A DNA stretch of 64,000 nt from contig JAJFIC010000018.1 of assembly GCA_021775315.1 (NCBI GenBank), forward strand, positions 1-64,000, read 5' to 3'. How positions within the stretch are numbered: the first letter of the stretch is position 1; every line of letters starts with the position of its first letter. Of this stretch, positions 1-64,000 are shown piece by piece. The translations under genes were made by a program, and so were the position numbers. This DNA comes from Paracoccaceae bacterium (GTDB lineage: Bacteria > Pseudomonadota > Alphaproteobacteria > Rhodobacterales > Rhodobacteraceae). The notes beneath the pieces are model-generated. The model did not search any database. It was not told the DNA's origin and saw only the letters and a list, made by a program, of their open reading frames with translations.

Positions 1-105
1 CGTTTTGTTGTTCAAATGCTAGGCGCGGTTCAGACTTGTCTCAAACGATATTTGCTGCCACATTACATAAGTAAACCTAATCCAAACACGGGGTAGCATC
101 CCGCC

Positions 106-990
106 ATGCGACGACCACGCCTGAACGTTCTGCGCACCTTCGAGGCCGCTGGTCGCAGGCTGAGTTTTTCCATCGCGGCGACAGAACTGAACATCTCGCA
201 AGCTGCCGTCAGCCAGCAAATCCGCCTGCTTGAAACCCAACTGGGGGCCGCGTTATTTACCCGCCACCATCGCCTCATTTCGCTGACGGATGTCGGGCGC
301 GCCTATTTTGACGAAGTGCATGAAGCGTTGCAGCGGCTTGATACGGCCACGGATCAATTATTTGCGGAACAAACACAGCAAACCGTGATCATCAGATGCA
401 CGTCAAGCGTTGCCACCTTGTGGCTGGCACCGGAAATTCGGACGTTTCAAACCCGTCATCCCAATATCGGGCTGCAAATCCAAACGCTGGAACAATCCGC
501 CGATGATAAACAAAACCTCAGCGCGGATCTTGACGTGTTCGTGTCAGGCACAACTGACCACGGCCCGGACGTGCGACCGCTGCTGACCTCGATTTTAACG
601 CCGGTTGCGGCACCCGGATATCTTGAACAACGCAAGATTAGCGCGGCCAGAGATATGGCAAATCTGGATCTGATCCACATCTTGGGATATACCGATGACT
701 GGCAAAGCTGGTTTTTGAAGCAGGGCATTTCCGGGGTCGAAATCCCACGTGGGCTAAGTGTTGACAGCTCGCTCATCGCGCTTGACGCGGCTTTGCGTGG
801 CGAGGGGGCCTTTCTGGGTCGTCGGCCGTTTATTGACAGTTTTTTACGCTCTGGTGCGTTGGTCGAACTGTCTGACTGGCCGGAATTTTTGCGTGCCAAT
901 TATTATCTGCGTCTGTCCACAAATGCGCGCAATATGAGCAGTAAAAACAAGGTGGCGGACTGGCTGTTCGCCTTGGCTGCGCAGACCTGA
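106..990 (+). CDS. LysR-family transcriptional regulator (GcvA-like)
   Basis: Full-length LysR-type regulator of 294 residues, the usual size. The N-terminal winged helix-turn-helix covers about residues 1-60 (RPRLNVLRTFEAAGR, then ISQAAVSQQIRLLE as the recognition helix), and the rest is the two-lobed effector domain. The opening arginine-rich N-terminus and the 'LNVLRTFEAA' motif resemble the GcvA/AmpR subgroup. It faces the iorA-iorB pair tail to tail with only two bases between the stop codons, so neither transcript has room for its own terminator there. Regulation of the neighbouring oxidoreductase genes is an inference from position only; the effector cannot be read from the sequence. 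The family call is secure, the target is not. Confidence 0.93.
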   Translation: MRRPRLNVLRTFEAAGRRLSFSIAATELNISQAAVSQQIRLLETQLGAALFTRHHRLISLTDVGRAYFDEVHEALQRLDTATDQLFAEQTQQTVIIRCTSSVATLWLAPEIRTFQTRHPNIGLQIQTLEQSADDKQNLSADLDVFVSGTTDHGPDVRPLLTSILTPVAAPGYLEQRKISAARDMANLDLIHILGYTDDWQSWFLKQGISGVEIPRGLSVDSSLIALDAALRGEGAFLGRRPFIDSFLRSGALVELSDWPEFLRANYYLRLSTNARNMSSKNKVADWLFALAAQT

Positions 991-992
991 AC

Positions 993-2495
993 CTAGCTGA
1001 AAGAGCGGATCGTTTCCAACGCACCGTCAAGGGCTGCCCCTTTTTCGTCCTGCAACGCCGCCTCGCGCAGCCGGTGCGCCCAATCGGCAGCGTCATCGCG
1101 CCCGGATACCAAGGCGATGCCCTGAAGGACCTGATCGAACTTTGATTTTCCGCGCGCATGGGTGTCTGAATAGCCTTTGACCAAGCGGCGGCTGCGGATC
1201 ACTTCGACCGCCAGATCATATTGGTCAGGCAAAAAGGATTTCGCGGTGTCCAGCCACGCAGCCAGATGCGCTGTCTCGATCGCATGGCGATGGGTTCTTA
1301 ACCGCCAGCGCCGCAGACCGCCAAGAAAGTAGAGCTGCGCAAAGGCAGGTATCGTGTCGCTGCGCATCCGCCGGCTTTTGCCAAACATCCGGCCAATCCG
1401 GTCCATCCAGCGCGGGCTGTTTTCGATGTTTTTTCCCAGCCGGGCAGGCAGCAGGCCGACGATTTCACCAGCGCCGGGGTGCATGAATTCGGTGATATGC
1501 ATCACGTTGTCGTCCGTCACGTTCATTTCGGTGCGAACCCGCGCAAAACGATTGGCGCGGCTTTTAAGATCGGCAACGCGGATCAGATCGTCATAGGCCA
1601 TAGCGTTGGCAATGTATTTTGCCGCCTCGCGCGTCAGCACATGATCTTTGGCCGGATTGTCCAACGTCAGAATCGTGCGCACATGGTCAAGGTATACGCG
1701 CCCATATTTGAGGTCCTGAAAATCCACCACTTTGCGCAAACCCGACAGGGCCATTTCGCGCATGCTTTCCGGCAAGTCCTGCGCTTCGCCCACTAGGGCA
1801 TTCCACCCCGCCAGCAATTTGGCGCCCCCGCGCACCTCTTGGGCAATCGGTTCGGCCTGCGGGACTGACGCTTCGCCAGTCGGCGCCTTCGCCGCATCAA
1901 AACCAGCGGCAAACGCGGCGAGGCTTGGCCCCGTGCTTTTGCCCGAGGCGCGGATTGCGTCCTCAAACGCGCTGCGTTCAAACGGCAGGGAACCTGAGGC
2001 CGCCAAAGCGCCAAACAGGCTGGCGGAAATGACCGATCCAACGCCGACGGCGATCTGCTCCATATCAAGCAGGATCAAGTTTTGCGCGGCGATTTCCGCG
2101 GCTGCCCGTACTTCATCCGCATTCGCGATACCGTCACCGGGGGTTGCTTTTTCCGACACAGCCAGCGCGCGGTGGCTGGAGGCGATCAGCGTTGTGCGGT
2201 CAGGGGTAACAAACCCGCGCAATATGGCGCGACCGGTTTCCATCATTTCAGCGGCGATCAGGATATCAACATCACCCGCAGCAGGGGCAAGCGAAAACAC
2301 CGGCATCCGTTCGGCCATTGGTGCCATTTCGACATAATAGATCGTGGCCCCGGTGCGCTGGGCGACCCCGGCGACTGACGTCGCCTGAACGGCATAATTT
2401 GCGGCGCGCGCCATCGCCTCGATCCAGTTGGTCAGAACGCCGCCGCCCTGTCCGCCCACGGCCATAACTGCCAGTTTGATGATTTTATCGCTCAT
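993..2495 (-). CDS. iorB: indolepyruvate:ferredoxin oxidoreductase, beta-type subunit (POR gamma + C-terminal DUF6537-like part)
   Basis: Second subunit of a thiamine-diphosphate 2-oxoacid:ferredoxin oxidoreductase that oxidises aryl-pyruvates (indolepyruvate, phenylpyruvate) to aryl-acetyl-CoA. Residues about 1-190 are the POR-gamma domain, with the glycine-rich start VMAVGGQGGGVLTNW and the 'GVAQRTGATIYYVE' segment typical of IorB. The remaining roughly 300 residues are an extra C-terminal region like that at the end of fused IorAB proteins (DUF6537 type), so at 500 residues it is much longer than archaeal IorB of about 200. It overlaps the 3' end of iorA by four bases (ATGA), so the two are co-translated. 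Substrate assignment rests on family membership; other branched or aryl 2-oxo acids are possible. Confidence 0.9.
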   Translation of the reverse strand: MSDKIIKLAVMAVGGQGGGVLTNWIEAMARAANYAVQATSVAGVAQRTGATIYYVEMAPMAERMPVFSLAPAAGDVDILIAAEMMETGRAILRGFVTPDRTTLIASSHRALAVSEKATPGDGIANADEVRAAAEIAAQNLILLDMEQIAVGVGSVISASLFGALAASGSLPFERSAFEDAIRASGKSTGPSLAAFAAGFDAAKAPTGEASVPQAEPIAQEVRGGAKLLAGWNALVGEAQDLPESMREMALSGLRKVVDFQDLKYGRVYLDHVRTILTLDNPAKDHVLTREAAKYIANAMAYDDLIRVADLKSRANRFARVRTEMNVTDDNVMHITEFMHPGAGEIVGLLPARLGKNIENSPRWMDRIGRMFGKSRRMRSDTIPAFAQLYFLGGLRRWRLRTHRHAIETAHLAAWLDTAKSFLPDQYDLAVEVIRSRRLVKGYSDTHARGKSKFDQVLQGIALVSGRDDAADWAHRLREAALQDEKGAALDGALETIRSFS

Positions 2496-4642
2496 CCCGA
2501 AACCTCCGGAAACTCAAGGCGGCGCCGTTGCCTGCGGGCCTGAAGGGACGTAATAAACGAGGTGCGAACGCCTGCCCACCACCGCTCAAGCCCGCCGGGA
2601 TTATGCACCACATCGGCGCGATAAAACGACGGGCATAGCACCGCCGCATCGGCAACCTCGCCGCAATTGCCACAGCCAACGCAGGTCTGATCAATGCTGG
2701 CAACCGGGTCGTCGCGCAGCGGATCATCCAGCCTTTTTAGGCTAAGAGATGGGCAACCGGACAAGCGAATGCAGGCGTGATCGCCCGTGCAAACGTCGCT
2801 GTCCACGCCAAATCGCGGCACATCCACACGCCGACCTTGTTGCACCGCCACAGCGCGCAGCGGCTTTTCGCGGCGTTGTTTGTTCAGCATACATTCAGAC
2901 GACGCCACGATGATTTTCGGCCCGTCATAATCCGTGGTTAACGCCTCGCGGAACACATCGCGCATTTTGGTGACATCATAGGTGTGGTCGATCTGGCGGA
3001 TCCATTTGACCCCGACACCCTTCAGCGCGTCCGAGATCGGATGCCCGGTTGATTTGCTGACATTGTCAGCTCTGGACGACAGCACATCTTGCCCGCCGGT
3101 CGCGGCTGAATAGAAGTTGTCAACGATGATCGCTACGCTGTCGGAATTATTAAAAACCATATTGCCAATGGATGATGACAAGCCGTTATGCCAAAACCCG
3201 CCATCGCCAAGGATCGAAATCGCCCGCTTTTCGCCACCGCCGTCAAACGCCGCGTTCGAGGCCGGCCCAAGCCCATAGCCCATCGTCGAGCCGCCGATTT
3301 CAAACGGCGGCAAACTGCCAAACAAATGGCACCCAATGTCGCCGGCAATCTGGTGCTGGCCCAGTTCCTGTTCCACCAATTTCAGGGCGGCAAATATCGG
3401 ACGTTCAGGGCAACCGGTGCAAAACCCCGGCGGGCGGATCGGGACAGTTTTTGACAGATCAGGGATTTCAACACTGTCCGCATTTGGTGCGCGAACCTGT
3501 CCCGGTAGCAAATCCGGGGCCGCTTTTCGCAAAAATGCGGTCAATCCGTCCAGCACAATTTGCCCGGAATATTCACCCGCCATCGGCAACATGTCTTTGC
3601 CATGCAGTTTCGTTGAACTACCAGCGCGGTTCAGCATTGAACCCAAGTTCTGTTCAATGAATTCGGGTTGGCCTTCTTCGACGACCAACAGGGCGTCTTT
3701 GCCCTGAGTAAAGGCCAGAAACTCGTCAATGATCAGCGGGTAGGTGACGTTCAGAACGTAAATCGGCACCTCGGTGTCGCCAAAACTATTTGCCAGCCCA
3801 AGGCGTTGCAACCCACGGATCACGTTGTTGTACATGCCACCCTGAACCACTATCCCGACCGGGGCTTTTTGCGGGCCGAACTGTTCGTTCAGCTTGTTTT
3901 CGACGATGAATTTTTCCGCCGCTGGCCAGCGTTTGTTCACCTTGTCCTGCTCGTGGATGTAAGACATCGGCGGCAGGATGACCCGGCTGAAATCGCGGCG
4001 CGGATTGGCCAGTGCGTCTTTCACGCTTAGCTTGGGCGGTTTGTTGTCGCGGGTTTCAAAGCTGCCGGTCACATGACAGGACCGGATCCGAACCATCAGC
4101 ATAACCGGAGTGTTTGAGGCCTCTGACAGCTCGAAACCTTGTTCGACCGAGCGCCTGATAGAGGGCAGGTTCGGGCGCGGGTCCATCAGCCAGAACTGCG
4201 ATTTCATTGCAAATGCGTGGCTGCGCTCTTGCATGATTGACGAGCCTTCGCCGTAATCTTCGCCCAAGATCACCAACGCGCCGCCATTCACCCCGGATGA
4301 TGACAAATTGGCCAACGCGTCCGACGCCACATTAACCCCGACCGGGCCTTTGAAGGTCACAGCACCACGGATCGGATAATGGACAGACGCCGCCAGCATC
4401 GCTGCCGCTGCGGCCTCAGACGCATTTGCCTCGAACCGCACCCCAAGCTCGCCCAGCAAGTCCTGCGCATCCGCCAGCACGTCCATTAAATGGCTGATCG
4501 GTGCGCCCTGATAACCGCCGACATAGCCGACACCGCATTCCAGCAGGGCCTTGGTGATCGCCAATATCCCCTCGCCGGTGAACGTGTCGCCGTCCCCAAG
4601 CCGCAGATGTTCCACCTCAGCCTTGAAAGATCGTTCCGCCAT
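2492..4642 (-). CDS. iorA: indolepyruvate:ferredoxin oxidoreductase, alpha-type subunit
   Basis: Thiamine-diphosphate and iron-sulfur subunit paired with iorB, 716 residues. An N-terminal pyrimidine-binding domain (LGDGDTFTGEGILAITKALLE) is followed by the domain II/TPP-binding region; the TPP-Mg motif is visible as SILGDGGFWHNG, preceded by GDIGCHLFGSLPPFEIG. The tail carries ferredoxin-like cysteines (DVCTGDHACIRLSGCPSL and TCVGCGNCGE ... LCPSF), as in IorA proteins. I place the start at MAERSFKAEV because a GGGGGAA ribosome-binding site lies just upstream; an in-frame ATG 57 bases earlier would add a poorly coding extension. First gene of the iorA-iorB operon and divergent from the D-amino-acid dehydrogenase gene, so the gap of about 280 bases should hold both promoters. 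Confidence 0.92.
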   Translation of the reverse strand: MAERSFKAEVEHLRLGDGDTFTGEGILAITKALLECGVGYVGGYQGAPISHLMDVLADAQDLLGELGVRFEANASEAAAAAMLAASVHYPIRGAVTFKGPVGVNVASDALANLSSSGVNGGALVILGEDYGEGSSIMQERSHAFAMKSQFWLMDPRPNLPSIRRSVEQGFELSEASNTPVMLMVRIRSCHVTGSFETRDNKPPKLSVKDALANPRRDFSRVILPPMSYIHEQDKVNKRWPAAEKFIVENKLNEQFGPQKAPVGIVVQGGMYNNVIRGLQRLGLANSFGDTEVPIYVLNVTYPLIIDEFLAFTQGKDALLVVEEGQPEFIEQNLGSMLNRAGSSTKLHGKDMLPMAGEYSGQIVLDGLTAFLRKAAPDLLPGQVRAPNADSVEIPDLSKTVPIRPPGFCTGCPERPIFAALKLVEQELGQHQIAGDIGCHLFGSLPPFEIGGSTMGYGLGPASNAAFDGGGEKRAISILGDGGFWHNGLSSSIGNMVFNNSDSVAIIVDNFYSAATGGQDVLSSRADNVSKSTGHPISDALKGVGVKWIRQIDHTYDVTKMRDVFREALTTDYDGPKIIVASSECMLNKQRREKPLRAVAVQQGRRVDVPRFGVDSDVCTGDHACIRLSGCPSLSLKRLDDPLRDDPVASIDQTCVGCGNCGEVADAAVLCPSFYRADVVHNPGGLERWWAGVRTSFITSLQARRQRRRLEFPEVSG

Positions 4643-4920
4643 GTTTCCCCCGCCGTGATGTGCCGCCGAATTCTGCACGCGACAACAAGAGCGGATCACA
4701 TTAGGCCGTAGATGGCAACAGAGGTTGCAATTCCAATTGGCGAACTACGATCGTTCGTCGCAAGCAGTCAGATGGCGAAATGACGTTCTTTTGACCGTTG
4801 GCATAATTTGCTTTTGTGCGCCGGAAATACGCCGCAGCATTGCGCTTGCGCATTTGTGATGCCAAAAACGCGGCCACGCACTGAAACGCAAGCGCGTGCA
4901 CAGATTGACAGGAGGGGCCC

Positions 4921-6069
4921 GTGCCCGACAACGAAAAGACCGAACTGACAGCAGATATTGCCGTGATTGGCGCAGGGATTGCCGGGGCCTCGGTGGCGGC
5001 GGAACTGGCGCGCGACGCCCGTGTGGTGATTGTCGAAATGGAAAGTCAACCGGGCTATCACACCACGGGCCGTTCGGCTGCTGTATTTGCGCCATCTTAC
5101 GGCCCCGCGCCGATCCGGGCATTAACCCGCGCCTCGGAATCGTTTTTCAAAACGCCCCCCGCCGGGTTTAGTCAAACGCCGCTTTTGTCGCCTCGTGGCA
5201 TCATGATGGTGGCGCGGGCTGACCAAATCGCGTCATTAGAGGCGCTGATTGATGAGGTCGCAGGCAAATCGAAAACCCGGCGTTTGGGCCCCGAGGAAAT
5301 CCTGCAACAACAGCCGATCCTGCGTGCAGGTTATGGTGCCGAGGCGATGTTGGATATTGGCGGTTGGGATATTGATGTCGATGTTCTGCATCAGGGTTTT
5401 CTGCGCGCCTTCAAGGCGGCGGGTGGGGTTTTAACCACCAAGGCCCAGGTTCAGTCAATGCGCCGCGAGGGCGAAAACTGGCAAATTGAAACAGCGCAGG
5501 GCCGGATCAGCGCGCCGATTGTGGTGAATGCCGCCGGGGCTTGGGCCGATGAAATCGGTGCTTTGGCCGGGGCGGGTGCAATTGGCCTGACGCCAAAACG
5601 GCGCACGGTCCTGATCGTGGCGGCCCCTGATGGGGTTGATTTGAAAAACGCCCCGATCACCATTGATGTCGATGAGCAGTTTTTTCTGAAACCCGATGCC
5701 GGTCGTTTGCTGATCTCACCCGCTGATGAGACCCCGTCACCGGCATGTGATGCACAGCCCGATGAAATGGACATCGCGATTTGTGTCGATCGCATTGAAA
5801 CCGCGTTTGATGTGTCTATCCGTCGGATTGAAAACAAATGGGCCGGATTGCGCAGTTTTGTGGCCGATAAATGCCCGGTTGCAGGTTTCTCGCCAAAAGT
5901 AGACGGGTTCGTTTGGCTGGCGGGACAAGGCGGCTATGGCATTCAGACCTCGCCCGCGCTTGGTCGGTTCACCGCAGCGCTAGTGCTCGGAAAACCAATA
6001 CCGCAGGACATTTTGGATCAAGGGCTTAATCCGGCGGCTATTGCGCCGGGCCGATTGCAAGGGGGCTGA
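4921..6069 (+). CDS. FAD-dependent D-amino-acid dehydrogenase (DauA-like)
   Basis: 382-residue DAO-fold flavoenzyme that should oxidise a D-amino acid to the 2-oxo acid and ammonia. FAD-binding motif VIGAGIAGASVAAEL at residues 15-29. It closely resembles Pseudomonas D-arginine dehydrogenase DauA: shared blocks include QPGYHTTGRSAA, AFF-like/PPAGF, NAAGAW, LTPKRR, WAGLRSFVAD and GQGGYGIQT. The two arginines that hold the substrate carboxylate in DauA (R222, R305) are present as R228 and R311. The guanidinium-binding glutamate (E87) aligns with I94, H48 with V55 and Y249 with F255, so the pocket looks hydrophobic rather than arginine-specific (alignment made from memory of DauA). GTG start with an AGGAGGGG site six bases upstream. 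Leads an operon with the hydrolase and the OCD-type enzyme. Confidence 0.88.
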   Translation: MPDNEKTELTADIAVIGAGIAGASVAAELARDARVVIVEMESQPGYHTTGRSAAVFAPSYGPAPIRALTRASESFFKTPPAGFSQTPLLSPRGIMMVARADQIASLEALIDEVAGKSKTRRLGPEEILQQQPILRAGYGAEAMLDIGGWDIDVDVLHQGFLRAFKAAGGVLTTKAQVQSMRREGENWQIETAQGRISAPIVVNAAGAWADEIGALAGAGAIGLTPKRRTVLIVAAPDGVDLKNAPITIDVDEQFFLKPDAGRLLISPADETPSPACDAQPDEMDIAICVDRIETAFDVSIRRIENKWAGLRSFVADKCPVAGFSPKVDGFVWLAGQGGYGIQTSPALGRFTAALVLGKPIPQDILDQGLNPAAIAPGRLQGG

Positions 6070-6070
6070 G

Positions 6071-6940
6071 GTGTTGGGTGAGGTGATGCAGAACGACCTG
6101 ATCAAGGATCGCGATGCCTTCGCGCTGACGCATCCCGAGGCAAAATATGTGGTGAATGGCCGGGATTGGGGCGGTATTCGGATTGGCGACACGGGCCCCG
6201 CACTGGTCCTGCTGCCCGGAACTTTGGGTCGGGCCGATGTGTTTTGGCAGCAGATCAGCGCCCTTGAAAAACACGCGCGTATACTGGCGCTTAGTTATCC
6301 TTCGACTGGGGGTATTGCAGATTGGGCGAACGATATTGCCTCTTTGATTGAGACCGAGGGCCTGACAGGCGCGGTTGTGCTCGGCTCGTCATTGGGCGGT
6401 TATCTGGCGCAATATCTGGCGGGCAGACATGCCTCTGTTATGGGAGGTCTGGTGGCGGCAAACACCTTGCCGTCGGTCATCGGTATTGACCAGATGCCGC
6501 CGTACAGTTCGGATCTTGTCACCACACCGATTAAGGATTTGCGGTTAGGTTTCAGTCGCGGAATTTCCCAGTGGATCACCCCGGACAATCCCTATCGCGA
6601 CTTGGCCATGCTGTTGCTGGCAGAGGTCGAGGGCCGCATTCCAGAACCGGAATTGCGCGCAAGGTTGCAGGCCCTGAAAACCGGCCCAGAATTGCCAGCA
6701 CCAGCCCTGCCATCGCCGCAAATGTTCACGTTTGAAAGCGGCGACGACCATTTGATACCGCCCGATTGGCAAAAGGCAGTTCGCAAAGCCCTGCGCCCGG
6801 AACGTGCCTATCGGCTGCATCAGGCCAGTCATTTTCCCTATGTCACCCGCCCAACCGAATACACCGCTATGCTGAAAGAAGTGCTTGGCCTTGCCGCCAT
6901 TGGTACGCTCTGGCCCAAAGGAAACGAGGATTTGTTATGA
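6071..6940 (+). CDS. alpha/beta hydrolase
   Basis: Alpha/beta-hydrolase-fold protein of 289 residues. The nucleophile elbow GSSLGG follows a predicted strand, an oxyanion-type segment LLPGTLGRADVF lies near residue 55, and a late acidic stretch (ESGDDHLIP) and histidine (ASHFPY) complete a likely Ser-Asp-His triad. Start chosen as GTG, two bases after the previous stop, because AAGGGGG lies five bases before it; an ATG five codons on is an alternative. Its stop overlaps the next start (ATGA). The substrate cannot be named. Its place between a D-amino-acid dehydrogenase and an OCD-type dehydrogenase suggests it acts on a product of amino-acid degradation such as an ester, lactone or N-acyl compound. 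Confidence 0.85.
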   Translation: MLGEVMQNDLIKDRDAFALTHPEAKYVVNGRDWGGIRIGDTGPALVLLPGTLGRADVFWQQISALEKHARILALSYPSTGGIADWANDIASLIETEGLTGAVVLGSSLGGYLAQYLAGRHASVMGGLVAANTLPSVIGIDQMPPYSSDLVTTPIKDLRLGFSRGISQWITPDNPYRDLAMLLLAEVEGRIPEPELRARLQALKTGPELPAPALPSPQMFTFESGDDHLIPPDWQKAVRKALRPERAYRLHQASHFPYVTRPTEYTAMLKEVLGLAAIGTLWPKGNEDLL

Positions 6941-7917
6941 TCATTCTGTCTGCCAAAGAGGTAACCGAACTTTTGCCCATGCCAAAGGCGATTGATATCG
7001 TTGAGCGCACCATGATTGCCGTCTCGGCAGGTAAGACCAATTTGCCACTGCGCCACGCCATTGATGTTGGCGGTGGCAACAAGCTGGGCATTATGCCGGG
7101 CGCGTTGGGCGATGGCGCGCTTTATGGGGTAAAACTGCTCAGCCTGTTTCCCGGCAACCCTGCCAAAGGTCTTTCGTCGCATATCGGTGCAATGGTGCTG
7201 TTTGACCCTGAAACCGGCGTGTCGACCGCGATGATGAGCGCGGACGCACTAACCGCAATCCGCACCGCCGCCGCCAGCGCCGCCGCCACTCGGGCTTTGG
7301 CGCGACCGGATGCCAGGATTTTGGCCATTATCGGCACCGGCGAGCAGGCCGAAACCCATATTGCCGCCATGTGCGCCGTGCGCGGCATCACCGAAATCCG
7401 TATTGCAGGCAGCAGCCCGGCCAAGGCAGCGGCCTTTGTTGCAAGCCAGCAAAGCGAGCGCCCGGGCATTGAATTTAGCGCGGCTGAAAGCGCACAGGCG
7501 GCCGTATCAGGTGCGGATATTATCTGCACCGTGACTTCGGCCGCGAAACCGGTTTTGTATGGTGATTGGATCGCAAAAGGGGCGCATGTGAATGCTGTCG
7601 GTGCGTCTATGCCAATGGTGCAGGAGATCGACCAGTCGGTGTTGCTGACGTCTGAATTGTTCGTTGATTATCGACCATCGGCCTTTGCCCAAGCCCGCGA
7701 GATTATTGACGCGCTCGCCTCAGGCGCGATGGCTGAAAACCATATTCTGGCCGAAATCGGATCGGTCTTCGCCGGGGATCATCCGGGCCGCAGCAAAAGC
7801 GATGCCATCACAGTTTATCGCTCATTAGGTGTGGCCGCTCAGGATTTGGCCTGCGGCGAATTTGTCATGACCGAAGGTACGCGCCTTGGCCGTGGTCAAG
7901 TCGCCAGCATTGGCTGA
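6937..7917 (+). CDS. ornithine cyclodeaminase / mu-crystallin family dehydrogenase
   Basis: 326-residue member of the OCD/mu-crystallin family (NAD(P)-dependent amino-acid or ketimine dehydrogenases, and DauB-type L-arginine dehydrogenase). Visible family features are the start MIILSAKEVTELLPM, the lysine in GVKLLSLFPGN, the arginine in LTAIRTAAASA, and the Rossmann motif IIGTGEQAETHI at about residues 130-141. The ATG overlaps the stop of the hydrolase gene. In Pseudomonas the dauBAR operon pairs a DauA flavoenzyme with exactly this family to convert a D-amino acid to its L-form through the 2-oxo acid; the same pair of families here suggests a similar two-step interconversion, which is inference. 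True ornithine cyclodeaminase activity is less likely given the neighbours. Confidence 0.9.
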   Translation: MIILSAKEVTELLPMPKAIDIVERTMIAVSAGKTNLPLRHAIDVGGGNKLGIMPGALGDGALYGVKLLSLFPGNPAKGLSSHIGAMVLFDPETGVSTAMMSADALTAIRTAAASAAATRALARPDARILAIIGTGEQAETHIAAMCAVRGITEIRIAGSSPAKAAAFVASQQSERPGIEFSAAESAQAAVSGADIICTVTSAAKPVLYGDWIAKGAHVNAVGASMPMVQEIDQSVLLTSELFVDYRPSAFAQAREIIDALASGAMAENHILAEIGSVFAGDHPGRSKSDAITVYRSLGVAAQDLACGEFVMTEGTRLGRGQVASIG

Positions 7918-7935
7918 CTGACTGGCGGGTCGGTG

Positions 7936-8394
7936 TTACACGGGAATGACGTGGCTGTGCTTGATTTCCCGCAGGATCAGGTTGGTTCTGACGTTTGAAA
8001 TGCCCGGAATCCTGAAAAGGAACTCTTCTAAAAACAAGTTATAGGCATCTTTGTTGAGACAGCGCACACGCAAGTGATAATCCGCGTCGCCCGTGGTTGA
8101 AAAGCAATCCAGAACTTCGGGCCGTCCGGTTATGGCTTTGACAAATCCGGTTTGCGCATCAGCCTCGTGTCGAATTAGGACGATGTGCAGGATCGCGTGA
8201 AATTCCAGACCACAGGTTTCAGGTTCAACGATAGCAGAATACTGCCGAATGGCCCCGCTGGCTTCAAGCGCACGCACACGTCGCCAGCAGGCAGAGGTCG
8301 ACATCGCCGTGGCCTCGGCCAGGTTCTGATTTGACATCCTGCCATCTTGTTGCAGGAATTTCAGGATTCGGCGGTCTGCGGCTTCGAGTTCCAT
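7936..8394 (-). CDS. Lrp/AsnC-family transcriptional regulator
   Basis: 152-residue Lrp/AsnC regulator. An N-terminal HTH (DRRILKFLQQDGRMS ... AMSTSACWRRVRALEASG) is followed by the RAM ligand-binding domain (residues about 68-150, with GDADYHLRVRC). Such proteins usually bind amino acids. It is transcribed away from the fused indolepyruvate oxidoreductase across a 137-base gap, an arrangement often seen for a local amino-acid-responsive regulator of the divergent gene. It could equally regulate the OCD operon whose end it faces. Length and domains are normal. Confidence 0.93.
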   Translation of the reverse strand: MELEAADRRILKFLQQDGRMSNQNLAEATAMSTSACWRRVRALEASGAIRQYSAIVEPETCGLEFHAILHIVLIRHEADAQTGFVKAITGRPEVLDCFSTTGDADYHLRVRCLNKDAYNLFLEEFLFRIPGISNVRTNLILREIKHSHVIPV

Positions 8395-8531
8395 TGATTT
8401 TCATATTTCCGGGTAAAATTTGCGCTTTTTGGCGTGATAATGACAGATACTACCAAATTTCCGAGACGTCCGCAACTCATAGGCACCCAGTTCCACGCAT
8501 GTCGCGATAGGATCGCTGAAAAGAGGGCCCC

Positions 8532-11500
8532 ATGACAAAACACACTCCTATCGAACGCAGCTACCAATTGACCGACCGTTACAGCGTCGAACCAACCCGC
8601 GTGTTTCTGACCGGCACGCAGGCGCTTGTGCGCATTCTGATTGATCAGGCCCGCCGCGACAGGCAGGCGGGGCTAAATACCGGCGGGTTTGTTTCGGGCT
8701 ATCGCGGCTCGCCTCTTGGGGCGTTTGATCTGGAATTGTGGAAGGCTAAATCCCTGCTCGATGAACATGGCGTCGGTTTCCTGCCAGCGGTGAACGAGGA
8801 TCTGGGGGCCACCGCCATTCTTGGCACGCAGCAGGTCGAAACCGATCCAGCCAGAACCGTCGATGGTGTGTTTGGCATGTGGTACGGCAAGGGTCCGGGG
8901 GTTGATCGTTCCGGCGACGCGCTGAAACACGGCAATGCCTACGGATCATCGCCAACCGGGGGTGTTTTGGTTGTGGCGGGCGACGACCATGGCTGCGTTT
9001 CGTCATCCATGTCGCATCAATCCGATGTGGCGTTTCTGTCGTGGTTCATGCCGGTGCTGAACCCTGCCTCGGTTGCCGAATATCTCGAATTTGGCGCCTA
9101 TGGTTATGCGTTGTCGCGGTATTGCGGCAGTTGGGTCGGCTTCAAGGCCATTTCGGAAACTGTTGAAAGTGGCCAGTCTGTTGTTTTGCCCAAGGACAGG
9201 GTTTTCAAAACGCCGGACTTCACGCCGCCGCCAACTGGATTGCATTACCGTTGGCCGGATTTGCCCGGGCCGCAGATTGAAGCGCGGCTTGAGGATAAGA
9301 AACACGCAGCGCTGGCCTTTGCTGCGGCCAACCCGATTGACCACGCGATCCATGATCTGAAAGACGCGCGGTTTGGCATTGTGACCACGGGCAAAGGACA
9401 TCTGGACCTGATCGAGGCTTTGCGCCTGTTGGATGTCGACACGGCCACCTGTCACCGGCTTGGCATCGACATTTACAAGGTTGGCATGGTTTGGCCGCTG
9501 GCACGTCCTGCGGCCCTGGCATTCGTTCACGGCAAACAAGAAGTCGTGGTAGTTGAAGAAAAACGCGGCATTATTGAAAGTCAGCTTAAGGAATATTTCT
9601 ATGACTGGCCCGGCGATAAACCGGACCGCATGGTCGGCAAACGTGACGAGGCTGGTGCGCGCCTGATCCCGTGGACGGGCGAGCTGTCACCACTTGCACT
9701 GGTGCCTCTGATCGCCCGTCGGCTGGAAGGGGTGTTTCCGGGTGAAGGTTTCGCGGCCAAGGCGGCAGCCCTGACTGACACGCCGCCCGTATTGCTGTCG
9801 GTTTCCGGCGCGACGCGCACGCCCTATTTCTGTTCAGGCTGCCCACACAACACCTCGACCAAGGTGCCAGCAGGATCGACGGCGCAGGCCGGCATTGGCT
9901 GTCATGTCATGGCATGCTGGATGGATCGCGACACCGCATCTTTGACCCATATGGGCGGTGAAGGTGTGAACCGGACAGGTTCTGCGCGCTTCACGGGTGA
10001 TGGCCATATTTTTCAAAATCTGGGCGAAGGGACGTGGTATCATTCCGGGTCATTGGCGATCCGCCAATCTATCGCGGCTGGCATCAACATTACCTACAAA
10101 ATTCTTTACAATGACGCGGTGGCGATGACGGGTGGCCAACCTGTCGATGGTCCGGTCAGCGTCGCGGCCATCGCACATATTTGCCGCGCCGAAGGGGTTA
10201 AGCGGATCGCGCTGGTGTCTGACATGCCGGAAAAATTCGCTCCCTCTGAACTGCCCAAAAACCTGTCGCTGCATCACCGCCGCGATCTTGATCAGGTGCA
10301 ACGGGAACTGCGCGACGTTAAAGGCGTTTCCGTTCTGATTTATGAACAGGTCTGCGCCACCGAAAAGCGTCGCCGTCGCAAGCGCGGCACGATGGAAGAC
10401 CCCAAAAAACTCGTCCTTATCAACCCTTTGGTGTGCGAGGGCTGCGGCGATTGTTCCGTTGAATCAAATTGTCTGAGTGTCGAGCCGCTGGAAACCGAGT
10501 TTGGCCGCAAGCGAAAGATCAACCAGTCAACCTGCAACAAGGATTATTCCTGTGTGAACGGGTTCTGCCCCAGTTTCGTGACCCTCGAAAACGCGGTGCG
10601 GAAAAAGAAAACCGGTGCGAATATCGACGCGCTGGCCCTTGCGGCCTTGCTGCCGCTGCCGAATATCAAACCGCTGAACACGCCTTATGATCTGCTGGTG
10701 ACAGGGGTCGGCGGGACTGGTGTGGTGACCGTGGGTGCGCTGATTACCATGGCCGCGCATCTTGAAGGGATGGGGGCCAGTGTTCTGGATTTCACCGGTT
10801 TCGCCCAGAAATTCGGTGCGGTTATTTCCTTTGTGCGACTTGCCCAAGCGCCTGAGGCCCTAAATCAGGTGCGGGTGGATAACACCACTGCTGCGGCTGT
10901 CATTGGCTGCGATATCGTTGTCACATCGTCGGCCAAAGCCTCGGCCACCTATCACAAGGGCACAAAAATCGCGCTAAATATGGCGGAAATGCCAACGGGG
11001 GATTTGGTGAAATCCCGCGACGCCAGCTTGCACAAAGATCGGCGGGTTCAGGTGATTTCACAAACTGTCGGGGCTGAAAATCTGGGGGCGTTTGATGCAA
11101 ATAGGGCGGCAGAAACCCTGCTGGGTGACAGTGTTTTTGCCAATGTGATGATGTTGGGCTTTGCGTGGCAAAACGGGCTTGTGCCGGTCGCGCGCGATGC
11201 GCTTTCACAAGCGATTAACCTCAATGGTGTTGCGGTTGAAAAGAACCACGCGGCCTTTGCCTTTGGTCGCCTGATCGCGGCCAATTCCAGTGCTGTGGAC
11301 AGTGTGCTTGTTCAAGCACCCCCACCAGAAGAAACGCTGGACGCCAACATTGCCCGCCGTGTGGCGTTTTTGACCGAGTATCAGAACGCCGCCTATGCGG
11401 ATCAGTATCGCCGTCAGATCACGCAGTTTCGCCAAGCCCGCACCGGGCCTAAGGGCGATGAGCTATGCCAGACTGCCGCAAAATCCTTGTTCAAGCTGAT

Positions 11501-11954
11501 GGCGTTTAAGGATGAATACGAGGTTGCACGGCTGCATCTGGACCCGGTGTTCACAAGTTCCCTTGCCGAGGATTTTGAGCCAGGCTTCAAAATCAATTAC
11601 CATCTGTCCCCCCCCATGCTGCCCCTTGGCAAGGATGGGCGCGGCAGGCCGGTAAAGCACCGTTTTGGCCCCTGGATGCGCCCGGTTTTTCGCGTCCTGG
11701 CGGGCGTAAAAGCACTGCGGGGCACATGGTTTGACCCTTTCCGTTTTGTCGCCGAACGGCAAACGGAAATCGCGCTGATCGGTTGGTATGAGCAGTTATT
11801 GGCCGCAGCAGGCCGTAGCGATGGCAACCACGAACTCTGGATGGATATCCTGCGCGCCCCGATGGATATTCGCGGCTATGGTCCGGTTAAGGCAGAGGCG
11901 GTTGAAAAGGTCCAAAAGTCAGTTGCGGAAAAACTTGCGGCAATGGTGGCTTAA
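8532..11954 (+). CDS. fused indolepyruvate ferredoxin oxidoreductase (alpha+gamma)
   Basis: 1140-residue single-chain indolepyruvate:ferredoxin oxidoreductase. Domain order: pyrimidine-binding domain (TGTQALVRILIDQA ... GGFVSGYRGSPLG), TPP-binding domain (CSGCPHNTSTKVP, then a GIGCHVMACWMDRDT and GDGHIFQNLGEGT region), iron-sulfur region (NPLVCEGCGDCSVESNC ... CPSF, about residues 635-680), POR-gamma domain (VTGVGGTGVVTVGALI, about 722-737) and a C-terminal DUF6537-like region. Substrates in characterised relatives are aryl-pyruvates. It is a second, independently organised copy of the activity encoded by the split iorA-iorB pair 4 kb away. ATG start with AGAGGG upstream. Probably controlled by the divergent Lrp-type gene. 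Confidence 0.93.
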   Translation: MTKHTPIERSYQLTDRYSVEPTRVFLTGTQALVRILIDQARRDRQAGLNTGGFVSGYRGSPLGAFDLELWKAKSLLDEHGVGFLPAVNEDLGATAILGTQQVETDPARTVDGVFGMWYGKGPGVDRSGDALKHGNAYGSSPTGGVLVVAGDDHGCVSSSMSHQSDVAFLSWFMPVLNPASVAEYLEFGAYGYALSRYCGSWVGFKAISETVESGQSVVLPKDRVFKTPDFTPPPTGLHYRWPDLPGPQIEARLEDKKHAALAFAAANPIDHAIHDLKDARFGIVTTGKGHLDLIEALRLLDVDTATCHRLGIDIYKVGMVWPLARPAALAFVHGKQEVVVVEEKRGIIESQLKEYFYDWPGDKPDRMVGKRDEAGARLIPWTGELSPLALVPLIARRLEGVFPGEGFAAKAAALTDTPPVLLSVSGATRTPYFCSGCPHNTSTKVPAGSTAQAGIGCHVMACWMDRDTASLTHMGGEGVNRTGSARFTGDGHIFQNLGEGTWYHSGSLAIRQSIAAGINITYKILYNDAVAMTGGQPVDGPVSVAAIAHICRAEGVKRIALVSDMPEKFAPSELPKNLSLHHRRDLDQVQRELRDVKGVSVLIYEQVCATEKRRRRKRGTMEDPKKLVLINPLVCEGCGDCSVESNCLSVEPLETEFGRKRKINQSTCNKDYSCVNGFCPSFVTLENAVRKKKTGANIDALALAALLPLPNIKPLNTPYDLLVTGVGGTGVVTVGALITMAAHLEGMGASVLDFTGFAQKFGAVISFVRLAQAPEALNQVRVDNTTAAAVIGCDIVVTSSAKASATYHKGTKIALNMAEMPTGDLVKSRDASLHKDRRVQVISQTVGAENLGAFDANRAAETLLGDSVFANVMMLGFAWQNGLVPVARDALSQAINLNGVAVEKNHAAFAFGRLIAANSSAVDSVLVQAPPPEETLDANIARRVAFLTEYQNAAYADQYRRQITQFRQARTGPKGDELCQTAAKSLFKLMAFKDEYEVARLHLDPVFTSSLAEDFEPGFKINYHLSPPMLPLGKDGRGRPVKHRFGPWMRPVFRVLAGVKALRGTWFDPFRFVAERQTEIALIGWYEQLLAAAGRSDGNHELWMDILRAPMDIRGYGPVKAEAVEKVQKSVAEKLAAMVA

Positions 11955-12028
11955 GGATCAGGCAGAATGCTTCTGGACAGGGCTGTACAGGTTCACTACG
12001 TTTGGGTCAGCCTCAACCCGGAACATTC

Positions 12029-12673
12029 ATGTCGGCAAGCCCAACGTCACCGCAGAAACCTGAACCCGTCCGTCGCACCAACCGCGACGACTGGCTGAAT
12101 GCAGCACTTGAAATTCTGATCGACGAGGGCATTGAGCAAGTCAAGGTTTTACGACTTGCCGAAAAGCTGGGCGTCGCGCGATCGTCGTTTTACTGGTTTT
12201 TTGAAAGCCGGGGCGCATTGCTGCAGGCATTGCTGGAAAGCTGGACCACGAAAAACACCGGCGCCATTACGCGGCGCGCCAACCTTGTCACCGAAACCAT
12301 TACCGAGGCCGTGTTGCACGTCTTTGAATGTTGGGTGGATGATCGGAATTTTGACGCGAGGCTGGATTTCGCCATTCGCGAATGGGCGCGCAGGGAGCCC
12401 GATATTCGCACCGCGATAGAACAAGCCGACACCACCCGGATCAAGGCCCTGTCGGACATGTTCGTGCGCCACGGTTATCCGGAACAACAGGCCTTTATCC
12501 GCGCCCGGATCCTTTATTTTACCCAAATCGGATATTACGCGCTTGTCGATTATGAAAGCCTGACAGACCGGGCGCAATTCGTTGACGATTATATCCTCGG
12601 CTTTACCGGAAAAACCCCGACAGCGGCAGAACGCGCCCGCTTTAATGACAGTTTGCAAGGCTTGAAAAAATGA
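12029..12673 (+). CDS. TetR/AcrR-family transcriptional regulator
   Basis: TetR-type repressor of about 214 residues. The N-terminal HTH is clear (LNAALEILIDEGIEQVKV, LAEKLGVARSSFYWFF, RGALLQALLESW), followed by an all-helical ligand domain with no recognisable ligand. I take the ATG at MSASPTSPQ; an upstream TTG in frame would add nine residues without a ribosome-binding site. Its stop overlaps the start of the M24 gene by four bases (ATGA), so the regulator is translationally coupled to the DddP-like gene and heads the osmolyte cluster. It probably regulates its own operon; this is inferred from position. Confidence 0.9.
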   Translation: MSASPTSPQKPEPVRRTNRDDWLNAALEILIDEGIEQVKVLRLAEKLGVARSSFYWFFESRGALLQALLESWTTKNTGAITRRANLVTETITEAVLHVFECWVDDRNFDARLDFAIREWARREPDIRTAIEQADTTRIKALSDMFVRHGYPEQQAFIRARILYFTQIGYYALVDYESLTDRAQFVDDYILGFTGKTPTAAERARFNDSLQGLKK

Positions 12674-13923
12674 CAAATACACCGTTCAAAGACGACCGGA
12701 AACTCGCGTATCTGAACACCGAAGGCGCGGAAAAGCCGCTGAAGTCACCGGTCAGTCCAGCAACGCTGGCCACAGCCCGGGCTTATCGACTGGGGCGGTT
12801 CCGCGCCGAAATGGCCCGGCGGGACGTTGGCGCGCTGTTGCTTTATGATCCGATCAATATTCGCTACGCCTTTGACAGTTCAAACATGCAGGTCTGGACC
12901 GCACATAACCCCATGCGATACGCGCTGATCTTGGCGGATGGCCCGGCGGTGATGTTTGAATTCAAAGGCTGCGAGCATCTCAATGAAGGCCTGCCAGGGA
13001 TTGACGAAATTCGCACGGCGCAAGGTTGGATGTTCATGTCGCATGGTGACAAAGCCCCCGCGCAGGTGGGCGACTGGGCAGACGAAATCGCCGATCTGAT
13101 GCGCCAGCATGTGCCGGGCAATATGCGTCTGGCGGCTGACAAACTGGACAGCCCCGGCGTGCAGGCCCTGTCTGATCGACAAATTACCACCCTTGAAGGG
13201 ACCGAGATTACTGAGGTCGCCAGGTCGATAAAATCGCCCGAGGAACTGGACCTGATGCGCTGGACCATCCGGGTTTGCGAGGCCGGGATGGCACGCATTT
13301 ACGAACACTCGGTTCCCGGTGTCACAGAGCGCGAATTATGGGCGCATCTGCATTTTGAAAACGCCCGCTCGGGCGGTGACTGGCTGGAAACCAAGTTGTT
13401 AACCTGTGGGCCGAACACAAACCCGTGGTACAAGGAATGTTCGGATCGGGAATGCGAACTGGGCGAAATGATCTCATTTGATACGGATATGATCGGCCCT
13501 TATGGCTATTGCGCTGATATTTCGCGGTCGTGGACCTGTGGGTATGTGCCGATGAACCCCGTGCAAAAACGGATGTATGCAACCGCGCTTGAGCAGATCA
13601 ATCACAACCTTGACCTGCTGAAACCGGGAATGGATTACGCTGAATTCAACGAAAAAAGCTGGCGCATTCCGGCGGGTCATGTGGATTATCGATACTCGCT
13701 CGCGCTGCACGGCGTTGGCATGGCTGACGAATGGCCGGTCGTGCCTTTGCATGTGGATTGGTCGGACCGCGCAGCATCCGGTCGGTTTGAACCCGGCATG
13801 GTTTTATGCGTTGAAAGCCTGATGGCTGAGGCCGGTTCGGAATCCATCAAACTTGAAACGCAGGTGTTGATTACTGAAACCGGAACCGAACGTCTGGATA
13901 CCTTCCCGTGGGAGACGCCGTGA
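12670..13923 (+). CDS. M24-family metalloenzyme, DddP-like (DMSP lyase homologue)
   Basis: 417-residue pita-bread-fold (M24) protein that resembles the DMSP lyase DddP more than peptidases. DddP cleaves dimethylsulfoniopropionate to DMS and acrylate. Shared blocks: LLLYDPINIRYA with SSNMQVW and HNPMR (residues 57-83), GGDWLETKLLTCGPNTNPW and FDTDMIGPYGYCADISRSW (270-288), HGVGMADEWP (347-356). All six DddP metal ligands have counterparts: D271, D273, D283, H347, E382, E396. The Asp and Tyr reported near the DddP active site match D353 and Y342. Creatinase, the other non-peptidase M24 enzyme that would fit beside a sarcosine-type dehydrogenase, lacks these ligands. Alignment is from memory, so a DddP paralogue with another substrate remains possible. 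Coupled to TetR upstream and EamA downstream. Confidence 0.75.
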   Translation: MTNTPFKDDRKLAYLNTEGAEKPLKSPVSPATLATARAYRLGRFRAEMARRDVGALLLYDPINIRYAFDSSNMQVWTAHNPMRYALILADGPAVMFEFKGCEHLNEGLPGIDEIRTAQGWMFMSHGDKAPAQVGDWADEIADLMRQHVPGNMRLAADKLDSPGVQALSDRQITTLEGTEITEVARSIKSPEELDLMRWTIRVCEAGMARIYEHSVPGVTERELWAHLHFENARSGGDWLETKLLTCGPNTNPWYKECSDRECELGEMISFDTDMIGPYGYCADISRSWTCGYVPMNPVQKRMYATALEQINHNLDLLKPGMDYAEFNEKSWRIPAGHVDYRYSLALHGVGMADEWPVVPLHVDWSDRAASGRFEPGMVLCVESLMAEAGSESIKLETQVLITETGTERLDTFPWETP

Positions 13924-14786
13924 GCCTGCTTCCCGCGTTATTTGGACTTTTGGCCGGGGCATTGTTCGGACTGAACGTGCATATTCAGAGCAAAGGTCTG
14001 GATGAGGTCGACGGCCTGACGGGGGCTTTTCTTTCGGTTGGCACCATGGCCGCGTTGCTTTGGTTTCTGTCACCGTTTTTCACCGAATGGCGCTGGTGGC
14101 TGACGGATGCGGCGGTGATCTTTATGTTATGCGGGATCTTTTTTCCCGCCGGGGGACAGGCGTTTCAAATAGCGTCTATTCGCAAGGTTGGGCCGGCATT
14201 GACCTCGGCCGGGGGGGCGGCAGCGCCGGTTTTTGCCGTGTTTGCCGCCGTGATGTTTCTGGGCGAGTCCTTTGGCCTGCAAGCCGCGGCTGGTCTGACG
14301 CTGATGATTGGCGGATTGATCCTTAGCGCGGTCGGAACAAAAGGCATTAAACGCGGCTGGCCGCTTTGGGCGCTGTTGCTGCCTCTTGCGGCTTCGCTGA
14401 TGCGTGGCATTGTGCAACCGATCACAAAATACGGCTATGCCGAGGTGCCCAGCCCGTATTTTTCGACATTGGTGATGGCGTCGGTTTCAACCCTTGTTCT
14501 CTATGCTCTGCTTGTCGGCCTGAAGCGTCGCCCGACGATCAACGCCGCTAATCGTGGCTATATGTGGTTTGCCATTAGCGGGATCTTTAACGGTTTTGGC
14601 ATTTTGTCCCTGAACACCGCGATCCGCCTTGGCGAGGTGTCGTTAGCCTCGCCTCTGGCGGCAACGACGCCGCTGTGGTCGCTGCTGTTTGGTGTGATCA
14701 TATTTCGCCGCGAAAAATTGGGGATGCAGCATCTGGTGATTGCCGTGATGGTGGTTTGCGGCGCGGTGCTGATTGTCACGCGCTAG
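13920..14786 (+). CDS. EamA/DMT-family membrane transporter
   Basis: Drug/metabolite-transporter superfamily permease of about 288 residues with roughly ten predicted membrane segments in two EamA repeats (the first ends near GLTLMIGGLILS, the second near LVIAVMVVCGAVLIVTR). The second repeat shows the family's conserved block SLASPLAATTPLWSLLFGVIIF. I use the GTG that overlaps the previous stop (GTGA), with GGGAGA just upstream; a GTG 12 bases earlier is less likely. Direction and substrate are unknown. Its position between a DddP-like enzyme and a demethylating dehydrogenase suggests it moves a methylated osmolyte or a breakdown product. Confidence 0.88.
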   Translation: MSLLPALFGLLAGALFGLNVHIQSKGLDEVDGLTGAFLSVGTMAALLWFLSPFFTEWRWWLTDAAVIFMLCGIFFPAGGQAFQIASIRKVGPALTSAGGAAAPVFAVFAAVMFLGESFGLQAAAGLTLMIGGLILSAVGTKGIKRGWPLWALLLPLAASLMRGIVQPITKYGYAEVPSPYFSTLVMASVSTLVLYALLVGLKRRPTINAANRGYMWFAISGIFNGFGILSLNTAIRLGEVSLASPLAATTPLWSLLFGVIIFRREKLGMQHLVIAVMVVCGAVLIVTR

Positions 14787-14859
14787 ATGCAAAATGAATT
14801 GACGCGAATCGAAATCTAGACACTACTGTACAGATAGCAATCCGGGGATGGGGGACGAC

Positions 14860-17274
14860 ATGAAAAGCAATTACCGAGTGGTCGTGATTGGCGGCGGTGT
14901 GGTGGGGGCCTCGGTCCTGTATCATCTGGCGAAAATGGGCTGGACCGATGTCGCCATTGTTGAACGTTCAATTCTGACCGCCGGGTCAAGCTGGCACGCG
15001 GCTGGCGGTGTGCACGCCCTGAACGCCGACCCGACAATGGCGGCCTTGCAGGGCTATACCATCGACTTGCTGTCGAAAATTCAGGAAGAAAGCGGTCAGG
15101 ACATTGGGCTGCACATGACCGGCGGTATCACTGTTGCCTCAACACCCGAACGCTGGGAATGGCTGCAATCGGCCTATCGCATTTTTCAGACAATCGGCAT
15201 CGAAGATTGCTATTTGATGACGCCCGCGCAGATCAAGGAAAAATGCCCGATTATGGACATCACCGGTGTTCTGGGCGGGCTTTGGGCCGACCGCGAGGGC
15301 TATGTTGACACCACCGGAACTGTTCACGCCTATGCCATTGCGGCGAAAAAGATGGGTGCCGAGGTGATTGAGCACACCAAGGTTGATGATTTGAAACAAC
15401 GGCCAGACGGCACGTGGGATGTCATCACCGAAAAAGGCGTCATTCACGCAGAGCACGTGGTTAATGCCGGTGGATTATGGGCCAAACAAGTCGGGCGCAT
15501 GGCGGGGCTTGACCTGCCGGTCAGCCCTCTGGCGCACCATTATTTTGTGACCGAAAGCATCCCCGAAGTTGCGGCGTTGGATTTTGAGGTTCCGATGACC
15601 GTGGATCTTGAAGGGTTCACCTATATGCGGCAGGACCAAAAGGGGGTTCTGATCGGAATTTATGAGCTGAACCACCAGCATTGGAACATGGACGGCGCGC
15701 CGTGGAATTATGGTTTTGAGCTGATCCAGGAAGATACGGACCGCATCGAACGGGAATTGATGATGGCGTATCAGCGTTATCCGGCGCTGGAACATGTCGG
15801 CATCAAGAATTGGGTCAACGGCGCGTTTACCTTTTCGCCCGACGGCAACCCATTGGTCGGGCCAGTGCGCGGCGTGCGCAACTCTTGGCTGGCTTGTGGC
15901 GTCATGGCCGGGTTCCTACAAGGCGGCGGCGTTGGCAAAACGCTGGCCGAATGGATGATCTTTGGTGAGACCGAGGCAGACGCCTGGTCGATGGACATCG
16001 CGCGCTACGGCGAATTTGCCTCAAACCGCGAATATATCCGCCAGACCACCGGGCAGTTCTATTCCCGCCGTTTTGTTATGACATATCCGAACGAACAATT
16101 ACCTGCCGGGCGCAAGCTGAAACGCGCACCGGCCCATACCGCGATGGACAATGTGGGCTGCGTATGGGGCGAAAGCTGGGGGCTGGAAGTGCCGTTGATG
16201 TTTGGCCCCGAAGGGTTCCGTGAAACGCCAACGCTGAACCGCTCGAACGCCTTTGACGAGGTTGCGAAAGAGGTCAAGGCCGTCCGTGAAAACGTCGGTC
16301 TGCTGGATATTTCCGGCTTTTCCCGGTTCGAGGTCAAAGGCCCGAATGCCGAGGCTTGGCTAGATCGGATGTTCGCCACCAAACTGCCAAAACCGGGCCG
16401 CGCAAGGTTGGCGGTCATGCTGGCCCCGTCAGGACGGCTTAAGGGCGATTTGACCCTGTTTAACTGGGGTGACGGCAGCTATTGGATCATGGGCAGTTAT
16501 TACCTGCGCGAATGGCACATGCGCTGGTTTGATGATTATCTCAGCGATGGTGTCGAGTTGCGCGACATTTCGGATGCAACGGTCGGGTTTTCGATCACCG
16601 GGCCGAAATCGCGCGAGGTTCTGGCCAAACTGACCCATCAGGATGTCAGCAACGCGGCGATGCCGTTTCTGGCCTGTCAGACGCTTGATATCGGGCTGGT
16701 GCGCGCCAAAGTCGGCCGCCTGTCTGTCTGCGGCGAATTGGGATACGAGATCAACTGTTCAGCCGCTGAACATATCACCCTGCGTGAAACCCTGCTGGAG
16801 GCGGGCGCCGAATTTGGCATCCGTGAATTTGGCTTTTATACGATGAATTCGCTCCGGTTGGAAAAAAGCTTTGGCATCTGGTCGGCTGAATTCAGGCAGG
16901 AATACACGCCCGCTGAAACAGGAATGGATCGCTGGATTGATTGGCAGAAAAAAGGTTTCACAGGACGCGAGGGCGCGATCAAGGCACGCGATGAAGGGGC
17001 GCCCGCCAAGGTTTTGGTAACGCTTGAAATTGATGCCGGAAATGCCGACGCCAGCGGTTATGAACCCGTTTGGCAGGGCGATACACGGGTTGGATACGTA
17101 ACTTCAGGCGGCTATGGCCATCATGTCAAAAAATCACTGGCGCTGGCGTTGATAGACCCGGCAAGTGCTGAAACAGGCACAGAATTAGCGGTGCATGTGG
17201 TGGGCAAATTAAGGCCCGCAAAAGTCATCGCAGCCTCGCCTTACGACCCGGCAGGTCAAGCGATGCGGGGCTAG
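14860..17274 (+). CDS. FAD-dependent dehydrogenase with GcvT domain (dimethylglycine/sarcosine dehydrogenase-like)
   Basis: 804-residue two-domain demethylating flavoenzyme. Residues about 1-375 form a DAO-type FAD domain with VVVIGGGVVGASVLYHLAK at the start. The motif TAGSSWHAAGG carries the histidine that binds FAD covalently in dimethylglycine and sarcosine dehydrogenases. From about residue 430 on there is an aminomethyltransferase (GcvT) domain, which in relatives passes the released formaldehyde to tetrahydrofolate. Start at the second ATG (MKSNYRVVV) because GGGGGAC lies four to five bases before it; the ATG four codons upstream lacks a spaced site. Two bases separate its stop from the MttB-family gene. 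The substrate is likely an N-methylated amine such as dimethylglycine, sarcosine or a betaine product; which one is not visible. Confidence 0.88.
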   Translation: MKSNYRVVVIGGGVVGASVLYHLAKMGWTDVAIVERSILTAGSSWHAAGGVHALNADPTMAALQGYTIDLLSKIQEESGQDIGLHMTGGITVASTPERWEWLQSAYRIFQTIGIEDCYLMTPAQIKEKCPIMDITGVLGGLWADREGYVDTTGTVHAYAIAAKKMGAEVIEHTKVDDLKQRPDGTWDVITEKGVIHAEHVVNAGGLWAKQVGRMAGLDLPVSPLAHHYFVTESIPEVAALDFEVPMTVDLEGFTYMRQDQKGVLIGIYELNHQHWNMDGAPWNYGFELIQEDTDRIERELMMAYQRYPALEHVGIKNWVNGAFTFSPDGNPLVGPVRGVRNSWLACGVMAGFLQGGGVGKTLAEWMIFGETEADAWSMDIARYGEFASNREYIRQTTGQFYSRRFVMTYPNEQLPAGRKLKRAPAHTAMDNVGCVWGESWGLEVPLMFGPEGFRETPTLNRSNAFDEVAKEVKAVRENVGLLDISGFSRFEVKGPNAEAWLDRMFATKLPKPGRARLAVMLAPSGRLKGDLTLFNWGDGSYWIMGSYYLREWHMRWFDDYLSDGVELRDISDATVGFSITGPKSREVLAKLTHQDVSNAAMPFLACQTLDIGLVRAKVGRLSVCGELGYEINCSAAEHITLRETLLEAGAEFGIREFGFYTMNSLRLEKSFGIWSAEFRQEYTPAETGMDRWIDWQKKGFTGREGAIKARDEGAPAKVLVTLEIDAGNADASGYEPVWQGDTRVGYVTSGGYGHHVKKSLALALIDPASAETGTELAVHVVGKLRPAKVIAASPYDPAGQAMRG

Positions 17275-17275
17275 A

Positions 17276-18835
17276 ATGGGACCCAAACCTGATTCTGAAC
17301 CCGACCGCAAACGCCGGGGTGGGCGGGCACAAAAACAGGCCGACGCGCATCGGTCGGCCCGGATCGTCAATTACCGACAATTGCGGCACCCGTTTCAGCC
17401 GCAAGGTATTTTTTCCGACGATCAGGTCATGGCGATGCACGAGGCCGCCCTGACCATGCTGGAAACGCTCGGCATAAAAATTCTGCTGCCCGAGGCGCGA
17501 CAGGTTCTGGCGGCGGCCGGCGCGATTGTCGATGAAGACAGCCAAATGGTGTATTTTGGCCGGGACATTGTTCAAGCGGCCCTAAAAACCGCACCCCGTT
17601 CGTTTCGTCTGCGCGCGGCAAACCCAATCCGCGAACGGCAATATGAGCCCGGTGCGCTGATTTTCACAGCCGGATCGGGCTGCCCAAACGCGACCGATAT
17701 GGAACGAGGCCGCAGACCCGGCAGCCTGCGCGATTTTGAAGAGGCGATCCGCCTCCAGCAAAGTTTCGACGTGATCCACAAACATGGACCATCCGCAGAA
17801 CCGCAGGACGTGCCGATTCAAAACCGCCACTACGCCATGATCCGAGCGCAAATGACGCTTGGGGACAAGCCAATGTTCGTTTACGCACGCGGGCGCGGGC
17901 AAATTGAACAGAGTCTGGAATTGATCCAGCTTGGCCTTGGGCTGAGTGACGACGTTTTCAAAGACGGCGTGTGGGCGACCACTGTCATCAATACAAATTC
18001 GCCGCGTCAGATCGACAAGCCAATGGCGCAGGGCATCATCGACTTTGCCCGCGCTGGTCAGATGTCGATCATCACCCCGTTTTGTTTGGCAGGCGCAATG
18101 GCACCGGTAACGGTCGCCGGGGCGCTTACGTTGCAACATGGCGAAGCACTGGCCTGTATCACGCTGGCCCAGATCGCCAATCCCGGCGCGCCGGTCAGTT
18201 ACGGTGGCTTTTCCTCGAATGTAGACATGAAATCAGGCGCGCCTGCTTTTGGCACGCCTGAACATGTTAAAATGCAGCTTGGCTCGGGCCAGTTGGCGCG
18301 GCTGATCGATTTGCCTTGGCGCTCGGCAGCGGGGTCCGCCAGCAACATGGCGGATGCGCAGGGTGCGACGGAAAACGTGATGGGTGTCTGGGGTGCGCTG
18401 CAATCCAACGCGACGATGGTTGTGCATTCGGCTGGCTGGCTGGAAGGTGGGCTGTCCTTTGGTTATGAGAAATTCATCACCGATATCGAAGCCCTGCAAA
18501 CCGTTGCGGAACTGTGCAGCCCGACCCCTGCGGATGCGGCAGCAATCGGGCTTGATGCGCTGGCCGAGGTTGAACCGGGCGGCCATTTCTTTGCCGCCCA
18601 ACACACGATGGATCGGTATGACACTGCGTTTTACGAACCAATAGTGGCCGACCTTTCAAACTTTGGATTGTGGTCCGAGTCAGGCGGTAAATCCGCCGCA
18701 GAACGCGCGCTTGATGTCTGGAAAAACACCTTGCGCGACTATCGCCCACCCGCAGGTTCTGGGGAAATCGCCGACCGGATCGCGCGTTATATCGAAGATC
18801 ACGAGGCCGCTGGCGGGGCTGCCGTGCTTGACTGA
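17276..18835 (+). CDS. MttB-family methyltransferase, non-pyrrolysine type
   Basis: 519-residue member of the trimethylamine methyltransferase (MttB) superfamily. The family's barrel is visible from about residue 30 (FSDDQVMAMHEAALTMLE) through GAGSGC-like TAGSGCPNATD, VINTNSPRQ, TPFCLAGAMAPVTVAGAL and SYGGFSSNVDMKSGAPAFG. It reads through without any in-frame UAG, so it belongs to the non-pyrrolysine group that includes glycine-betaine methyltransferase MtgB. No corrinoid protein or reductive activator gene lies nearby. It starts two bases after the dehydrogenase stop and is clearly in the same operon. It probably demethylates a quaternary amine (glycine betaine, proline betaine, carnitine) or acts on a related osmolyte; the exact substrate is open. 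Confidence 0.87.
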   Translation: MGPKPDSEPDRKRRGGRAQKQADAHRSARIVNYRQLRHPFQPQGIFSDDQVMAMHEAALTMLETLGIKILLPEARQVLAAAGAIVDEDSQMVYFGRDIVQAALKTAPRSFRLRAANPIRERQYEPGALIFTAGSGCPNATDMERGRRPGSLRDFEEAIRLQQSFDVIHKHGPSAEPQDVPIQNRHYAMIRAQMTLGDKPMFVYARGRGQIEQSLELIQLGLGLSDDVFKDGVWATTVINTNSPRQIDKPMAQGIIDFARAGQMSIITPFCLAGAMAPVTVAGALTLQHGEALACITLAQIANPGAPVSYGGFSSNVDMKSGAPAFGTPEHVKMQLGSGQLARLIDLPWRSAAGSASNMADAQGATENVMGVWGALQSNATMVVHSAGWLEGGLSFGYEKFITDIEALQTVAELCSPTPADAAAIGLDALAEVEPGGHFFAAQHTMDRYDTAFYEPIVADLSNFGLWSESGGKSAAERALDVWKNTLRDYRPPAGSGEIADRIARYIEDHEAAGGAAVLD

Positions 18836-18936
18836 TAAAGCCAACCCGTGAATTTTCGCCGGGTCTGGTGTGAAAACAAGGTAGCACCGGGGCGCAAAAT
18901 ATGGTTTGGCTAACCGCGCAACAAACGGAAATGACC

Positions 18937-19974
18937 ATGCCAACAAAAACCGCCTTTATTACTGGTATAACCGGCCAGGACGGATCGTATCTGGCAGAAT
19001 TGCTGCTGGACAAAGGTTACCAGGTGCACGCCACCTTGCGCCGCTCGTCGGTGTTTACCACGCCGCGCATTGACCACATATTCAACCACCCGCGTCTGCA
19101 CACCTATCACGGCGATCTGGCTGACAGCTCGAACTTGCATCGGTTGATCGCGGAAATTAACCCGCAGGAAATCTATAACCTTGGGGCGCAAAGCCATGTT
19201 GGCGTGTCTTTTGAGGTGCCGGAATACACCGCCGAGGTGACAGGGATCGGCACCGTGCGTCTGTTGGATGCGATCCGTGACAGCAAGGTCGATTGCCGGT
19301 TCTATCAGGCCTCGACCTCTGAATTGTTCGGCGGTATTCCGGGCACTGAGCCGCAAAGCGAAACGACGCCGTTTTACCCGAAATCCCCTTATGGAGCGGC
19401 CAAGATTTATGCCTATTGGGTGACGGTGAATTACCGCGAGAGCTATGACATGTTTGCCTGTAACGGCATCCTGTTTAACCATGAAAGCCCGCGACGCGGC
19501 GAAACCTTTGTGACCAAAAAGATCACCCAAGCGGTGGCGCGGATCACTCAGGGACGGCAGGATGTTCTGAAGCTTGGTAATATTGACGCGATGCGCGACT
19601 GGGGTCACGCGCGCGATTATGTGCGGGCCATGTGGCTGATGTTGCAACAGGACACGCCGCAGGACTATGTGATTGCCAGCGGTGAAACCCATTCGGTTCG
19701 CGAATTTGTGACGCTTGCCTTTGCAGAGGTTGGCACAAAAATTGATTGGCAGGGCAGCGGTGTTGACGAGATCGGCATCGACAGCGCGACGGGCAAAACT
19801 CTGGTTCAGATTGACCCATTTTATTTCCGGCCAGCCGAGGTCGAATTGCTGTTGGGTGATCCCAGCAAAGCCGAACGTGAATTGGGTTGGACGCGCGAAG
19901 TATCCTTTGCTGAACTTGTCGCTGGCATGGTGCGCTATGATATGGAAAACGACGGTTTTGGCGGGCCGGAGTGA
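18937..19974 (+). CDS. gmd: GDP-mannose 4,6-dehydratase
   Basis: First committed enzyme of GDP-L-fucose synthesis (GDP-D-mannose to GDP-4-keto-6-deoxymannose), 345 residues. Short-chain dehydrogenase fold with the NADP motif [17 protein letters not shown] at the N-terminus and the catalytic YxxxK in [29 protein letters not shown] is a hallmark of Gmd. ATG chosen six bases after CGGAA; two upstream in-frame ATGs have no usable site. The stop overlaps the GTG of the RmlC-like gene (GTGA). The partner fcl lies 1.8 kb downstream, separated by a fucosyltransferase gene on the other strand. Confidence 0.95.
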
Positions 19975-20504
19975 GCATTGATTTTGACATTCAACCCTCG
20001 GAAATCCTTGAGGGCGTGAAAATCCTGACGCCGTCTGTGTTTGAAGAGGCGCGCGGTAATATCTGGACTTCTTACCGGGCGGACGAGGTTGACGGCCTAT
20101 TACCGGATGGGATGTCGTTCAAGCATGACAAGTTTTCGCAATCCAAACACAACGTGCTGCGCGGCATTCACGGCGACCACAAATCCTGGAAACTGGTGAC
20201 CTGTGTTTATGGTGAAATTCATCAGGTCGTGGTGGATATGCGCGAAGGCTCAGCCAGTTATCTGAAATGGCAACGCTTTGTGATCAATCGCGCCAACCAG
20301 CACCTGATCCTGATCCCGCCGGGCATGGGCAACGCCTATTACGTGTCAGCCGAGGCCGCAGTTTACCATTATAAGCTGGCCTATCAGGGCGACTACATAG
20401 ATGCAGACGAACAGTTCACCGTGCCTTGGGATGACCCGCGCCTGAACATCGACTGGCCAACCACTGACCCGATCCTGTCTGCCCGGGATGGTCGCGTTAG
20501 CTAA
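19971..20504 (+). CDS. RmlC-like nucleotide-sugar 3,5-epimerase family protein
   Basis: 177-residue cupin of the dTDP-4-dehydrorhamnose 3,5-epimerase family. Matching blocks are [53 protein letters not shown] and [13 protein letters not shown]. The RGxH histidine is kept, but the usual 'GFAHGF' histidine region reads GMGNAYY and the 'FDVAVD' region reads HQVVVD. GTG start overlapping the gmd stop, so it is translationally coupled to gmd. Since its partner makes a GDP-sugar rather than a dTDP-sugar, it probably epimerises a GDP-4-keto-6-deoxy sugar, which is inference. No rmlA, B or D is present. Confidence 0.8.
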
Positions 20505-20510
20505 GCCACA

Positions 20511-21377
20511 TTAAAGCGTAATCCAGTCCTGTGAAATGATGTCGTGCACCTGCTTGGTGGGATCAGCAAACCAGCGTTTTGGGGCGACCACGATCTTATC
20601 GCTGCGCGGATTAAGCCACGCCCCCCACCACGAAAATGACGAGTTCGCCAAAATATGATGATGGCAAGCATTCATCAGGCGGATATCTTCGTAATTTGTA
20701 GCGGCGCCATTATGGCTCATATAACGAACCTCAAACGGCAGTTTCAGGTTTTCCCTGACCCAATCAGGATCGTCGGAAAAGGCATAGAAAACTGGTTCTT
20801 TGTCGGTATTTTCAGCCATATACGTCGCCGCACGCTGATAATAATCCAAATCACAGGTGCCAAGCACCGCGTTGAATTTCGGGTTGGTGACGTAGTCGCC
20901 ACGACGAATATGCAGGGAAACCGGCAGGCAGTTTTCCATACCGTCAAGTGCGGCCAGGTTTTCGGCACTCGGCGGCGTCACAAAAGTCAGCGCCTGACGG
21001 ACGACCGCGGCATGATCACGGAAATATTTCTCACTTTGCCAATAACCGTGCAGGAACGTGTCGTCGCCCAATGTCTCGAACGCCGGATCATAAGCCGTTG
21101 CCTTTTCGCGGAATACATTCAGACCTCGGCCGGTTAATTTGCCGCCGATATAAGACGCCAACCCCTGCGTACGCATGGGCGGCAAAGACGAGGGTCTGGC
21201 CTCGCGGCAGCCATGGCCGAACCGATGCAGGCCCAGATCAAATTCAACCGCCCTCGTGCGATTAAAATAGCTGGTATCAAGCTGCAATTCGACGCCAAGC
21301 CTTGTCGCCAGTGCCTTGCCGGTCGCAAGTTGGAACATTTGGTTTCCAAGCCCGCCTATGATGTGAACCACTATCAT
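20511..21377 (-). CDS. GT11-family alpha-1,2-fucosyltransferase
   Basis: 288-residue glycosyltransferase of family 11. The N-terminal donor-site motif IGGLGNQMFQLATGKALA and the GDP-fucose-binding HxRRxD-type motif SLHIRRGDYV are plain; the C-terminal part has NSSFSWWGAWLNP, typical of the family. It should transfer L-fucose from GDP-fucose to galactose in a surface polysaccharide. It is encoded on the strand opposite to gmd, the epimerase gene and fcl, ending six bases after the epimerase stop, so it must have its own promoter in the 380-base gap at its 5' side. The acceptor is unknown. Confidence 0.92.
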   Translation of the reverse strand: MIVVHIIGGLGNQMFQLATGKALATRLGVELQLDTSYFNRTRAVEFDLGLHRFGHGCREARPSSLPPMRTQGLASYIGGKLTGRGLNVFREKATAYDPAFETLGDDTFLHGYWQSEKYFRDHAAVVRQALTFVTPPSAENLAALDGMENCLPVSLHIRRGDYVTNPKFNAVLGTCDLDYYQRAATYMAENTDKEPVFYAFSDDPDWVRENLKLPFEVRYMSHNGAATNYEDIRLMNACHHHILANSSFSWWGAWLNPRSDKIVVAPKRWFADPTKQVHDIISQDWITL

Positions 21378-21572
21378 CTCAATCGCCTATTCTGATTGCT
21401 GCCATCGCAAATTCGTCCAAGTGCTTTCAGCAAACCCGTCTCGGCGATACCGGCGGGGGCTTTCTAAACACAGACCACAAATACGTGCCCTTACGCGGAT
21501 GGGCAAGTTTGTTGTTGGAAACAGAAGTGGGTTCGGTGCAACTGCATTGTCTGGCGCTTTTTTTGGCGCCAT

Positions 21573-21698
21573 GGACTTTTTATCACTAGGGCAAAAATTG
21601 AGGATCTGGCGGCAGTCTGGCTTTACAAACTGGCCATTTGGGGCGAATACATCAATGTGGATGAACCGGTTTTCTGGCGTAGAATGATCCGCAACTGA
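21573..21698 (+). pseudogene. possible 3' remnant of an unidentified gene
   Basis: The 381-base gap between the fucosyltransferase and fcl genes has no intact gene. One frame ends in a stretch that reads like real protein for about 40 codons before its stop: GLFITRAKIEDLAAV, then WLYKLAIWGEYINVDEPVFW and RRMIRN. Upstream the same frame turns into Cys/Trp-rich low-quality sequence and then a stop, with no start codon or ribosome-binding site. This would fit the tail of a decayed glycosyltransferase or other polysaccharide gene, but I do not recognise the family. An overlapping frame gives 88 residues that look random. Weak evidence. Confidence 0.3.
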
Positions 21699-21758
21699 AC
21701 TTTGGCGGACCTGAGTAATGTCCGATCCAAGAAGCAATATTGAGAACTGGAGAAATAC

Positions 21759-22721
21759 TTGACTAAGCGGATTTTCGTTGCCGGTCACAGGGGCATGGCT
21801 GGGCGTGCGCTTGTTCGCCGCCTTGAGCAGGACGGGGAAAACCAGGTATTTGGTCGCCCGCACAGCGAACTCGACTTGATCGACCAAAGCGCCGTACGTG
21901 CATTTTTCGAGAAAAAGCATATAGATGAGGTCTATTTCGCCGCTGCCAAAGTGGGCGGAATCCATGCCAACAGCACTTATCCGGCAGAGTTCATTTACGA
22001 CAATCTGATGGTTGAAACCAATACCATCCATGCAGCGCATCTGGCGGGTGTGCAGAAGTTCATGTTTCTTGGCTCTAGCTGCATCTACCCGCGACTTGCC
22101 AGCCAGCCGATCAGCGAAGACGCCCTTTTGGCCGGCCCGCTTGAACCCACGAACGAGGCCTACGCCATCGCCAAAATCGCCGGGATCAAGCTGTGTGAAA
22201 GCTATAACCGGCAATACGGGCGCGACTATCGCAGCGCCATGCCCACGAACCTTTTCGGGCCTTATGACAATTTTCACCCTGAAAACTCGCATGTGGTTCC
22301 TGCCCTCATTCGACGGTTCCACGAGGCCGTTGAGAGCGGAACCAATGAGATCGTTATCTGGGGCAGCGGCAAGCCCATGCGGGAATTCATGCATGTGGAT
22401 GACATGGCCTCGGCCTGTGTGCATTTGATGAACCTGCCGCAAGAAACCCTTGCTGAACAAACCGAGCCGATGCGCGGTCACATCAACGTAGGTACCGGCA
22501 AGGACTGCACCATACGGGAATTGGCTGAAACTCTGGCAGATGTGGCTGGGTTTAAAGGGAAACTCGTGTTTGACACAAGCAAACCCGATGGAACACCACG
22601 CAAATTGCTGGACATCTCGCGGCTGAATGCACTGGGCTGGGAGCCGAGCATAAGCCTGCGTGACGGCTTGCAATCTGCCTTTGACTGGTTCGTCGCAAAT
22701 CAGGGGCATTTTCGGGGGTAA
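21759..22721 (+). CDS. fcl: GDP-L-fucose synthase
   Basis: Second enzyme of GDP-L-fucose synthesis (3,5-epimerisation and NADPH reduction of GDP-4-keto-6-deoxymannose), 320 residues. NADP motif [17 protein letters not shown], active-site serine region FLGSSCIYP and YxxxK in [10 protein letters not shown] are all present, as are [18 protein letters not shown] and [16 protein letters not shown]. The start is TTG, preceded by GGAGAAA at five bases' spacing; no ATG or GTG in frame fits. Works with gmd upstream to feed the GT11 fucosyltransferase. Confidence 0.95.
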
Positions 22722-22862
22722 ATTCCTGATCAAACACAAGGTTTTTCCGCCAAAATTCCGAAGAACGCATTGGCCCTTACCAGCGACGGCTCTGCCACGC
22801 GTCTATGGTTACCCTTGGCCACGCGGCTAACGGATGCCGATCACAATTACGGCTCGCATCAA

Positions 22863-24251
22863 TTAGACAGGCTGACCGTCTGCCTCACCTAAATCCCAGA
22901 ACAAGCCTGTCATACAACGCACTGCGTCTTGTGACACCGGGATCAGCACATGCTCGTTTGGGGCGTGCTGCGAACACCCGCTGTAAGAATGGGGTATCCA
23001 GATCGTCGGCAAGTTCAGCGTTCGGCTGAACACATGATTTGGGATAAAACCGCCAAGATTTGGCAAAACATGCGCGTTCACACCGCTGGTCGCGCCAAGC
23101 GATTTTGCTGCGAATCGCGCCCAGGGGTTGTTGGGGTCCAGCCGGGTGGCGGGGGCTATGCCCTCTCGTTCAGACACAATTTTGACGGCTGAAAACCCGT
23201 GCGCATCCAGATGCCGCTTGAGCGACGGCAGAATGTCGGGCTCGTCCGTGCCAACAACGAACCGCAATTGGCAGGCGGCAAAGGCAGAGCCTGCGATGGC
23301 GTTTTGCGGCTCCTCAGGCACGCCGCTTTTCAGCGCCAGAATGGTAAAGGAATTCCAACCAAACACACGTTCGGCGCTGGATTGATCGACCTCGCCCCAA
23401 TCGCCCGCGATTTCAGGCCCACCGCCACCGACCGGCAAGTCGCGCAACATCGCGCTGATTTCTGGCGTCAAGCTGTCTGGCCGCCATTCGGGCACCTGAA
23501 TGCGCCCTCGTGCATCCGTGATACTTGCCAACGCATGCGATAGGATCATCGCCGGGTCAGCCAGCAAACCGCCCCAATTGCCGGAATGGTTGGCACCGTC
23601 GCGCAAATCGACGCTCAGCCCGAAATTTATTGCCCCGCGCGAGCCGGTAAAAACCGTCGGAACGTCCGGCTGCAAGCGTGGCCCGTCAGACGCGATCAGA
23701 ACATCCGCTGCCAGACGGTCGGTGTTGGCGGCAATAAATGCCTCAAGCCCGGGCGAGCCGACCTCTTCCCCGGTTTCGATCACCAGTTTGACGTTGAAGC
23801 CAAGATACCCACGCGCTGCCAGCACCAGACCAAGGGCGGTCAGGTTGATCAGGTGCTGCACTTTGTTATCTGCCGTGCCGCGCCCGTACAGACGATCGTC
23901 GCGCCGGGTCAGAACAAACGGGTCCAGCCCGTCGATCCAGCGGCCACGCTGACCGTCAACCACATCACCGTGGCCGTAGCTTAGTATTGTCGGCAATGCC
24001 GGGTCTTCCAGACGCTCGGCGGTCAGGATCGGCCCGGCGGCAGGGTCAGGGTTGGTGTGAATTGTGGTGGTGAAACCAAGCGTGGCAAGGATCGGCGCGA
24101 TGCCTTCGGACAGATAACGGTCAAGCTCGTTGCGGCTTTGCGCGCGTTGGCTTTCGCTTTCAATGGCCACCAGACGCGCAAGATCCGTCTCAAACTGCCC
24201 GGATGTGATCCAGCTTTCCGCCTGTTTTAGTGCTGTGTTTCGATCCGTCAT
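22863..24251 (-). CDS. M20-family dipeptidase/metallopeptidase
   Basis: 462-residue zinc-dependent M20 peptidase of the carnosinase/dipeptidase type. Metal-site motifs are SYGHGDVVDGQ, RLYGRGTADNKVQH and the Glu-Glu pair in VIETGEEVGSPGLEAF; a lid-like dimerisation domain follows (LSVDLRDGANHSGNWGG), and a late histidine motif is in WIPHSYSGCSQHAPNE. Cytosolic, with no signal peptide. It runs in the same direction as the SoxW-like genes upstream, 66 bases after the last of them, but has no obvious functional link to them. Substrate unknown; dipeptides or N-acyl amino acids are likely. Confidence 0.92.
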   Translation of the reverse strand: MTDRNTALKQAESWITSGQFETDLARLVAIESESQRAQSRNELDRYLSEGIAPILATLGFTTTIHTNPDPAAGPILTAERLEDPALPTILSYGHGDVVDGQRGRWIDGLDPFVLTRRDDRLYGRGTADNKVQHLINLTALGLVLAARGYLGFNVKLVIETGEEVGSPGLEAFIAANTDRLAADVLIASDGPRLQPDVPTVFTGSRGAINFGLSVDLRDGANHSGNWGGLLADPAMILSHALASITDARGRIQVPEWRPDSLTPEISAMLRDLPVGGGGPEIAGDWGEVDQSSAERVFGWNSFTILALKSGVPEEPQNAIAGSAFAACQLRFVVGTDEPDILPSLKRHLDAHGFSAVKIVSEREGIAPATRLDPNNPWARFAAKSLGATSGVNAHVLPNLGGFIPNHVFSRTLNLPTIWIPHSYSGCSQHAPNEHVLIPVSQDAVRCMTGLFWDLGEADGQPV

Positions 24252-24317
24252 TGCGCCCCGCCCGATTGTTGTCAGGCGAGCTTAATTGAAGTGCGTCGCT
24301 GTGCAATCTAATTCCGG

Positions 24318-24902
24318 CTACCAGACGTCGGGGGTTATGCCTTGGGCCGCAAGCTCTTCAAATTTGGCTTGCAGATAGCGTTGAAAAGACAGCTTTTTAT
24401 ATTCACCTTCGGCCACATATTCGAGCGATGCCAGATAGTGAAACGGCTTAAGGTATCCGGGCAGACGAAATGCCTCGGCCTGTTTGAAACCTTCGGCCCC
24501 GGCATTTTCAGCCGCGAAAATGATCGACGTTGGGGTAAATTGTGCGCCCCATTTGAACACAAGATCACGCTCTTCCAATTCCTCACCGTCAAAATCCACT
24601 GTGCCGCGCGCACCGAACAGATCAAGCTGCACGACGACAAAGTTTTCCTGAATATAGTCTGTGATTTCGGTACGCTCAAAATTCACCTGATGCAATTCAC
24701 GGCAATAAGGGCAGCCCGCCTGTTCGATCAGAACCAGCAGATGCTTGCCATCTTCCGCGGCCTCGTTCAGATCGTCGCTGAAATCCAGAAAGCTGTCGGT
24801 GAACCAAGGTTGTTTGTGCAACCCATCGCCGCCAAGGTCCTGGGCAGATGCGACCTGCGCGGACATAAATACCGCCAGAATAACCGTTAACATGCGTTTC
24901 AT
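24318..24902 (-). CDS. SoxW-like periplasmic thioredoxin (paralogue 2)
   Basis: 194-residue secreted thioredoxin-fold protein. Signal peptide at residues 1-20 (MKRMLTVILAVFMSAQVASA), then the SoxW signature DGLHKQPW and the redox motif C64-P-Y-C67. It probably passes electrons from the SoxV membrane protein to periplasmic Sox partners. It is a tandem paralogue of the gene just upstream; both share AEAFRLPGYLKPF and end in a 'P-x-x-W' tail not found in the soxW gene next to soxX. ATG start with AAGGAA upstream; the longer reading frame before it lacks a signal-like sequence. Which partner it serves is unknown. Confidence 0.87.
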   Translation of the reverse strand: MKRMLTVILAVFMSAQVASAQDLGGDGLHKQPWFTDSFLDFSDDLNEAAEDGKHLLVLIEQAGCPYCRELHQVNFERTEITDYIQENFVVVQLDLFGARGTVDFDGEELEERDLVFKWGAQFTPTSIIFAAENAGAEGFKQAEAFRLPGYLKPFHYLASLEYVAEGEYKKLSFQRYLQAKFEELAAQGITPDVW

Positions 24903-24924
24903 TTCGAAATTCCTTTCGTCAGAA

Positions 24925-25521
24925 TTACCAAAGTTCGGGATCCATACCTTTTGCTTCAAGAACCGCGACGCGATCCGCCAGAAAGGCCTGAAACCCCTGA
25001 CTTTCAAACGCGCCACTGGCAAAGAAATCAAGGGCCGAGTGGTAATAGAATGGTTTCAGATATCCCGGCAGGCGAAATGCCTCGGTTTCAGCCAAGGTTG
25101 CGGCAAACGGGTTGGATGCGTTCAAAACCAGCGTTGTTGGCGTGGTTGTGACGCCCCATTTGCGGGCCAATTGGGTCTCGGTCATTTCTTGACCATTGAA
25201 GTCCTTTGCCGCCCCGTCGCCCCACATATCCATTTGCACAACCAGGTATTTGTCGCCCAAAAGGGTCAAAACCTCGGGCTTGGCAAAGTTCACTTCGTGC
25301 AGTTTCTTGCAGTAAACGCAGCCATTTTGTTCAAACAAAACAACCAGATTTTTGTCAGCGACTGCAGCGGCTTGCAGGGCCGACCGTATGTCGCCTTTGC
25401 TGTCAAAAAACCAGCTTTGAACGTGCAGGCCATCCTTGCCAATTTGGACGTTTTCACCGGCATTGCCGAAGACAGCCACAGAAAATACCGCCAAGACTGC
25501 AAGTATTAATTGCTTTAACAT
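24925..25521 (-). CDS. SoxW-like periplasmic thioredoxin (paralogue 1)
   Basis: 198-residue secreted thioredoxin-like protein with a signal peptide (MLKQLILAVLAVFSVAVFGNA), the DGLHVQSW signature and redox motif C68-V-Y-C71. GGGGGAA precedes the ATG by six bases. It follows soxD after 136 bases and precedes the second paralogue by 22 bases. Compared with soxW itself the middle is similar (NLVVLFEQNGCVYC, VVQMDMWGDG) but the last quarter differs. Likely role: keeping SoxYZ or other periplasmic thiols reduced, with SoxV as donor. A separate promoter in the gap after soxD is possible but I could not identify one. Confidence 0.87.
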   Translation of the reverse strand: MLKQLILAVLAVFSVAVFGNAGENVQIGKDGLHVQSWFFDSKGDIRSALQAAAVADKNLVVLFEQNGCVYCKKLHEVNFAKPEVLTLLGDKYLVVQMDMWGDGAAKDFNGQEMTETQLARKWGVTTTPTTLVLNASNPFAATLAETEAFRLPGYLKPFYYHSALDFFASGAFESQGFQAFLADRVAVLEAKGMDPELW

Positions 25522-25657
25522 CAAGATTCCCCCGGTTTTGGTAACAATTTTAGCATGGTGACGGCGTTTTGGCAGGTAACGCCCAACCAATTTCGATCAC
25601 GTTATCGCGCGTTTTCACCAATAAACGACCCCGCAGGGCCTTTGTTACTGGTCCGAT

Positions 25658-26290
25658 CTAATTATCGGCCTGATCCGGCGTCACACCAACCCCTGTGGCG
25701 CGCTTGGTGATGGTGACACTTGGTTTGCAATTGTCCATACAGGCGTCGGTAAGCACTGGGTATTCCGTTGTTGCCCGGTCATCATCGCGGAAGAATTCAG
25801 TGTTCGGCAGCACGATGTCGGCCAGATTTTCGCGGTTCAGCACAAAGCTGGCGTCGTCAATCAGGTCGTTGGCGAATAACAGATAGGCGACGATCGCATA
25901 TGTTTCGTCTGCCCCAAGGCTGGCTGGCGCGTCAAACGGCATCGTGCGGTAAATGTAATCCCATGATGTCGAAAGATAGGGCCAGTACGAGCCGAGCGTT
26001 TTGAGCGGGCGGGCGTCTTGTAACGACCCTTGCCCCCCGGCAAGTGCGGGCCAGCGGTCGACGCCTTCGGCAAAATCCCCGTGGCAGGCTGCGCATTTTT
26101 CAGCGAATATAACCTCGCCGTCGGCCGCATTTCCGGACCCTTCCGGCAATCCCATACCGTCCGGTCGTACATCAGTATTCCACGCGGCCAGTTCCACAGG
26201 CAAAGCCGTGCGGCCTAGGCCCAATGGGTTGGCCTGAACATGAAATGTGAAGACCAGCGTTGCGATGAAAAGGCTAAGAAATCTCAACAT
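25658..26290 (-). CDS. soxD: cytochrome c SoxD, short one-heme form
   Basis: Electron-accepting subunit of the SoxCD sulfane dehydrogenase, periplasmic. Signal peptide MLRFLSLFIATLVFTFHVQA, then one c-type heme site C66-A-A-C69-H70 with a likely axial Met at 117 (RTMPFD). At 210 residues it is much shorter than the roughly 380-residue two-heme SoxD of Paracoccus; there is no second CxxCH, nor one in the 136 bases downstream. A Cys pair (DACMDNCK) lies near the C-terminus. The ATG at MLRFL overlaps the 3' end of soxC by 17 bases, which supports coupled translation; a longer in-frame upstream reading has no signal peptide at its start. Confidence 0.88.
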   Translation of the reverse strand: MLRFLSLFIATLVFTFHVQANPLGLGRTALPVELAAWNTDVRPDGMGLPEGSGNAADGEVIFAEKCAACHGDFAEGVDRWPALAGGQGSLQDARPLKTLGSYWPYLSTSWDYIYRTMPFDAPASLGADETYAIVAYLLFANDLIDDASFVLNRENLADIVLPNTEFFRDDDRATTEYPVLTDACMDNCKPSVTITKRATGVGVTPDQADN

Positions 26291-27548
26291 TCTCGACCTC
26301 GCCGCTTTGGTTGACATGCCATGTCTGGATACCGTTATTGTGGTAGACCGAGTTTTCGCCGCGGAATTCACGCAGCGCCGCCTTGGTCGGCTGCACATAT
26401 CCTGTGCTGTCATGGGCGCGGGATTGCAGCAGCATTTCGCCGCCGTCCCAGACGAAATCAAAATAAAACCGATGCAGTGATTTATTCAGGCTTGGGCCAT
26501 CTATCCGTGCCAGATGCCAGTTTTTACCGCCATCGAGCGTAACATCGACGCGCGGGATAGTGCCGTGGCCCGACCACGCAAGCCCGGTCAGCACCATTGC
26601 GCCGGGGCCGTGGGTGATCGGCGCTTGCGGCGACGGGTTGGTGATAACAGATTTCGCGTCCATCACCCAAGTGAACCGTCGCGCGGTGCCATCAGCCATC
26701 AGATCGGTGTATTTTGAGGTTTCTTCACGGTGATGCCAGGGCTGGTCGCCAACCTCAAGCCGACGCAGCCATTTGAGCCACATATTGCCTTCCCAACCGG
26801 GCAGCACCAACCGCAAGGGATAGCCGTTTTCGGGCCTCAGCGCCTCGCCGTTTTGCGCGAAAGCCACAAGACAATCGTCCAGCGCCTTTTCCATCGGGAT
26901 CGACCGGGTCATTGCCGCCGCGTCGCCACCTTCGGCCAGCAGCCATTTGCCGTCAGGCTTGATCCCAGCCTCGGCCAAGATCAGCCGCAAAGGGATGCCG
27001 GTATACATGACGTTGTGGATCATGCCGTGGGTGTATTGTACGCCGTTCAGTTGCGGACCGCGCCATTCCATGCCGCTATTGGCGGTGCATTCCATGAAAT
27101 AAACGTGGTTTTCACGTGGAAACCGCATCAGATCATCCAACGTGAAAACCAACTCGCGTTCGACCAGACCATGCACCATCAACCGGTGTAGGCTGGGATC
27201 AATCTCGGCCACGCCGGAATGATGGCGTTCAAAACACAAACCGTTTGGTGTGATGATACCGTCAAGCTGATGCAGCGGTGTGAAATTGATCGAGGATTTC
27301 GTTTCCGCCGTCAGCCACGGTACATTGCGGCGTTTGACATGCGCCTCAAACGGGCTTGGCTGGCCATAGGCGACCTCATCCACACCGGGGCCAAGGGTAC
27401 TGCGCCACGGCTGAATTTCGGTGATCGCTGGGTCTGGCGTGCCTTCACCCCCGGCAATTGCCTTGCCCGCAGCAACCCCGCCAACCGCTGCCAGACTGCC
27501 TTGCAAAAAGGCGCGGCGGGCAGAAAGGGTTTTGTCACTCTCAGACAT
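26274..27548 (-). CDS. soxC: sulfane dehydrogenase molybdoprotein subunit
   Basis: 424-residue molybdenum-cofactor protein of the sulfite-oxidase family that, with SoxD, oxidises the sulfane sulfur bound to SoxY. Tat signal peptide with twin arginines (ARRAFLQGSLAAVGGV, residues 10-25). The molybdenum-ligand cysteine is C154 in VYFMECTANSGMEWRG, and the dimerisation domain follows in the C-terminal third (PRVDVTLDGGKNW). Lies nine bases after soxB and overlaps soxD. The presence of soxCD predicts complete oxidation of thiosulfate to sulfate without stored sulfur globules. Confidence 0.96.
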   Translation of the reverse strand: MSESDKTLSARRAFLQGSLAAVGGVAAGKAIAGGEGTPDPAITEIQPWRSTLGPGVDEVAYGQPSPFEAHVKRRNVPWLTAETKSSINFTPLHQLDGIITPNGLCFERHHSGVAEIDPSLHRLMVHGLVERELVFTLDDLMRFPRENHVYFMECTANSGMEWRGPQLNGVQYTHGMIHNVMYTGIPLRLILAEAGIKPDGKWLLAEGGDAAAMTRSIPMEKALDDCLVAFAQNGEALRPENGYPLRLVLPGWEGNMWLKWLRRLEVGDQPWHHREETSKYTDLMADGTARRFTWVMDAKSVITNPSPQAPITHGPGAMVLTGLAWSGHGTIPRVDVTLDGGKNWHLARIDGPSLNKSLHRFYFDFVWDGGEMLLQSRAHDSTGYVQPTKAALREFRGENSVYHNNGIQTWHVNQSGEVENVEIS

Positions 27549-27557
27549 CAGGTGACA

Positions 27558-29255
27558 TCATGTGCCGGTTATATTGACCGAGTTATTCGGTTCAACCGTG
27601 ACCGTGCCTTTGCGCCGGATATAGCTTTCAACCACATCCCAGATTTGCGGCCCTTCGGTGCCTTCATTGACGCTGGCCCATCCTGCAACGATATAGGTTT
27701 TCGCCGGATCAATCGCTTCGCCGGTTTTCAGCAGCGTCATGTTGGATGCCCGCCCGCCCATCGGTTTTGAGACGTCAAAGTCAAAGCCCATGCCACCGAT
27801 CCGCACCATATCGCCACCCTGTTGCAGATAAGGATCCGGGTTGAACAGGTTGTCACCGACGTCTTCCAAAATTACGTTGATGAACTCACCCGTCATTTCG
27901 GTGCGGTAGGATTGGCCATAAGTCATCGAGGTGACGCCAAAAATGTCTTCACGCGTGATGTCCTGGCCTGGCAGCACGGATGGTCCCCAACGCACGCCGG
28001 GCGACATTGAAATGTCGGCGTCACGCTCTTCAATCAGGGCGTCGCAGATCAAATCATCCCAAGTGCCGTTAAAGTTGCCGCGACGATATAGCAGGCTGTC
28101 AGTCTGGCCGATCACTTCGGTCAACTGGTCAAGATAGGGCGCACGTTGCTCGTCAATCACCGCCGTCACCGCTGCATCAGGCGCAATCACATCCGAAAAG
28201 ATCGGGATCAGTTTGTGGCGAAAACCCATCATACGCCCGTCACGCACATCCAGATCGACCCGCGAAACGAATTTACCGTTCGAGCCTGACGCGATGATGA
28301 TCGTCTCGCCCACCAGCACCGGTTCTGGCAGCGCATCATGCGTGTGGCCCGACAGGATCACGTCGATTCCAGACACCTGCGCCGCCATTTTCTTGTCGAC
28401 GTCAAAACCGTTATGGGACAGCAGAACCACCAGCTCGGCCCCTTTGGCGCGGACTTCAGCAACCATTTCAGCCATGCGATCCTGACGGATGCCAAATGAA
28501 TATTCCGGGAACATCCAGCGCGGATTGGCAATTGGCATATAAGGGAAAGCCTGCCCAATCACGGCGATGTTGACGCCACCGCGTTCAAACATTTTGTAAG
28601 GTTCGACCAGTTCGCTGGGCTCATCCCATTCGGCGTCGAAAATATTGGCGCCAAGGGCGACGAAAGGCAGGTCGTCGATAATGTTTTGCACCCGTTCGCT
28701 GCCAAGCGTGAATTCCCAGTGAAAGGTCATGGCGTCGGGTTTCAACGTGTTCATCACGTTGACCATGTCCTGACCTTCGGTGTGATAACAGGTGTAAGAC
28801 CCGTGCCAGGTATCCCCACCATCCAGCAGCAGGGCGTCGGGCCGTTCAGCCCGGATGGAATTGACCACGGTCGAAATGCGATCCAGCCCGCCCATCCGGC
28901 CATAGGTTTTCGCCAGCGCGCCAAAGTCATCGTGGCTAAGCGCGTAGGCCGAGGCGGAACCGTCATCAATCCCATATAATTTGCGATAGTCCGCACCCGT
29001 GACATGCGGCACATGCCCTTTGGCAGCACCTACACCGAGGTTAATTTCGGGCTCGCGGAAATAAATCGGGTTCAGTTGGCCGTGAATATCGGTGATATGG
29101 ATCAGCGAGACATTGCCAAACGTGTCAAATTCCAACAGCTTTTCCTGCGTCATGCTTTGCTGGGCGGCCAGTCTGGACCATTTGCCAAAGCCAGAAGCGC
29201 CATAGATGGCCGAAGTTGCCATTGAGGCTTGCAAAAAATCACGCCGGGAAATCAT
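27558..29255 (-). CDS. soxB: thiosulfohydrolase SoxB
   Basis: Dimanganese hydrolase that releases sulfate from the SoxY-bound intermediate; 565 residues, normal length. Tat signal MISRRDFLQASMATSAIYG. Metal-binding and catalytic motifs of the 5'-nucleotidase superfamily: ITDIHGQLNP (D56, H58), LLLDGGDTWHGS, LSHNGFDVDKKM and ILSGHTHDALPEP; the C-terminal nucleotidase-type domain is also present. Start chosen at MISRRDF, which gives a proper Tat peptide and has AGGAG seven bases upstream. It is separated from soxA by a strong hairpin with a T-run in the transcript. Confidence 0.96.
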   Translation of the reverse strand: MISRRDFLQASMATSAIYGASGFGKWSRLAAQQSMTQEKLLEFDTFGNVSLIHITDIHGQLNPIYFREPEINLGVGAAKGHVPHVTGADYRKLYGIDDGSASAYALSHDDFGALAKTYGRMGGLDRISTVVNSIRAERPDALLLDGGDTWHGSYTCYHTEGQDMVNVMNTLKPDAMTFHWEFTLGSERVQNIIDDLPFVALGANIFDAEWDEPSELVEPYKMFERGGVNIAVIGQAFPYMPIANPRWMFPEYSFGIRQDRMAEMVAEVRAKGAELVVLLSHNGFDVDKKMAAQVSGIDVILSGHTHDALPEPVLVGETIIIASGSNGKFVSRVDLDVRDGRMMGFRHKLIPIFSDVIAPDAAVTAVIDEQRAPYLDQLTEVIGQTDSLLYRRGNFNGTWDDLICDALIEERDADISMSPGVRWGPSVLPGQDITREDIFGVTSMTYGQSYRTEMTGEFINVILEDVGDNLFNPDPYLQQGGDMVRIGGMGFDFDVSKPMGGRASNMTLLKTGEAIDPAKTYIVAGWASVNEGTEGPQIWDVVESYIRRKGTVTVEPNNSVNITGT

Positions 29256-29304
29256 GTCTTGTCTCCTGTCAAACGGCACGCATTCGTCGCGCCGGATCAA
29301 AAAA

Positions 29305-29330
29305 GCCCTCCCCTTACCCTAGGGGAGGGC
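29305..29330 (-). terminator. rho-independent-type hairpin between soxA and soxB
   Basis: A perfect 10-base-pair stem (GCCCTCCCCT with AGGGGAGGGC) around a six-base loop, followed on the minus strand by a run of six T residues. It lies after soxA and before soxB within one same-direction cluster. It should end a share of transcripts after soxXYZA and so raise the dose of the SoxYZ and SoxAX proteins above SoxBCD. Read on the plus strand it lacks a good T-run. Confidence 0.8.
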
Positions 29331-29358
29331 CTTGTTCTTTTAACTGGTTAAGTCGCCA

Positions 29359-30207
29359 TCAGTTGCGAACGGACGGGCCTTCGATAACCAGACCGTTGCC
29401 GCGTGAAGCTACATAAAGCTCAAGCGCGCGGAACTCGTCAGAACCTTCTTTGAAAGGTGTCGCACGAATATTTTTCATGCAGCCTTTAAAGCGGCCGTGA
29501 ACCGAATTCAGCTTGGCGTTTTTCAACCGATATGCCGGAAACCCGTTGATCTGGCCCTGCGACAGGTGATCCGCACGGATCATCACGCCGTAATTGTCTT
29601 CGTGACAATTGGAGCAGGCCATGTCGAGCTGACCAACACGGGTATAGTAAATCTCTTTACCTTTTTCGTACATGTCAGCCACGGGGCCGTCAGTTTTTAC
29701 GTTGACCACATCACCGCGTGATTGCAGCGAAATCAAGGCTGTCATGCCCGTCATCTGTCCACCGCTCCATTTCCATGGCTCGGCACCCATGTGTTTTACA
29801 CGGCTTTCGTTGATGTAATCCTCAAGCGTGTAAAGTTTGCCTGCTTCGTCATTCCACTTTGGCATGGTTGCGCGCAGTCCGGCAAAGCTTTCGGGTTCGC
29901 CGTGGCAATCCGCACAGGATTTTCCGGCACTGCCTTCTGGTGTTGACCATGCTTCCCAAGCCTGATCGACAAAGATCATACCCGGATTGTCAAAGTCGTC
30001 CATTTGCATGGCTTGCGTTTCAGTTGAGCGAAACACCCAGCCGGAAAATAGTTCCGGCAGGGGGGACCCTGCTGGTGCTGCCGCGCGAACCGGAAGGGTG
30101 ATTTCACCGTTCACAGTCAGCGTTGCATCCTCGCCCGCATGTGCCGCAAAGCCAAGCGACAGGGCAAGAATTCCACCGGTAATAATTGATTTTGTTATTG
30201 TTTTCAT
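29359..30207 (-). CDS. soxA: diheme cytochrome c SoxA
   Basis: 282-residue periplasmic cytochrome that with SoxX joins thiosulfate to the SoxY cysteine. Signal peptide to about residue 24 (LSLGFAAHAG). Two heme sites, C98-A-D-C101-H102 and C198-S-N-C201-H202, and the conserved active-site cysteine C243 in RFKGCMKNIRATPF that ligates the second heme as a persulfide in known SoxA. Of the two-heme type. Ends just before the internal hairpin; 31 bases separate it from soxZ. Confidence 0.96.
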   Translation of the reverse strand: MKTITKSIITGGILALSLGFAAHAGEDATLTVNGEITLPVRAAAPAGSPLPELFSGWVFRSTETQAMQMDDFDNPGMIFVDQAWEAWSTPEGSAGKSCADCHGEPESFAGLRATMPKWNDEAGKLYTLEDYINESRVKHMGAEPWKWSGGQMTGMTALISLQSRGDVVNVKTDGPVADMYEKGKEIYYTRVGQLDMACSNCHEDNYGVMIRADHLSQGQINGFPAYRLKNAKLNSVHGRFKGCMKNIRATPFKEGSDEFRALELYVASRGNGLVIEGPSVRN

Positions 30208-30238
30208 GGCTTAAACTCCCTGAGTTATTATTGTTGTT

Positions 30239-30565
30239 TTAGCCAACAGCAATTGATTTGCTGGTTTCGTAGACGGACCCGTCATCGTCTGTCCATTTGA
30301 ATGCCAGTTCGCCGTCGCCGTCGATCTGCATCTGGAATTCAAAGAACGGGTTTGTCGAAACCGCGGGTTCCACGTCAACAGTGATGACAGGGGCGCCGTT
30401 AAAGGTGACTTCAAACTTGTTGATGATCTTGCGCGGAATCTTTTCGCCCGCTTTGTCCTTGCGCTGACCCGATTCCATCTTGTGATTGATCAAGGTCTTA
30501 ACGGGAAAGACTTCGCCCGCAGCAATGGTTTTTGGAACTTTTACGCGTGGTTTAATTTTAGCCAT
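30239..30565 (-). CDS. soxZ: sulfur carrier complex subunit SoxZ
   Basis: 108-residue SoxZ, the partner that binds SoxY and is carried with it to the periplasm; it has no signal peptide of its own, as expected. Recognisable SoxZ blocks: PRVKVPKTIAAGEVFPVKTLINHKM split over residues 6-30, GAPVITVDVEPAVSTNPFFE, and the end segment FKWTDDDGSVYE. Lies 24 bases after soxY in the conserved soxX-Y-Z-A order. Confidence 0.96.
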   Translation of the reverse strand: MAKIKPRVKVPKTIAAGEVFPVKTLINHKMESGQRKDKAGEKIPRKIINKFEVTFNGAPVITVDVEPAVSTNPFFEFQMQIDGDGELAFKWTDDDGSVYETSKSIAVG

Positions 30566-30589
30566 TTTCGATTCTCCAAATTTGCTGGT

Positions 30590-31015
30590 TCAGCCGCCGC
30601 AGCCGCCGATTGTGACTTTGACCGCGCGCGCTGTCTTAACGAACGAGCCGTCAGCCATTTGCGCAACGGCGATCACGTTCTGCGTTCCGGCAAGCCGGAT
30701 GCGGGTCGCCACCATGGGTTCAGCCCCGGCACCAAAATGCGCGACCGCGACACGTGGTGTAGGATTGCCGTCAGCGATCAGGATGACACTTGTCGCCCCG
30801 GGTGCTGAAATCGCGATTGGCACAGTATTGCCGTTTTCCGCGATTTCCGGTGTGGTCAGCTCAATGGAGCCTTCGCCAGCGGTCGCGCCGCCGGTAAAGG
30901 CCGCGATTTCTGCTGTAGAAGCGTCAGATGCAGCAAATGCAAAGCTGACAGGAAGAAGCGTTACCGAAACAGCAGCGCCGCCTAGGGCCAGTGCTTGTCG
31001 TCTGGACAGGTTCAT
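30590..31015 (-). CDS. soxY: sulfur carrier protein SoxY
   Basis: 141-residue SoxY, which carries the sulfur substrate covalently on its C-terminal cysteine during thiosulfate oxidation. Tat signal SRRQALALGGAAVSVTLLPV and the diagnostic C-terminus VKVTIGGCGG with C139 on a flexible arm. SoxZ, its partner, follows directly. Nothing unusual in length or motif. Confidence 0.97.
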   Translation of the reverse strand: MNLSRRQALALGGAAVSVTLLPVSFAFAASDASTAEIAAFTGGATAGEGSIELTTPEIAENGNTVPIAISAPGATSVILIADGNPTPRVAVAHFGAGAEPMVATRIRLAGTQNVIAVAQMADGSFVKTARAVKVTIGGCGG

Positions 31016-31027
31016 CGATGTCTCCTG

Positions 31028-31486
31028 TTATTCTTTCAAGGTTGTCAAATAGGCCAGCACGTCTTCGACTTGCTGTGCCGTCAGAATGGATTTGCCGGTG
31101 AATTTCTTCAAAGGACGAACGCCATTCTCGGTGCGATAGAATGAGGGCATGATCGTGCCGTCAAACGTGTTTTTGGAATTGACCAGGATGCCGCGCAATT
31201 GCGCTTCTTCCCAGCGGCTGGCAGCGCCATCCAAGGCAGGGCCAACTTCGCCGTGAAACGATTGTTCGGGCATGTCTGAATTCACGTGGCATGCCAGGCA
31301 ATTGCCCAATTTTCGGCTTGCGAAAACCTTGCGCCCGTTCGCCGCGTCACCCGCGACCCCGGTCAAAGATGCGGCAACAGCCCCATCGGCAAACACGACA
31401 TCACTGGGGCCGACATCCGCCGCAAATGCGAACGAGGTCATGGCCAAAAGTGCTGTCGGAATAAGTGCCAGTTTGTATGGCTTCAT
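31028..31486 (-). CDS. soxX: cytochrome c SoxX
   Basis: 152-residue single-heme cytochrome, partner of SoxA. Signal peptide to about residue 23 (LLAMTSFAFAAD), heme site C63-L-A-C66-H67 and a likely axial methionine in GTIMPSFYR. First gene after the soxW-soxX gap of 105 bases, which probably holds a SoxR-controlled promoter as reported for Paracoccus. An AGGGAGGAA-type site lies just before the ATG. Confidence 0.95.
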   Translation of the reverse strand: MKPYKLALIPTALLAMTSFAFAADVGPSDVVFADGAVAASLTGVAGDAANGRKVFASRKLGNCLACHVNSDMPEQSFHGEVGPALDGAASRWEEAQLRGILVNSKNTFDGTIMPSFYRTENGVRPLKKFTGKSILTAQQVEDVLAYLTTLKE

Positions 31487-31591
31487 TGATTCCTCCCTGA
31501 GTTATATTCGATCAACTCTATGTGAGAATCCGTTTTAACACAACTTTAAATTCATATGCTTGCATACGAGTGGATGCAGAAGCCCCCCAAA
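31487..31591 (-). promoter_or_regulatory. soxW-soxX intergenic region, candidate SoxR operator
   Basis: A 105-base AT-rich gap inside the minus-strand sox cluster. It contains a small palindrome, TATGC-TT-GCATA, at 31555-31566, close to where a soxX promoter would lie. In Paracoccus pantotrophus the gap between soxW and soxX carries a SoxR-controlled promoter. The assignment here is by position and symmetry only; I cannot verify binding, and no clear -35/-10 pair stands out. Confidence 0.4.
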
Positions 31592-32164
31592 TTATTCGCT
31601 TGCTGCACGTCGTTCTTGGATCTTGCGGGCATGGTATTTTTGAAAATGTTCATCAGTTTCATAGCCTTTGGCCAGAACCCATTCCAATAAATCAAGCGTG
31701 GTGCCCTTGCCGAATGCACCGGGCATTGTGGCGACTGCACCGCGGGCTGCGTGGCCGGATTCCGGCGCGACCTCTGGCATAAATAGAATCGTCGGGGTGA
31801 AAAACACGCCCCAGCGGTTGGCCATTTGTTTTTCCGTCAAGTTCGTGCCGTCGAAATCTGTGACCTCTTCATCGCCGAAAAGGTTCATCTGAACGACAAA
31901 GAATTTTTCATGCAGCAAGCTGTTGATTTCAGAGATTGGAAAAACCTCGTTATGCATCTTGGTGCAATAAATGCAGCCCCGTTGTTCAAAGATTAGGACC
32001 AGACGTTTGTTTTCGGCATTGGCGTCGGCCAAATCCTCGGTCAAATCCTTGAACGTGATACGCAGCCAATCGGGCTTGTGCAGGCCGTCTTCACCCATTT
32101 CGACCGACTGGGCCGGAAGTGCAAACAGAATAAGGGTCGTCAGGATCGCTAACAGGCGGGTCAT
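31592..32164 (-). CDS. soxW: periplasmic thioredoxin SoxW
   Basis: 190-residue secreted thioredoxin that takes electrons from SoxV. Signal peptide MTRLLAILTTLILFALPAQS, signature DGLHKPDW, redox motif C64-I-Y-C67 and the cis-proline region FFTPTILFMP. I use the ATG that gives a signal peptide, with AGGAG upstream; a longer in-frame reading overlaps the end of soxV and is unlikely. In the normal position between soxV and soxX. Two further paralogues lie beyond soxD. Confidence 0.92.
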   Translation of the reverse strand: MTRLLAILTTLILFALPAQSVEMGEDGLHKPDWLRITFKDLTEDLADANAENKRLVLIFEQRGCIYCTKMHNEVFPISEINSLLHEKFFVVQMNLFGDEEVTDFDGTNLTEKQMANRWGVFFTPTILFMPEVAPESGHAARGAVATMPGAFGKGTTLDLLEWVLAKGYETDEHFQKYHARKIQERRAASE

Positions 32165-32199
32165 TATAGGCTCCTTTGGCGGGGTCTTGATTGAAGGGG

Positions 32200-32937
32200 T
32201 TATTTCAGGGTGCCGGTCCAGTCGAAATTGTTGATCATGAACGCGGCAATATAAGAAACGGAATTTGTGGCGATCAGGATGGCAAACACAATCAGCAGCG
32301 CGCCCATGACTTTTTCCACATGGCCCAGATATTTGCGATTGCGCTGCATCCACATCAAAAACGGCGTGGCAAAGAACGAGGCGATGACAAAGGGCAGCGT
32401 CATGGACAATCCGTATACCATCAACAACGAGCCACCCTTTAACAGGCTGTCCTGACTGCTGGCGATCATCAAAATTGCCGCCAATGCCGGGCCGACGCAG
32501 GGTGTCCAACCAAAGCCAAAGGCAAGGCCCATCAGGTAGGCCCCAATGATCGTCGTGGGCGGCGTATCTGTTTCAATCCGGGCTTCGCGGTACAAAAGCG
32601 GAATGCGCAGAATGCCCAGGAAATGCAGGCCGAAAACAAACAGCAGGGCCGCCGCCACATAAGACAGGGGATCCATCCAACTGCGAAAGGCCTGACCCAA
32701 AGCTGTGGCACCAAGGCCAAGCAGTACAAAGATTGTGGTCACGCCAAGCGCAAAGGATATGGCCGAGATTACAAGCCGCCGCTGCGCCCCCGGCGCAATC
32801 CCGTCCTCGCGCAGTTCGGACATCGAAATGCCCGCCATATAGCAAAAATAGAACGGCACCAGCGGCAGAATGCAGGGCGACAGAAAAGACAAAATTCCGG
32901 CCAGCGCGGCCCCACCATATGAAATATCAAAGAGCAT
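32200..32937 (-). CDS. soxV: CcdA/DsbD-type thiol electron transporter SoxV
   Basis: 245-residue membrane protein with about six transmembrane segments that carries reducing power from cytosolic thioredoxin to SoxW and SoxS. The two membrane cysteines of the CcdA family are visible in FLSPCILPLVPFYFCY and GFGWTPCVGPAL. Start at MLFDISYGG, with AAGGAA a few bases upstream; the longer frame overlaps soxS on the other strand. First gene of the minus-strand sox operon, divergent from soxS across 75 bases. Confidence 0.92.
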   Translation of the reverse strand: MLFDISYGGAALAGILSFLSPCILPLVPFYFCYMAGISMSELREDGIAPGAQRRLVISAISFALGVTTIFVLLGLGATALGQAFRSWMDPLSYVAAALLFVFGLHFLGILRIPLLYREARIETDTPPTTIIGAYLMGLAFGFGWTPCVGPALAAILMIASSQDSLLKGGSLLMVYGLSMTLPFVIASFFATPFLMWMQRNRKYLGHVEKVMGALLIVFAILIATNSVSYIAAFMINNFDWTGTLK

Positions 32938-33012
32938 CGGGATTCCTTGCGTTGATCCGGCAAACATAGTAGAATTTGAATGTATTGCAATCAGAACGTC
33001 GGAGACGCCTTT
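32938..33012. promoter_or_regulatory. soxV-soxS divergent promoter region
   Basis: Only 75 bases separate the divergent start codons of soxV and soxS, so promoters and any SoxR site overlap here. An 8-base palindrome, ATTGCAAT, sits at 32984-32991 in an AT-rich patch. The soxW-soxX gap has a similar TTGCA-centred element. In Paracoccus this gap is a SoxR target; here it is inferred from position. Confidence 0.4.
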
Positions 33013-33387
33013 ATGATACGCATGTTTACAGCACTCGCAGTGTTGTGCCTGGCGTTGGTTCAGACCCCGGCCGGAATGGCTGAAACACGGCTTGTGATGT
33101 TTGAAGAACAAGGCTGTGTCTGGTGTGAAACCTGGCGTGAACAAGTTGGTGATGTGTATCCGATTACGGCAGAAGGCAAGCGCGCACCTTTGCTGGTTCT
33201 GGACATCCATGATCCTTTGCCGGGTCATCTGAACTTTCACGGTGACGCACATTATACGCCGACTTTTGTTCTGATGCAGGATGGTACCGAGGTGGACCGG
33301 ATCATTGGTTATCCCGGCGAAGCCTTCTTTTGGGGGTTGCTGGAACGGATGCTGGCCGACCTTGATAAAACGGGTTCCAAGTCCTGA
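33013..33387 (+). CDS. soxS: periplasmic thioredoxin-like SoxS
   Basis: 124-residue small thioredoxin-fold protein; in Paracoccus SoxS is needed to reactivate SoxY. Signal peptide MIRMFTALAVLCLALVQTPAGMA, redox motif C35-V-W-C38, then TPTFVLMQDGTEV with the cis-proline. ATG chosen because GGAGAC lies eight bases upstream and it begins the signal peptide; an earlier in-frame ATG adds 11 unrelated residues. Divergent from soxV and upstream of soxR. Confidence 0.9.
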   Translation: MIRMFTALAVLCLALVQTPAGMAETRLVMFEEQGCVWCETWREQVGDVYPITAEGKRAPLLVLDIHDPLPGHLNFHGDAHYTPTFVLMQDGTEVDRIIGYPGEAFFWGLLERMLADLDKTGSKS

Positions 33388-33471
33388 CCGATCAAGCGCG
33401 CGCCTTAATCGGATTATGTGGGCCTTTTTGTTGATAAACCCTGCCGGTTATGGCACTTGTTGTAGCTAGAT

Positions 33472-33502
33472 GATGGGGCGGCACCAAATCAATTGCCCCA
33501 TC
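33472..33502. promoter_or_regulatory. inverted repeat upstream of soxR
   Basis: Perfect 8-base arms GATGGGGC (33472-33479) and GCCCCATC (33495-33502) with a 15-base spacer, in the 183-base gap between soxS and soxR. It could be an operator for a dimeric regulator or a hairpin in the soxS-soxR transcript. There is no T-run after it, so it is not a clear terminator. Confidence 0.4.
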
Positions 33503-33570
33503 CGTAGGGGTATAACGCGAAGCCACGACAAAACGCCGTGGGTTCAGAGCAGAATTGACGAGGCCTGACA

Positions 33571-33936
33571 ATGGCATTGCCTGAATTCGACAATGGTCTC
33601 GACGACGTTCAGATGAATCTGATGATTGAAAAGGCGATGTCTGCAGCCGATTTCCTGAAGGCGCTGGCGCATGAGGGGCGGTTGCTGATCCTGTGTCACT
33701 TGGCGTCTGGCGAAAAATCCGTGACCGATCTTGAGCAGTTACTGCATTATCGACAGGCCGCTGTATCGCAACAACTTGCGCGGTTGCGGCTTGAAGGTCT
33801 GGTGAAATATCGGCGGGACGGCAAAACCATCTTTTATTCGCTGGTCGACGAGAAATCGCGCAAAATTATTGAATTGGTTTACGATCTGTTTTGTCACGTT
33901 GATGAACCAGCCGGGAAAATTACCGACAACAAGTAG
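33571..33936 (+). CDS. soxR: ArsR-family sulfane-sulfur-responsive repressor SoxR
   Basis: 121-residue ArsR-type repressor. Winged HTH at about residues 25-92 (FLKALAHEGRLLILCHL, YRQAAVSQQLARLRLEGLV, RRDGKTIFYSL). Two cysteines, C42 and C108, match the positions of the sensing pair in SqrR/BigR-type regulators, which form a sulfur bridge when sulfane sulfur is present and then leave the DNA. It should repress the divergent sox operons in the absence of thiosulfate. It lies 183 bases after soxS, in a gap with an inverted repeat, and 11 bases before soxT. Confidence 0.92.
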   Translation: MALPEFDNGLDDVQMNLMIEKAMSAADFLKALAHEGRLLILCHLASGEKSVTDLEQLLHYRQAAVSQQLARLRLEGLVKYRRDGKTIFYSLVDEKSRKIIELVYDLFCHVDEPAGKITDNK

Positions 33937-33947
33937 CGAGGGACTGA

Positions 33948-34994
33948 ATGGAACATCTGTCTGTAGGTTTGCTCGCCGCATTGGTCGGGTTGGGCGGTGG
34001 CGTCATTTTGGGGCTTGCGGCGCGACTGGGGAATTTTTGCACGCTTGGCGCGATTGAATCAGCGGTCTATGGCAACAACCAAACCCGGTTGCGGATGTGG
34101 AGCGTGGCGCTGGGCTTTGCCATTTTGGGCACGTTCGGACTGGCGCAGATCGGTGTGCTCGATTTTAGCGACAGTTTTTACCACGGCATCAATTGGAATC
34201 CCTTTGCCAGCATCTTTGGCGGGCTGATGTTTGGGTATGGTATGGCCTATGCAGGCAATTGCGGGTTCAGCAATCTGGCCCGGATCGGTGGCGGTGATTT
34301 GCGGGCTTTGGTGTCGGTCATTGTCATCGCGATTTTTAGCGCAATGACGCTGGGCGGGCCGATTGCCGTCGTCCGCGAATGGCTGTTTCCGCAAACCGAT
34401 TCGCAATCTTTGCAGGGTTTTGCACATCTTTTGGCGGGCTGGACTTCGTTACCGGTCTTTTTGTTTGCGGCAATTATCGCCCTTGTGATGATCGTTTGGG
34501 GGCTGGCTTATCCCGGTTTGCGGGCTGCGCGCGCCTCGATTTTCTGGGCCTTTATGGTCGGCGTGGCGATCACCAGCGGCTGGTGGGGCACAAGCCTGAT
34601 TGCCGAGGCCAGCCTTGATGGTCTGGACGTTCAAAGCCATTCCTACACCGCGCCGCTGGCGCGTGGATTGATGTACATGATGACCTCGTCCGCAGGCGGA
34701 CTTAGCTTTTCGGTTGGTTCGGTCGCCGGGGTGGTTTTGGGCGGTTTCTTAGGCTCTGCCATCAAGGGGCATTTCCGTTGGGAGGCCTGTGAGGACCCAC
34801 AGGAACTGGGCCGACAGATGTTTGGTGCCGCCCTGATGGGCATCGGCGGGGTGGTCGCACTTGGCTGCACGATCGGGCAGGGGCTTACCGCATTTTCGAC
34901 CCTGTCCTATTCCGCACCCGTGACGCTGGGCGCGATTGTTCTTGGCACAATCTTTGGACTGCGCCGACTGGTTTCCGGCTTCCAGCCAGATTGA
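33948..34994 (+). CDS. soxT: YeeE/YedE-family membrane protein, SoxT-like
   Basis: 348-residue membrane protein with about nine to ten transmembrane segments, of the YeeE/YedE (TsuA) thiosulfate-transport family. The three conserved pore cysteines are present: C31 in NFCTLGA, C105 in AGNCGFSN and C307 in LGCTIGQG, spaced as in characterised YeeE. Its position directly after soxR matches the soxSRT order in Pseudaminobacter and Hyphomicrobium, where SoxT proteins import or signal thiosulfate to the cytosolic repressor. Since Sox oxidation is periplasmic, a role in telling SoxR about external thiosulfate is more likely than bulk uptake. Confidence 0.85.
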   Translation: MEHLSVGLLAALVGLGGGVILGLAARLGNFCTLGAIESAVYGNNQTRLRMWSVALGFAILGTFGLAQIGVLDFSDSFYHGINWNPFASIFGGLMFGYGMAYAGNCGFSNLARIGGGDLRALVSVIVIAIFSAMTLGGPIAVVREWLFPQTDSQSLQGFAHLLAGWTSLPVFLFAAIIALVMIVWGLAYPGLRAARASIFWAFMVGVAITSGWWGTSLIAEASLDGLDVQSHSYTAPLARGLMYMMTSSAGGLSFSVGSVAGVVLGGFLGSAIKGHFRWEACEDPQELGRQMFGAALMGIGGVVALGCTIGQGLTAFSTLSYSAPVTLGAIVLGTIFGLRRLVSGFQPD

Positions 34995-35276
34995 CGATGG
35001 GTCGGCGCGATTAGCGGCAGCACGAAACCCTTACAATTTATTTATGCTTGAACTGTTACACAAAGTAACATTTAAATGAGGAGTCAATAGCAGCCTTCCC
35101 GCCGAATTGATCTATGCGCCGGTCAAAGCATTTTAAAAAAGAGTGCCGCAGCAATAATTTCCGGGTAATCTTGACGGATGGGAAGCCAAAGAATAAACCG
35201 ACCGGTAGGTTAACTAATTTTCCGGGCAACTCGGGAAGACAGATAATTCACTAACGCATCAACTAAGGGAGAAGAC
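34995..35276 (+). promoter_or_regulatory. gap before the TRAP operon, with inverted repeat
   Basis: A 282-base gap without a gene. It is AT-richer than its surroundings and holds a perfect inverted repeat, TGTTAC-ACAAA-GTAACA, at 35054-35070, a typical size for the operator of a dimeric regulator. No regulator gene is adjacent, so a remote or global factor would bind. The last bases before dctP carry AGGGAGA as a ribosome-binding site. Confidence 0.4.
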
Positions 35277-36299
35277 ATGCGACTGAAATCAACACTAACA
35301 ACTCTGACGGCGGGGCTTGCATTAGCAGCCCTCACGTCCGTATCTGCATTTGCGGCAGACGTAACCTTGACGATCTCGTCCTGGGCGCCACCAACCCACG
35401 GCATCAACGCAATGTTGTGGCCAGAAATGATCAAACAGATCGAGGCCGCAACCGATGGCCGCGTCACTGCTGAAATCAAATATGGTCTGGCCAGCCCACC
35501 TGCCCAATACGACCTTATCCTTGACGGCGCTGCCGACATCACATGGGTCTTTCACGGCTACACACCTGGTCGTTTTGTTGCCACCAAACTGATCGAACTG
35601 CCGGGCTATGAAGGCAGTGCCGAAGCCGCCTCTGTCGCTTACTGGCGTGCGCATGAAAAGTATTTCGCCGATCTTGGCGAACATAAAGGCGTCAAGCTTG
35701 CCGGTCTGATGACACACGGCATTGGCGTTATGCACTCGGCCAAAAAAATCAGCTCGCTTGATGAAATCGGCGGCATGAAGCTGCGTATCGGCGGCGGTGT
35801 TGCTGGTGATGCGGGTGCAGCACTGGGTGCCAGTGGTATTCGTGTTCCAGCCCCGAAGGTTTACGAAACACTGGCCTCGAACGCGGCTGACGGTGTTTTC
35901 ATGCCAATGGAAGGCAAGGCCAGCTTTAAACTTTTTGAAGTTGCCCAGCATACATACCGGGTTCCCGGCGGCTTTTACCGTGGTTCGTTTGCGATCATCA
36001 TGAACGAAGACAAGTTTTCGTCGCTTTCGGATGCGGATCAGGCGGCATTGAACAAAGTGTTCGGTGAGAACCTGTCGCGTGTTGGCGGTTCTGTTTGGGA
36101 CGCGATTGACGTGAAGGGCCGTTCGGCGCTTGACGGCACTGCGGACAATTCGCTGACAGAAGCTTCGGCAGATGATGTTGCCAAGTGGAATGCAATGGCG
36201 AAACCAATCATCGCATCGGTTTTGGCTGAAGCAACGGCCAAAGGTATCGACGCCGCTGGCGCACATGCCTTCATCACTGAAGAGATGAAATCTTACTAA
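35277..36299 (+). CDS. TRAP transporter substrate-binding protein (DctP family)
   Basis: 340-residue periplasmic binding protein of a TRAP transporter. Signal peptide to about residue 26 (LALAALTSVSAFAAD), then a DctP fold with the family's central motif GGMKLRIGGGVAGD near residue 162, where an arginine normally holds a carboxylate ligand. The ligand is not recognisable. First gene of a three-gene TRAP operon, separated from the membrane subunits by a hairpin. Confidence 0.93.
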   Translation: MRLKSTLTTLTAGLALAALTSVSAFAADVTLTISSWAPPTHGINAMLWPEMIKQIEAATDGRVTAEIKYGLASPPAQYDLILDGAADITWVFHGYTPGRFVATKLIELPGYEGSAEAASVAYWRAHEKYFADLGEHKGVKLAGLMTHGIGVMHSAKKISSLDEIGGMKLRIGGGVAGDAGAALGASGIRVPAPKVYETLASNAADGVFMPMEGKASFKLFEVAQHTYRVPGGFYRGSFAIIMNEDKFSSLSDADQAALNKVFGENLSRVGGSVWDAIDVKGRSALDGTADNSLTEASADDVAKWNAMAKPIIASVLAEATAKGIDAAGAHAFITEEMKSY

Positions 36300-36327
36300 T
36301 CAGTTCGATTACGTATAGAAACGATTT

Positions 36328-36353
36328 TGCAGGGCCCTTGCCGGGGCCCTGCA
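36328..36353 (+). terminator. hairpin between dctP and dctQ genes (attenuator)
   Basis: A 10-base-pair stem, TGCAGGGCCC with GGGCCCTGCA, around a six-base loop and followed by TTTT, 28 bases after the binding-protein stop and 36 bases before the dctQ start. The membrane-subunit genes continue in the same direction, so it probably ends only part of the transcripts and keeps the binding protein in excess. Confidence 0.7.
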
Positions 36354-36389
36354 TTTTGCCCACCCAGTCGCACCAATCAGGAGCGTGTC

Positions 36390-36905
36390 ATGCCTGACAC
36401 CGAAAACATCACCGCCCCGCGACCCAGTATCTGGCAAATCCTTGGCCAATTGCCGTCATGGCTGTCGGCGGTTGTTTTGTTTGCCTTGATGACGATGACC
36501 TTCGCAGATGTTCTTATGCGCAGCATTTTGAATAACCCGATCGAGGCCGCGACCGAAATGACCCGGTTTTTCATGGCCATCATCGTGTTTTCATCGCTGC
36601 CGGTGGTGTCCTGGAAAGGCAGCCATATTGTGGTCGATTTGATGGACCCGTTATTTTCGCGCAAAATGGCGCATATCCGGGATATCGTGATTGACCTTGC
36701 CTGCGGCGTGATCCTGTTTTGGCCAGCACTGCGCGTGTGGCAACTGGCCGAACGCGCCCGTGGTTTTGGTGACGTGACTGAATATCTTGAGTTTCCCCAG
36801 TTCTATATCGGCTGGTTCATTGCGGCCCTAACCTTCACGACCGCCATTGTGTTTGTAGTCCGTGGACTGGTCCGGATTTTTGCCCCTTCTAGGATACCTT
36901 CCTGA
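36390..36905 (+). CDS. TRAP transporter small permease (DctQ family)
   Basis: 171-residue small membrane subunit with four predicted transmembrane segments (LSAVVLFALMTMTFADVLM, FFMAIIVFSSLPVV, IVIDLACGVILFWPAL, FIAALTFTTAIVFVV). ATG at MPDTENI with CAGGAG just upstream. Its stop overlaps the dctM-type start by one base (TGATG). Works with the binding protein and large permease to take up an organic acid, driven by the sodium or proton gradient. Confidence 0.93.
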   Translation: MPDTENITAPRPSIWQILGQLPSWLSAVVLFALMTMTFADVLMRSILNNPIEAATEMTRFFMAIIVFSSLPVVSWKGSHIVVDLMDPLFSRKMAHIRDIVIDLACGVILFWPALRVWQLAERARGFGDVTEYLEFPQFYIGWFIAALTFTTAIVFVVRGLVRIFAPSRIPS

Positions 36906-38218
36906 TGACTGAATCGTTGATCGGCTTTGCGGCTGTTTTGTTTTTGGTGTTTTTGCGTATGCCTATCGCGATTGCGATGGGGATCGTTGGTTTGATCGGA
37001 TATTCACAGCAGACCAATTTTAAAGCGGCGATTTCCATGGCCGGTCGATTGATTATCGACACGGCGCAGGATTACGGTCTTTCCGTGGTGCCATTGTTCA
37101 TTTTGATGGGGCTGTTCGTTAACAAAGGCGGCCTGTCGCGCGAGCTGTATCAGGTATCTTATTCCTTTTTGGGCCACATGCGCGGCGGTCTGGCGATGGC
37201 AACGATTGTCGCTTGCGCCGGGTTCTCTGCTATTTGCGGCTCGTCTTTGGCAACGGCCGCGACCATGTCTAAGGTCGCCATGCCGCAGATGCGCAAATAT
37301 AATTACGCTGACAGCCTGTCCACCGCGTCAATCGCGGCGGGTGGCACGTTGGGCATTCTAATTCCGCCCAGCGTTATTCTGGTGATTTACGGCCTGCTGA
37401 CTGAAACCAGTATCGGCAAATTGTTTATCGCCGGGATCATCCCCGGGCTTTTGGGCGTGTTGCTATATCTGGTTGCGGTAAAATTCACCATCATGCGCAA
37501 TCCAAATGCCGGACCGGCGGGCGAACGGACGACCTGGGCCGAGCGGTTTGCCGCCGTTCGCGGCATCTGGGCGGTCCTGATGCTGTTCTTTCTGGTGATC
37601 GGCGGGCTTTATGGTGCGCTTGATTTCTGGCCATTGCATCTAACGTTTTCCCCGACCGAGGCCGCAGGTATGGGTGCTGCCGGTGCCTTTCTGATCGCTT
37701 TATCACGCCGCACGCTGACCTTTTCCGGGGTGATGCAGGTTCTGATTGAAACCGCCCACACCACGGCGTCCTTGTTTACGGTTCTGATCGGCGCATGGGT
37801 GTTTTCGAATTTTGTCAATCTGGCAGGCTTGCCTGAATCGCTGCGCGCCCTTGTCAGCAGCACCGGCCTTGGCCCGATGGCTGTTCTGGTGATGATCCTT
37901 GGCGTTTATATTGTGCTTGGCTGTGTGTTTGAAAGCCTGTCGATGCTGCTCTTGACCGTGCCGATCTTTTTCCCGCTGGTGGTTTCACTGGGGTTTGATC
38001 CGGTATGGTTTGGTATCATCGTCGTTGTTGTGACCGAGATCAGTTTGATTACACCGCCCGTTGGGTTGAATGTGTTCGTGTTAAAAGGCGTGGTCGGGGA
38101 TGTGACCACCGCCACGATTTTCCGTGGTGTGACGCCTTTTTGGATCGTTGACATTCTGCGGCTTGCTTTGCTGGTTTTGGTGCCTTGGTTGGTATTGGTG
38201 CTGCCCAACTCGATGTAA
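36905..38218 (+). CDS. TRAP transporter large permease (DctM family)
   Basis: 437-residue large membrane subunit with about twelve transmembrane helices; the transport channel of the TRAP system. Family-typical segments are FLRMPIAIAMGIVGLIGY, GLSVVPLFILMGLFVNKGGL, CAGFSAICGSSLATAATMSKVAMPQM split across residues 98-123, and GGTLGILIPPSVILVIYG. Normal length. Followed by a stable hairpin that closes the operon. The transported compound is unknown; the next genes (PcaD-like hydrolase, alcohol dehydrogenase) might hint at aromatic or carboxylic acids, but the hydrolase is on the other strand. Confidence 0.95.
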   Translation: MTESLIGFAAVLFLVFLRMPIAIAMGIVGLIGYSQQTNFKAAISMAGRLIIDTAQDYGLSVVPLFILMGLFVNKGGLSRELYQVSYSFLGHMRGGLAMATIVACAGFSAICGSSLATAATMSKVAMPQMRKYNYADSLSTASIAAGGTLGILIPPSVILVIYGLLTETSIGKLFIAGIIPGLLGVLLYLVAVKFTIMRNPNAGPAGERTTWAERFAAVRGIWAVLMLFFLVIGGLYGALDFWPLHLTFSPTEAAGMGAAGAFLIALSRRTLTFSGVMQVLIETAHTTASLFTVLIGAWVFSNFVNLAGLPESLRALVSSTGLGPMAVLVMILGVYIVLGCVFESLSMLLLTVPIFFPLVVSLGFDPVWFGIIVVVVTEISLITPPVGLNVFVLKGVVGDVTTATIFRGVTPFWIVDILRLALLVLVPWLVLVLPNSM

Positions 38219-38249
38219 ATTGCCCCGTGCGTTGCACGAGGGCGATGGC

Positions 38250-38272
38250 AAAGGGGGCTGTCTGCCCCCTTT
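38250..38272 (+). terminator. hairpin after the TRAP operon
   Basis: Nine-base-pair stem AAAGGGGGC / GCCCCCTTT with a five-base loop, 32 bases after the dctM-type stop. It is followed by CCCCCGAGGATATTTTCAAA, an element that I recall seeing repeatedly downstream of operons in Rhodobacteraceae genomes (from memory, not checked). The U-tract is short, so termination may be partial or work in both directions toward the convergent hydrolase gene. Confidence 0.6.
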
Positions 38273-38316
38273 GAAACCCCCGAGGATATTTTCAAAAGAA
38301 GAAGCGCAGGGCTGTG

Positions 38317-39111
38317 TCAGATATGCCCGATATGTTCCAAAAACCGGTTGAGAATGGCCGCGTATTCTGCGGGTTTTTCGACGCAGGGCAGGTGGCCTGC
38401 ACCGCGGATCAGGGCAAATTGCGCGCCGGGCACAAGCTCGACCGTTTCGCGCACCATGTCAGGCGGGGTTGAGCCATCTTCGTCACCAGCGATGCCGAGC
38501 ATTGGCAGGGTTAGTCTGGCGGTACTTTCAAAGAGGTCGGTTTCTGCGATGGCTTCTGAGCAGCCGATATAACCTTCGATCCAGGTGCGACACAGCATGT
38601 TGCGCCAGGCGGTCAGTTCAGCTTGATGGTTTATGTGAAAATCGGTGGAGAACCAGCGAATAAGTTGTGCTTCGGCCAGAGCCTCGACCCCGCCTTTGCG
38701 CGCCTCGGCAATGCGGTCTTGCCAGATCTGTTCGGTGCCTATCTTGGCGCCGGTGTTTGACAGGACGGCGGCCTTTACCAGATCGGGACGCTCTGCCGCC
38801 AACCCTTGTGTGATCATTCCACCGATCGACAGGCCGACCACGACGGCGTTCGAAATTCCGCGTGCGTCCATTAATCCGGCCAGATCAGCCACCAGATCAC
38901 CCATGAAATATGGAGCCTTGGGTCCCGAAGACAGGCCGTGCCCGCGCTTGTCGTACCTTAGGACGCGCAGGCCCTTGGGCAGCAGTGGCATGATCTGGTC
39001 CCAAAGCCTTAAATCAGTGCCCAGTGAGTTGGCAAAGACCAGCGGCGGGCCGTCTATTGGGCCCTGATCGGCATAGTGCAGGGTTACCCCGTTCACGTTC
39101 AGCATTTCCAT
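38317..39111 (-). CDS. alpha/beta hydrolase, 3-oxoadipate enol-lactonase-like
   Basis: 264-residue alpha/beta hydrolase similar to PcaD, which opens 3-oxoadipate enol-lactone in the protocatechuate branch of the beta-ketoadipate pathway. Visible: N-terminal VNGVTLHYADQGP, oxyanion region FANSLGTDLRLWD, YDKRGHGLSS, nucleophile GLSIGGMI, acid in AGDEDGSTPP and histidine in GAGHLPCVEKP. No other pca genes are in the window, so the specific activity is uncertain. Transcribed alone on the minus strand, facing the TRAP operon. Confidence 0.85.
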   Translation of the reverse strand: MEMLNVNGVTLHYADQGPIDGPPLVFANSLGTDLRLWDQIMPLLPKGLRVLRYDKRGHGLSSGPKAPYFMGDLVADLAGLMDARGISNAVVVGLSIGGMITQGLAAERPDLVKAAVLSNTGAKIGTEQIWQDRIAEARKGGVEALAEAQLIRWFSTDFHINHQAELTAWRNMLCRTWIEGYIGCSEAIAETDLFESTARLTLPMLGIAGDEDGSTPPDMVRETVELVPGAQFALIRGAGHLPCVEKPAEYAAILNRFLEHIGHI

Positions 39112-39323
39112 AGGCGGCCTCGCTTTCGTCTGTTTCCTTGCAGTTCAGGTCAGCCAGCCAAAAAGATCAAGCCCCGTTTTGCTGGTGCACCGCCTTTGAA
39201 AACGCCAGAAGAATAAATTTTCGTTTCGAAGATTTACATATGGCAAGTCGATGGGCAATGCCTCTAACATCGGGGCGAAATTGCGGTAGAATCGCTGCAA
39301 AGGCATCGTTGAGAGGAAACAAA

Positions 39324-40403
39324 ATGAAAGCCGCAGTTTGCCATGAATTTGGGGCCCCTCTGGTGGTCCAAGAGGTTAACATCCGCGCCCCGCAAACGGG
39401 TGAGGTGGCTGTCAAGCTGGCGGCCTGTGCGATTTGCCATTCTGATATTCTGTATGCCGATGGTGCCTGGGGCGGGAATTTGCCTGCGGTCTATGGCCAC
39501 GAGGCTGCGGGCCATGTCACGGCCCTAGGCGAAGGCGTGAACGGATACGCTGTGGGCGACACGGTTCTGGTGACGCTGATCCGGTCCTGTGGCCATTGCG
39601 TGTCTTGTTCCGGCGGTAAACCGGCGCGGTGTGAAACCGGCGTGGACCGCATGAAAGGCCCGCTGAGCACCCTTGACGGTGCGCCGATCGAGCATGGCTT
39701 GCAGACGGCGGGCTTCGCTGAATCAGCGGTGGTTGATCAAAGCCAGTTGGCGAAAATCCCCAGCGATATGCCGCTTGATGCCGCCTGTTTGCTGTCTTGC
39801 GGCGTGATCACAGGCGTGGGTGCTGCGACCAACACTGCCGGGGTTGAACCGGGGTCTACGGTTGTCGTGATCGGGGCTGGTGGTGTCGGGTTGAACGCAA
39901 TTCAGGGCGCTGCGATTTGTGGCGCGTCCAAGATCATCGCGGTTGATCTGTCGCAGGAAAAGCTGGACGCGGCGATGGAGTTTGGCGCAACGCATGGCGT
40001 GCTTGCAGGTTCGGAAAAACCGCACCGTCAGGTGAAAAAGCTGAACGGTGGGCGGGGTGTTGACTATGTGCTGGTCGCCGTTGGCGCGATTTCGGCCTAT
40101 CAGACTGCGGCACGGTTTTTATGTGTTGGCGGCACCGTTGTGGTGGTTGGTATGCCTGCTTCGGGTGCGACGATCTCCATTGAACCGGTGATGGTTGCGG
40201 CGTCTTCGCATACTATGATCGGGTCAAATATGGGCGACACCTCGCTTGGTCGTGACATTCCGTATCTGGTTGATCTGTACAAACAGGGTCGCCTGAAACT
40301 GGATGAGCTGGTCACCCGTCGCTACAGTCTGGATGAGATTAACGAGGCGATTGCCGACACAGTTGCGGGCAATGCACGGCGCAATGTGATCGTGTTTGAC
40401 TGA
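39324..40403 (+). CDS. zinc-dependent alcohol dehydrogenase
   Basis: 359-residue zinc medium-chain dehydrogenase. Catalytic zinc motif CAICHSD, GHEAAGHV with the conserved histidine and glutamate, and a structural-zinc loop with four cysteines (SCGHCVSCSGGKPARC). The NAD-binding motif IGAGGVGLNAIQGA is at about residues 185-198. ATG chosen for AGAGGAAAC seven bases upstream. Sequence style is nearest to the class III / MDR group that oxidises aldehyde-glutathione adducts or primary alcohols; the substrate cannot be told. Apparently a single-gene unit, convergent with the SulP gene. Confidence 0.9.
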   Translation: MKAAVCHEFGAPLVVQEVNIRAPQTGEVAVKLAACAICHSDILYADGAWGGNLPAVYGHEAAGHVTALGEGVNGYAVGDTVLVTLIRSCGHCVSCSGGKPARCETGVDRMKGPLSTLDGAPIEHGLQTAGFAESAVVDQSQLAKIPSDMPLDAACLLSCGVITGVGAATNTAGVEPGSTVVVIGAGGVGLNAIQGAAICGASKIIAVDLSQEKLDAAMEFGATHGVLAGSEKPHRQVKKLNGGRGVDYVLVAVGAISAYQTAARFLCVGGTVVVVGMPASGATISIEPVMVAASSHTMIGSNMGDTSLGRDIPYLVDLYKQGRLKLDELVTRRYSLDEINEAIADTVAGNARRNVIVFD

Positions 40404-40419
40404 GTAAAGCACGGTGTTG

Positions 40420-40442
40420 ACCACCCGGCCTGACTGGGTGGT
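40420..40442. terminator. hairpin between convergent ADH and SulP genes
   Basis: Stem ACCACCC / GGGTGGT with a nine-base loop, extended by G-T pairs, lies in the 45-base gap between the convergent stop codons. It could serve both genes, though neither side has a strong T-run. Confidence 0.4.
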
Positions 40443-40448
40443 TGCGCT

Positions 40449-42119
40449 TTAATGCCCGGCGCTGATCCGGCCCAGTTGAATGTCATAATCAACCACCAGC
40501 CCGTAATCAGGATCATCATCGTTTTCGACAATCAACTGCCCAGCCTTGGCCAGCAATTTATGGCAGTCGCGTGACAGGTGACGCAGTTGAACGCGCTTGC
40601 CAAACTGGGCGTATTTTCCGGCCACGGCCTCGATCGCTTGCAGGCCTGATTGATCGACGATGCGGCTGTCCATGAAATCAAGGATGACGGTTTCAGGATC
40701 GTTGACCGGATCAAACAATTCCTGAAAATGCGCCGCTGAGCCAAAGAAAAGCGGGCCTTCGATGTCATAAACCAAAGCGCCCTCAAGTGTTTCAGACGGG
40801 CGTGCATGGGCGTGAATACGCGCAGCCGCGTTCCACGCATAGACCAGGGCGGAAACGATAACGCCGACCACAACGGCGGTCGCCAGATCTTCGGCCACGG
40901 TCACAACGGTCACAAGAATGATCACCAAAGCGTCTGATTTTGGCACGATGCGCAGGATGCGCAGGCTTTGCCAGGCGAATGTGCCGATCACCACCATGAA
41001 CATCACTCCGACAAGGGCCGCCAATGGGATCAGTTCGATGATGGAGCTGGCAAACAGGATAAAGATCAGCAGGAACAGCGCAGCCGCGATACCTGACAGG
41101 CGTGTACGCCCACCGGATTTCACGTTGATCATTGACTGGCCGATCATGGCGCAGCCCCCCATGCCACCGAAAAAGCCGGTGACAGTGTTTGCCGCCCCTT
41201 GCGCGATACATTCCTGCGAGGCACCGCCCCGCTGGTTGGTCATTTCACCCACCAAGTTCAGGGTCAGCAGGCTTTCAATCAGCCCAATCAGCGACAGAAT
41301 GATGGCATAAGGCAGGATGACCAACAGCATTTCCATATCAAACGGCACATCCGGTATGGCAAAGCTGGGCAGACCGCCTTTGACTGACGCCATGTCGCCA
41401 ACCCGCGGGATCGGCAAATCAAAATAAATGGCCACAGCAGCCACAACACCAATGGCCACCAGTGGGGCCGGGATCAGACGTGTGAGCTTTGGCGTGACCC
41501 AGATCAACCCCATCGTCGACAGCACCAGCGAAAGTGTGATCCACAGGCTGGTGCCGCTCATCCAGACGTGGTGTCCGGCACCGTCTGACACTTTGAACTG
41601 TTCCAACTGCGCAAGGAAAATAACAATCGCCAGACCGTTCACAAAACCCAGCATCACTGGATGCGGCACCATCCGGATAAACTTGCCCCAGCGCATGACG
41701 CCGATGCCGATCTGGATCAGGCCCATCAGAACCACCGTCGCAAACAGGTATTGCACACCGTGCTGTGCGACCAGTGCCACCATCACCACCGCAAGCGCGC
41801 CGGTTGCCCCGGAAATCATGCCGGGCCGTCCGCCAAAGACGGCTGTGATCAGCCCGACGATAAAGGCGGCATAAAGACCGACAAGTGGTGCGACCCCGGC
41901 AACAAACGAAAAAGCAACAGCCTCGGGCACCAATGCCAACGCCACGGTCAAGCCCGACAAAACCTCAATCCGCGATTGGGAAAAGGTCAGTTTGTGCTCG
42001 TTATTCTGGTCCGCTGGTTTCAGGCGTTTGGTGAAAGCCGACAATATGTTCTGATACGACAAGGTCTGATCCGTCTCTGAATGGGCTGAAAGTCCGGCTA
42101 CATGACCTATCTGAGCCAA
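40449..42119 (-). CDS. SulP-family anion transporter with STAS domain
   Basis: Roughly 556-residue SulP permease (sulfate, bicarbonate or other anions) with about twelve to fourteen membrane segments. Typical blocks are LSGLTVALALVPEAVAFSF, ISGATGALAVVMVALV, GFVNGLAIVIFLAQLEQF and GGCAMIGQSMINVKSGGRTRLSG; a C-terminal STAS domain ends it (VILDFMDSRIVDQSGLQAIEAV). Sequence style is close to BicA-like SulP proteins. The start is unclear: the frame has no early ATG and the listed TTG lacks a ribosome-binding site, so an internal TTG or GTG within the first 40 codons may be used. It might export or import sulfate near the sox genes, but 5 kb of other genes lie between. Confidence 0.88.
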   Translation of the reverse strand: MAQIGHVAGLSAHSETDQTLSYQNILSAFTKRLKPADQNNEHKLTFSQSRIEVLSGLTVALALVPEAVAFSFVAGVAPLVGLYAAFIVGLITAVFGGRPGMISGATGALAVVMVALVAQHGVQYLFATVVLMGLIQIGIGVMRWGKFIRMVPHPVMLGFVNGLAIVIFLAQLEQFKVSDGAGHHVWMSGTSLWITLSLVLSTMGLIWVTPKLTRLIPAPLVAIGVVAAVAIYFDLPIPRVGDMASVKGGLPSFAIPDVPFDMEMLLVILPYAIILSLIGLIESLLTLNLVGEMTNQRGGASQECIAQGAANTVTGFFGGMGGCAMIGQSMINVKSGGRTRLSGIAAALFLLIFILFASSIIELIPLAALVGVMFMVVIGTFAWQSLRILRIVPKSDALVIILVTVVTVAEDLATAVVVGVIVSALVYAWNAAARIHAHARPSETLEGALVYDIEGPLFFGSAAHFQELFDPVNDPETVILDFMDSRIVDQSGLQAIEAVAGKYAQFGKRVQLRHLSRDCHKLLAKAGQLIVENDDDPDYGLVVDYDIQLGRISAGH

Positions 42120-42262
42120 AAAGAGAAGGGCAAGCCGCAGGGTTGCGGGCAGGTTTGCGCAAAATAATTGGTTAGCGACCTGATTTTGGCAATTTATCGG
42201 TGGATTATCCCGAATTGCCCCCTAACACTCGTCTTGGAAATGCGATGTTGAAAGGCAGACCA

Positions 42263-43495
42263 ATGAAACTTACGGATCTGGAAATTTTCATTGTTGGCAC
42301 GCCGCCGCCGGGTTGGGGCGGGCGTTATTGGATATTTGTCAAACTCACGACAGATACCGGTATTGTTGGCTATGGCGAGGTTTACGCCGCTGGCGTTGGC
42401 CCGATCGCAATGCAGGCGGTGATCGAAGATGTGTTTGCGCGCCACATGCAGGGCGAAAATCCGGAAAACACAGAAAAAATGTTTCGCAGGGCGTATTCCA
42501 GCGGCTTTACACAGCGGCCCGATCCTACCGTGATCGGCGCCTTTTCCGGGCTTGAAATCGCGTGCTGGGACATCCTTGGCAAAGCCCATGATCGCCCGGT
42601 TTACGCGCTGCTTGGCGGTGTGATGAACGAACGTGTGCGGTCTTATACCTACCTTTATCCGCTGCCGCATCACGATCTGTCGGAATTTTGGATCAGTCCG
42701 GAACTGGCGGCCGAAAGTGCGGCTGAGATGGTGAAGCTCGGCTTCACGGCAGTGAAATTTGACCCCGCCGGGCCTTACACGATGCGCGGTGGCCACCAAC
42801 CCGCGATGACCGATATCGAAATCTCGGCTGAATTTTGCCGCGCTATCAGGGGGGCCGTCGGCACCAAGGCGGATTTGCTGTTTGGCACGCATGGGCAATT
42901 CACCACCTCGGGCGCAATCCGGTTAGGGCGGCGGATCGAAGAGTTTGATCCGCTGTGGTTTGAGGAACCCGTGCCGCCGGACAATATGGCCCAATTTGAA
43001 AAAGTCGCCAATAGCGTGCGCATACCCATAGCGACCGGCGAACGCATGACCACCAAGGTGGAATTTGCCGCTGCATTGCGCGCAGGCGTGTCGATCCTGC
43101 AACCGGCCCTTGGACGGTCCGGCGGTATTCTGGAAACCAAGAAAATCGCAGCAATCGCCGAGGTGTATAACGCCCAAGTCGCACCGCATCTTTATGCCGG
43201 GCCGGTGGAATGGGCCGCGAATATTCAATTGTCGGCCAATATCCCGAACCACCTGATTACCGAAACCATTCTGACCGGTGGCGATTTCCACCTGCAACTG
43301 ATCAAAAACTCGATCAAGTGGCAGGATGGTTTCATCATCGCGCCAACCGCGCCCGGTCTGGGCATCGAATTTGACGAGGATCTGGCCCGCGCCCATCCCT
43401 ACACTGGCAACGGATTGCATCTGGAGATGCAGGACGAGGCCTGCAATTATAAAGGCGGCAATCTGTTCATGGGGGGCGCACCTCCTCGGGAATGA
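42263..43495 (+). CDS. enolase-superfamily dehydratase (mandelate racemase family)
   Basis: 410-residue member of the mandelate racemase/muconate lactonising family, close in style to sugar-acid dehydratases such as galactonate dehydratase. An N-terminal capping domain (MKLTDLEIFIVGTPPPGWGG) precedes the barrel. KFDPAGPY near residue 170 holds the first catalytic region, and metal ligands are likely in the DLLFGTHGQF, WFEEPVPPDN and ATGERMTTK blocks. A late APHLYAGPVEWAANIQL stretch holds the histidine expected of the family. An upstream ATG six codons earlier with GGAA is an alternative start. The sugar acid is not known; the MFS gene follows after 115 bases. Confidence 0.87.
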   Translation: MKLTDLEIFIVGTPPPGWGGRYWIFVKLTTDTGIVGYGEVYAAGVGPIAMQAVIEDVFARHMQGENPENTEKMFRRAYSSGFTQRPDPTVIGAFSGLEIACWDILGKAHDRPVYALLGGVMNERVRSYTYLYPLPHHDLSEFWISPELAAESAAEMVKLGFTAVKFDPAGPYTMRGGHQPAMTDIEISAEFCRAIRGAVGTKADLLFGTHGQFTTSGAIRLGRRIEEFDPLWFEEPVPPDNMAQFEKVANSVRIPIATGERMTTKVEFAAALRAGVSILQPALGRSGGILETKKIAAIAEVYNAQVAPHLYAGPVEWAANIQLSANIPNHLITETILTGGDFHLQLIKNSIKWQDGFIIAPTAPGLGIEFDEDLARAHPYTGNGLHLEMQDEACNYKGGNLFMGGAPPRE

Positions 43496-43625
43496 TGCCG
43501 TAATTCTGCATTATGCCGGGAACATCCCGGACAAAGGTCTAATTGGCGGCCATCTCGGTCATCCGGGCTTGATCCGGTGCCATCTGACCCCACATTGAAC
43601 CGATGTCCTTTTGAAAGAATTCGCG

Positions 43626-44840
43626 TTGTCAAAAAAGCTGCCGATTTTGTTTCTGTTGATTACGGTGGCGCTTGATTCCATCGGGATCGGTATCATCATG
43701 CCGGTGATGCCCCAACTGCTGATCGAACTCGGCGCTGCGGGGTTAAGCGAGGCCGCGACCTGGGGCGGAATACTGGCTGCCAGCTTTGCGGTGATGCAGT
43801 TCTTTTTCGGGCCGACTGTCGGCAACCTTTCGGATCGTTATGGGCGGCGGCCTGTGTTGTTGATTTCGCTGGCGGCGATGTCGGTCGATTATCTGATTAT
43901 GGGCTTTGCCAATGCCCTGTGGATACTGGTCGTTGGGCGTATTATCGGCGGCATCACGGCCGCCACCCATTCGACCGCCAACGCCTATATGGCTGACATT
44001 TCAACCCCCGACGAAAAGGCGCAGAATTTCGGCCTGATCGGCGCGGCCTTTGGTGTCGGTTTCATTCTTGGCCCGCTTTTGGGTGGGTTTCTGGGGGAAT
44101 TCGGACCACGCGCGCCGTTCTTTGCGGCGGCGGCGTTGGCCGGGCTCAATACAATTTTTGGCCTGTTTGTGCTGTCGGAAACCGTGACTGACGAAATCCG
44201 CCGCCCGTTTTCCTGGGCGCGCGCCAATCCCGTGGGTGCCTTCAAACATGTGGGCAAACTGCCGGGCATTCGCCGCCTGATTGTTGTCTATTTCTTCTAC
44301 AGTATCGCGTTTTTTGTCTATCCAAGTGTCTGGGCCTACTACACGCAGGAAAGATTCGGCTGGGAGCCGATCATGACCGGCGTGTCACTGGCCGTTTTCG
44401 GGCTGTCGATGGCGCTGGTGCAGGGCGGGTTGATCCGACTGGTGATCCCGCGATTGGGCGAACATTACACCGTGATGGCCGGTTTTGCGGTCAACGTCGT
44501 GGCGTTCCTGATCTATTCGCTGGCCTATGAAGGCTGGCACATCTTTGTTCTGGCACCATTGACATCGCTTGGGGTGATCGCTGGTCCGGCACTCCAAGGT
44601 ATTCTGTCGCGCAGTGTTGGCAACGACCAGCAGGGTGAATTGCAGGGCATCCTGACGTCGATTTCCGCCATTGCGGTGATTATCAGCCCGCTGATGATGA
44701 CCAATACATTCAGCTATTTCACCAAACCCGGCACGCCCTTTTACTTTCCCGGCGCGCCGTTCATTTTGTCCATGGCGTTGGTATTGCTATCGCTGGTGAT
44801 CTTTGCCGGGCGCAAACGGTTGTTTACCGGCAGGGTCTGA
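43626..44840 (+). CDS. MFS transporter, TetA-like
   Basis: About 404-residue major-facilitator protein with twelve transmembrane segments, of the TetA-type drug:proton antiporter group. Motif A is clear ([17 protein letters not shown]), and motif C is in [13 protein letters not shown] start at LSKKLPILF, preceded by AAAGAA; another in-frame TTG five codons earlier is possible. Real tetracycline resistance cannot be claimed, since many such genes export other small molecules. Ends before a strong bidirectional terminator. Confidence 0.88.
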
Positions 44841-44897
44841 ACGTAACAATCTACATTCAAGACCGAGTGACGGGTGAGGTGTTTGACCCGAACAATA

Positions 44898-44927
44898 AAA
44901 AAGGCCCGCAAACTGGCGGGCCTTTTT
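44898..44927. terminator. bidirectional rho-independent terminator
   Basis: Textbook structure between convergent genes: A-run plus GGCCCGC, six-base loop, GCGGGCC plus T-run. The seven GC pairs extend through five A-T pairs, so the U-tract exists on both strands. It ends the MFS transcript on one side and the purine operon after the BMP binding-protein gene on the other. Confidence 0.92.
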
Positions 44928-44945
44928 CTGTGCGATTTGGCGTTA

Positions 44946-46022
44946 TTAGTTGGGAATTTCGCCAGTCAGACCTTCGACATAGAAACCCATGCCTGCCAAT
45001 GTGCCGTCGTCAGCAGTTTCGCCAGCGGCCAACCAAACCGAGCCGTCCTGCTTGTTCACAGGGCCAGTGAAAGGCTGATAGGCGCCAGACGCGATGGAAT
45101 CGCGCAGGGCTTCGGCTTCGGCGCGCACGTCAGCGGGAACCGCGCTTGAGATATCGCCGATTCCGACCATGCCAGCACCGATACCATCCCAGGTGTCTGT
45201 GCTTGCCCATGTGCCGTCGATAACCGCTTTGGTGCGGGCGATATAGTAAGGCGCCCAATTGTCGATGATTGACGAAACACGTGGCAATGGCCCGTATTCA
45301 GCCATGTCAGACGCTTGACCAAAGGTGATGATGTTGCCAACTTTTTCCGCAGCAGCCTGAGGCGCTGTGGAATCAGTATGCTGCAAAATCACGTCATGGC
45401 CGGTTTCGATCAGCGCCGTGGCTGCATCAGCCTCTTTCGCGGGATCAAACCAAGTGTAGGCCCAGATCACCGAAAACTCGACATCCGGGTTCACTTTTTT
45501 GGCGTGAATATAGGCCGAGTTAATGCCACGGATAACCTCTGGGATCGGGAATGAACCGATATACCCAATCTTGTTGGTTTTGGTCATGCGGCCAGCAATC
45601 AGCCCCTGAACGGCACGGCCTTCGTAAAAGCGCGCCGAATAGGTCGATACGTTGTCAGAGCGTTTGAAACCCGTTGCGTGCTCAAATTTCACGTTCGGGA
45701 ATTTCGCGGCAACTGCCAGCGTTGGGTCCATGTAGCCAAATGATGTGGTAAAGATCAGGTCAGCACCACCAAGCGCCATTTGTGTCAGCACGGCCTCGGC
45801 GTCGGCACCTTCAGGTACGCTTTCCTGATAAATGGTTTCAACCGCATCGCCCAGTTCCGCTTCTACTGCAAGGCGGCCTTGGTTGTGTTCATAGGTCCAG
45901 CCACCGTCACCGACGGGGCCGACATAAACAAAGCCAACCTTAACTTTGTCAGCCGCCAAGGCCGCGCCGCTTAGACCGACGGCAATCGCCACGCCTGTTG
46001 CGAGTGTTTTCATAAATTTCAT
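44946..46022 (-). CDS. BMP/PnrA-family ABC transporter substrate-binding protein
   Basis: 358-residue periplasmic binding protein of the basic-membrane-protein family, which in other bacteria bind purine nucleosides. Signal peptide to about residue 23 (VAIAVGLSGAALAAD), then VGFVYVGPVGDGGWTYEHNQ, the family opening with the GWT motif. Last gene of the operon that begins with uraH and xdhABC, which argues for a purine or nucleoside as ligand. An AGGAGGA site precedes the ATG. Confidence 0.93.
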   Translation of the reverse strand: MKFMKTLATGVAIAVGLSGAALAADKVKVGFVYVGPVGDGGWTYEHNQGRLAVEAELGDAVETIYQESVPEGADAEAVLTQMALGGADLIFTTSFGYMDPTLAVAAKFPNVKFEHATGFKRSDNVSTYSARFYEGRAVQGLIAGRMTKTNKIGYIGSFPIPEVIRGINSAYIHAKKVNPDVEFSVIWAYTWFDPAKEADAATALIETGHDVILQHTDSTAPQAAAEKVGNIITFGQASDMAEYGPLPRVSSIIDNWAPYYIARTKAVIDGTWASTDTWDGIGAGMVGIGDISSAVPADVRAEAEALRDSIASGAYQPFTGPVNKQDGSVWLAAGETADDGTLAGMGFYVEGLTGEIPN

Positions 46023-46079
46023 TGGGTATTGTCCTCCTGTTAGTGGGCTTGCAGATCAGCCCGGATTGATTTTGCCTCG

Positions 46080-47060
46080 TTAATGCGAGGCATGGAACAC
46101 GCGGCCTAATGAGGCCGGAGCACTTGATCGGTCGCCAGACATGATAACAAGCACAAGGATTGTCACCACATAAGGCGCCATTGATAGGTATGCGGCAGGT
46201 ATTGTCACACCCACTGCCTGAAAATTCAACTGAAGGATGGTGACGCCGCCAAAAAGATAGGCCCCAAGGATCAGGCGCCACGGCTTCCAACTGGCGAAAA
46301 CCACCAGTGCCAGTGCGATCCAACCGGCCCCGGCTGTCATGCCTTCGGTCCATTGCGGTACACGCACAAGTGATAGATACGCCCCGCCCAGCCCGGCACA
46401 AGCCCCGCCAAACAGAATCGCCATCAGGCGAATCCGTGTGACGTTATAGCCAATCGCATGCGCCGCATCGTGGTTTTCCCCAACCGCGCGCAAGACCAGA
46501 CCGCCACGGGTAAACTTCAGGAAATACCAGACCGCCAGAACCAACAGCAGCGATACATAGACCATGTAATCATGGTTCAGCAGCATCGGGCCAATATACG
46601 GGATCTCGGTCAAAGCCGGAATATCAAGCTTTGGGAACGAAGGTGGCTTAAGGCCGACATATCCCTGACCCAGCAGTGCTGAAAGACCCAGTCCGAACAA
46701 TGTCAGGGCCAAACCGGTCGCCACCTGATTGGACAGGAAATATTGCGTCAGCAGGCCAAACAGAAACGCCATGAACGCGCCACCAATGGCTGCGCCGATC
46801 ATCCCCAGCCACGGGGCCATCCAAGGCGACATCCATGGATCAAGCCATGGTTGCAGACCGGGTGCCAATGACGGATTGGCAACGGTCACGGAAATCGCAA
46901 ACCCGAAAATCGCACCGGTAATCATCATACCTTCGACACCGAGATTAAGCACTCCGGCCTTTTCTACGACAAGTTCACCAAGTGCTGCCAACAGGATCGG
47001 GGTCGAGGCGACAATCAGGCTGGCAATCAGCGTGACGGGGTTAATGGCTGAGAAATCCAT
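46080..47060 (-). CDS. ABC transporter permease (nucleoside/BMP type)
   Basis: 326-residue inner-membrane permease with about eight to ten membrane segments, of the BPD_transp_2 family (RbsC/NupQ type). Typical start ATPILLAALGELVVEKAGVLNLGVEGMM split over residues 18-45. Its ATG overlaps the stop of the other permease by one base (TAATG). Pairs with that permease to form the channel of the nucleoside-type importer. Confidence 0.93.
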   Translation of the reverse strand: MDFSAINPVTLIASLIVASTPILLAALGELVVEKAGVLNLGVEGMMITGAIFGFAISVTVANPSLAPGLQPWLDPWMSPWMAPWLGMIGAAIGGAFMAFLFGLLTQYFLSNQVATGLALTLFGLGLSALLGQGYVGLKPPSFPKLDIPALTEIPYIGPMLLNHDYMVYVSLLLVLAVWYFLKFTRGGLVLRAVGENHDAAHAIGYNVTRIRLMAILFGGACAGLGGAYLSLVRVPQWTEGMTAGAGWIALALVVFASWKPWRLILGAYLFGGVTILQLNFQAVGVTIPAAYLSMAPYVVTILVLVIMSGDRSSAPASLGRVFHASH

Positions 47061-48154
47061 TATGCGGCTCCCTTTTGGATCGGGGCTCTTTTTACGCGCT
47101 TCAGGCGGTAATTCGACAATACGTCAAAGGCCAGCAGAAAGAATAACAACATGCCCTGAAAGGCCTGAATGGCCGCAGCAGGCAGACCGTCTTGTTGGGC
47201 AAGGCTGCCCCCCACATAGGTCAGCGCCAGCAACAGGCCAGCCAAAAGAATGCCAAAGGGATTAAGGCGACCCAGAAAGGCCACAATGATAGCGGTAAAC
47301 CCATAGCCCGAGGCGAAATCAATACTGACTTGCCCGGCAGGGCCCGCGACCTCAAATAGACCAGCAAGCCCGGCCAATGCGCCTGAGGTTCCCAGACAAA
47401 AGGCCACCACGCGTTTCGGTATCACGCCCGCGAAAGTTGCCGCACGCGGCGATTGCCCGGTCAAACGGATGTTAAATCCGATCAGATGTTTTTGCATCAG
47501 AACATAAGCCGCGATCACTGCGAAAAACGCTGCCACGACGCCCCAATGCATACCGGTGCCGGGGATCAGTTCAAGGTTCGCGGCACTTGGATATTGTGAC
47601 AAATTGCGCGATCCGGGAAAGCCCATGCCTTCAGGGTTTTTCAGCAACCCAAGCGAGGCTGATGAAAGCACGTGCTGGGCGACATAGACCAGCATCAGCG
47701 ACACCAGAATTTCATTGGTGCCAAATCGGTTTCGCAACACGGCCGGGATCATCGCCCATGCCCAGCCACCAAGACCGCCCGCAATCACCATCAGCGGAAA
47801 CACATACCAAGCCTCAACCGGATACATCGCCAGGCCGATGCCAGCACCACAAACAGCGCCAATCATATACTGACCTTCAGCCCCGATATTCCAGATGCCA
47901 GCCTTAAACCCTATAGATAACCCGATCGCGATCAGGATCAGTGGCCCGGCCTTGGTCAGCAACTGGCCGCGATAATAGAAAGCAAAATCACCAAACAGTG
48001 GGTCCCAGAAGATCATCCGCATGGAAATCAACGGGTCTTTGCCGAGTGTCGCAAACAGAAATCCGCCCGCGATCATGGTGGCAATCACCGCCAATAACGG
48101 TGTGACGATTACCCAAAAGTTGGAAGATTGCGGTCGTGCCTCAAGCCGAAACAT
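47060..48154 (-). CDS. ABC transporter permease (nucleoside/BMP type)
   Basis: 364-residue permease with about nine membrane segments; second channel subunit (NupP type). Family motif GFKAGIWNIGAEGQYMIGAV near residue 95. Start at MFRLEARPQ with a good GGAGG site; it lies 14 bases inside the end of the ATPase gene, so the two are coupled. An earlier in-frame ATG would overlap further and lacks a site. Confidence 0.93.
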   Translation of the reverse strand: MFRLEARPQSSNFWVIVTPLLAVIATMIAGGFLFATLGKDPLISMRMIFWDPLFGDFAFYYRGQLLTKAGPLILIAIGLSIGFKAGIWNIGAEGQYMIGAVCGAGIGLAMYPVEAWYVFPLMVIAGGLGGWAWAMIPAVLRNRFGTNEILVSLMLVYVAQHVLSSASLGLLKNPEGMGFPGSRNLSQYPSAANLELIPGTGMHWGVVAAFFAVIAAYVLMQKHLIGFNIRLTGQSPRAATFAGVIPKRVVAFCLGTSGALAGLAGLFEVAGPAGQVSIDFASGYGFTAIIVAFLGRLNPFGILLAGLLLALTYVGGSLAQQDGLPAAAIQAFQGMLLFFLLAFDVLSNYRLKRVKRAPIQKGAA

Positions 48155-49664
48155 GTGTGGCCTCCGATCCGGATTCAATTCCGCCCATCATCAGACCGAT
48201 ATCGTCCATGCTAAGTTCCGCCGTTTCTTCGGGGTGGGTCAGATGACCCTCGTTCAAAATCGCAAGCCTGTCTGAAACCTCAAGCAATTCGTCAAGGTCC
48301 TGACTGACGATGACCACCGCGGCACCTTCCTCGGCCAAGTTCATCAATGCTTGTCGGATCGCTGCCGCCGCCGCCGCATCGACGCCCCAGGTTGGCTGGT
48401 TGACCACCAGAACACGCGGATTTTGCAGCACCTCGCGGCCAATGACGAATTTTTGCAGATTGCCGCCGGACAAGGATCGGGCCGAATTGCCGATACCGGG
48501 TGTACGCACATCAAACTGTTGAACGATGGCGCGCGCGAACCCCCGGGCCGAGGCCCAGCGCAGAAATCCACCATTGGACAGTTTCTGGCGCACATTTCCG
48601 GTCAGCATAGCGTTTTCAGTCAGGCTCATGTCAGGGGCGGCGGCATGGCCCAGACGTTCCTCGGGGGCCGTCAGCAAACCTAATTCACGCCGTTCGTTGG
48701 GGTTTAAGTCACCGACATCGACACCACTGACCTGAACCATGTCGCGCCGCGTTGGGGTTTCCCCGCTTAACGCCAGCAACAATTCGTCCTGTCCGTTGCC
48801 CGCCACGCCGCCAATGCCGACCACTTCGCCTGAGCGAACAACAAGGTTGATATCTTTCAGGCTGGTGCCAAACGGGTTTTTAGATTTCACGTTGAGATTG
48901 GCAACCTCAAGGATCACTTCGCCGGGATGCAGGTTCTTTTTCGCAGGCACATGCAGCGCCTCGCCGACCATCATTTCCGCCAGCTTACGGGCGGTTTTTT
49001 CGGCTGGTACGCAATTATCCACAACCTTGCCATGACGCAGGATCGTGGCGTGGTCACACAGGGTTCGGATTTCTTCCAGCTTGTGGGAAATATACAGGAT
49101 CGCGGTGCCTTCGTCTGACAGTTTGTGCAAAGTTTCAAAAAGGATATCAACCTCTTGCGGGGTCAGAACCGAGGTTGGCTCGTCCATAATCAACAGCTTG
49201 GGATGTTGCAGCAAACAGCGAATAATCTCGACCCGCTGACGTTCGCCGACAGACAAATCACCAATGATGCGATTTGGATCGAGCGGCAATTTATAGGCAT
49301 TTGAAACCGAACGGATCTGTTCGGAAAGCTCGCGCCGATGCGGGGCGTTTTCCATGCCAAGCGTGATGTTTTCCGCCACGGTCAGCGCGTCAAACAGCGA
49401 AAAATGCTGGAACACCATGGCCACACCACTGGCGCGAGCTGCTTTCGGTTCCGTCGGATGATAAGCCGTACCACTAAGCGTCATAGAGCCGCTGTCAGGC
49501 CGAACAAGGCCGTAAATCATTTTGACCAGCGTCGACTTGCCAGCGCCGTTTTCACCCAGCAGCGCGTGGACTTCGCCTTCCTGGATCACAAAGCTGACGT
49601 CGTCATTGGCGACCACACCCGGATAAGCCTTGGTCAGCCCGTCAATTCTCAATAGTTCGGTCAA
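48141..49664 (-). CDS. ABC transporter ATP-binding protein, double-domain (nucleoside/sugar type)
   Basis: 507-residue ATPase with two ABC domains. Domain 1 has Walker A GENGAGKSTLVKM, signature LSVGERQRVEI and Walker B LLIMDEPTSVL. Domain 2 has the degenerate P-loop GVAGNGQDELLLAL, signature LSGGNLQKFVIGRE and LVVNQPTWGVD, the usual pattern for sugar- and nucleoside-type importers. Start is TTG, overlapping the xdhC stop (TTGA) with AAAGGAA upstream; this matches the known family N-terminus (TELLRIDGLTKAYPGV), while a much longer upstream reading is inside xdhC. Confidence 0.92.
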   Translation of the reverse strand: MTELLRIDGLTKAYPGVVANDDVSFVIQEGEVHALLGENGAGKSTLVKMIYGLVRPDSGSMTLSGTAYHPTEPKAARASGVAMVFQHFSLFDALTVAENITLGMENAPHRRELSEQIRSVSNAYKLPLDPNRIIGDLSVGERQRVEIIRCLLQHPKLLIMDEPTSVLTPQEVDILFETLHKLSDEGTAILYISHKLEEIRTLCDHATILRHGKVVDNCVPAEKTARKLAEMMVGEALHVPAKKNLHPGEVILEVANLNVKSKNPFGTSLKDINLVVRSGEVVGIGGVAGNGQDELLLALSGETPTRRDMVQVSGVDVGDLNPNERRELGLLTAPEERLGHAAAPDMSLTENAMLTGNVRQKLSNGGFLRWASARGFARAIVQQFDVRTPGIGNSARSLSGGNLQKFVIGREVLQNPRVLVVNQPTWGVDAAAAAAIRQALMNLAEEGAAVVIVSQDLDELLEVSDRLAILNEGHLTHPEETAELSMDDIGLMMGGIESGSEATHVSA

Positions 49665-50602
49665 ATCGCATGTTCCTTTGCAGGGGGCATTGTTTGTAAC
49701 GCCTGAGATTCTGACGCCGCGGCCTCTTTTAATAGCGCGGCAGCCACGCCTACGGCAATGGCCTCGGGTGATTTGCCAAGCTCTGGCTGACCGATCGGGC
49801 AAGTAATACGCGCGATCTGTGCCTGACTGTGACCCAAGGCGGCCAACCGTTTTTGAAACCGCGCCCATTTCGTGGCTGAACCGATTAGCCCGGCAAAATG
49901 AAAGCTGTGCGACAGGATCTGGTGACAAATCTCAAGATCAAAAGCGTGTGAATAGGTCAGCACCAAATGCCGGGCGTCATGCGGGGCATAGCGCACAACA
50001 TCCGCAGGGTTTTGTGACACAAGTTGCGTGACGTTTTCAGGCGGGGGGTGCGGAAACCGGGCCTGATTTGTGTCGACCCAAGTGATGTCATAACCAAGGG
50101 AAGGCAAAACATGCACCATGGCGCGGCCCACATGACCGGCGCCATAAATCCAGAGGGTTGGTTTGGTCGGCGCAAACGATTCTGAGAACGAGTCGCCAAG
50201 GTCGGTGTGTCTGTGATACGGGCCGATACCCGACTGGAAAGGTCGAATAAAATCAAGCCCTTGAGTGGCAGCAGATTGCAGTTCACAAACCTCAAAAGCC
50301 GTGAACTTTTCGCTCAGCAACGTAACCGCACCGCCGCAGCATTGCCCCAGTGCCGGACCAAGTGGTACCGCGCGACGTGTGCGTTGCCAGTCGCCGTTTT
50401 GCCCTAACAGGTCGCGCGCCGCAGCAACGGCCTGAAATTCCAAGGTGCCGCCGCCAATGGTGCCGCTTTGATCGCTGTCCCATACCAGCATCGCTGTACC
50501 AGCCCCACGCGGCGCTGAACCTTTGGCCCCGGCGATAACCACGCGCACCACAGCGCCATGCCGGTCGACCGCGTCCGACAGGGTCGTCAGATCAAACGCC
50601 AT
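49661..50602 (-). CDS. xdhC: xanthine dehydrogenase accessory protein XdhC
   Basis: 313-residue chaperone that delivers sulfurated molybdenum cofactor to XdhB. N-terminal XdhC/CoxI domain with VIAGAKGSAPRGAGTAMLV and a cysteine pair in GQCCGGAV; C-terminal Rossmann-type domain with WIYGAGHVGRAMVHVLPSLG. Its start lies 11 bases inside the end of xdhB, and its stop overlaps the ABC ATPase start, which ties the enzyme and transporter genes into one operon. Confidence 0.94.
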   Translation of the reverse strand: MAFDLTTLSDAVDRHGAVVRVVIAGAKGSAPRGAGTAMLVWDSDQSGTIGGGTLEFQAVAAARDLLGQNGDWQRTRRAVPLGPALGQCCGGAVTLLSEKFTAFEVCELQSAATQGLDFIRPFQSGIGPYHRHTDLGDSFSESFAPTKPTLWIYGAGHVGRAMVHVLPSLGYDITWVDTNQARFPHPPPENVTQLVSQNPADVVRYAPHDARHLVLTYSHAFDLEICHQILSHSFHFAGLIGSATKWARFQKRLAALGHSQAQIARITCPIGQPELGKSPEAIAVGVAAALLKEAAASESQALQTMPPAKEHAI

Positions 50603-52898
50603 CGTTTTCGCCCCGCTGCGCCTGCACTGCGAACAACACAGCCTCGGCTGTGGCTGGCCCGTTCAGGGCGGGGTAAATTGTGCCATCACCGCAGGCCCGA
50701 ACCGCGTCTGATAGGGCCATAAAGGCAGATACCCCCAGAACGAAGGGCGGCTCACCCACGGCTTTTGACCGATAGACCGTTTTTTCTTTGTTCAACCCGC
50801 GCTTCCATAAGGAAACATTGAACGTCTCCGGGCGGTCCGAGCAGGCTGGGATTTTATAAGTTGACGGCGCGTGCGTGGTCAGGCGGCCTTTATCGTCCCA
50901 GACCAGTTCTTCCGTCGTTAACCAGCCAGCGCCTTGCACATAACCACCCTCGATCTGGCCGATATCCAGTGCCGGGTTCAGCGAGCGGCCCACGTCATGC
51001 AGGATGTCCGTGCGCAAAATCCGGTTTTCCCCGGTCAATGTGTCGATCACCACCTCGGTCACAGCCGCGCCATACGAGAAATAGTAAAACGGTCGCCCGC
51101 GCCCTTTGAGCCTGTCCCATTCAATGTCCGGGGTTGCATAAAACCCATTGGCCGACAGGGAAATCCGGTTGCGATACGCCTCGCCTGCGATTTCGGCAAA
51201 AGTGAATGCCTTGCCTGCGACAATAACCTGACCATCCTCAAAGGAAATATCGCTGGCCTTGACGTTATGTGTGGTTTTCAGAAACAATATCAAACGGTTG
51301 CGCAACTGATCACAAGCAGCCTTGACCGCCATACCGTTCAAGTCGGTCCCGCTGGAGGCCGCTGTGGCTGACGTGTTGGGCACTTTGCCGGTATCCGTGG
51401 CCGTGATTTTTATCGCCTCAATCGGCAGGGCAAACGCATCTGCCGCAACTTGCGCAACCTTAGTGAACAGCCCTTGCCCCATCTCGGTGCCGCCATGGTT
51501 CAGATGCACCGAGCCGTCAGAATAGATGTGGACCAGCGCCCCGGCCTGATTAAGAAATGTCAGGGTGAAGGAAATGCCGAATTTTACCGGCGTCAACGCG
51601 ATACCTTTTTTCAGGATCGGGTTTTTGGCGTTCCATTCCGCGATGGCCGAACGGCGGGCCTGATAATCCGAGGATTTCACCAGCTCGGTCGAAATTTCGC
51701 GAATGACGCTATCCTGAATTTCCTGATGATATGGCGTCGTTTCGCCAGCCTTAGCGCGGAATGACTGGTAATAATTCGCCATCCGGATTTCCAGCGGATC
51801 AGCCATCAGCTCATGCGCAATATGATCCAACACCCGCTCAATCCCAACCGCGCCTTGCGGCCCGCCAAAGCCGCGATAGGCGGTGTTGGAAACGGTATTG
51901 GTTTTTAGGCGATGCGAAACGATGCGCGCTGCTGGCAGGTTGTATGCGTTATCGGCATGCAGCATCGCCCGATCTGCCACGGGCAGCGATAAATCCTGGG
52001 CCCAGCCACAGCGGGCATAATGGGTGAAGGTCACGCCCAGAATACGCCCTTCGGCGTCAAATCCGGCCTGATACTCAATACGAAACTCGTGCCGTTTGCC
52101 GGTGATGATCATGTCATCGTCGCGGTCATAGCGCATTTTGCAAGGAAAGCCGGTTTTCTGCGCCGCGATTGCACATGCTACTGCAAGGGCGTTGCCCTGG
52201 CTTTCCTTGCCACCAAACCCACCGCCCATGCGCCGGATTTCCACCCGAACGGCATTGAACGACAAGCCAAGCGCGCCTGCGACTTTGTGCTGGATTTCGC
52301 TGGGATGCTGGGTTGACGAATGCACCAGCATATCGCCGCCCTCTTGTGGCAGGGCCAGCGCGACCTGACCTTCGAGATAAAAATGCTCCTGCCCGCCGAT
52401 TTCGATCTGGCCTTTGACCCGATGCGGCGCGGCTTTGATCGCCTTTTCCGGCTCGCCCTTAAGAAACTCCAGCGGCTCTTCAAAACAGGAATTTGCCGCA
52501 AGCGCTTGGTCAATCGACAGAATGGCGGGGCGTGTGGTGAAATCGACATTCGCCAGACGGGCAGCTTTGCGCGCGGCAAGATGGCTGTCAGCGATTACCA
52601 TGAATATAGGCTGACCGACATAATGAACGGTTCCGTCCGACAGCAAAGGTTCGTCATGGGCCGACGGTGAAACGTCATTGTCCCCCGGCAGATCAAGCGC
52701 CGTCATCACGGCAATCACGCCGGGCGCATTGCGCACGGGATCAAGATCCATCGCCTCGATCTCGCCAAAGGCAATGTCAGACAGGCCAAAGGCCAGATGC
52801 AACGTTTCCGCCGGTGTCGGGATGTCATCGACATAGCGCGCCGAACCCGCGACATGCAGCGGTGCTGCGTCATGGGGCAGGGATTTGGTCACGCTCAT
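50592..52898 (-). CDS. xdhB: xanthine dehydrogenase, molybdenum subunit
   Basis: 768-residue large subunit that binds molybdopterin and oxidises hypoxanthine and xanthine to urate. N-terminal AHVAGSARYVDDIPTP-like segment (HVAGSARYVDDIPTPAET), then GGFGGKESQGNALAV and NTAYRGFGGPQGAVGIE, both around the cofactor, and the late E-containing motif KAVGEPPFVLGVSAF that carries the catalytic glutamate in the family (GEPP). Overlaps xdhA by four bases (ATGA). Confidence 0.95.
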   Translation of the reverse strand: MSVTKSLPHDAAPLHVAGSARYVDDIPTPAETLHLAFGLSDIAFGEIEAMDLDPVRNAPGVIAVMTALDLPGDNDVSPSAHDEPLLSDGTVHYVGQPIFMVIADSHLAARKAARLANVDFTTRPAILSIDQALAANSCFEEPLEFLKGEPEKAIKAAPHRVKGQIEIGGQEHFYLEGQVALALPQEGGDMLVHSSTQHPSEIQHKVAGALGLSFNAVRVEIRRMGGGFGGKESQGNALAVACAIAAQKTGFPCKMRYDRDDDMIITGKRHEFRIEYQAGFDAEGRILGVTFTHYARCGWAQDLSLPVADRAMLHADNAYNLPAARIVSHRLKTNTVSNTAYRGFGGPQGAVGIERVLDHIAHELMADPLEIRMANYYQSFRAKAGETTPYHQEIQDSVIREISTELVKSSDYQARRSAIAEWNAKNPILKKGIALTPVKFGISFTLTFLNQAGALVHIYSDGSVHLNHGGTEMGQGLFTKVAQVAADAFALPIEAIKITATDTGKVPNTSATAASSGTDLNGMAVKAACDQLRNRLILFLKTTHNVKASDISFEDGQVIVAGKAFTFAEIAGEAYRNRISLSANGFYATPDIEWDRLKGRGRPFYYFSYGAAVTEVVIDTLTGENRILRTDILHDVGRSLNPALDIGQIEGGYVQGAGWLTTEELVWDDKGRLTTHAPSTYKIPACSDRPETFNVSLWKRGLNKEKTVYRSKAVGEPPFVLGVSAFMALSDAVRACGDGTIYPALNGPATAEAVLFAVQAQRGENDGV

Positions 52899-54313
52899 GG
52901 CCGGACCTCAAGCACGCGGGTGTAATTCTGGCCAAGCTGGCTTTCGGCGAAATAGCGCAGCAACAGATTTCGCGCCACCTGCATCCGATAGTCAGCCGAG
53001 GCACGCATATCATTTAGCGGAGCATAATCCTTGCCAAAGGCCTTAAGGGCTGCGCGGATGGTTTCGTCGGTCCAGCTTTTGCCGTTCAGTGCCGCCTCGA
53101 CATGGCTGGCGCGTTTGGGTGTCGCCGCCATGCCGCCAAAGGCGATGCGCGCATCACTGACGAGGCCGTCCTTGATCGCAATGTTAAAACAGCCGCAAAC
53201 AGCGGAAATATCCTGATCGAACCGTTTTGAGATTTTATAACATTTCAGTCGATCGGTCTGGCGCGGTATCGACACCGCTTCGACAAACTCACCCGCTGTG
53301 ATGTCCTGCTGACCATAAGCGACAAAAAAGTCCTCTAACGCCATGTCACGGGTCTCATCGCCCTTGCGCAAATGCAACCTTGCACCCAATGCGATCAATG
53401 CCGGTGGCCCGTCGCCAATGGGCGAACCGTTGGCGATATTGCCGCCGATGGTTGCCGCATTGCGCACTTGGGTCGAGCCAAAGCGGCGAATCATTTCCGC
53501 GAAATCCGGGTGGTATTCCGCGATTACGACCTGCAATTCGGATAAAGTTACCGCAGCACCGATGCGCAATCCGTCCTGCGAAACGTCAATTTGGCGCAAC
53601 TCAGCGACCTGAGACAGCAGACAGGGCTGGTTCAAGTCCACCAACCGCTTGGTCACCCACAGGCCGACATCTGTCGCCCCGCCAATCAGGGTCGCATCCG
53701 GGTTTGCCAGATACCAGTCAGACAGTTCCGCAAGCGTTTTGGGAACATATGCCCCGCCAATGTCGGCCGCAGCGTTCGACGCCAGTGCTGCCAACGCATC
53801 GACGTCATCTTCCAGCCAATCGGGCACTTCAACACCAGCCGCCGCGTCAGCCGCACGGATGATCGGGGCATAACCGGTGCAGCGGCACAGATTGCCAGCC
53901 AGCACGTCGTTGTGGTTGCGATCGCCGTTACGATGGGCAGTTGCCATAGACATCACAAAGCCCGGTGTGCAAAAGCCACATTGGCTGCCGTGGTGATCAA
54001 CCATCGCGGCCTGAACCGGGTGCATTTCACCAAGCGGCCCTTGCAGGCCTTCGACTGTGCGGACAGATTTGCCGTGAAGTTGGGGTAAAAACAGGATGCA
54101 GGCGTTTAGCGTCTGATGTTCAACGGTTCTGTCGGTATCACCTTTGACAAGGCTCGACACCATAACGGAACACGCGCCGCAATCGCCTTCGTTGCAGCCT
54201 TCTTTGGTGCCGGTCAGTTTTTTGCGTTCTCGCAGCCACTCCAACAATGTGCGCGTCGCAGGTTCCCCTGTGATCCGCACGGTCTCTCCGTTTAGAAGAA
54301 ACTCGATTTTCAT
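52895..54313 (-). CDS. xdhA: xanthine dehydrogenase, iron-sulfur/FAD subunit
   Basis: 472-residue small subunit. Two [2Fe-2S] domains (EGCNEGDCGACSV near residue 43; CGFCTPGFVMSM with a CRCTGYAPI pair near 148) and an FAD domain from about residue 190 (LIGGATDVGLWV, TIGGNIANGSPIGD). It passes electrons from the molybdenum subunit to NAD. Located between uraH (137 bases upstream) and xdhB. Confidence 0.95.
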   Translation of the reverse strand: MKIEFLLNGETVRITGEPATRTLLEWLRERKKLTGTKEGCNEGDCGACSVMVSSLVKGDTDRTVEHQTLNACILFLPQLHGKSVRTVEGLQGPLGEMHPVQAAMVDHHGSQCGFCTPGFVMSMATAHRNGDRNHNDVLAGNLCRCTGYAPIIRAADAAAGVEVPDWLEDDVDALAALASNAAADIGGAYVPKTLAELSDWYLANPDATLIGGATDVGLWVTKRLVDLNQPCLLSQVAELRQIDVSQDGLRIGAAVTLSELQVVIAEYHPDFAEMIRRFGSTQVRNAATIGGNIANGSPIGDGPPALIALGARLHLRKGDETRDMALEDFFVAYGQQDITAGEFVEAVSIPRQTDRLKCYKISKRFDQDISAVCGCFNIAIKDGLVSDARIAFGGMAATPKRASHVEAALNGKSWTDETIRAALKAFGKDYAPLNDMRASADYRMQVARNLLLRYFAESQLGQNYTRVLEVRP

Positions 54314-54450
54314 ACCGAAGATTCCGCCGCCTTCTCTGCGTTTTGCCTTATGCAGTTTCGTCCGATGCGACGTAAAACGAAAATTGCGGCTTCCCTCATG
54401 GAACTGGTGGTCAAAGTAAGCAGACTAAATTCAGTGTGACAAGCATTTTG

Positions 54451-54798
54451 TCAGCTGCCCCGATAAGTCGAATAGCCATGCGCCGATAAAAGCAGCGGCA
54501 CATGGTAGTGGCTGTCATCCGAAATGCCAAAGCGCAGGGGGATGATATTCAGGAATTTTGGGTCAGGTAATGGCTGCCCGGTCCGGTCCAGATATTCGCC
54601 CGCGTGAAACACCAGTTCGTATTCTCCGGTTGCGAAAGCGTCTGTATCTAGCAGCGGCGCATCAACGCGCCCATCGGCGTTGGTTTTGACATCAGCCAGC
54701 TTTTCGCGGTCCTTGCCAAGGCGAAAAAGTTCGATGCGCAGACCTGCCGCGGGTTTGCCTGATGCGGTGTCCAGCACATGTGTGGTCAATTTACCCAT
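54451..54798 (-). CDS. uraH: 5-hydroxyisourate hydrolase
   Basis: 115-residue transthyretin-like protein that hydrolyses 5-hydroxyisourate, the uricase product. N-terminal [17 protein letters not shown], the middle RVD-type arginine (GRVDAPLL), the [18 protein letters not shown] end with the diagnostic C-terminal YRGS tetrapeptide. ATG at MGKLTTH with AGGGGGAAG upstream; a longer frame is unlikely. It leads the purine operon, although no uricase or OHCU decarboxylase is present in the window, so these must be elsewhere. Confidence 0.95.
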
Positions 54799-54919
54799 TC
54801 TTCCCCCTGAGAATTCGCCCCATTTTGCGGCTCGGGCCAATCTGTTGCATCACGATTGTTTGCGCAACGGATATTTTCGCCCTGTTCCTTTGAGGACCGG
54901 ATGCCTTAGAATTGCGGCT

Positions 54920-57900
54920 ATGACAAATTCCCCACGATTCATCCATTTACGCTGCCACTCGGAATATTCCTTGCTGGAAGGCGCGCTCAGGGTCAAAAAA
55001 CTGGCCGGGTTTTGCACAAGCAACGACATGCCGGCAGTGGCGCTGACTGACACGAACAACATGTTCGCAGCGCTGGAATTTTCGGTCACGGCCGCTGGCG
55101 CTGGAATTCAGCCAATCATAGGCTGTCAGCTTGATCTGGAATTTGAACAAGCCCAACGCCCCGGCGATCAGGCCCCACCACCGCGCCCGCTGGTGCTGCT
55201 GGCCAAGACCGAACAGGGATATGAAAACCTGATGAAGCTGGTGTCGTCGGCCTATCTTGACGCAGGCACTGGATTGGCGCGTGTGCCGCTCGAAAAACTT
55301 GGCGGCCATACTAGCGATGTGATTTGCTTGACTGGCGGGCCGGACGGTCCGGTTGGCAAATTCTTGCAAGACGGGCAATTTGACAAAGCCCAAGCCTTGA
55401 TGACGCGCCTTGCCGAGATGTTTGGCGATCGGCTTTATGTCGAATTGCAACGTCACCCCGGTGAAGACGGCCAGATGATGGCACAGGAACAGGCGACCGA
55501 GCGCGGCTTGGTCGAACTTGCCTATGCAATGAACCTGCCGCTTGTCGCCACCAACGACGCTTATTTTCCGAAACCGGATATGTACGAGGCCCATGACGCC
55601 CTGATCTGCATCGCCGACGGGGCCTATGTGGATCAGCAGGAACCGCGTCGCAAGTTAACGCCGCAGCATTATTTCAAGTCTCAGGGCGAAATGGTTGCCT
55701 TGTTTGCGGACCTGCCGGAAGCAATTGAAAACACGGTTGAAATCGCGCGACGCTGTGCCTTTAAAACCTATACACGCGATCCCATCCTGCCAAAATTCGC
55801 CGATAACGAGGTGGCAGAATTGCGCGCGCAGGCCAATGCTGGGCTGCAGGCGCGGCTTGCGGTCATTCCGCACGCTGTCAGTGTTGAGGAATATCAGGAA
55901 CGTCTGGATTTTGAGCTGGGCGTGATCGAAAGCATGGGCTTTCCGGGCTATTTCCTGATCGTGGCGGATTTCATCAAATGGTCCAAGGACCAAAACATTC
56001 CGGTCGGTCCGGGCCGTGGCTCAGGCGCGGGCTCGTTGGTGGCATATGCCCTGACGGTCACCGATCTTGATCCTTTGCGATACAGCTTGTTGTTTGAACG
56101 CTTTTTGAACCCGGAACGGGTGTCGATGCCGGATTTCGACATCGATTTCTGCATGGATCGCCGCGAAGAGGTGATCGAATATGTGCAGGAAAAATATGGC
56201 CGCGACCGCGTGGCCCAGATCATCACCTTTGGTGCGCTGTTGTCCAAAGCAGCGGTGCGCGATGTTGGGCGGGTTTTGCAGATGCCTTACGGTCAGGTTG
56301 ACCGTCTGTCCAAGCTGATCCCGGTCGAAGGGGTGAAACCTGTCAGCATCGAAAAGGCGCTGGCGGACGAGCCGCGCTTGCGAGAAGAGGTCAAGTCAGA
56401 AGAAGTCGTCGACCGCATGCTGACCTATGCCGGTCAGGTCGAAGGACTGTTGCGCAACGCCTCGACCCATGCTGCTGGTGTTGTGATCGGTGATCGTCCG
56501 CTGGATGAACTGGTGCCGCTTTATAAAGACCCGCGATCCGACATGCCCGCCACCCAGTTCAACATGAAATGGGTCGAGGCGGCCGGATTGGTCAAGTTTG
56601 ACTTTCTCGGCCTGAAAACCCTGACCGTGATCCAGAACGCCGTTGATCTGTTGCGTAAGCGCGACATCGACATCGACATCGGGGCAATCCCGCTTGACGA
56701 CCAAAAGACCTTTGATCTTTATGCCAGCGCCAAAACGGTTGCGGTGTTTCAGGTTGAAAGCTCGGGCATGATGGACGCCCTTGGCCGGATGAAACCCACA
56801 ACGATCGAGGATATCATCGCGCTGGTGGCCCTTTACCGCCCCGGCCCGATGGAAAACATCCCGATGTTTTGTGACGTGAAAAACGACCGCAAGGAACGGG
56901 AATATCTGCATCCGACCATCGATCACCTGCTGGACGAAACCCAGGGGATCATCGTTTACCAGGAACAGGTGATGCAGATCGCGCAGGAAATGGCCGGTTA
57001 TTCGCTGGGTGGTGCTGATTTGTTGCGCCGTGCGATGGGTAAGAAAATTCAGGAAGCGATGGATGCGGAACGCCCGAAATTCATCAAAGGGGCCGCAGAA
57101 AACAACGTCGACAAGAAAAAGGCGACCGAGGTTTGGAACCTGTTGGACAAATTCGCCAACTATGGCTTCAACAAATCCCACGCGGCGGCTTACGGCGTGG
57201 TCAGCTATCAAACCGCGTGGCTAAAGGCCAATTACCCGGTTGAATTTATGGCCGCCGTGATGAATTGCGACATCCACCTGACCGACAAGCTGAGCGTCTA
57301 TATTGAAGAGGTAAAGCGCCTTGAAATCCCGCTGATCCCGCCCTGTGTCAACCGCTCGCAAGCGACCTATTCCGTGGGCGAGGGCGCGATTTATTATGCA
57401 CTGGGCGCGCTTAAAAACGTTGGGGTCGACGCGATGCGCCTGATCGTTGAAGGTCGGGGTGACAAGCCATTTCGCGATTTGTTTGATTTTGCCCGTCGGG
57501 TTGATTTGAAACGTATAGGCAAGCGCCCGATGGAAATGCTGGCCCGCGCTGGTGGGTTTGACCAGCTTGACAGCAACCGCCACAAAGTGCTGGCCAGTGT
57601 GGACGCGTTGGTCGCGTGGTCCGCCGCCGTGCACGAAGATCGCAATTCTGCCCAAGGTGGCCTGTTTGGCGATTCAGGCGAGGATTTGCCAAGCCCACGT
57701 TTGCCCATGCCTCAGGACTGGCTGCCGGTCGAACGGCTGGGTCAGGAACATCAGGCGGTCGGGTTTTATCTGTCAGGCCATCCGCTTGATGACTATCAGG
57801 GCCCGCTGAAACGCAAAGGCGTGCTGACGCTGATCGAGGTGGCCCAACGGGCCGAAGGGGCCAAGGTTGCGGTCAAAATTGCCGGAACTGTATCTGGTCG

Positions 57901-58369
57901 CCAAGAACGCAAATCCGCCCGTGGCAACCGTTTTGCCTTTGTGCAACTGTCTGATCCGACTGGTCTTTTTGAGGTCACGGTGTTTTCTGACACGCTGGAA
58001 AAATACCGCGACCTGCTGGAAGCAGGGGCGAATGTCGTCATGGGGGTCGAGGCCAATACAGAAGGTGATCAGCTGAAATTGCTGGCCCGTTCGGTGCAAA
58101 AGGTCGACACTGCGGTTGCCGATGCCGCCGCAATGGGTTTGCGCGTGATCGTAAACGAACCGGATGCTGTTGGCTCCATTGATCGGGTGCTGGAAGGGGC
58201 CAAAGGCGGAACAGATCGCCGCTCGCGCGGACCGATCAACCTTGTGTTGATGCACCCGGATTTACCCGGCGAGGTGGAAATGACGCTGGGTGAAGGTTTT
58301 CCGGTCAACCCGCAAATCCGAGGCGCGATCAAAAGCCTGCCGGGCGTGGTCGCAGTCGAAGAGTTTTAG
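54920..58369 (+). CDS. dnaE: DNA polymerase III subunit alpha
   Basis: 1149-residue replicative polymerase of the DnaE1 type, normal length. An N-terminal PHP domain (HLRCHSEYSLLEGALRV) is followed by the catalytic palm with MPDFDIDFCMDRREEVIEYV and a PGRGSGAGSLVAYAL motif, then the fingers and helix-hairpin-helix region, and an OB fold near residue 985 (VKIAGTVSGRQERKSARGN). Start at MTNSPRF; the longer in-frame reading upstream runs through uraH on the other strand and has no family match. Ordinary housekeeping gene, divergent from uraH. Confidence 0.95.
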   Translation: MTNSPRFIHLRCHSEYSLLEGALRVKKLAGFCTSNDMPAVALTDTNNMFAALEFSVTAAGAGIQPIIGCQLDLEFEQAQRPGDQAPPPRPLVLLAKTEQGYENLMKLVSSAYLDAGTGLARVPLEKLGGHTSDVICLTGGPDGPVGKFLQDGQFDKAQALMTRLAEMFGDRLYVELQRHPGEDGQMMAQEQATERGLVELAYAMNLPLVATNDAYFPKPDMYEAHDALICIADGAYVDQQEPRRKLTPQHYFKSQGEMVALFADLPEAIENTVEIARRCAFKTYTRDPILPKFADNEVAELRAQANAGLQARLAVIPHAVSVEEYQERLDFELGVIESMGFPGYFLIVADFIKWSKDQNIPVGPGRGSGAGSLVAYALTVTDLDPLRYSLLFERFLNPERVSMPDFDIDFCMDRREEVIEYVQEKYGRDRVAQIITFGALLSKAAVRDVGRVLQMPYGQVDRLSKLIPVEGVKPVSIEKALADEPRLREEVKSEEVVDRMLTYAGQVEGLLRNASTHAAGVVIGDRPLDELVPLYKDPRSDMPATQFNMKWVEAAGLVKFDFLGLKTLTVIQNAVDLLRKRDIDIDIGAIPLDDQKTFDLYASAKTVAVFQVESSGMMDALGRMKPTTIEDIIALVALYRPGPMENIPMFCDVKNDRKEREYLHPTIDHLLDETQGIIVYQEQVMQIAQEMAGYSLGGADLLRRAMGKKIQEAMDAERPKFIKGAAENNVDKKKATEVWNLLDKFANYGFNKSHAAAYGVVSYQTAWLKANYPVEFMAAVMNCDIHLTDKLSVYIEEVKRLEIPLIPPCVNRSQATYSVGEGAIYYALGALKNVGVDAMRLIVEGRGDKPFRDLFDFARRVDLKRIGKRPMEMLARAGGFDQLDSNRHKVLASVDALVAWSAAVHEDRNSAQGGLFGDSGEDLPSPRLPMPQDWLPVERLGQEHQAVGFYLSGHPLDDYQGPLKRKGVLTLIEVAQRAEGAKVAVKIAGTVSGRQERKSARGNRFAFVQLSDPTGLFEVTVFSDTLEKYRDLLEAGANVVMGVEANTEGDQLKLLARSVQKVDTAVADAAAMGLRVIVNEPDAVGSIDRVLEGAKGGTDRRSRGPINLVLMHPDLPGEVEMTLGEGFPVNPQIRGAIKSLPGVVAVEEF

Positions 58370-58417
58370 GCCAATGCTGCAAATCCGCCGTTCAATCCCG
58401 GCCAGAAGGCCGCTGAT

Positions 58418-58630
58418 TTACCAATGAGGCGGTTTCTGATCCGCCAATGGCGCAGAATCACCTGTCGCCAGATCCTCTTCCGCCAGCCGCTCCATCAGCA
58501 TCCGCACCCGCCGGGTCAGCACGTCAATCTCTTGCGCCTGCTGGGCGACCACATCGCTTAGTTCTTCGCTTTGGCGCGCGATATGCGCCATTTGCGTTTC
58601 AAGTTCGGTCAGGCGGCTGGAGTCTGTCAT
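58418..58630 (-). CDS. slyX: SlyX family protein
   Basis: 70-residue coiled-coil protein of the SlyX family, function unknown. Heptad-rich middle (LTELETQMAHIARQSEELSD, VVAQQAQEIDVLTRRVRML) and the diagnostic C-terminus PPHW. ATG at MTDSSRL; an in-frame TTG six codons earlier is less likely. It runs convergent to dnaE with 48 bases between, which contain a small hairpin. Confidence 0.85.
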   Translation of the reverse strand: MTDSSRLTELETQMAHIARQSEELSDVVAQQAQEIDVLTRRVRMLMERLAEEDLATGDSAPLADQKPPHW

Positions 58631-58828
58631 GGCGGTTGCTTCGATCAATTAGGCGAAAAAACTAACATAGGCTGCGTCCTGTTTGCTGACAACCAGCCAC
58701 TATCTGATTTGGCAAAATTGGCTTGCGATGGCTTAATGTCACAAGACAGGATGGCCCGAAATACTATATCGTTAAACCCAAGCGGCGCGCGGCGTCACGT
58801 AACAAGAAAATGTTAAAGGAGTGTTCCC

Positions 58829-59248
58829 ATGATTCTAAGAAGTTTTGCACTAGTTCTGTTTTGCCTGACATTTGCGTCTGTTGCCCACGCACAGACCCGC
58901 GCCGGGATTTTCAAAGACTATACCGAAATGCGCTCGGCCATGGATGACGCGATGACCAGTGCTGACATCACCACAGCGCTGCTGCGGTTTGATGCGGGTG
59001 TGACCAGCGCCGGTGAAACCCTTGATGTGCAAGCCAAATTCGATCAGCTATTCCCCAAAGGCCTGCCAAACACCGCTTTGGTTCGGCGTGATGTGTATGA
59101 CAACGGTTTCAGCCGGGAATTGCTGGTCTATTGGAATGGCACCAAGTATTTATGGGTGTCCATTCTGCTGCATGACCGGCGCACAGAATTGGTCGCCATC
59201 GAATTCAGCGCCAACACCGATTACGACAAGGTCGCGGGCGAATTTTGA
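58829..59248 (+). CDS. hypothetical secreted protein
   Basis: 139 residues. Signal peptide MILRSFALVLFCLTFASVAHA with a normal AHA cleavage site, so the mature part is about 118 residues and periplasmic. I do not recognise the family. The mature part mixes helix (YTEMRSAMDDAMTSADITTA) with a strand-rich C-terminus (LLVYWNGTKYLWVSILL), and has no cysteine after the signal, so it is not a lipoprotein or redox protein. AAAGGAG nine bases before the ATG. A weak promoter-like pair, TTGGCA and TTAATG with 18 bases between, lies at 58709-58738. Not linked to its neighbours. Confidence 0.8.
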   Translation: MILRSFALVLFCLTFASVAHAQTRAGIFKDYTEMRSAMDDAMTSADITTALLRFDAGVTSAGETLDVQAKFDQLFPKGLPNTALVRRDVYDNGFSRELLVYWNGTKYLWVSILLHDRRTELVAIEFSANTDYDKVAGEF

Positions 59249-59341
59249 TCCTCGGTCTAATCCGTGCCAAGCGGCGGTTGAGGTAGGCGGGGATTTCCGT
59301 TAGGAGGCTGGCAACACGCAAGCCTTTTAGCGGATGAGTTC

Positions 59342-60856
59342 ATGGCCAAAGATAAGAAACAGAAAATCCGCCGCCCCAGCGCGCAGACCCCCAAGGGGTT
59401 TCGCGACTATTTTGGCAGCGAAGTCGATCAGCGCAACGCAATGCTGGCCCAGATCGCGGCGGTCTATCATCGCTACGGGTTCGATCCGCTGGAAAGCTCG
59501 GCCGTTGAAACGGTCGAGGCTTTGGGCAAGTTCCTGCCGGATGTGGATCGCCCGAACGAAGGCGTGTTCGCTTGGCAGGAAGACGCTGACGACAACAAGC
59601 CGGGCGATTGGCTGGCGCTGCGTTATGATTTGACAGCACCGTTGGCGCGGGTTTTTGCCCAGCACCGGAACGACCTGCCAACGCCTTACCGGCGTTATGC
59701 AATGGGTCCGGTCTGGCGCAATGAAAAGCCAGGGCCGGGCCGGTTCCGCCAGTTTTATCAATGTGATGCAGATACGGTTGGGTCTGCCAGTGTTGCCGCC
59801 GATGCCGAAATTTGCGCCATGCTGGCCGACACGTTAGAGGCCGTCGGCATTCCACGTGGTGATTACATCATCCGGGTCAATAACCGTAAGGTGTTGAACG
59901 GCGTGCTGGAAACCATGGGGTTGGTGGGCGAAGACACCGCCGCGCGCGATGCAGTTTTGCGCACCATCGACAAGTTCGACAAAGTTGGCGAAAACGGCGT
60001 GCGGGAATTGCTGACCAAAGGGCGGCTGGATGCCTCGGGCGCGTATATCGACGGCGTTGGCCTGACCGATGAACAGGCCGGGCCTGTGATCGCGTTTTTG
60101 ACCTCCAAAGGTGGCGATACTGCCACAACGCTGGCCAATCTGCGCGTTGCGGTCGGCCAATCGCAAACCGGTCTTAGTGGCGTTGACGAACTTGAAACCA
60201 TCGCTGATCTGTTGGCGGCCCAAGGTTATGGCCCAGATCGGATCGAGATTGATCCGTCCGTCGTGCGCGGCCTTGGCTACTATACCGGCCCGGTTTACGA
60301 GGCAGAACTGACTTTTGAAATCCTCGATGAAAAAGGCCGCAAGCGCCAATTCGGCTCGGTCGCTGGTGGCGGTCGTTACGACGATCTGGTGAAACGCTTT
60401 ACCGGGCAGGAAGTGCCGGGAACCGGTATTTCCATCGGTGTTGACCGGCTTTTGGCAGCTTTGCATGCCAAGGGCCGTCTTAACAGTCAGGCGTCGGGGC
60501 CAGTTGTGGTTACCGTGATGGATCGCGACCGGATGGCCGATTATCAGACCATGGCGGCGGAGTTACGCAGTGCTGGCATCCGCGCCGAGGTCTATCTTGG
60601 CAATCCGAAAAACTTTGGTAACCAGTTGAAATACGCCGACAAACGCCAAAGCCCGGTGGCGGTGATCGAAGGCACAGACGAGCATGATCGCGGTGTTGTG
60701 CAGATCAAAGACCTCGCCCTTGGTGCGCGCTTGGCGGCGGAAATGACCACCAACGAAGAATGGAAATCCCAACCCGCACAGATGGAAATCAAGCGCGGCG
60801 ATCTGGTGGACGAGGTGCGCCGTATGATTGCGCGTGCAGAAAACGCGGATGGCTAA
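59342..60856 (+). CDS. hisS: histidine-tRNA ligase
   Basis: 504-residue class II aminoacyl-tRNA synthetase. Motif 1 is near [18 protein letters not shown], motif 2 in [20 protein letters not shown], the histidine-specific motif [12 protein letters not shown], and motif 3 in [15 protein letters not shown]; an anticodon-binding domain follows from about residue 380. First of hisS-hisZ-hisG. Normal for the alphaproteobacterial type. Confidence 0.96.
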
Positions 60857-60859
60857 CCC

Positions 60860-61969
60860 ATGCTAAACGACCGTCGCGGGCGTATCCGGGCCGAGGCCAA
60901 TCGCCTTTCGGAATTCTTCATCGCCCAAGGCGCGCTGCCGGTCGAGGCGGCAAGCCTGCAACCCGCCGAAATCCTGCTTGATCTTTACGGCGAGGATATT
61001 CGCGCCCGCGCCTTTGTCACCCATGACGCCCATAACGGCGAACAAATGTTGCGCCCGGATTTTACCGTTCCGGTGGTGCAGATGCATATGGACGAGGGCG
61101 CGGAACCGGCGCGCTACACCTATTGCGGGCCGGTTTGGCGTAAACAAGAGGCCAGTTCGGACCGGGCCTCGGAATATTTGCAAGTCGGGTTTGAGGTGTT
61201 TGACCGCTCTGACCCCGCCGCATCCGATGCCGAGGTTTTCGCTTTATTCGCCGAGCTTCTGAACCCGCTGAAACTGCGGGCCGCCACCGGTGATCTGGGC
61301 ATCCTGATGGCCGCCGTTTCCGGCCTTGCCACGCTTAACAGTCGCAAGGCAGCCCTTAAGCGCCATATCTGGCGTCCGGCGCGGTTTCGCCAATTGCTTG
61401 ATCGTTATAGCGGCAAATCCCCGGTTCCGGCCAGCCGCGCGGCTTTGTTGCAAGCCCTGAACAACCAGTCCGCCGAAGATGTGATCGCCGGGCAGGGCAC
61501 CCATGTGGGTTTACGCTCGCCTGTGGAAATCGCCAACCGGGTGCAAGCCTTGGCCGATGACGCGGCGGCGGATCATATCAGTGGCAGCGAGGTTGCTTTG
61601 TTGAATGACATCCTGAACCTGCGTGAAAAATCCACGATCGCGCTTGATCGCCTGCGTGATATCGAGGTCGACATGCCTGCCATCGGCCCGGCGCTTGATC
61701 GTTTCGCCGCCCGGCTTGATGCGTTGGCAGCGCGCGGCGTTGATGTTGACGCGCTTGATTTTGAGGGCAGTTATGGTCGCACCTCGCTGGAATATTATGA
61801 CGGGTTCGTCTTTGGCTTTTACGCCGAGGCGCGCGCCGATTTGCCGGTCATCGCCAGCGGTGGGCGGTATGATGCCATGACGGCGGTGCTGGGCCGTGGC
61901 CGGTCAATTCCTGCGGTCGGCGGCGTGATCCGGCCCGAGTTTATTCTGGCAATGCAGGAGGGGGCGTAA
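60860..61969 (+). CDS. hisZ: ATP phosphoribosyltransferase regulatory subunit
   Basis: 369-residue catalytically inactive HisS paralogue that binds short HisG and makes it histidine-sensitive. HisS-like core with RPDFTVPVVQMHMDEG, RYTYCGPVWRKQEASSDR-like motif 2 and a late SGGRYDAM segment. Starts three bases after hisS. Its stop overlaps the hisG start by one base (TAATG), which fits a tight hetero-oligomer. No anticodon-binding domain, as expected. Confidence 0.94.
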   Translation: MLNDRRGRIRAEANRLSEFFIAQGALPVEAASLQPAEILLDLYGEDIRARAFVTHDAHNGEQMLRPDFTVPVVQMHMDEGAEPARYTYCGPVWRKQEASSDRASEYLQVGFEVFDRSDPAASDAEVFALFAELLNPLKLRAATGDLGILMAAVSGLATLNSRKAALKRHIWRPARFRQLLDRYSGKSPVPASRAALLQALNNQSAEDVIAGQGTHVGLRSPVEIANRVQALADDAAADHISGSEVALLNDILNLREKSTIALDRLRDIEVDMPAIGPALDRFAARLDALAARGVDVDALDFEGSYGRTSLEYYDGFVFGFYAEARADLPVIASGGRYDAMTAVLGRGRSIPAVGGVIRPEFILAMQEGA

Positions 61970-62667
61970 TGGCGATCAAGCTTGGCATTCCGTCCAAAGG
62001 CCGGTTGCAGGATAAGACGTTTGACTGGTTCAAAGCGCGCGGCGTCGACCTTAGCCGGAGCACCTCGGCGCGTGAATATGCCGGGGCGGTTCTGGGGATC
62101 GACGGCGTCGAGTTGGTGCTGCTTTCTGCGGGTGAAATCCCGCGCGAATTGGGTGCCGGGCGCATTCATCTGGGCGTGACCGGCACCGATCTGGTGCGCG
62201 AAAATACACCTCTTTGGCGCCAATCTTGTGCCGAGTTGACCCTGATGGGGTTCGGTCACGCCGATCTGGTGATTGCCGTGCCGAACGTTTGGGTCGATGT
62301 TGACACGCTGGATGATCTGGATGCGGCAGCGGCGCGGTTTCGGGCAGATCACGGGTTCCGTTTGCGCATCGCAACCAAATACCACAGCCTTGTGCGGGAT
62401 TTCCTGCAAGCCAAAGGCGTGGCTGACTACCAGCTTGTTGACAGCCAAGGCGCAACCGAAGGCACGGTGAAAAACCTGACTGCCGAGGCGATTGCCGATA
62501 TTACATCCACCGGCGACACATTGCGCGCCAACCATCTGAAAATGCTAAGCGACGGGGTCATCCACCGCTCGCAAGCGGCCCTGTTCCTGTCAAAGACCGC
62601 CAGCCTGAACAGCGACGAAACCCAATCCCTGAACCAGGTTTTGGCAGCTTTGGAAATTAGCGCATAA
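61969..62667 (+). CDS. hisG: ATP phosphoribosyltransferase catalytic subunit (short form)
   Basis: 232-residue first enzyme of histidine synthesis (ATP and PRPP to phosphoribosyl-ATP). Short form, lacking the C-terminal regulatory domain, matching the hisZ gene directly upstream. Start KLGIPSKGRLQDKTFDW, and later EGTVKNLTAEAIADITSTG, the phosphate-binding loop region. Likely feedback-inhibited by histidine through HisZ. Confidence 0.96.
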   Translation: MAIKLGIPSKGRLQDKTFDWFKARGVDLSRSTSAREYAGAVLGIDGVELVLLSAGEIPRELGAGRIHLGVTGTDLVRENTPLWRQSCAELTLMGFGHADLVIAVPNVWVDVDTLDDLDAAAARFRADHGFRLRIATKYHSLVRDFLQAKGVADYQLVDSQGATEGTVKNLTAEAIADITSTGDTLRANHLKMLSDGVIHRSQAALFLSKTASLNSDETQSLNQVLAALEISA

Positions 62668-62710
62668 GGCTGGGCTGCCCGGCGCGGCCAATCCAGAATC
62701 TAAGATCCGC

Positions 62711-63157
62711 TCAGCGCAGGCCGATTTCGGCTAACGCCCGGCTCAGGTCTGCGGGCAACTCATCCTCAAAGTCACGCCGCGCAGCCAGATCCGGCGGGCT
62801 GTCGGCAATTTGCAGATAGCGCCAGCCCTGAAACGGACGCCGGGCGGCGGCTTGGGTGCGGATCACACGCGGCTCCATAATAATCGCGCAACGCCGAATA
62901 CCGTCGCCGCCGATCCGTTCATCAAACCTAAGGATGCGTTGCCGGGCCAGAATGACGCCCTTGATGACCCAATAAAGCGATCCGCCGCGCAACAGCTGAT
63001 CGGCGCGTTTGGGCCACATGCGGGTGACATGGGTGGTCAGATCGTCAACGCCGTTCACCCCCGCCAGATCACTTTGATCGGCGCGATAGTTTTCAAGCTG
63101 TTCCAAGGTGTCGATACCGACGCACAGCTTTACCAGATTGATATATTCGTCGCTCAC
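62711..63157 (-). CDS. DUF1489 family protein
   Basis: About 148-residue protein of the DUF1489 family, found across alphaproteobacteria; function unknown. Family blocks: YINLVKLCVGIDTLEQLE, HVTRMWPKRADQLLRGGSLY and WVIKGVILARQRILRFDE. I prefer the GTG start, which has GGGGGA at six bases' spacing; the ATG two codons upstream sits directly on that site. Convergent to hisG. No signal peptide or membrane segment. Confidence 0.85.
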   Translation of the reverse strand: MSDEYINLVKLCVGIDTLEQLENYRADQSDLAGVNGVDDLTTHVTRMWPKRADQLLRGGSLYWVIKGVILARQRILRFDERIGGDGIRRCAIIMEPRVIRTQAAARRPFQGWRYLQIADSPPDLAARRDFEDELPADLSRALAEIGLR

Positions 63158-63255
63158 AAGCATCCCCCACCGAAAACAAAGGATAAAGATTTCTGCATAC
63201 TATTCAATCGCAACCGCGCTAGGTTGGGGCAAACCAATCCCAAGGAGGCCGCGAA

Positions 63256-64000
63256 ATGGAACAAAGTGATGTGATACTGCAAGGTGGCACCGTGATTGAT
63301 GGGTCCGGCGCGCCGGGCAAGATCGCAGATGTTGCCGTCAAGGGCGGCGACATCGTTGCGGTCGGTGATTGCAGCGATTGGACCGCCGATCAAGTTCTGG
63401 ATGCAACCGGTCAGATCGTGGCGCCGGGTTTTATTGATGTGCATACGCATGATGATGTGGCGGTGATGGAAACACCGGATATGCCGTTCAAAATATCCCA
63501 GGGCGTGACCACGATTATCGCTGGCAATTGCGGCATCAGTGCTGCTCCCTTTGTGCCTTGCGATGGTCTGCCGCCGCCTTTTACACTGACCTTCACCGAT
63601 CCCGCGTCGTGCTATCCAAATGTCGATGCATACCGGCGCGGGGTCGAGGCGGCAGGCCCGGCGGTTAATGTGGCTCTGTTGGCTGGCCATTCCTCGTTGC
63701 GGGCCAACGTCATGGGTGTTGATCTGGACCGCGCAGCGACCGAGGCTGAGATTGCAAAAATGTCCCAAACCCTTGATCTCGCGTTGCGGCAAGGCTGTGT
63801 CGGGCTGTCCAGCGGGCTGGATTACCCACCGTCGCTCGCGGCCCCGATGTCAGAAATGGTGGCACTGGCAAAAATCCTCGGCCGCCATCCCAAATCGGTT
63901 TACACCTCACATATGCGCGATGAAGGGGATTTTCTGGTCGAAGCGGTGACTGAGACTATTGAAACCGGGCGGCTGGCCAAGGCGTCGGTGGTGATTTCGC
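63256..64000 (+). CDS. N-acyl-D-amino-acid deacylase (D-aminoacylase), 5' part
   Basis: Amidohydrolase that runs past the end of the window; 248 codons are visible. Residues 1-50 form the small beta domain (VILQGGTVIDGSGAPGKIAD), then the metal-binding DVHTHDD and GNCGISAAPF, hallmark of D-aminoacylases, with further VGLSSGLDYPPS and YTSHMRDEG blocks that hold the later metal and substrate residues. AAGGAGG lies eight bases before the ATG. It would release D-amino acids from N-acyl forms; a link to the D-amino-acid dehydrogenase in the first part of the window is possible but they are 57 kb apart. Confidence 0.92.
   Translation, partial: MEQSDVILQGGTVIDGSGAPGKIADVAVKGGDIVAVGDCSDWTADQVLDATGQIVAPGFIDVHTHDDVAVMETPDMPFKISQGVTTIIAGNCGISAAPFVPCDGLPPPFTLTFTDPASCYPNVDAYRRGVEAAGPAVNVALLAGHSSLRANVMGVDLDRAATEAEIAKMSQTLDLALRQGCVGLSSGLDYPPSLAAPMSEMVALAKILGRHPKSVYTSHMRDEGDFLVEAVTETIETGRLAKASVVIS

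Follow-up and report, generated by a model that had tools for sequence, protein, structure and literature searches.

The window analysed here, a stretch of 64,000 nucleotides, encodes on its forward strand a DddP-like protein of the M24 fold (12670–13923; 417 aa, from an ATG at 12670 to a stop ending at 13923) that belongs to a sister family of the DMSP lyase DddP and not to DddP proper. With a probability of roughly 55%, we consider that the substrate of this family is an onium carboxylate, a betaine being the most likely, and that it serves in the catabolism of quaternary amines. The gene is the second in a tight run ordered TetR, M24, EamA, DMGDH-like DAO-GcvT and MttB, and many of its relatives, in marine and legume-associated bacteria, lie beside genes for oxygenases or for methyl transfer.

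The fold is established by sequence and by model. A Pfam profile search detected the M24 domain, and the best sequence matches in the PDB were RdDddP (4B28, 5e-96) followed by RlDddP (4RZY at 4e-94, then 4S01 and 4S00). The best-matching true peptidase was a prolidase at 7e-12, and the protein scored 325 bits to DddP against 48 to the best prolidase. An AlphaFold2 model built from 46 related sequences reached a mean pLDDT of 92.7. Searched with Foldseek, it returned DddP chains for all top four hits (TMq 0.89, rmsd 1.5–1.6 Å, 40–41% identity), followed by Xaa-Pro dipeptidases at an rmsd of 3.4 Å, while creatinase and ectoine hydrolase also lay beyond 3 Å.

The first-pass annotation of this DNA had recognized counterparts of the six metal ligands and of two further active-site residues of DddP, and the alignment bears this out in full. 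The DddP metal site comprises three Asp, two Glu and one His (PMC5395565). The ligands D295, D297, D307, H371, E406 and E421 of RlDddP align with D271, D273, D283, H347, E382 and E396 of the window protein, and Tyr366 and Asp377 with Y342 and D353. Trp95 of DddP corresponds to Trp76, and PMC5395565 assigns the binding of the sulfonium group in DddP to one Trp and one Tyr. The six ligands are kept in 84–85 of the 85 clade members, and Asp353, Trp76 and Tyr342 in every one of them, from which it follows that the match to DddP is not due to chance. In DddP, one M24 His is replaced by Asp377 and a second by a Phe (PMC5395565), which we take to be Phe278 from our alignment. At the first position, the window protein carries Asp353 (codon 13726–13728, +), the counterpart of the proposed catalytic base of DddP (PMC4108388, PMC5395565); His stands there in prolidase 1PV9 and in one MetAP-like and one creatinase-like protein of the window's own genome. 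The second is occupied by Tyr254 (codon 13429–13431, +), where M24 peptidases, including 1PV9, have a His; this residue is Tyr in 85/85 clade members, against Phe in 19 of 20 canonical DddP. Fifty positions are conserved inside the clade and inside canonical DddP, yet different between the two groups.

The separation from DddP is just as apparent from scores and phylogeny. With the curated DddP model NF043017 (NCBIfam), the window protein reached 384.9 bits for a cut-off of 600. Contig C3 of the same genome encodes a canonical DddP, which scored 853.6 bits and shares 77% identity with RlDddP, and contig C60 a true DmdA (688.9 bits with the NCBIfam DmdA model, cut-off 410). The comparison with DddP that the first-pass annotation had proposed was carried out as a maximum-likelihood tree of 67 proteins, from which fungal, SAR116 and Oceanimonas DddP2 proteins were left out; DoeA was omitted from the final tree, as rooting on it produced branches as long as 10 and a scatter of rows. 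The canonical clade, including RdDddP and RlDddP, was recovered with 100/100 support on a stem of 1.03 changes and excludes the window protein, which falls in a separate clade (95/91) nested in a wider sister clade (100/97). A position outside DddP was one of the two outcomes that the first-pass annotation had coupled, the other being a lack of DMS production, as speaking against its own reading.

The neighbouring genes named in the first-pass annotation were likewise confirmed by their overlaps, Pfam domains and PDB matches. The putative operon opens with a TetR-family regulator (12002–12673, +; Pfam TetR_N, 41 bits), whose last bases overlap the start of the M24 gene by 4 (ATGA). The M24 gene is followed by an EamA-family permease of the DMT superfamily (13908–14786, +; Pfam EamA, 92.6 bits); provided that the permease starts at GTG 13920, the likelier start, the M24 gene overlaps both neighbours by 4 bases. 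A DAO-GcvT flavoprotein of the dimethylglycine dehydrogenase family lies 61 bases further on (14848–17274, +; 542 bits to DMGDH 4P9S; Pfam DAO, FAO_M, GCV_T and GCV_T_C). After a single base comes a homologue of the MttB/MtgB-family (PF06253) quaternary-amine methyltransferases (17276–18835, +; Pfam MTTB, 584 bits), whose PDB matches are 4YYC, 2QNE and the glycine betaine methyltransferase 9YCE, at about 255 bits. The regulator scored 22.9 bits with the AcuR model (cut-off 247) and is therefore not this acrylate regulator, and the flavoprotein scored 74 bits with the DmdA model (cut-off 410) and is not DmdA. Because of these two results, together with the score below the DddP cut-off, the separate clade and the presence of canonical DddP and DmdA in the genome, we do not file the window protein as DddP; since the catalytic set is kept, it may nevertheless still work in the manner of DddP.

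Downstream of the operon, sugar-nucleotide genes appear to extend over 18901–22721, with GDP-mannose dehydratase-like, RmlC-like, fucosyltransferase-like (minus strand) and GDP-fucose synthase-like products; homologues of the first two also stand behind MttB at L003, the locus of the nearest relative. Upstream are two indolepyruvate:ferredoxin oxidoreductase-like genes (2492–4699, –, and 8532–11954, +), which enclose genes for an FAD oxidoreductase, an alpha/beta hydrolase, an ornithine-cyclodeaminase-like protein and an Lrp regulator.

The genome, a draft of 111 contigs, contains 10 MttB-family genes and more than 12 DAO-GcvT genes, and this abundance makes a single adjacency weak. It also contains one free-standing B12-binding (corrinoid) protein on C45, with RACo pieces on C9 and C51. 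In roseobacters, experiments have established that glycine betaine is demethylated via the MttB-family protein MtgB with a common corrinoid protein, MtgC (PMC12478193). One corrinoid protein serving many methyltransferases would predict such a 10:1 gene count and, given these numbers and the RACo pieces, the MttB homologue of the window can be read by analogy as a subunit dedicated to a further quaternary amine.

The gene associations were examined across relatives. Gene calls at these loci were our own, based on conservation-weighted ORFs, as greedy longest-ORF calling hid real neighbours in GC-rich loci; the resulting counts cover related genomes and short loci and are not phylogenetically independent. 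The clade is carried by 10 of 198 genomes of the window's family (at least 69% identity), mostly alongside a canonical-type copy, and it also occurs in other Proteobacteria and in at least one Acidimicrobiaceae bin. On rhizobial plasmids, 86 Rhizobium and 65 Sinorhizobium records of PLSDB match at the clade or at a more distant level. Three loci (L073, L078 and L079) hold TetR, M24, MttB and DAO-GcvT together, EamA being replaced there by a dipeptide-type ABC transporter, and homologues of the window's TetR (cluster c35) lie near M24, MttB and DAO-GcvT genes at these three loci as well as at L032 and L041. The nearest relative (83%, L003) has the order oxygenase, M24, MttB; a single locus, L160, combines an oxygenase, a MIO lyase, M24, MttB and a GcvT protein. 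At L215, the M24 gene is flanked on one side by a homocysteine methyltransferase gene and on the other by a corrinoid protein gene with MttB behind it, and a RACo gene and a DAO-GcvT gene belong to the same stretch. An apparent M24-MttB fusion at L061 (a 951-aa ORF) proved to be an artefact, its M24 part being read in another frame.

Other arrangements were recorded in passing. A record named 'Oceanobacillus sp. HTM 045', which groups with the window's family and whose name looks wrong, has three DddP-family genes within about 9 kb (L023/L124). Two tandem M24 genes of the wider group, whose products share 68% and 56% identity with the window protein, stand behind HalD-type and Rieske oxygenases at L072 (8331–10897). 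On a plasmid of Pseudomonas sp. MPC6 (L105), a 51% relative is clustered with a Rieske oxygenase, a rubredoxin reductase, and MFS and BCCT transporters, near MmsA and Fe-ADH genes resembling those of DMSP/3-hydroxypropionate clusters. In Rhizobium johnstonii (L103, 15382–20504), two cupins named DMSP lyases occur with electron-transfer flavoprotein genes and an OYE-family oxidoreductase, with formaldehyde-detoxification genes nearby.

The most frequent partner within the clade is an oxygenase. A same-strand oxygenase gene lies within 1.4 kb at 68 of the 85 clade loci and in 63 of these it encodes a HalD-type 2-oxoglutarate enzyme, commonly beside a divergent LysR gene. At canonical dddP loci, none of 20 had oxygenase, MttB, DMGDH-like or corrinoid methyltransfer neighbours. 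The HxD iron motif, which marks hydroxylases and is distinct from the halogenase motif, is present in 91 of 92 HalD-type sequences. All 10 carriers of the M24 clade in the window's family have a HalD-type oxygenase, compared with 24 of the 198 genomes of the family (P about 1e-10), and 14 genomes have the oxygenase without the M24 clade; such one-way co-occurrence would fit an oxygenase acting first. Over 61 loci, M24 and oxygenase protein distances correlate with r = 0.63 (permutation maximum 0.16), a correlation that is also expected from the common ancestry of the genomes. On its contig C107, the window's genome itself has such a LysR-oxygenase pair, with no adjacent M24 gene; the oxygenase is about 81% identical to those of L005 and L007–L009. 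The idea that it was formerly the direct neighbour of the window's M24 gene is uncertain, as its nearest relatives are these loci whereas the window's M24 protein is nearest to that of L003, whose oxygenase fragment is only 60% like the C107 enzyme. As a separate observation, L153 (6920–9062) has a canonical-type DddP beside a HalD-type oxygenase gene that an in-frame TAG interrupts; no other canonical-type copy was seen in this position.

Beyond the window's family, the partnership changes. Near 11 carriers outside the family (58–71% identity, class-wide sample), no HalD-type oxygenase was found at the threshold used, so that a universal partnership with this enzyme is unsupported there and the oxygenase link is one context variant, not a fixed part of the system. 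MttB and DAO-GcvT were close by in 5 of these 11 carriers, and four carriers of one genus in the same sample had neither; the MttB/DMGDH link thus partly replaces the oxygenase link outside the family. Among the clade loci, several have a second enzyme between the oxygenase and M24, or after M24: a Rieske oxygenase with the carnitine monooxygenase CntA as best match, a TauD-type dioxygenase, a membrane hydroxylase-like protein, or a MIO lyase closest to ergothionase. As the oxygenase types differ, they may not act on one common substrate. In Rhizobium, the upstream genes encode LysR, a Rieske oxygenase with best matches to the demethylase entries 4QUP and 3VCA, which we take to be Stc2, and a GbcB-like reductase. 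In three annotated records, the Rhizobium loci lie near proline/4-hydroxyproline catabolic genes or formaldehyde genes, and the trans-4-hydroxyproline pathway genes match those described in PMC4113996. A mandelate-racemase-like neighbour of a distant S. meliloti homologue was considered as a proline-betaine epimerase and set aside, as it had no named match to such a function.

These neighbourhoods point to N-methylated amino acid betaines, from which MttB, Rieske or DMGDH-like enzymes would remove methyl groups. If the mechanism resembles that of DddP (PMC4108388, PMC5395565), a small onium acid would be held by its carboxylate at the two metals and by its onium group at Trp76 and Tyr342, while Asp353 would take a proton and the C–N (or C–O) bond would break. 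Rather than DMSP, the substrate would most likely be a quaternary-ammonium betaine, either intact or already hydroxylated or partly demethylated. In the same pathway, a substrate-specific MttB could pass a methyl group to the common corrinoid protein and the DMGDH-like flavoprotein could strip further ones; many relatives would add an oxygenase, acting as a hydroxylase or a demethylase, from a gene immediately upstream. For the rhizobial members, proline betaine or hydroxyproline betaine types are our best guess. A counterpoint to the betaine reading is that DddP acts on DMSP with the same residues. More tentatively, the whole clade might be a widespread enzyme family on the DddP scaffold, recruited to betaine breakdown after a 2-oxoglutarate or Rieske oxygenase or beside a corrinoid methyltransferase, and cleaving a nitrogen-onium acid. 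If true, marine as well as legume-associated bacteria would carry out a DddP-type lyase reaction in which nitrogen takes the place of sulfur.

Among the alternatives, a hydrolase resembling creatinase or ectoine hydrolase would use water to split a C–N bond of an N-methylated compound, and the DMGDH-like protein would receive the N-methyl amino acid so formed. Creatinase yields sarcosine, and a product of this type would suit a DMGDH-family neighbour; the M24 fold is common to creatinase, DoeA and the window protein, and dipeptide-type SBP_bac_5 transporters occur near some relatives. We find this unlikely, as the DddP ligand set is missing from the genome's creatinase-like and DoeA-like paralogues, whereas the window protein keeps both the additional Asp ligand specific to DddP and the exchange of His for Asp.

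The first-pass annotation had left the choice between a true DMSP lyase and a paralogue cleaving a related onium compound, and our data favour the second option. The first would make the window protein a divergent second DddP, active on DMSP or DMSOP, its gene standing by chance in a demethylation operon. The conserved ligands, Asp377, Tyr366 and Trp95 counterparts and the fold match would allow it, as would the cleavage of DMSOP by DddP enzymes (PMC10686828) and the two canonical-type copies that accompany a clade member within about 9 kb at L023/L124. It is nonetheless rather improbable in view of the score below the cut-off, the position outside the DddP clade, the invariant change of Phe278 to Tyr, the canonical DddP and DmdA in the same genome, the regulator other than AcuR, the neighbours of betaine-catabolism type where DMSP/acrylate genes might be expected, and the terrestrial relatives on rhizobial plasmids with Rieske betaine-demethylase genes beside them. 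An ordinary M24 Xaa-Pro dipeptidase, as suggested by the Pfam domain and by the PGAP name 'Xaa-Pro peptidase family protein' of relatives in PLSDB, is very improbable, with Asp353 and Tyr254 at the peptidase His positions, a score to DddP far above that to any prolidase, and no measurable Val-Pro peptidase activity in RlDddP, which has the same Asp change (PMC5395565).

The distinction between DddP and its sister family bears on environmental surveys, in which dddP is reported as the most abundant bacterial DMSP lyase gene of the ocean (PMC10686828, PMC5395565). The counting rule used for ocean data, at least 40% identity with at least 70% coverage (PMC10686828), applied here against RdDddP or RlDddP, is passed by 42 of the 85 clade members, including the window protein (41.8% identity, 92% coverage). 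A simple similarity search could thus count half of the sister family as DMSP lyase and inflate estimates of the potential to produce DMS, a climate gas. If the betaine-lyase reading is true, part of the dddP counted in ocean surveys would be an enzyme of the sister family, and the turnover of nitrogen osmolytes in the sea and in legume symbionts would gain an extra enzyme. The two families would also offer a natural comparison, Phe versus Tyr at one position with the metal site unchanged, of how M24 enzymes choose between sulfur and nitrogen onium substrates.

In the literature searched, we found no description of a betaine-linked DddP paralogue, and the window protein is best situated by comparison with known systems. 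With DddP (RdDddP 4B28, RlDddP 4RZY; NF043017), it has in common the two-domain pita-bread fold, the six-ligand dinuclear metal site and the counterparts of Asp377, Tyr366 and Trp95; it differs by an identity of only 41–42%, by Tyr in place of Phe278, by the 50 clade-specific positions and by its place below the curated cut-off and outside the clade. Unlike stand-alone dddP, genes of the clade sit in operons with MttB/DMGDH or oxygenases. The M24 Xaa-Pro peptidases have a five-ligand site and two substrate-binding His, whereas the window protein has Asp353 and Tyr254 at these positions and the sixth ligand Asp273. Creatinase and the ectoine hydrolase DoeA, M24-fold enzymes that cleave C–N bonds, have the same fold (Foldseek TMq about 0.7) but not the DddP-type ligand set carried by the window protein. 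The Rieske systems of the stachydrine demethylase (Stc2-type), GbcA and CntA are not known to include the M24 protein in their pathways and have no Rieske counterpart in the window operon, yet such Rieske enzymes are encoded directly upstream of relatives in Rhizobium and others. Finally, the MtgBCDE glycine betaine system of Ruegeria pomeroyi has a substrate-specific subunit of the same kind as the MttB neighbour of the window; no M24 protein appears in the available part of its description (PMC12478193), whereas at L215 such a cluster encloses the M24 gene.
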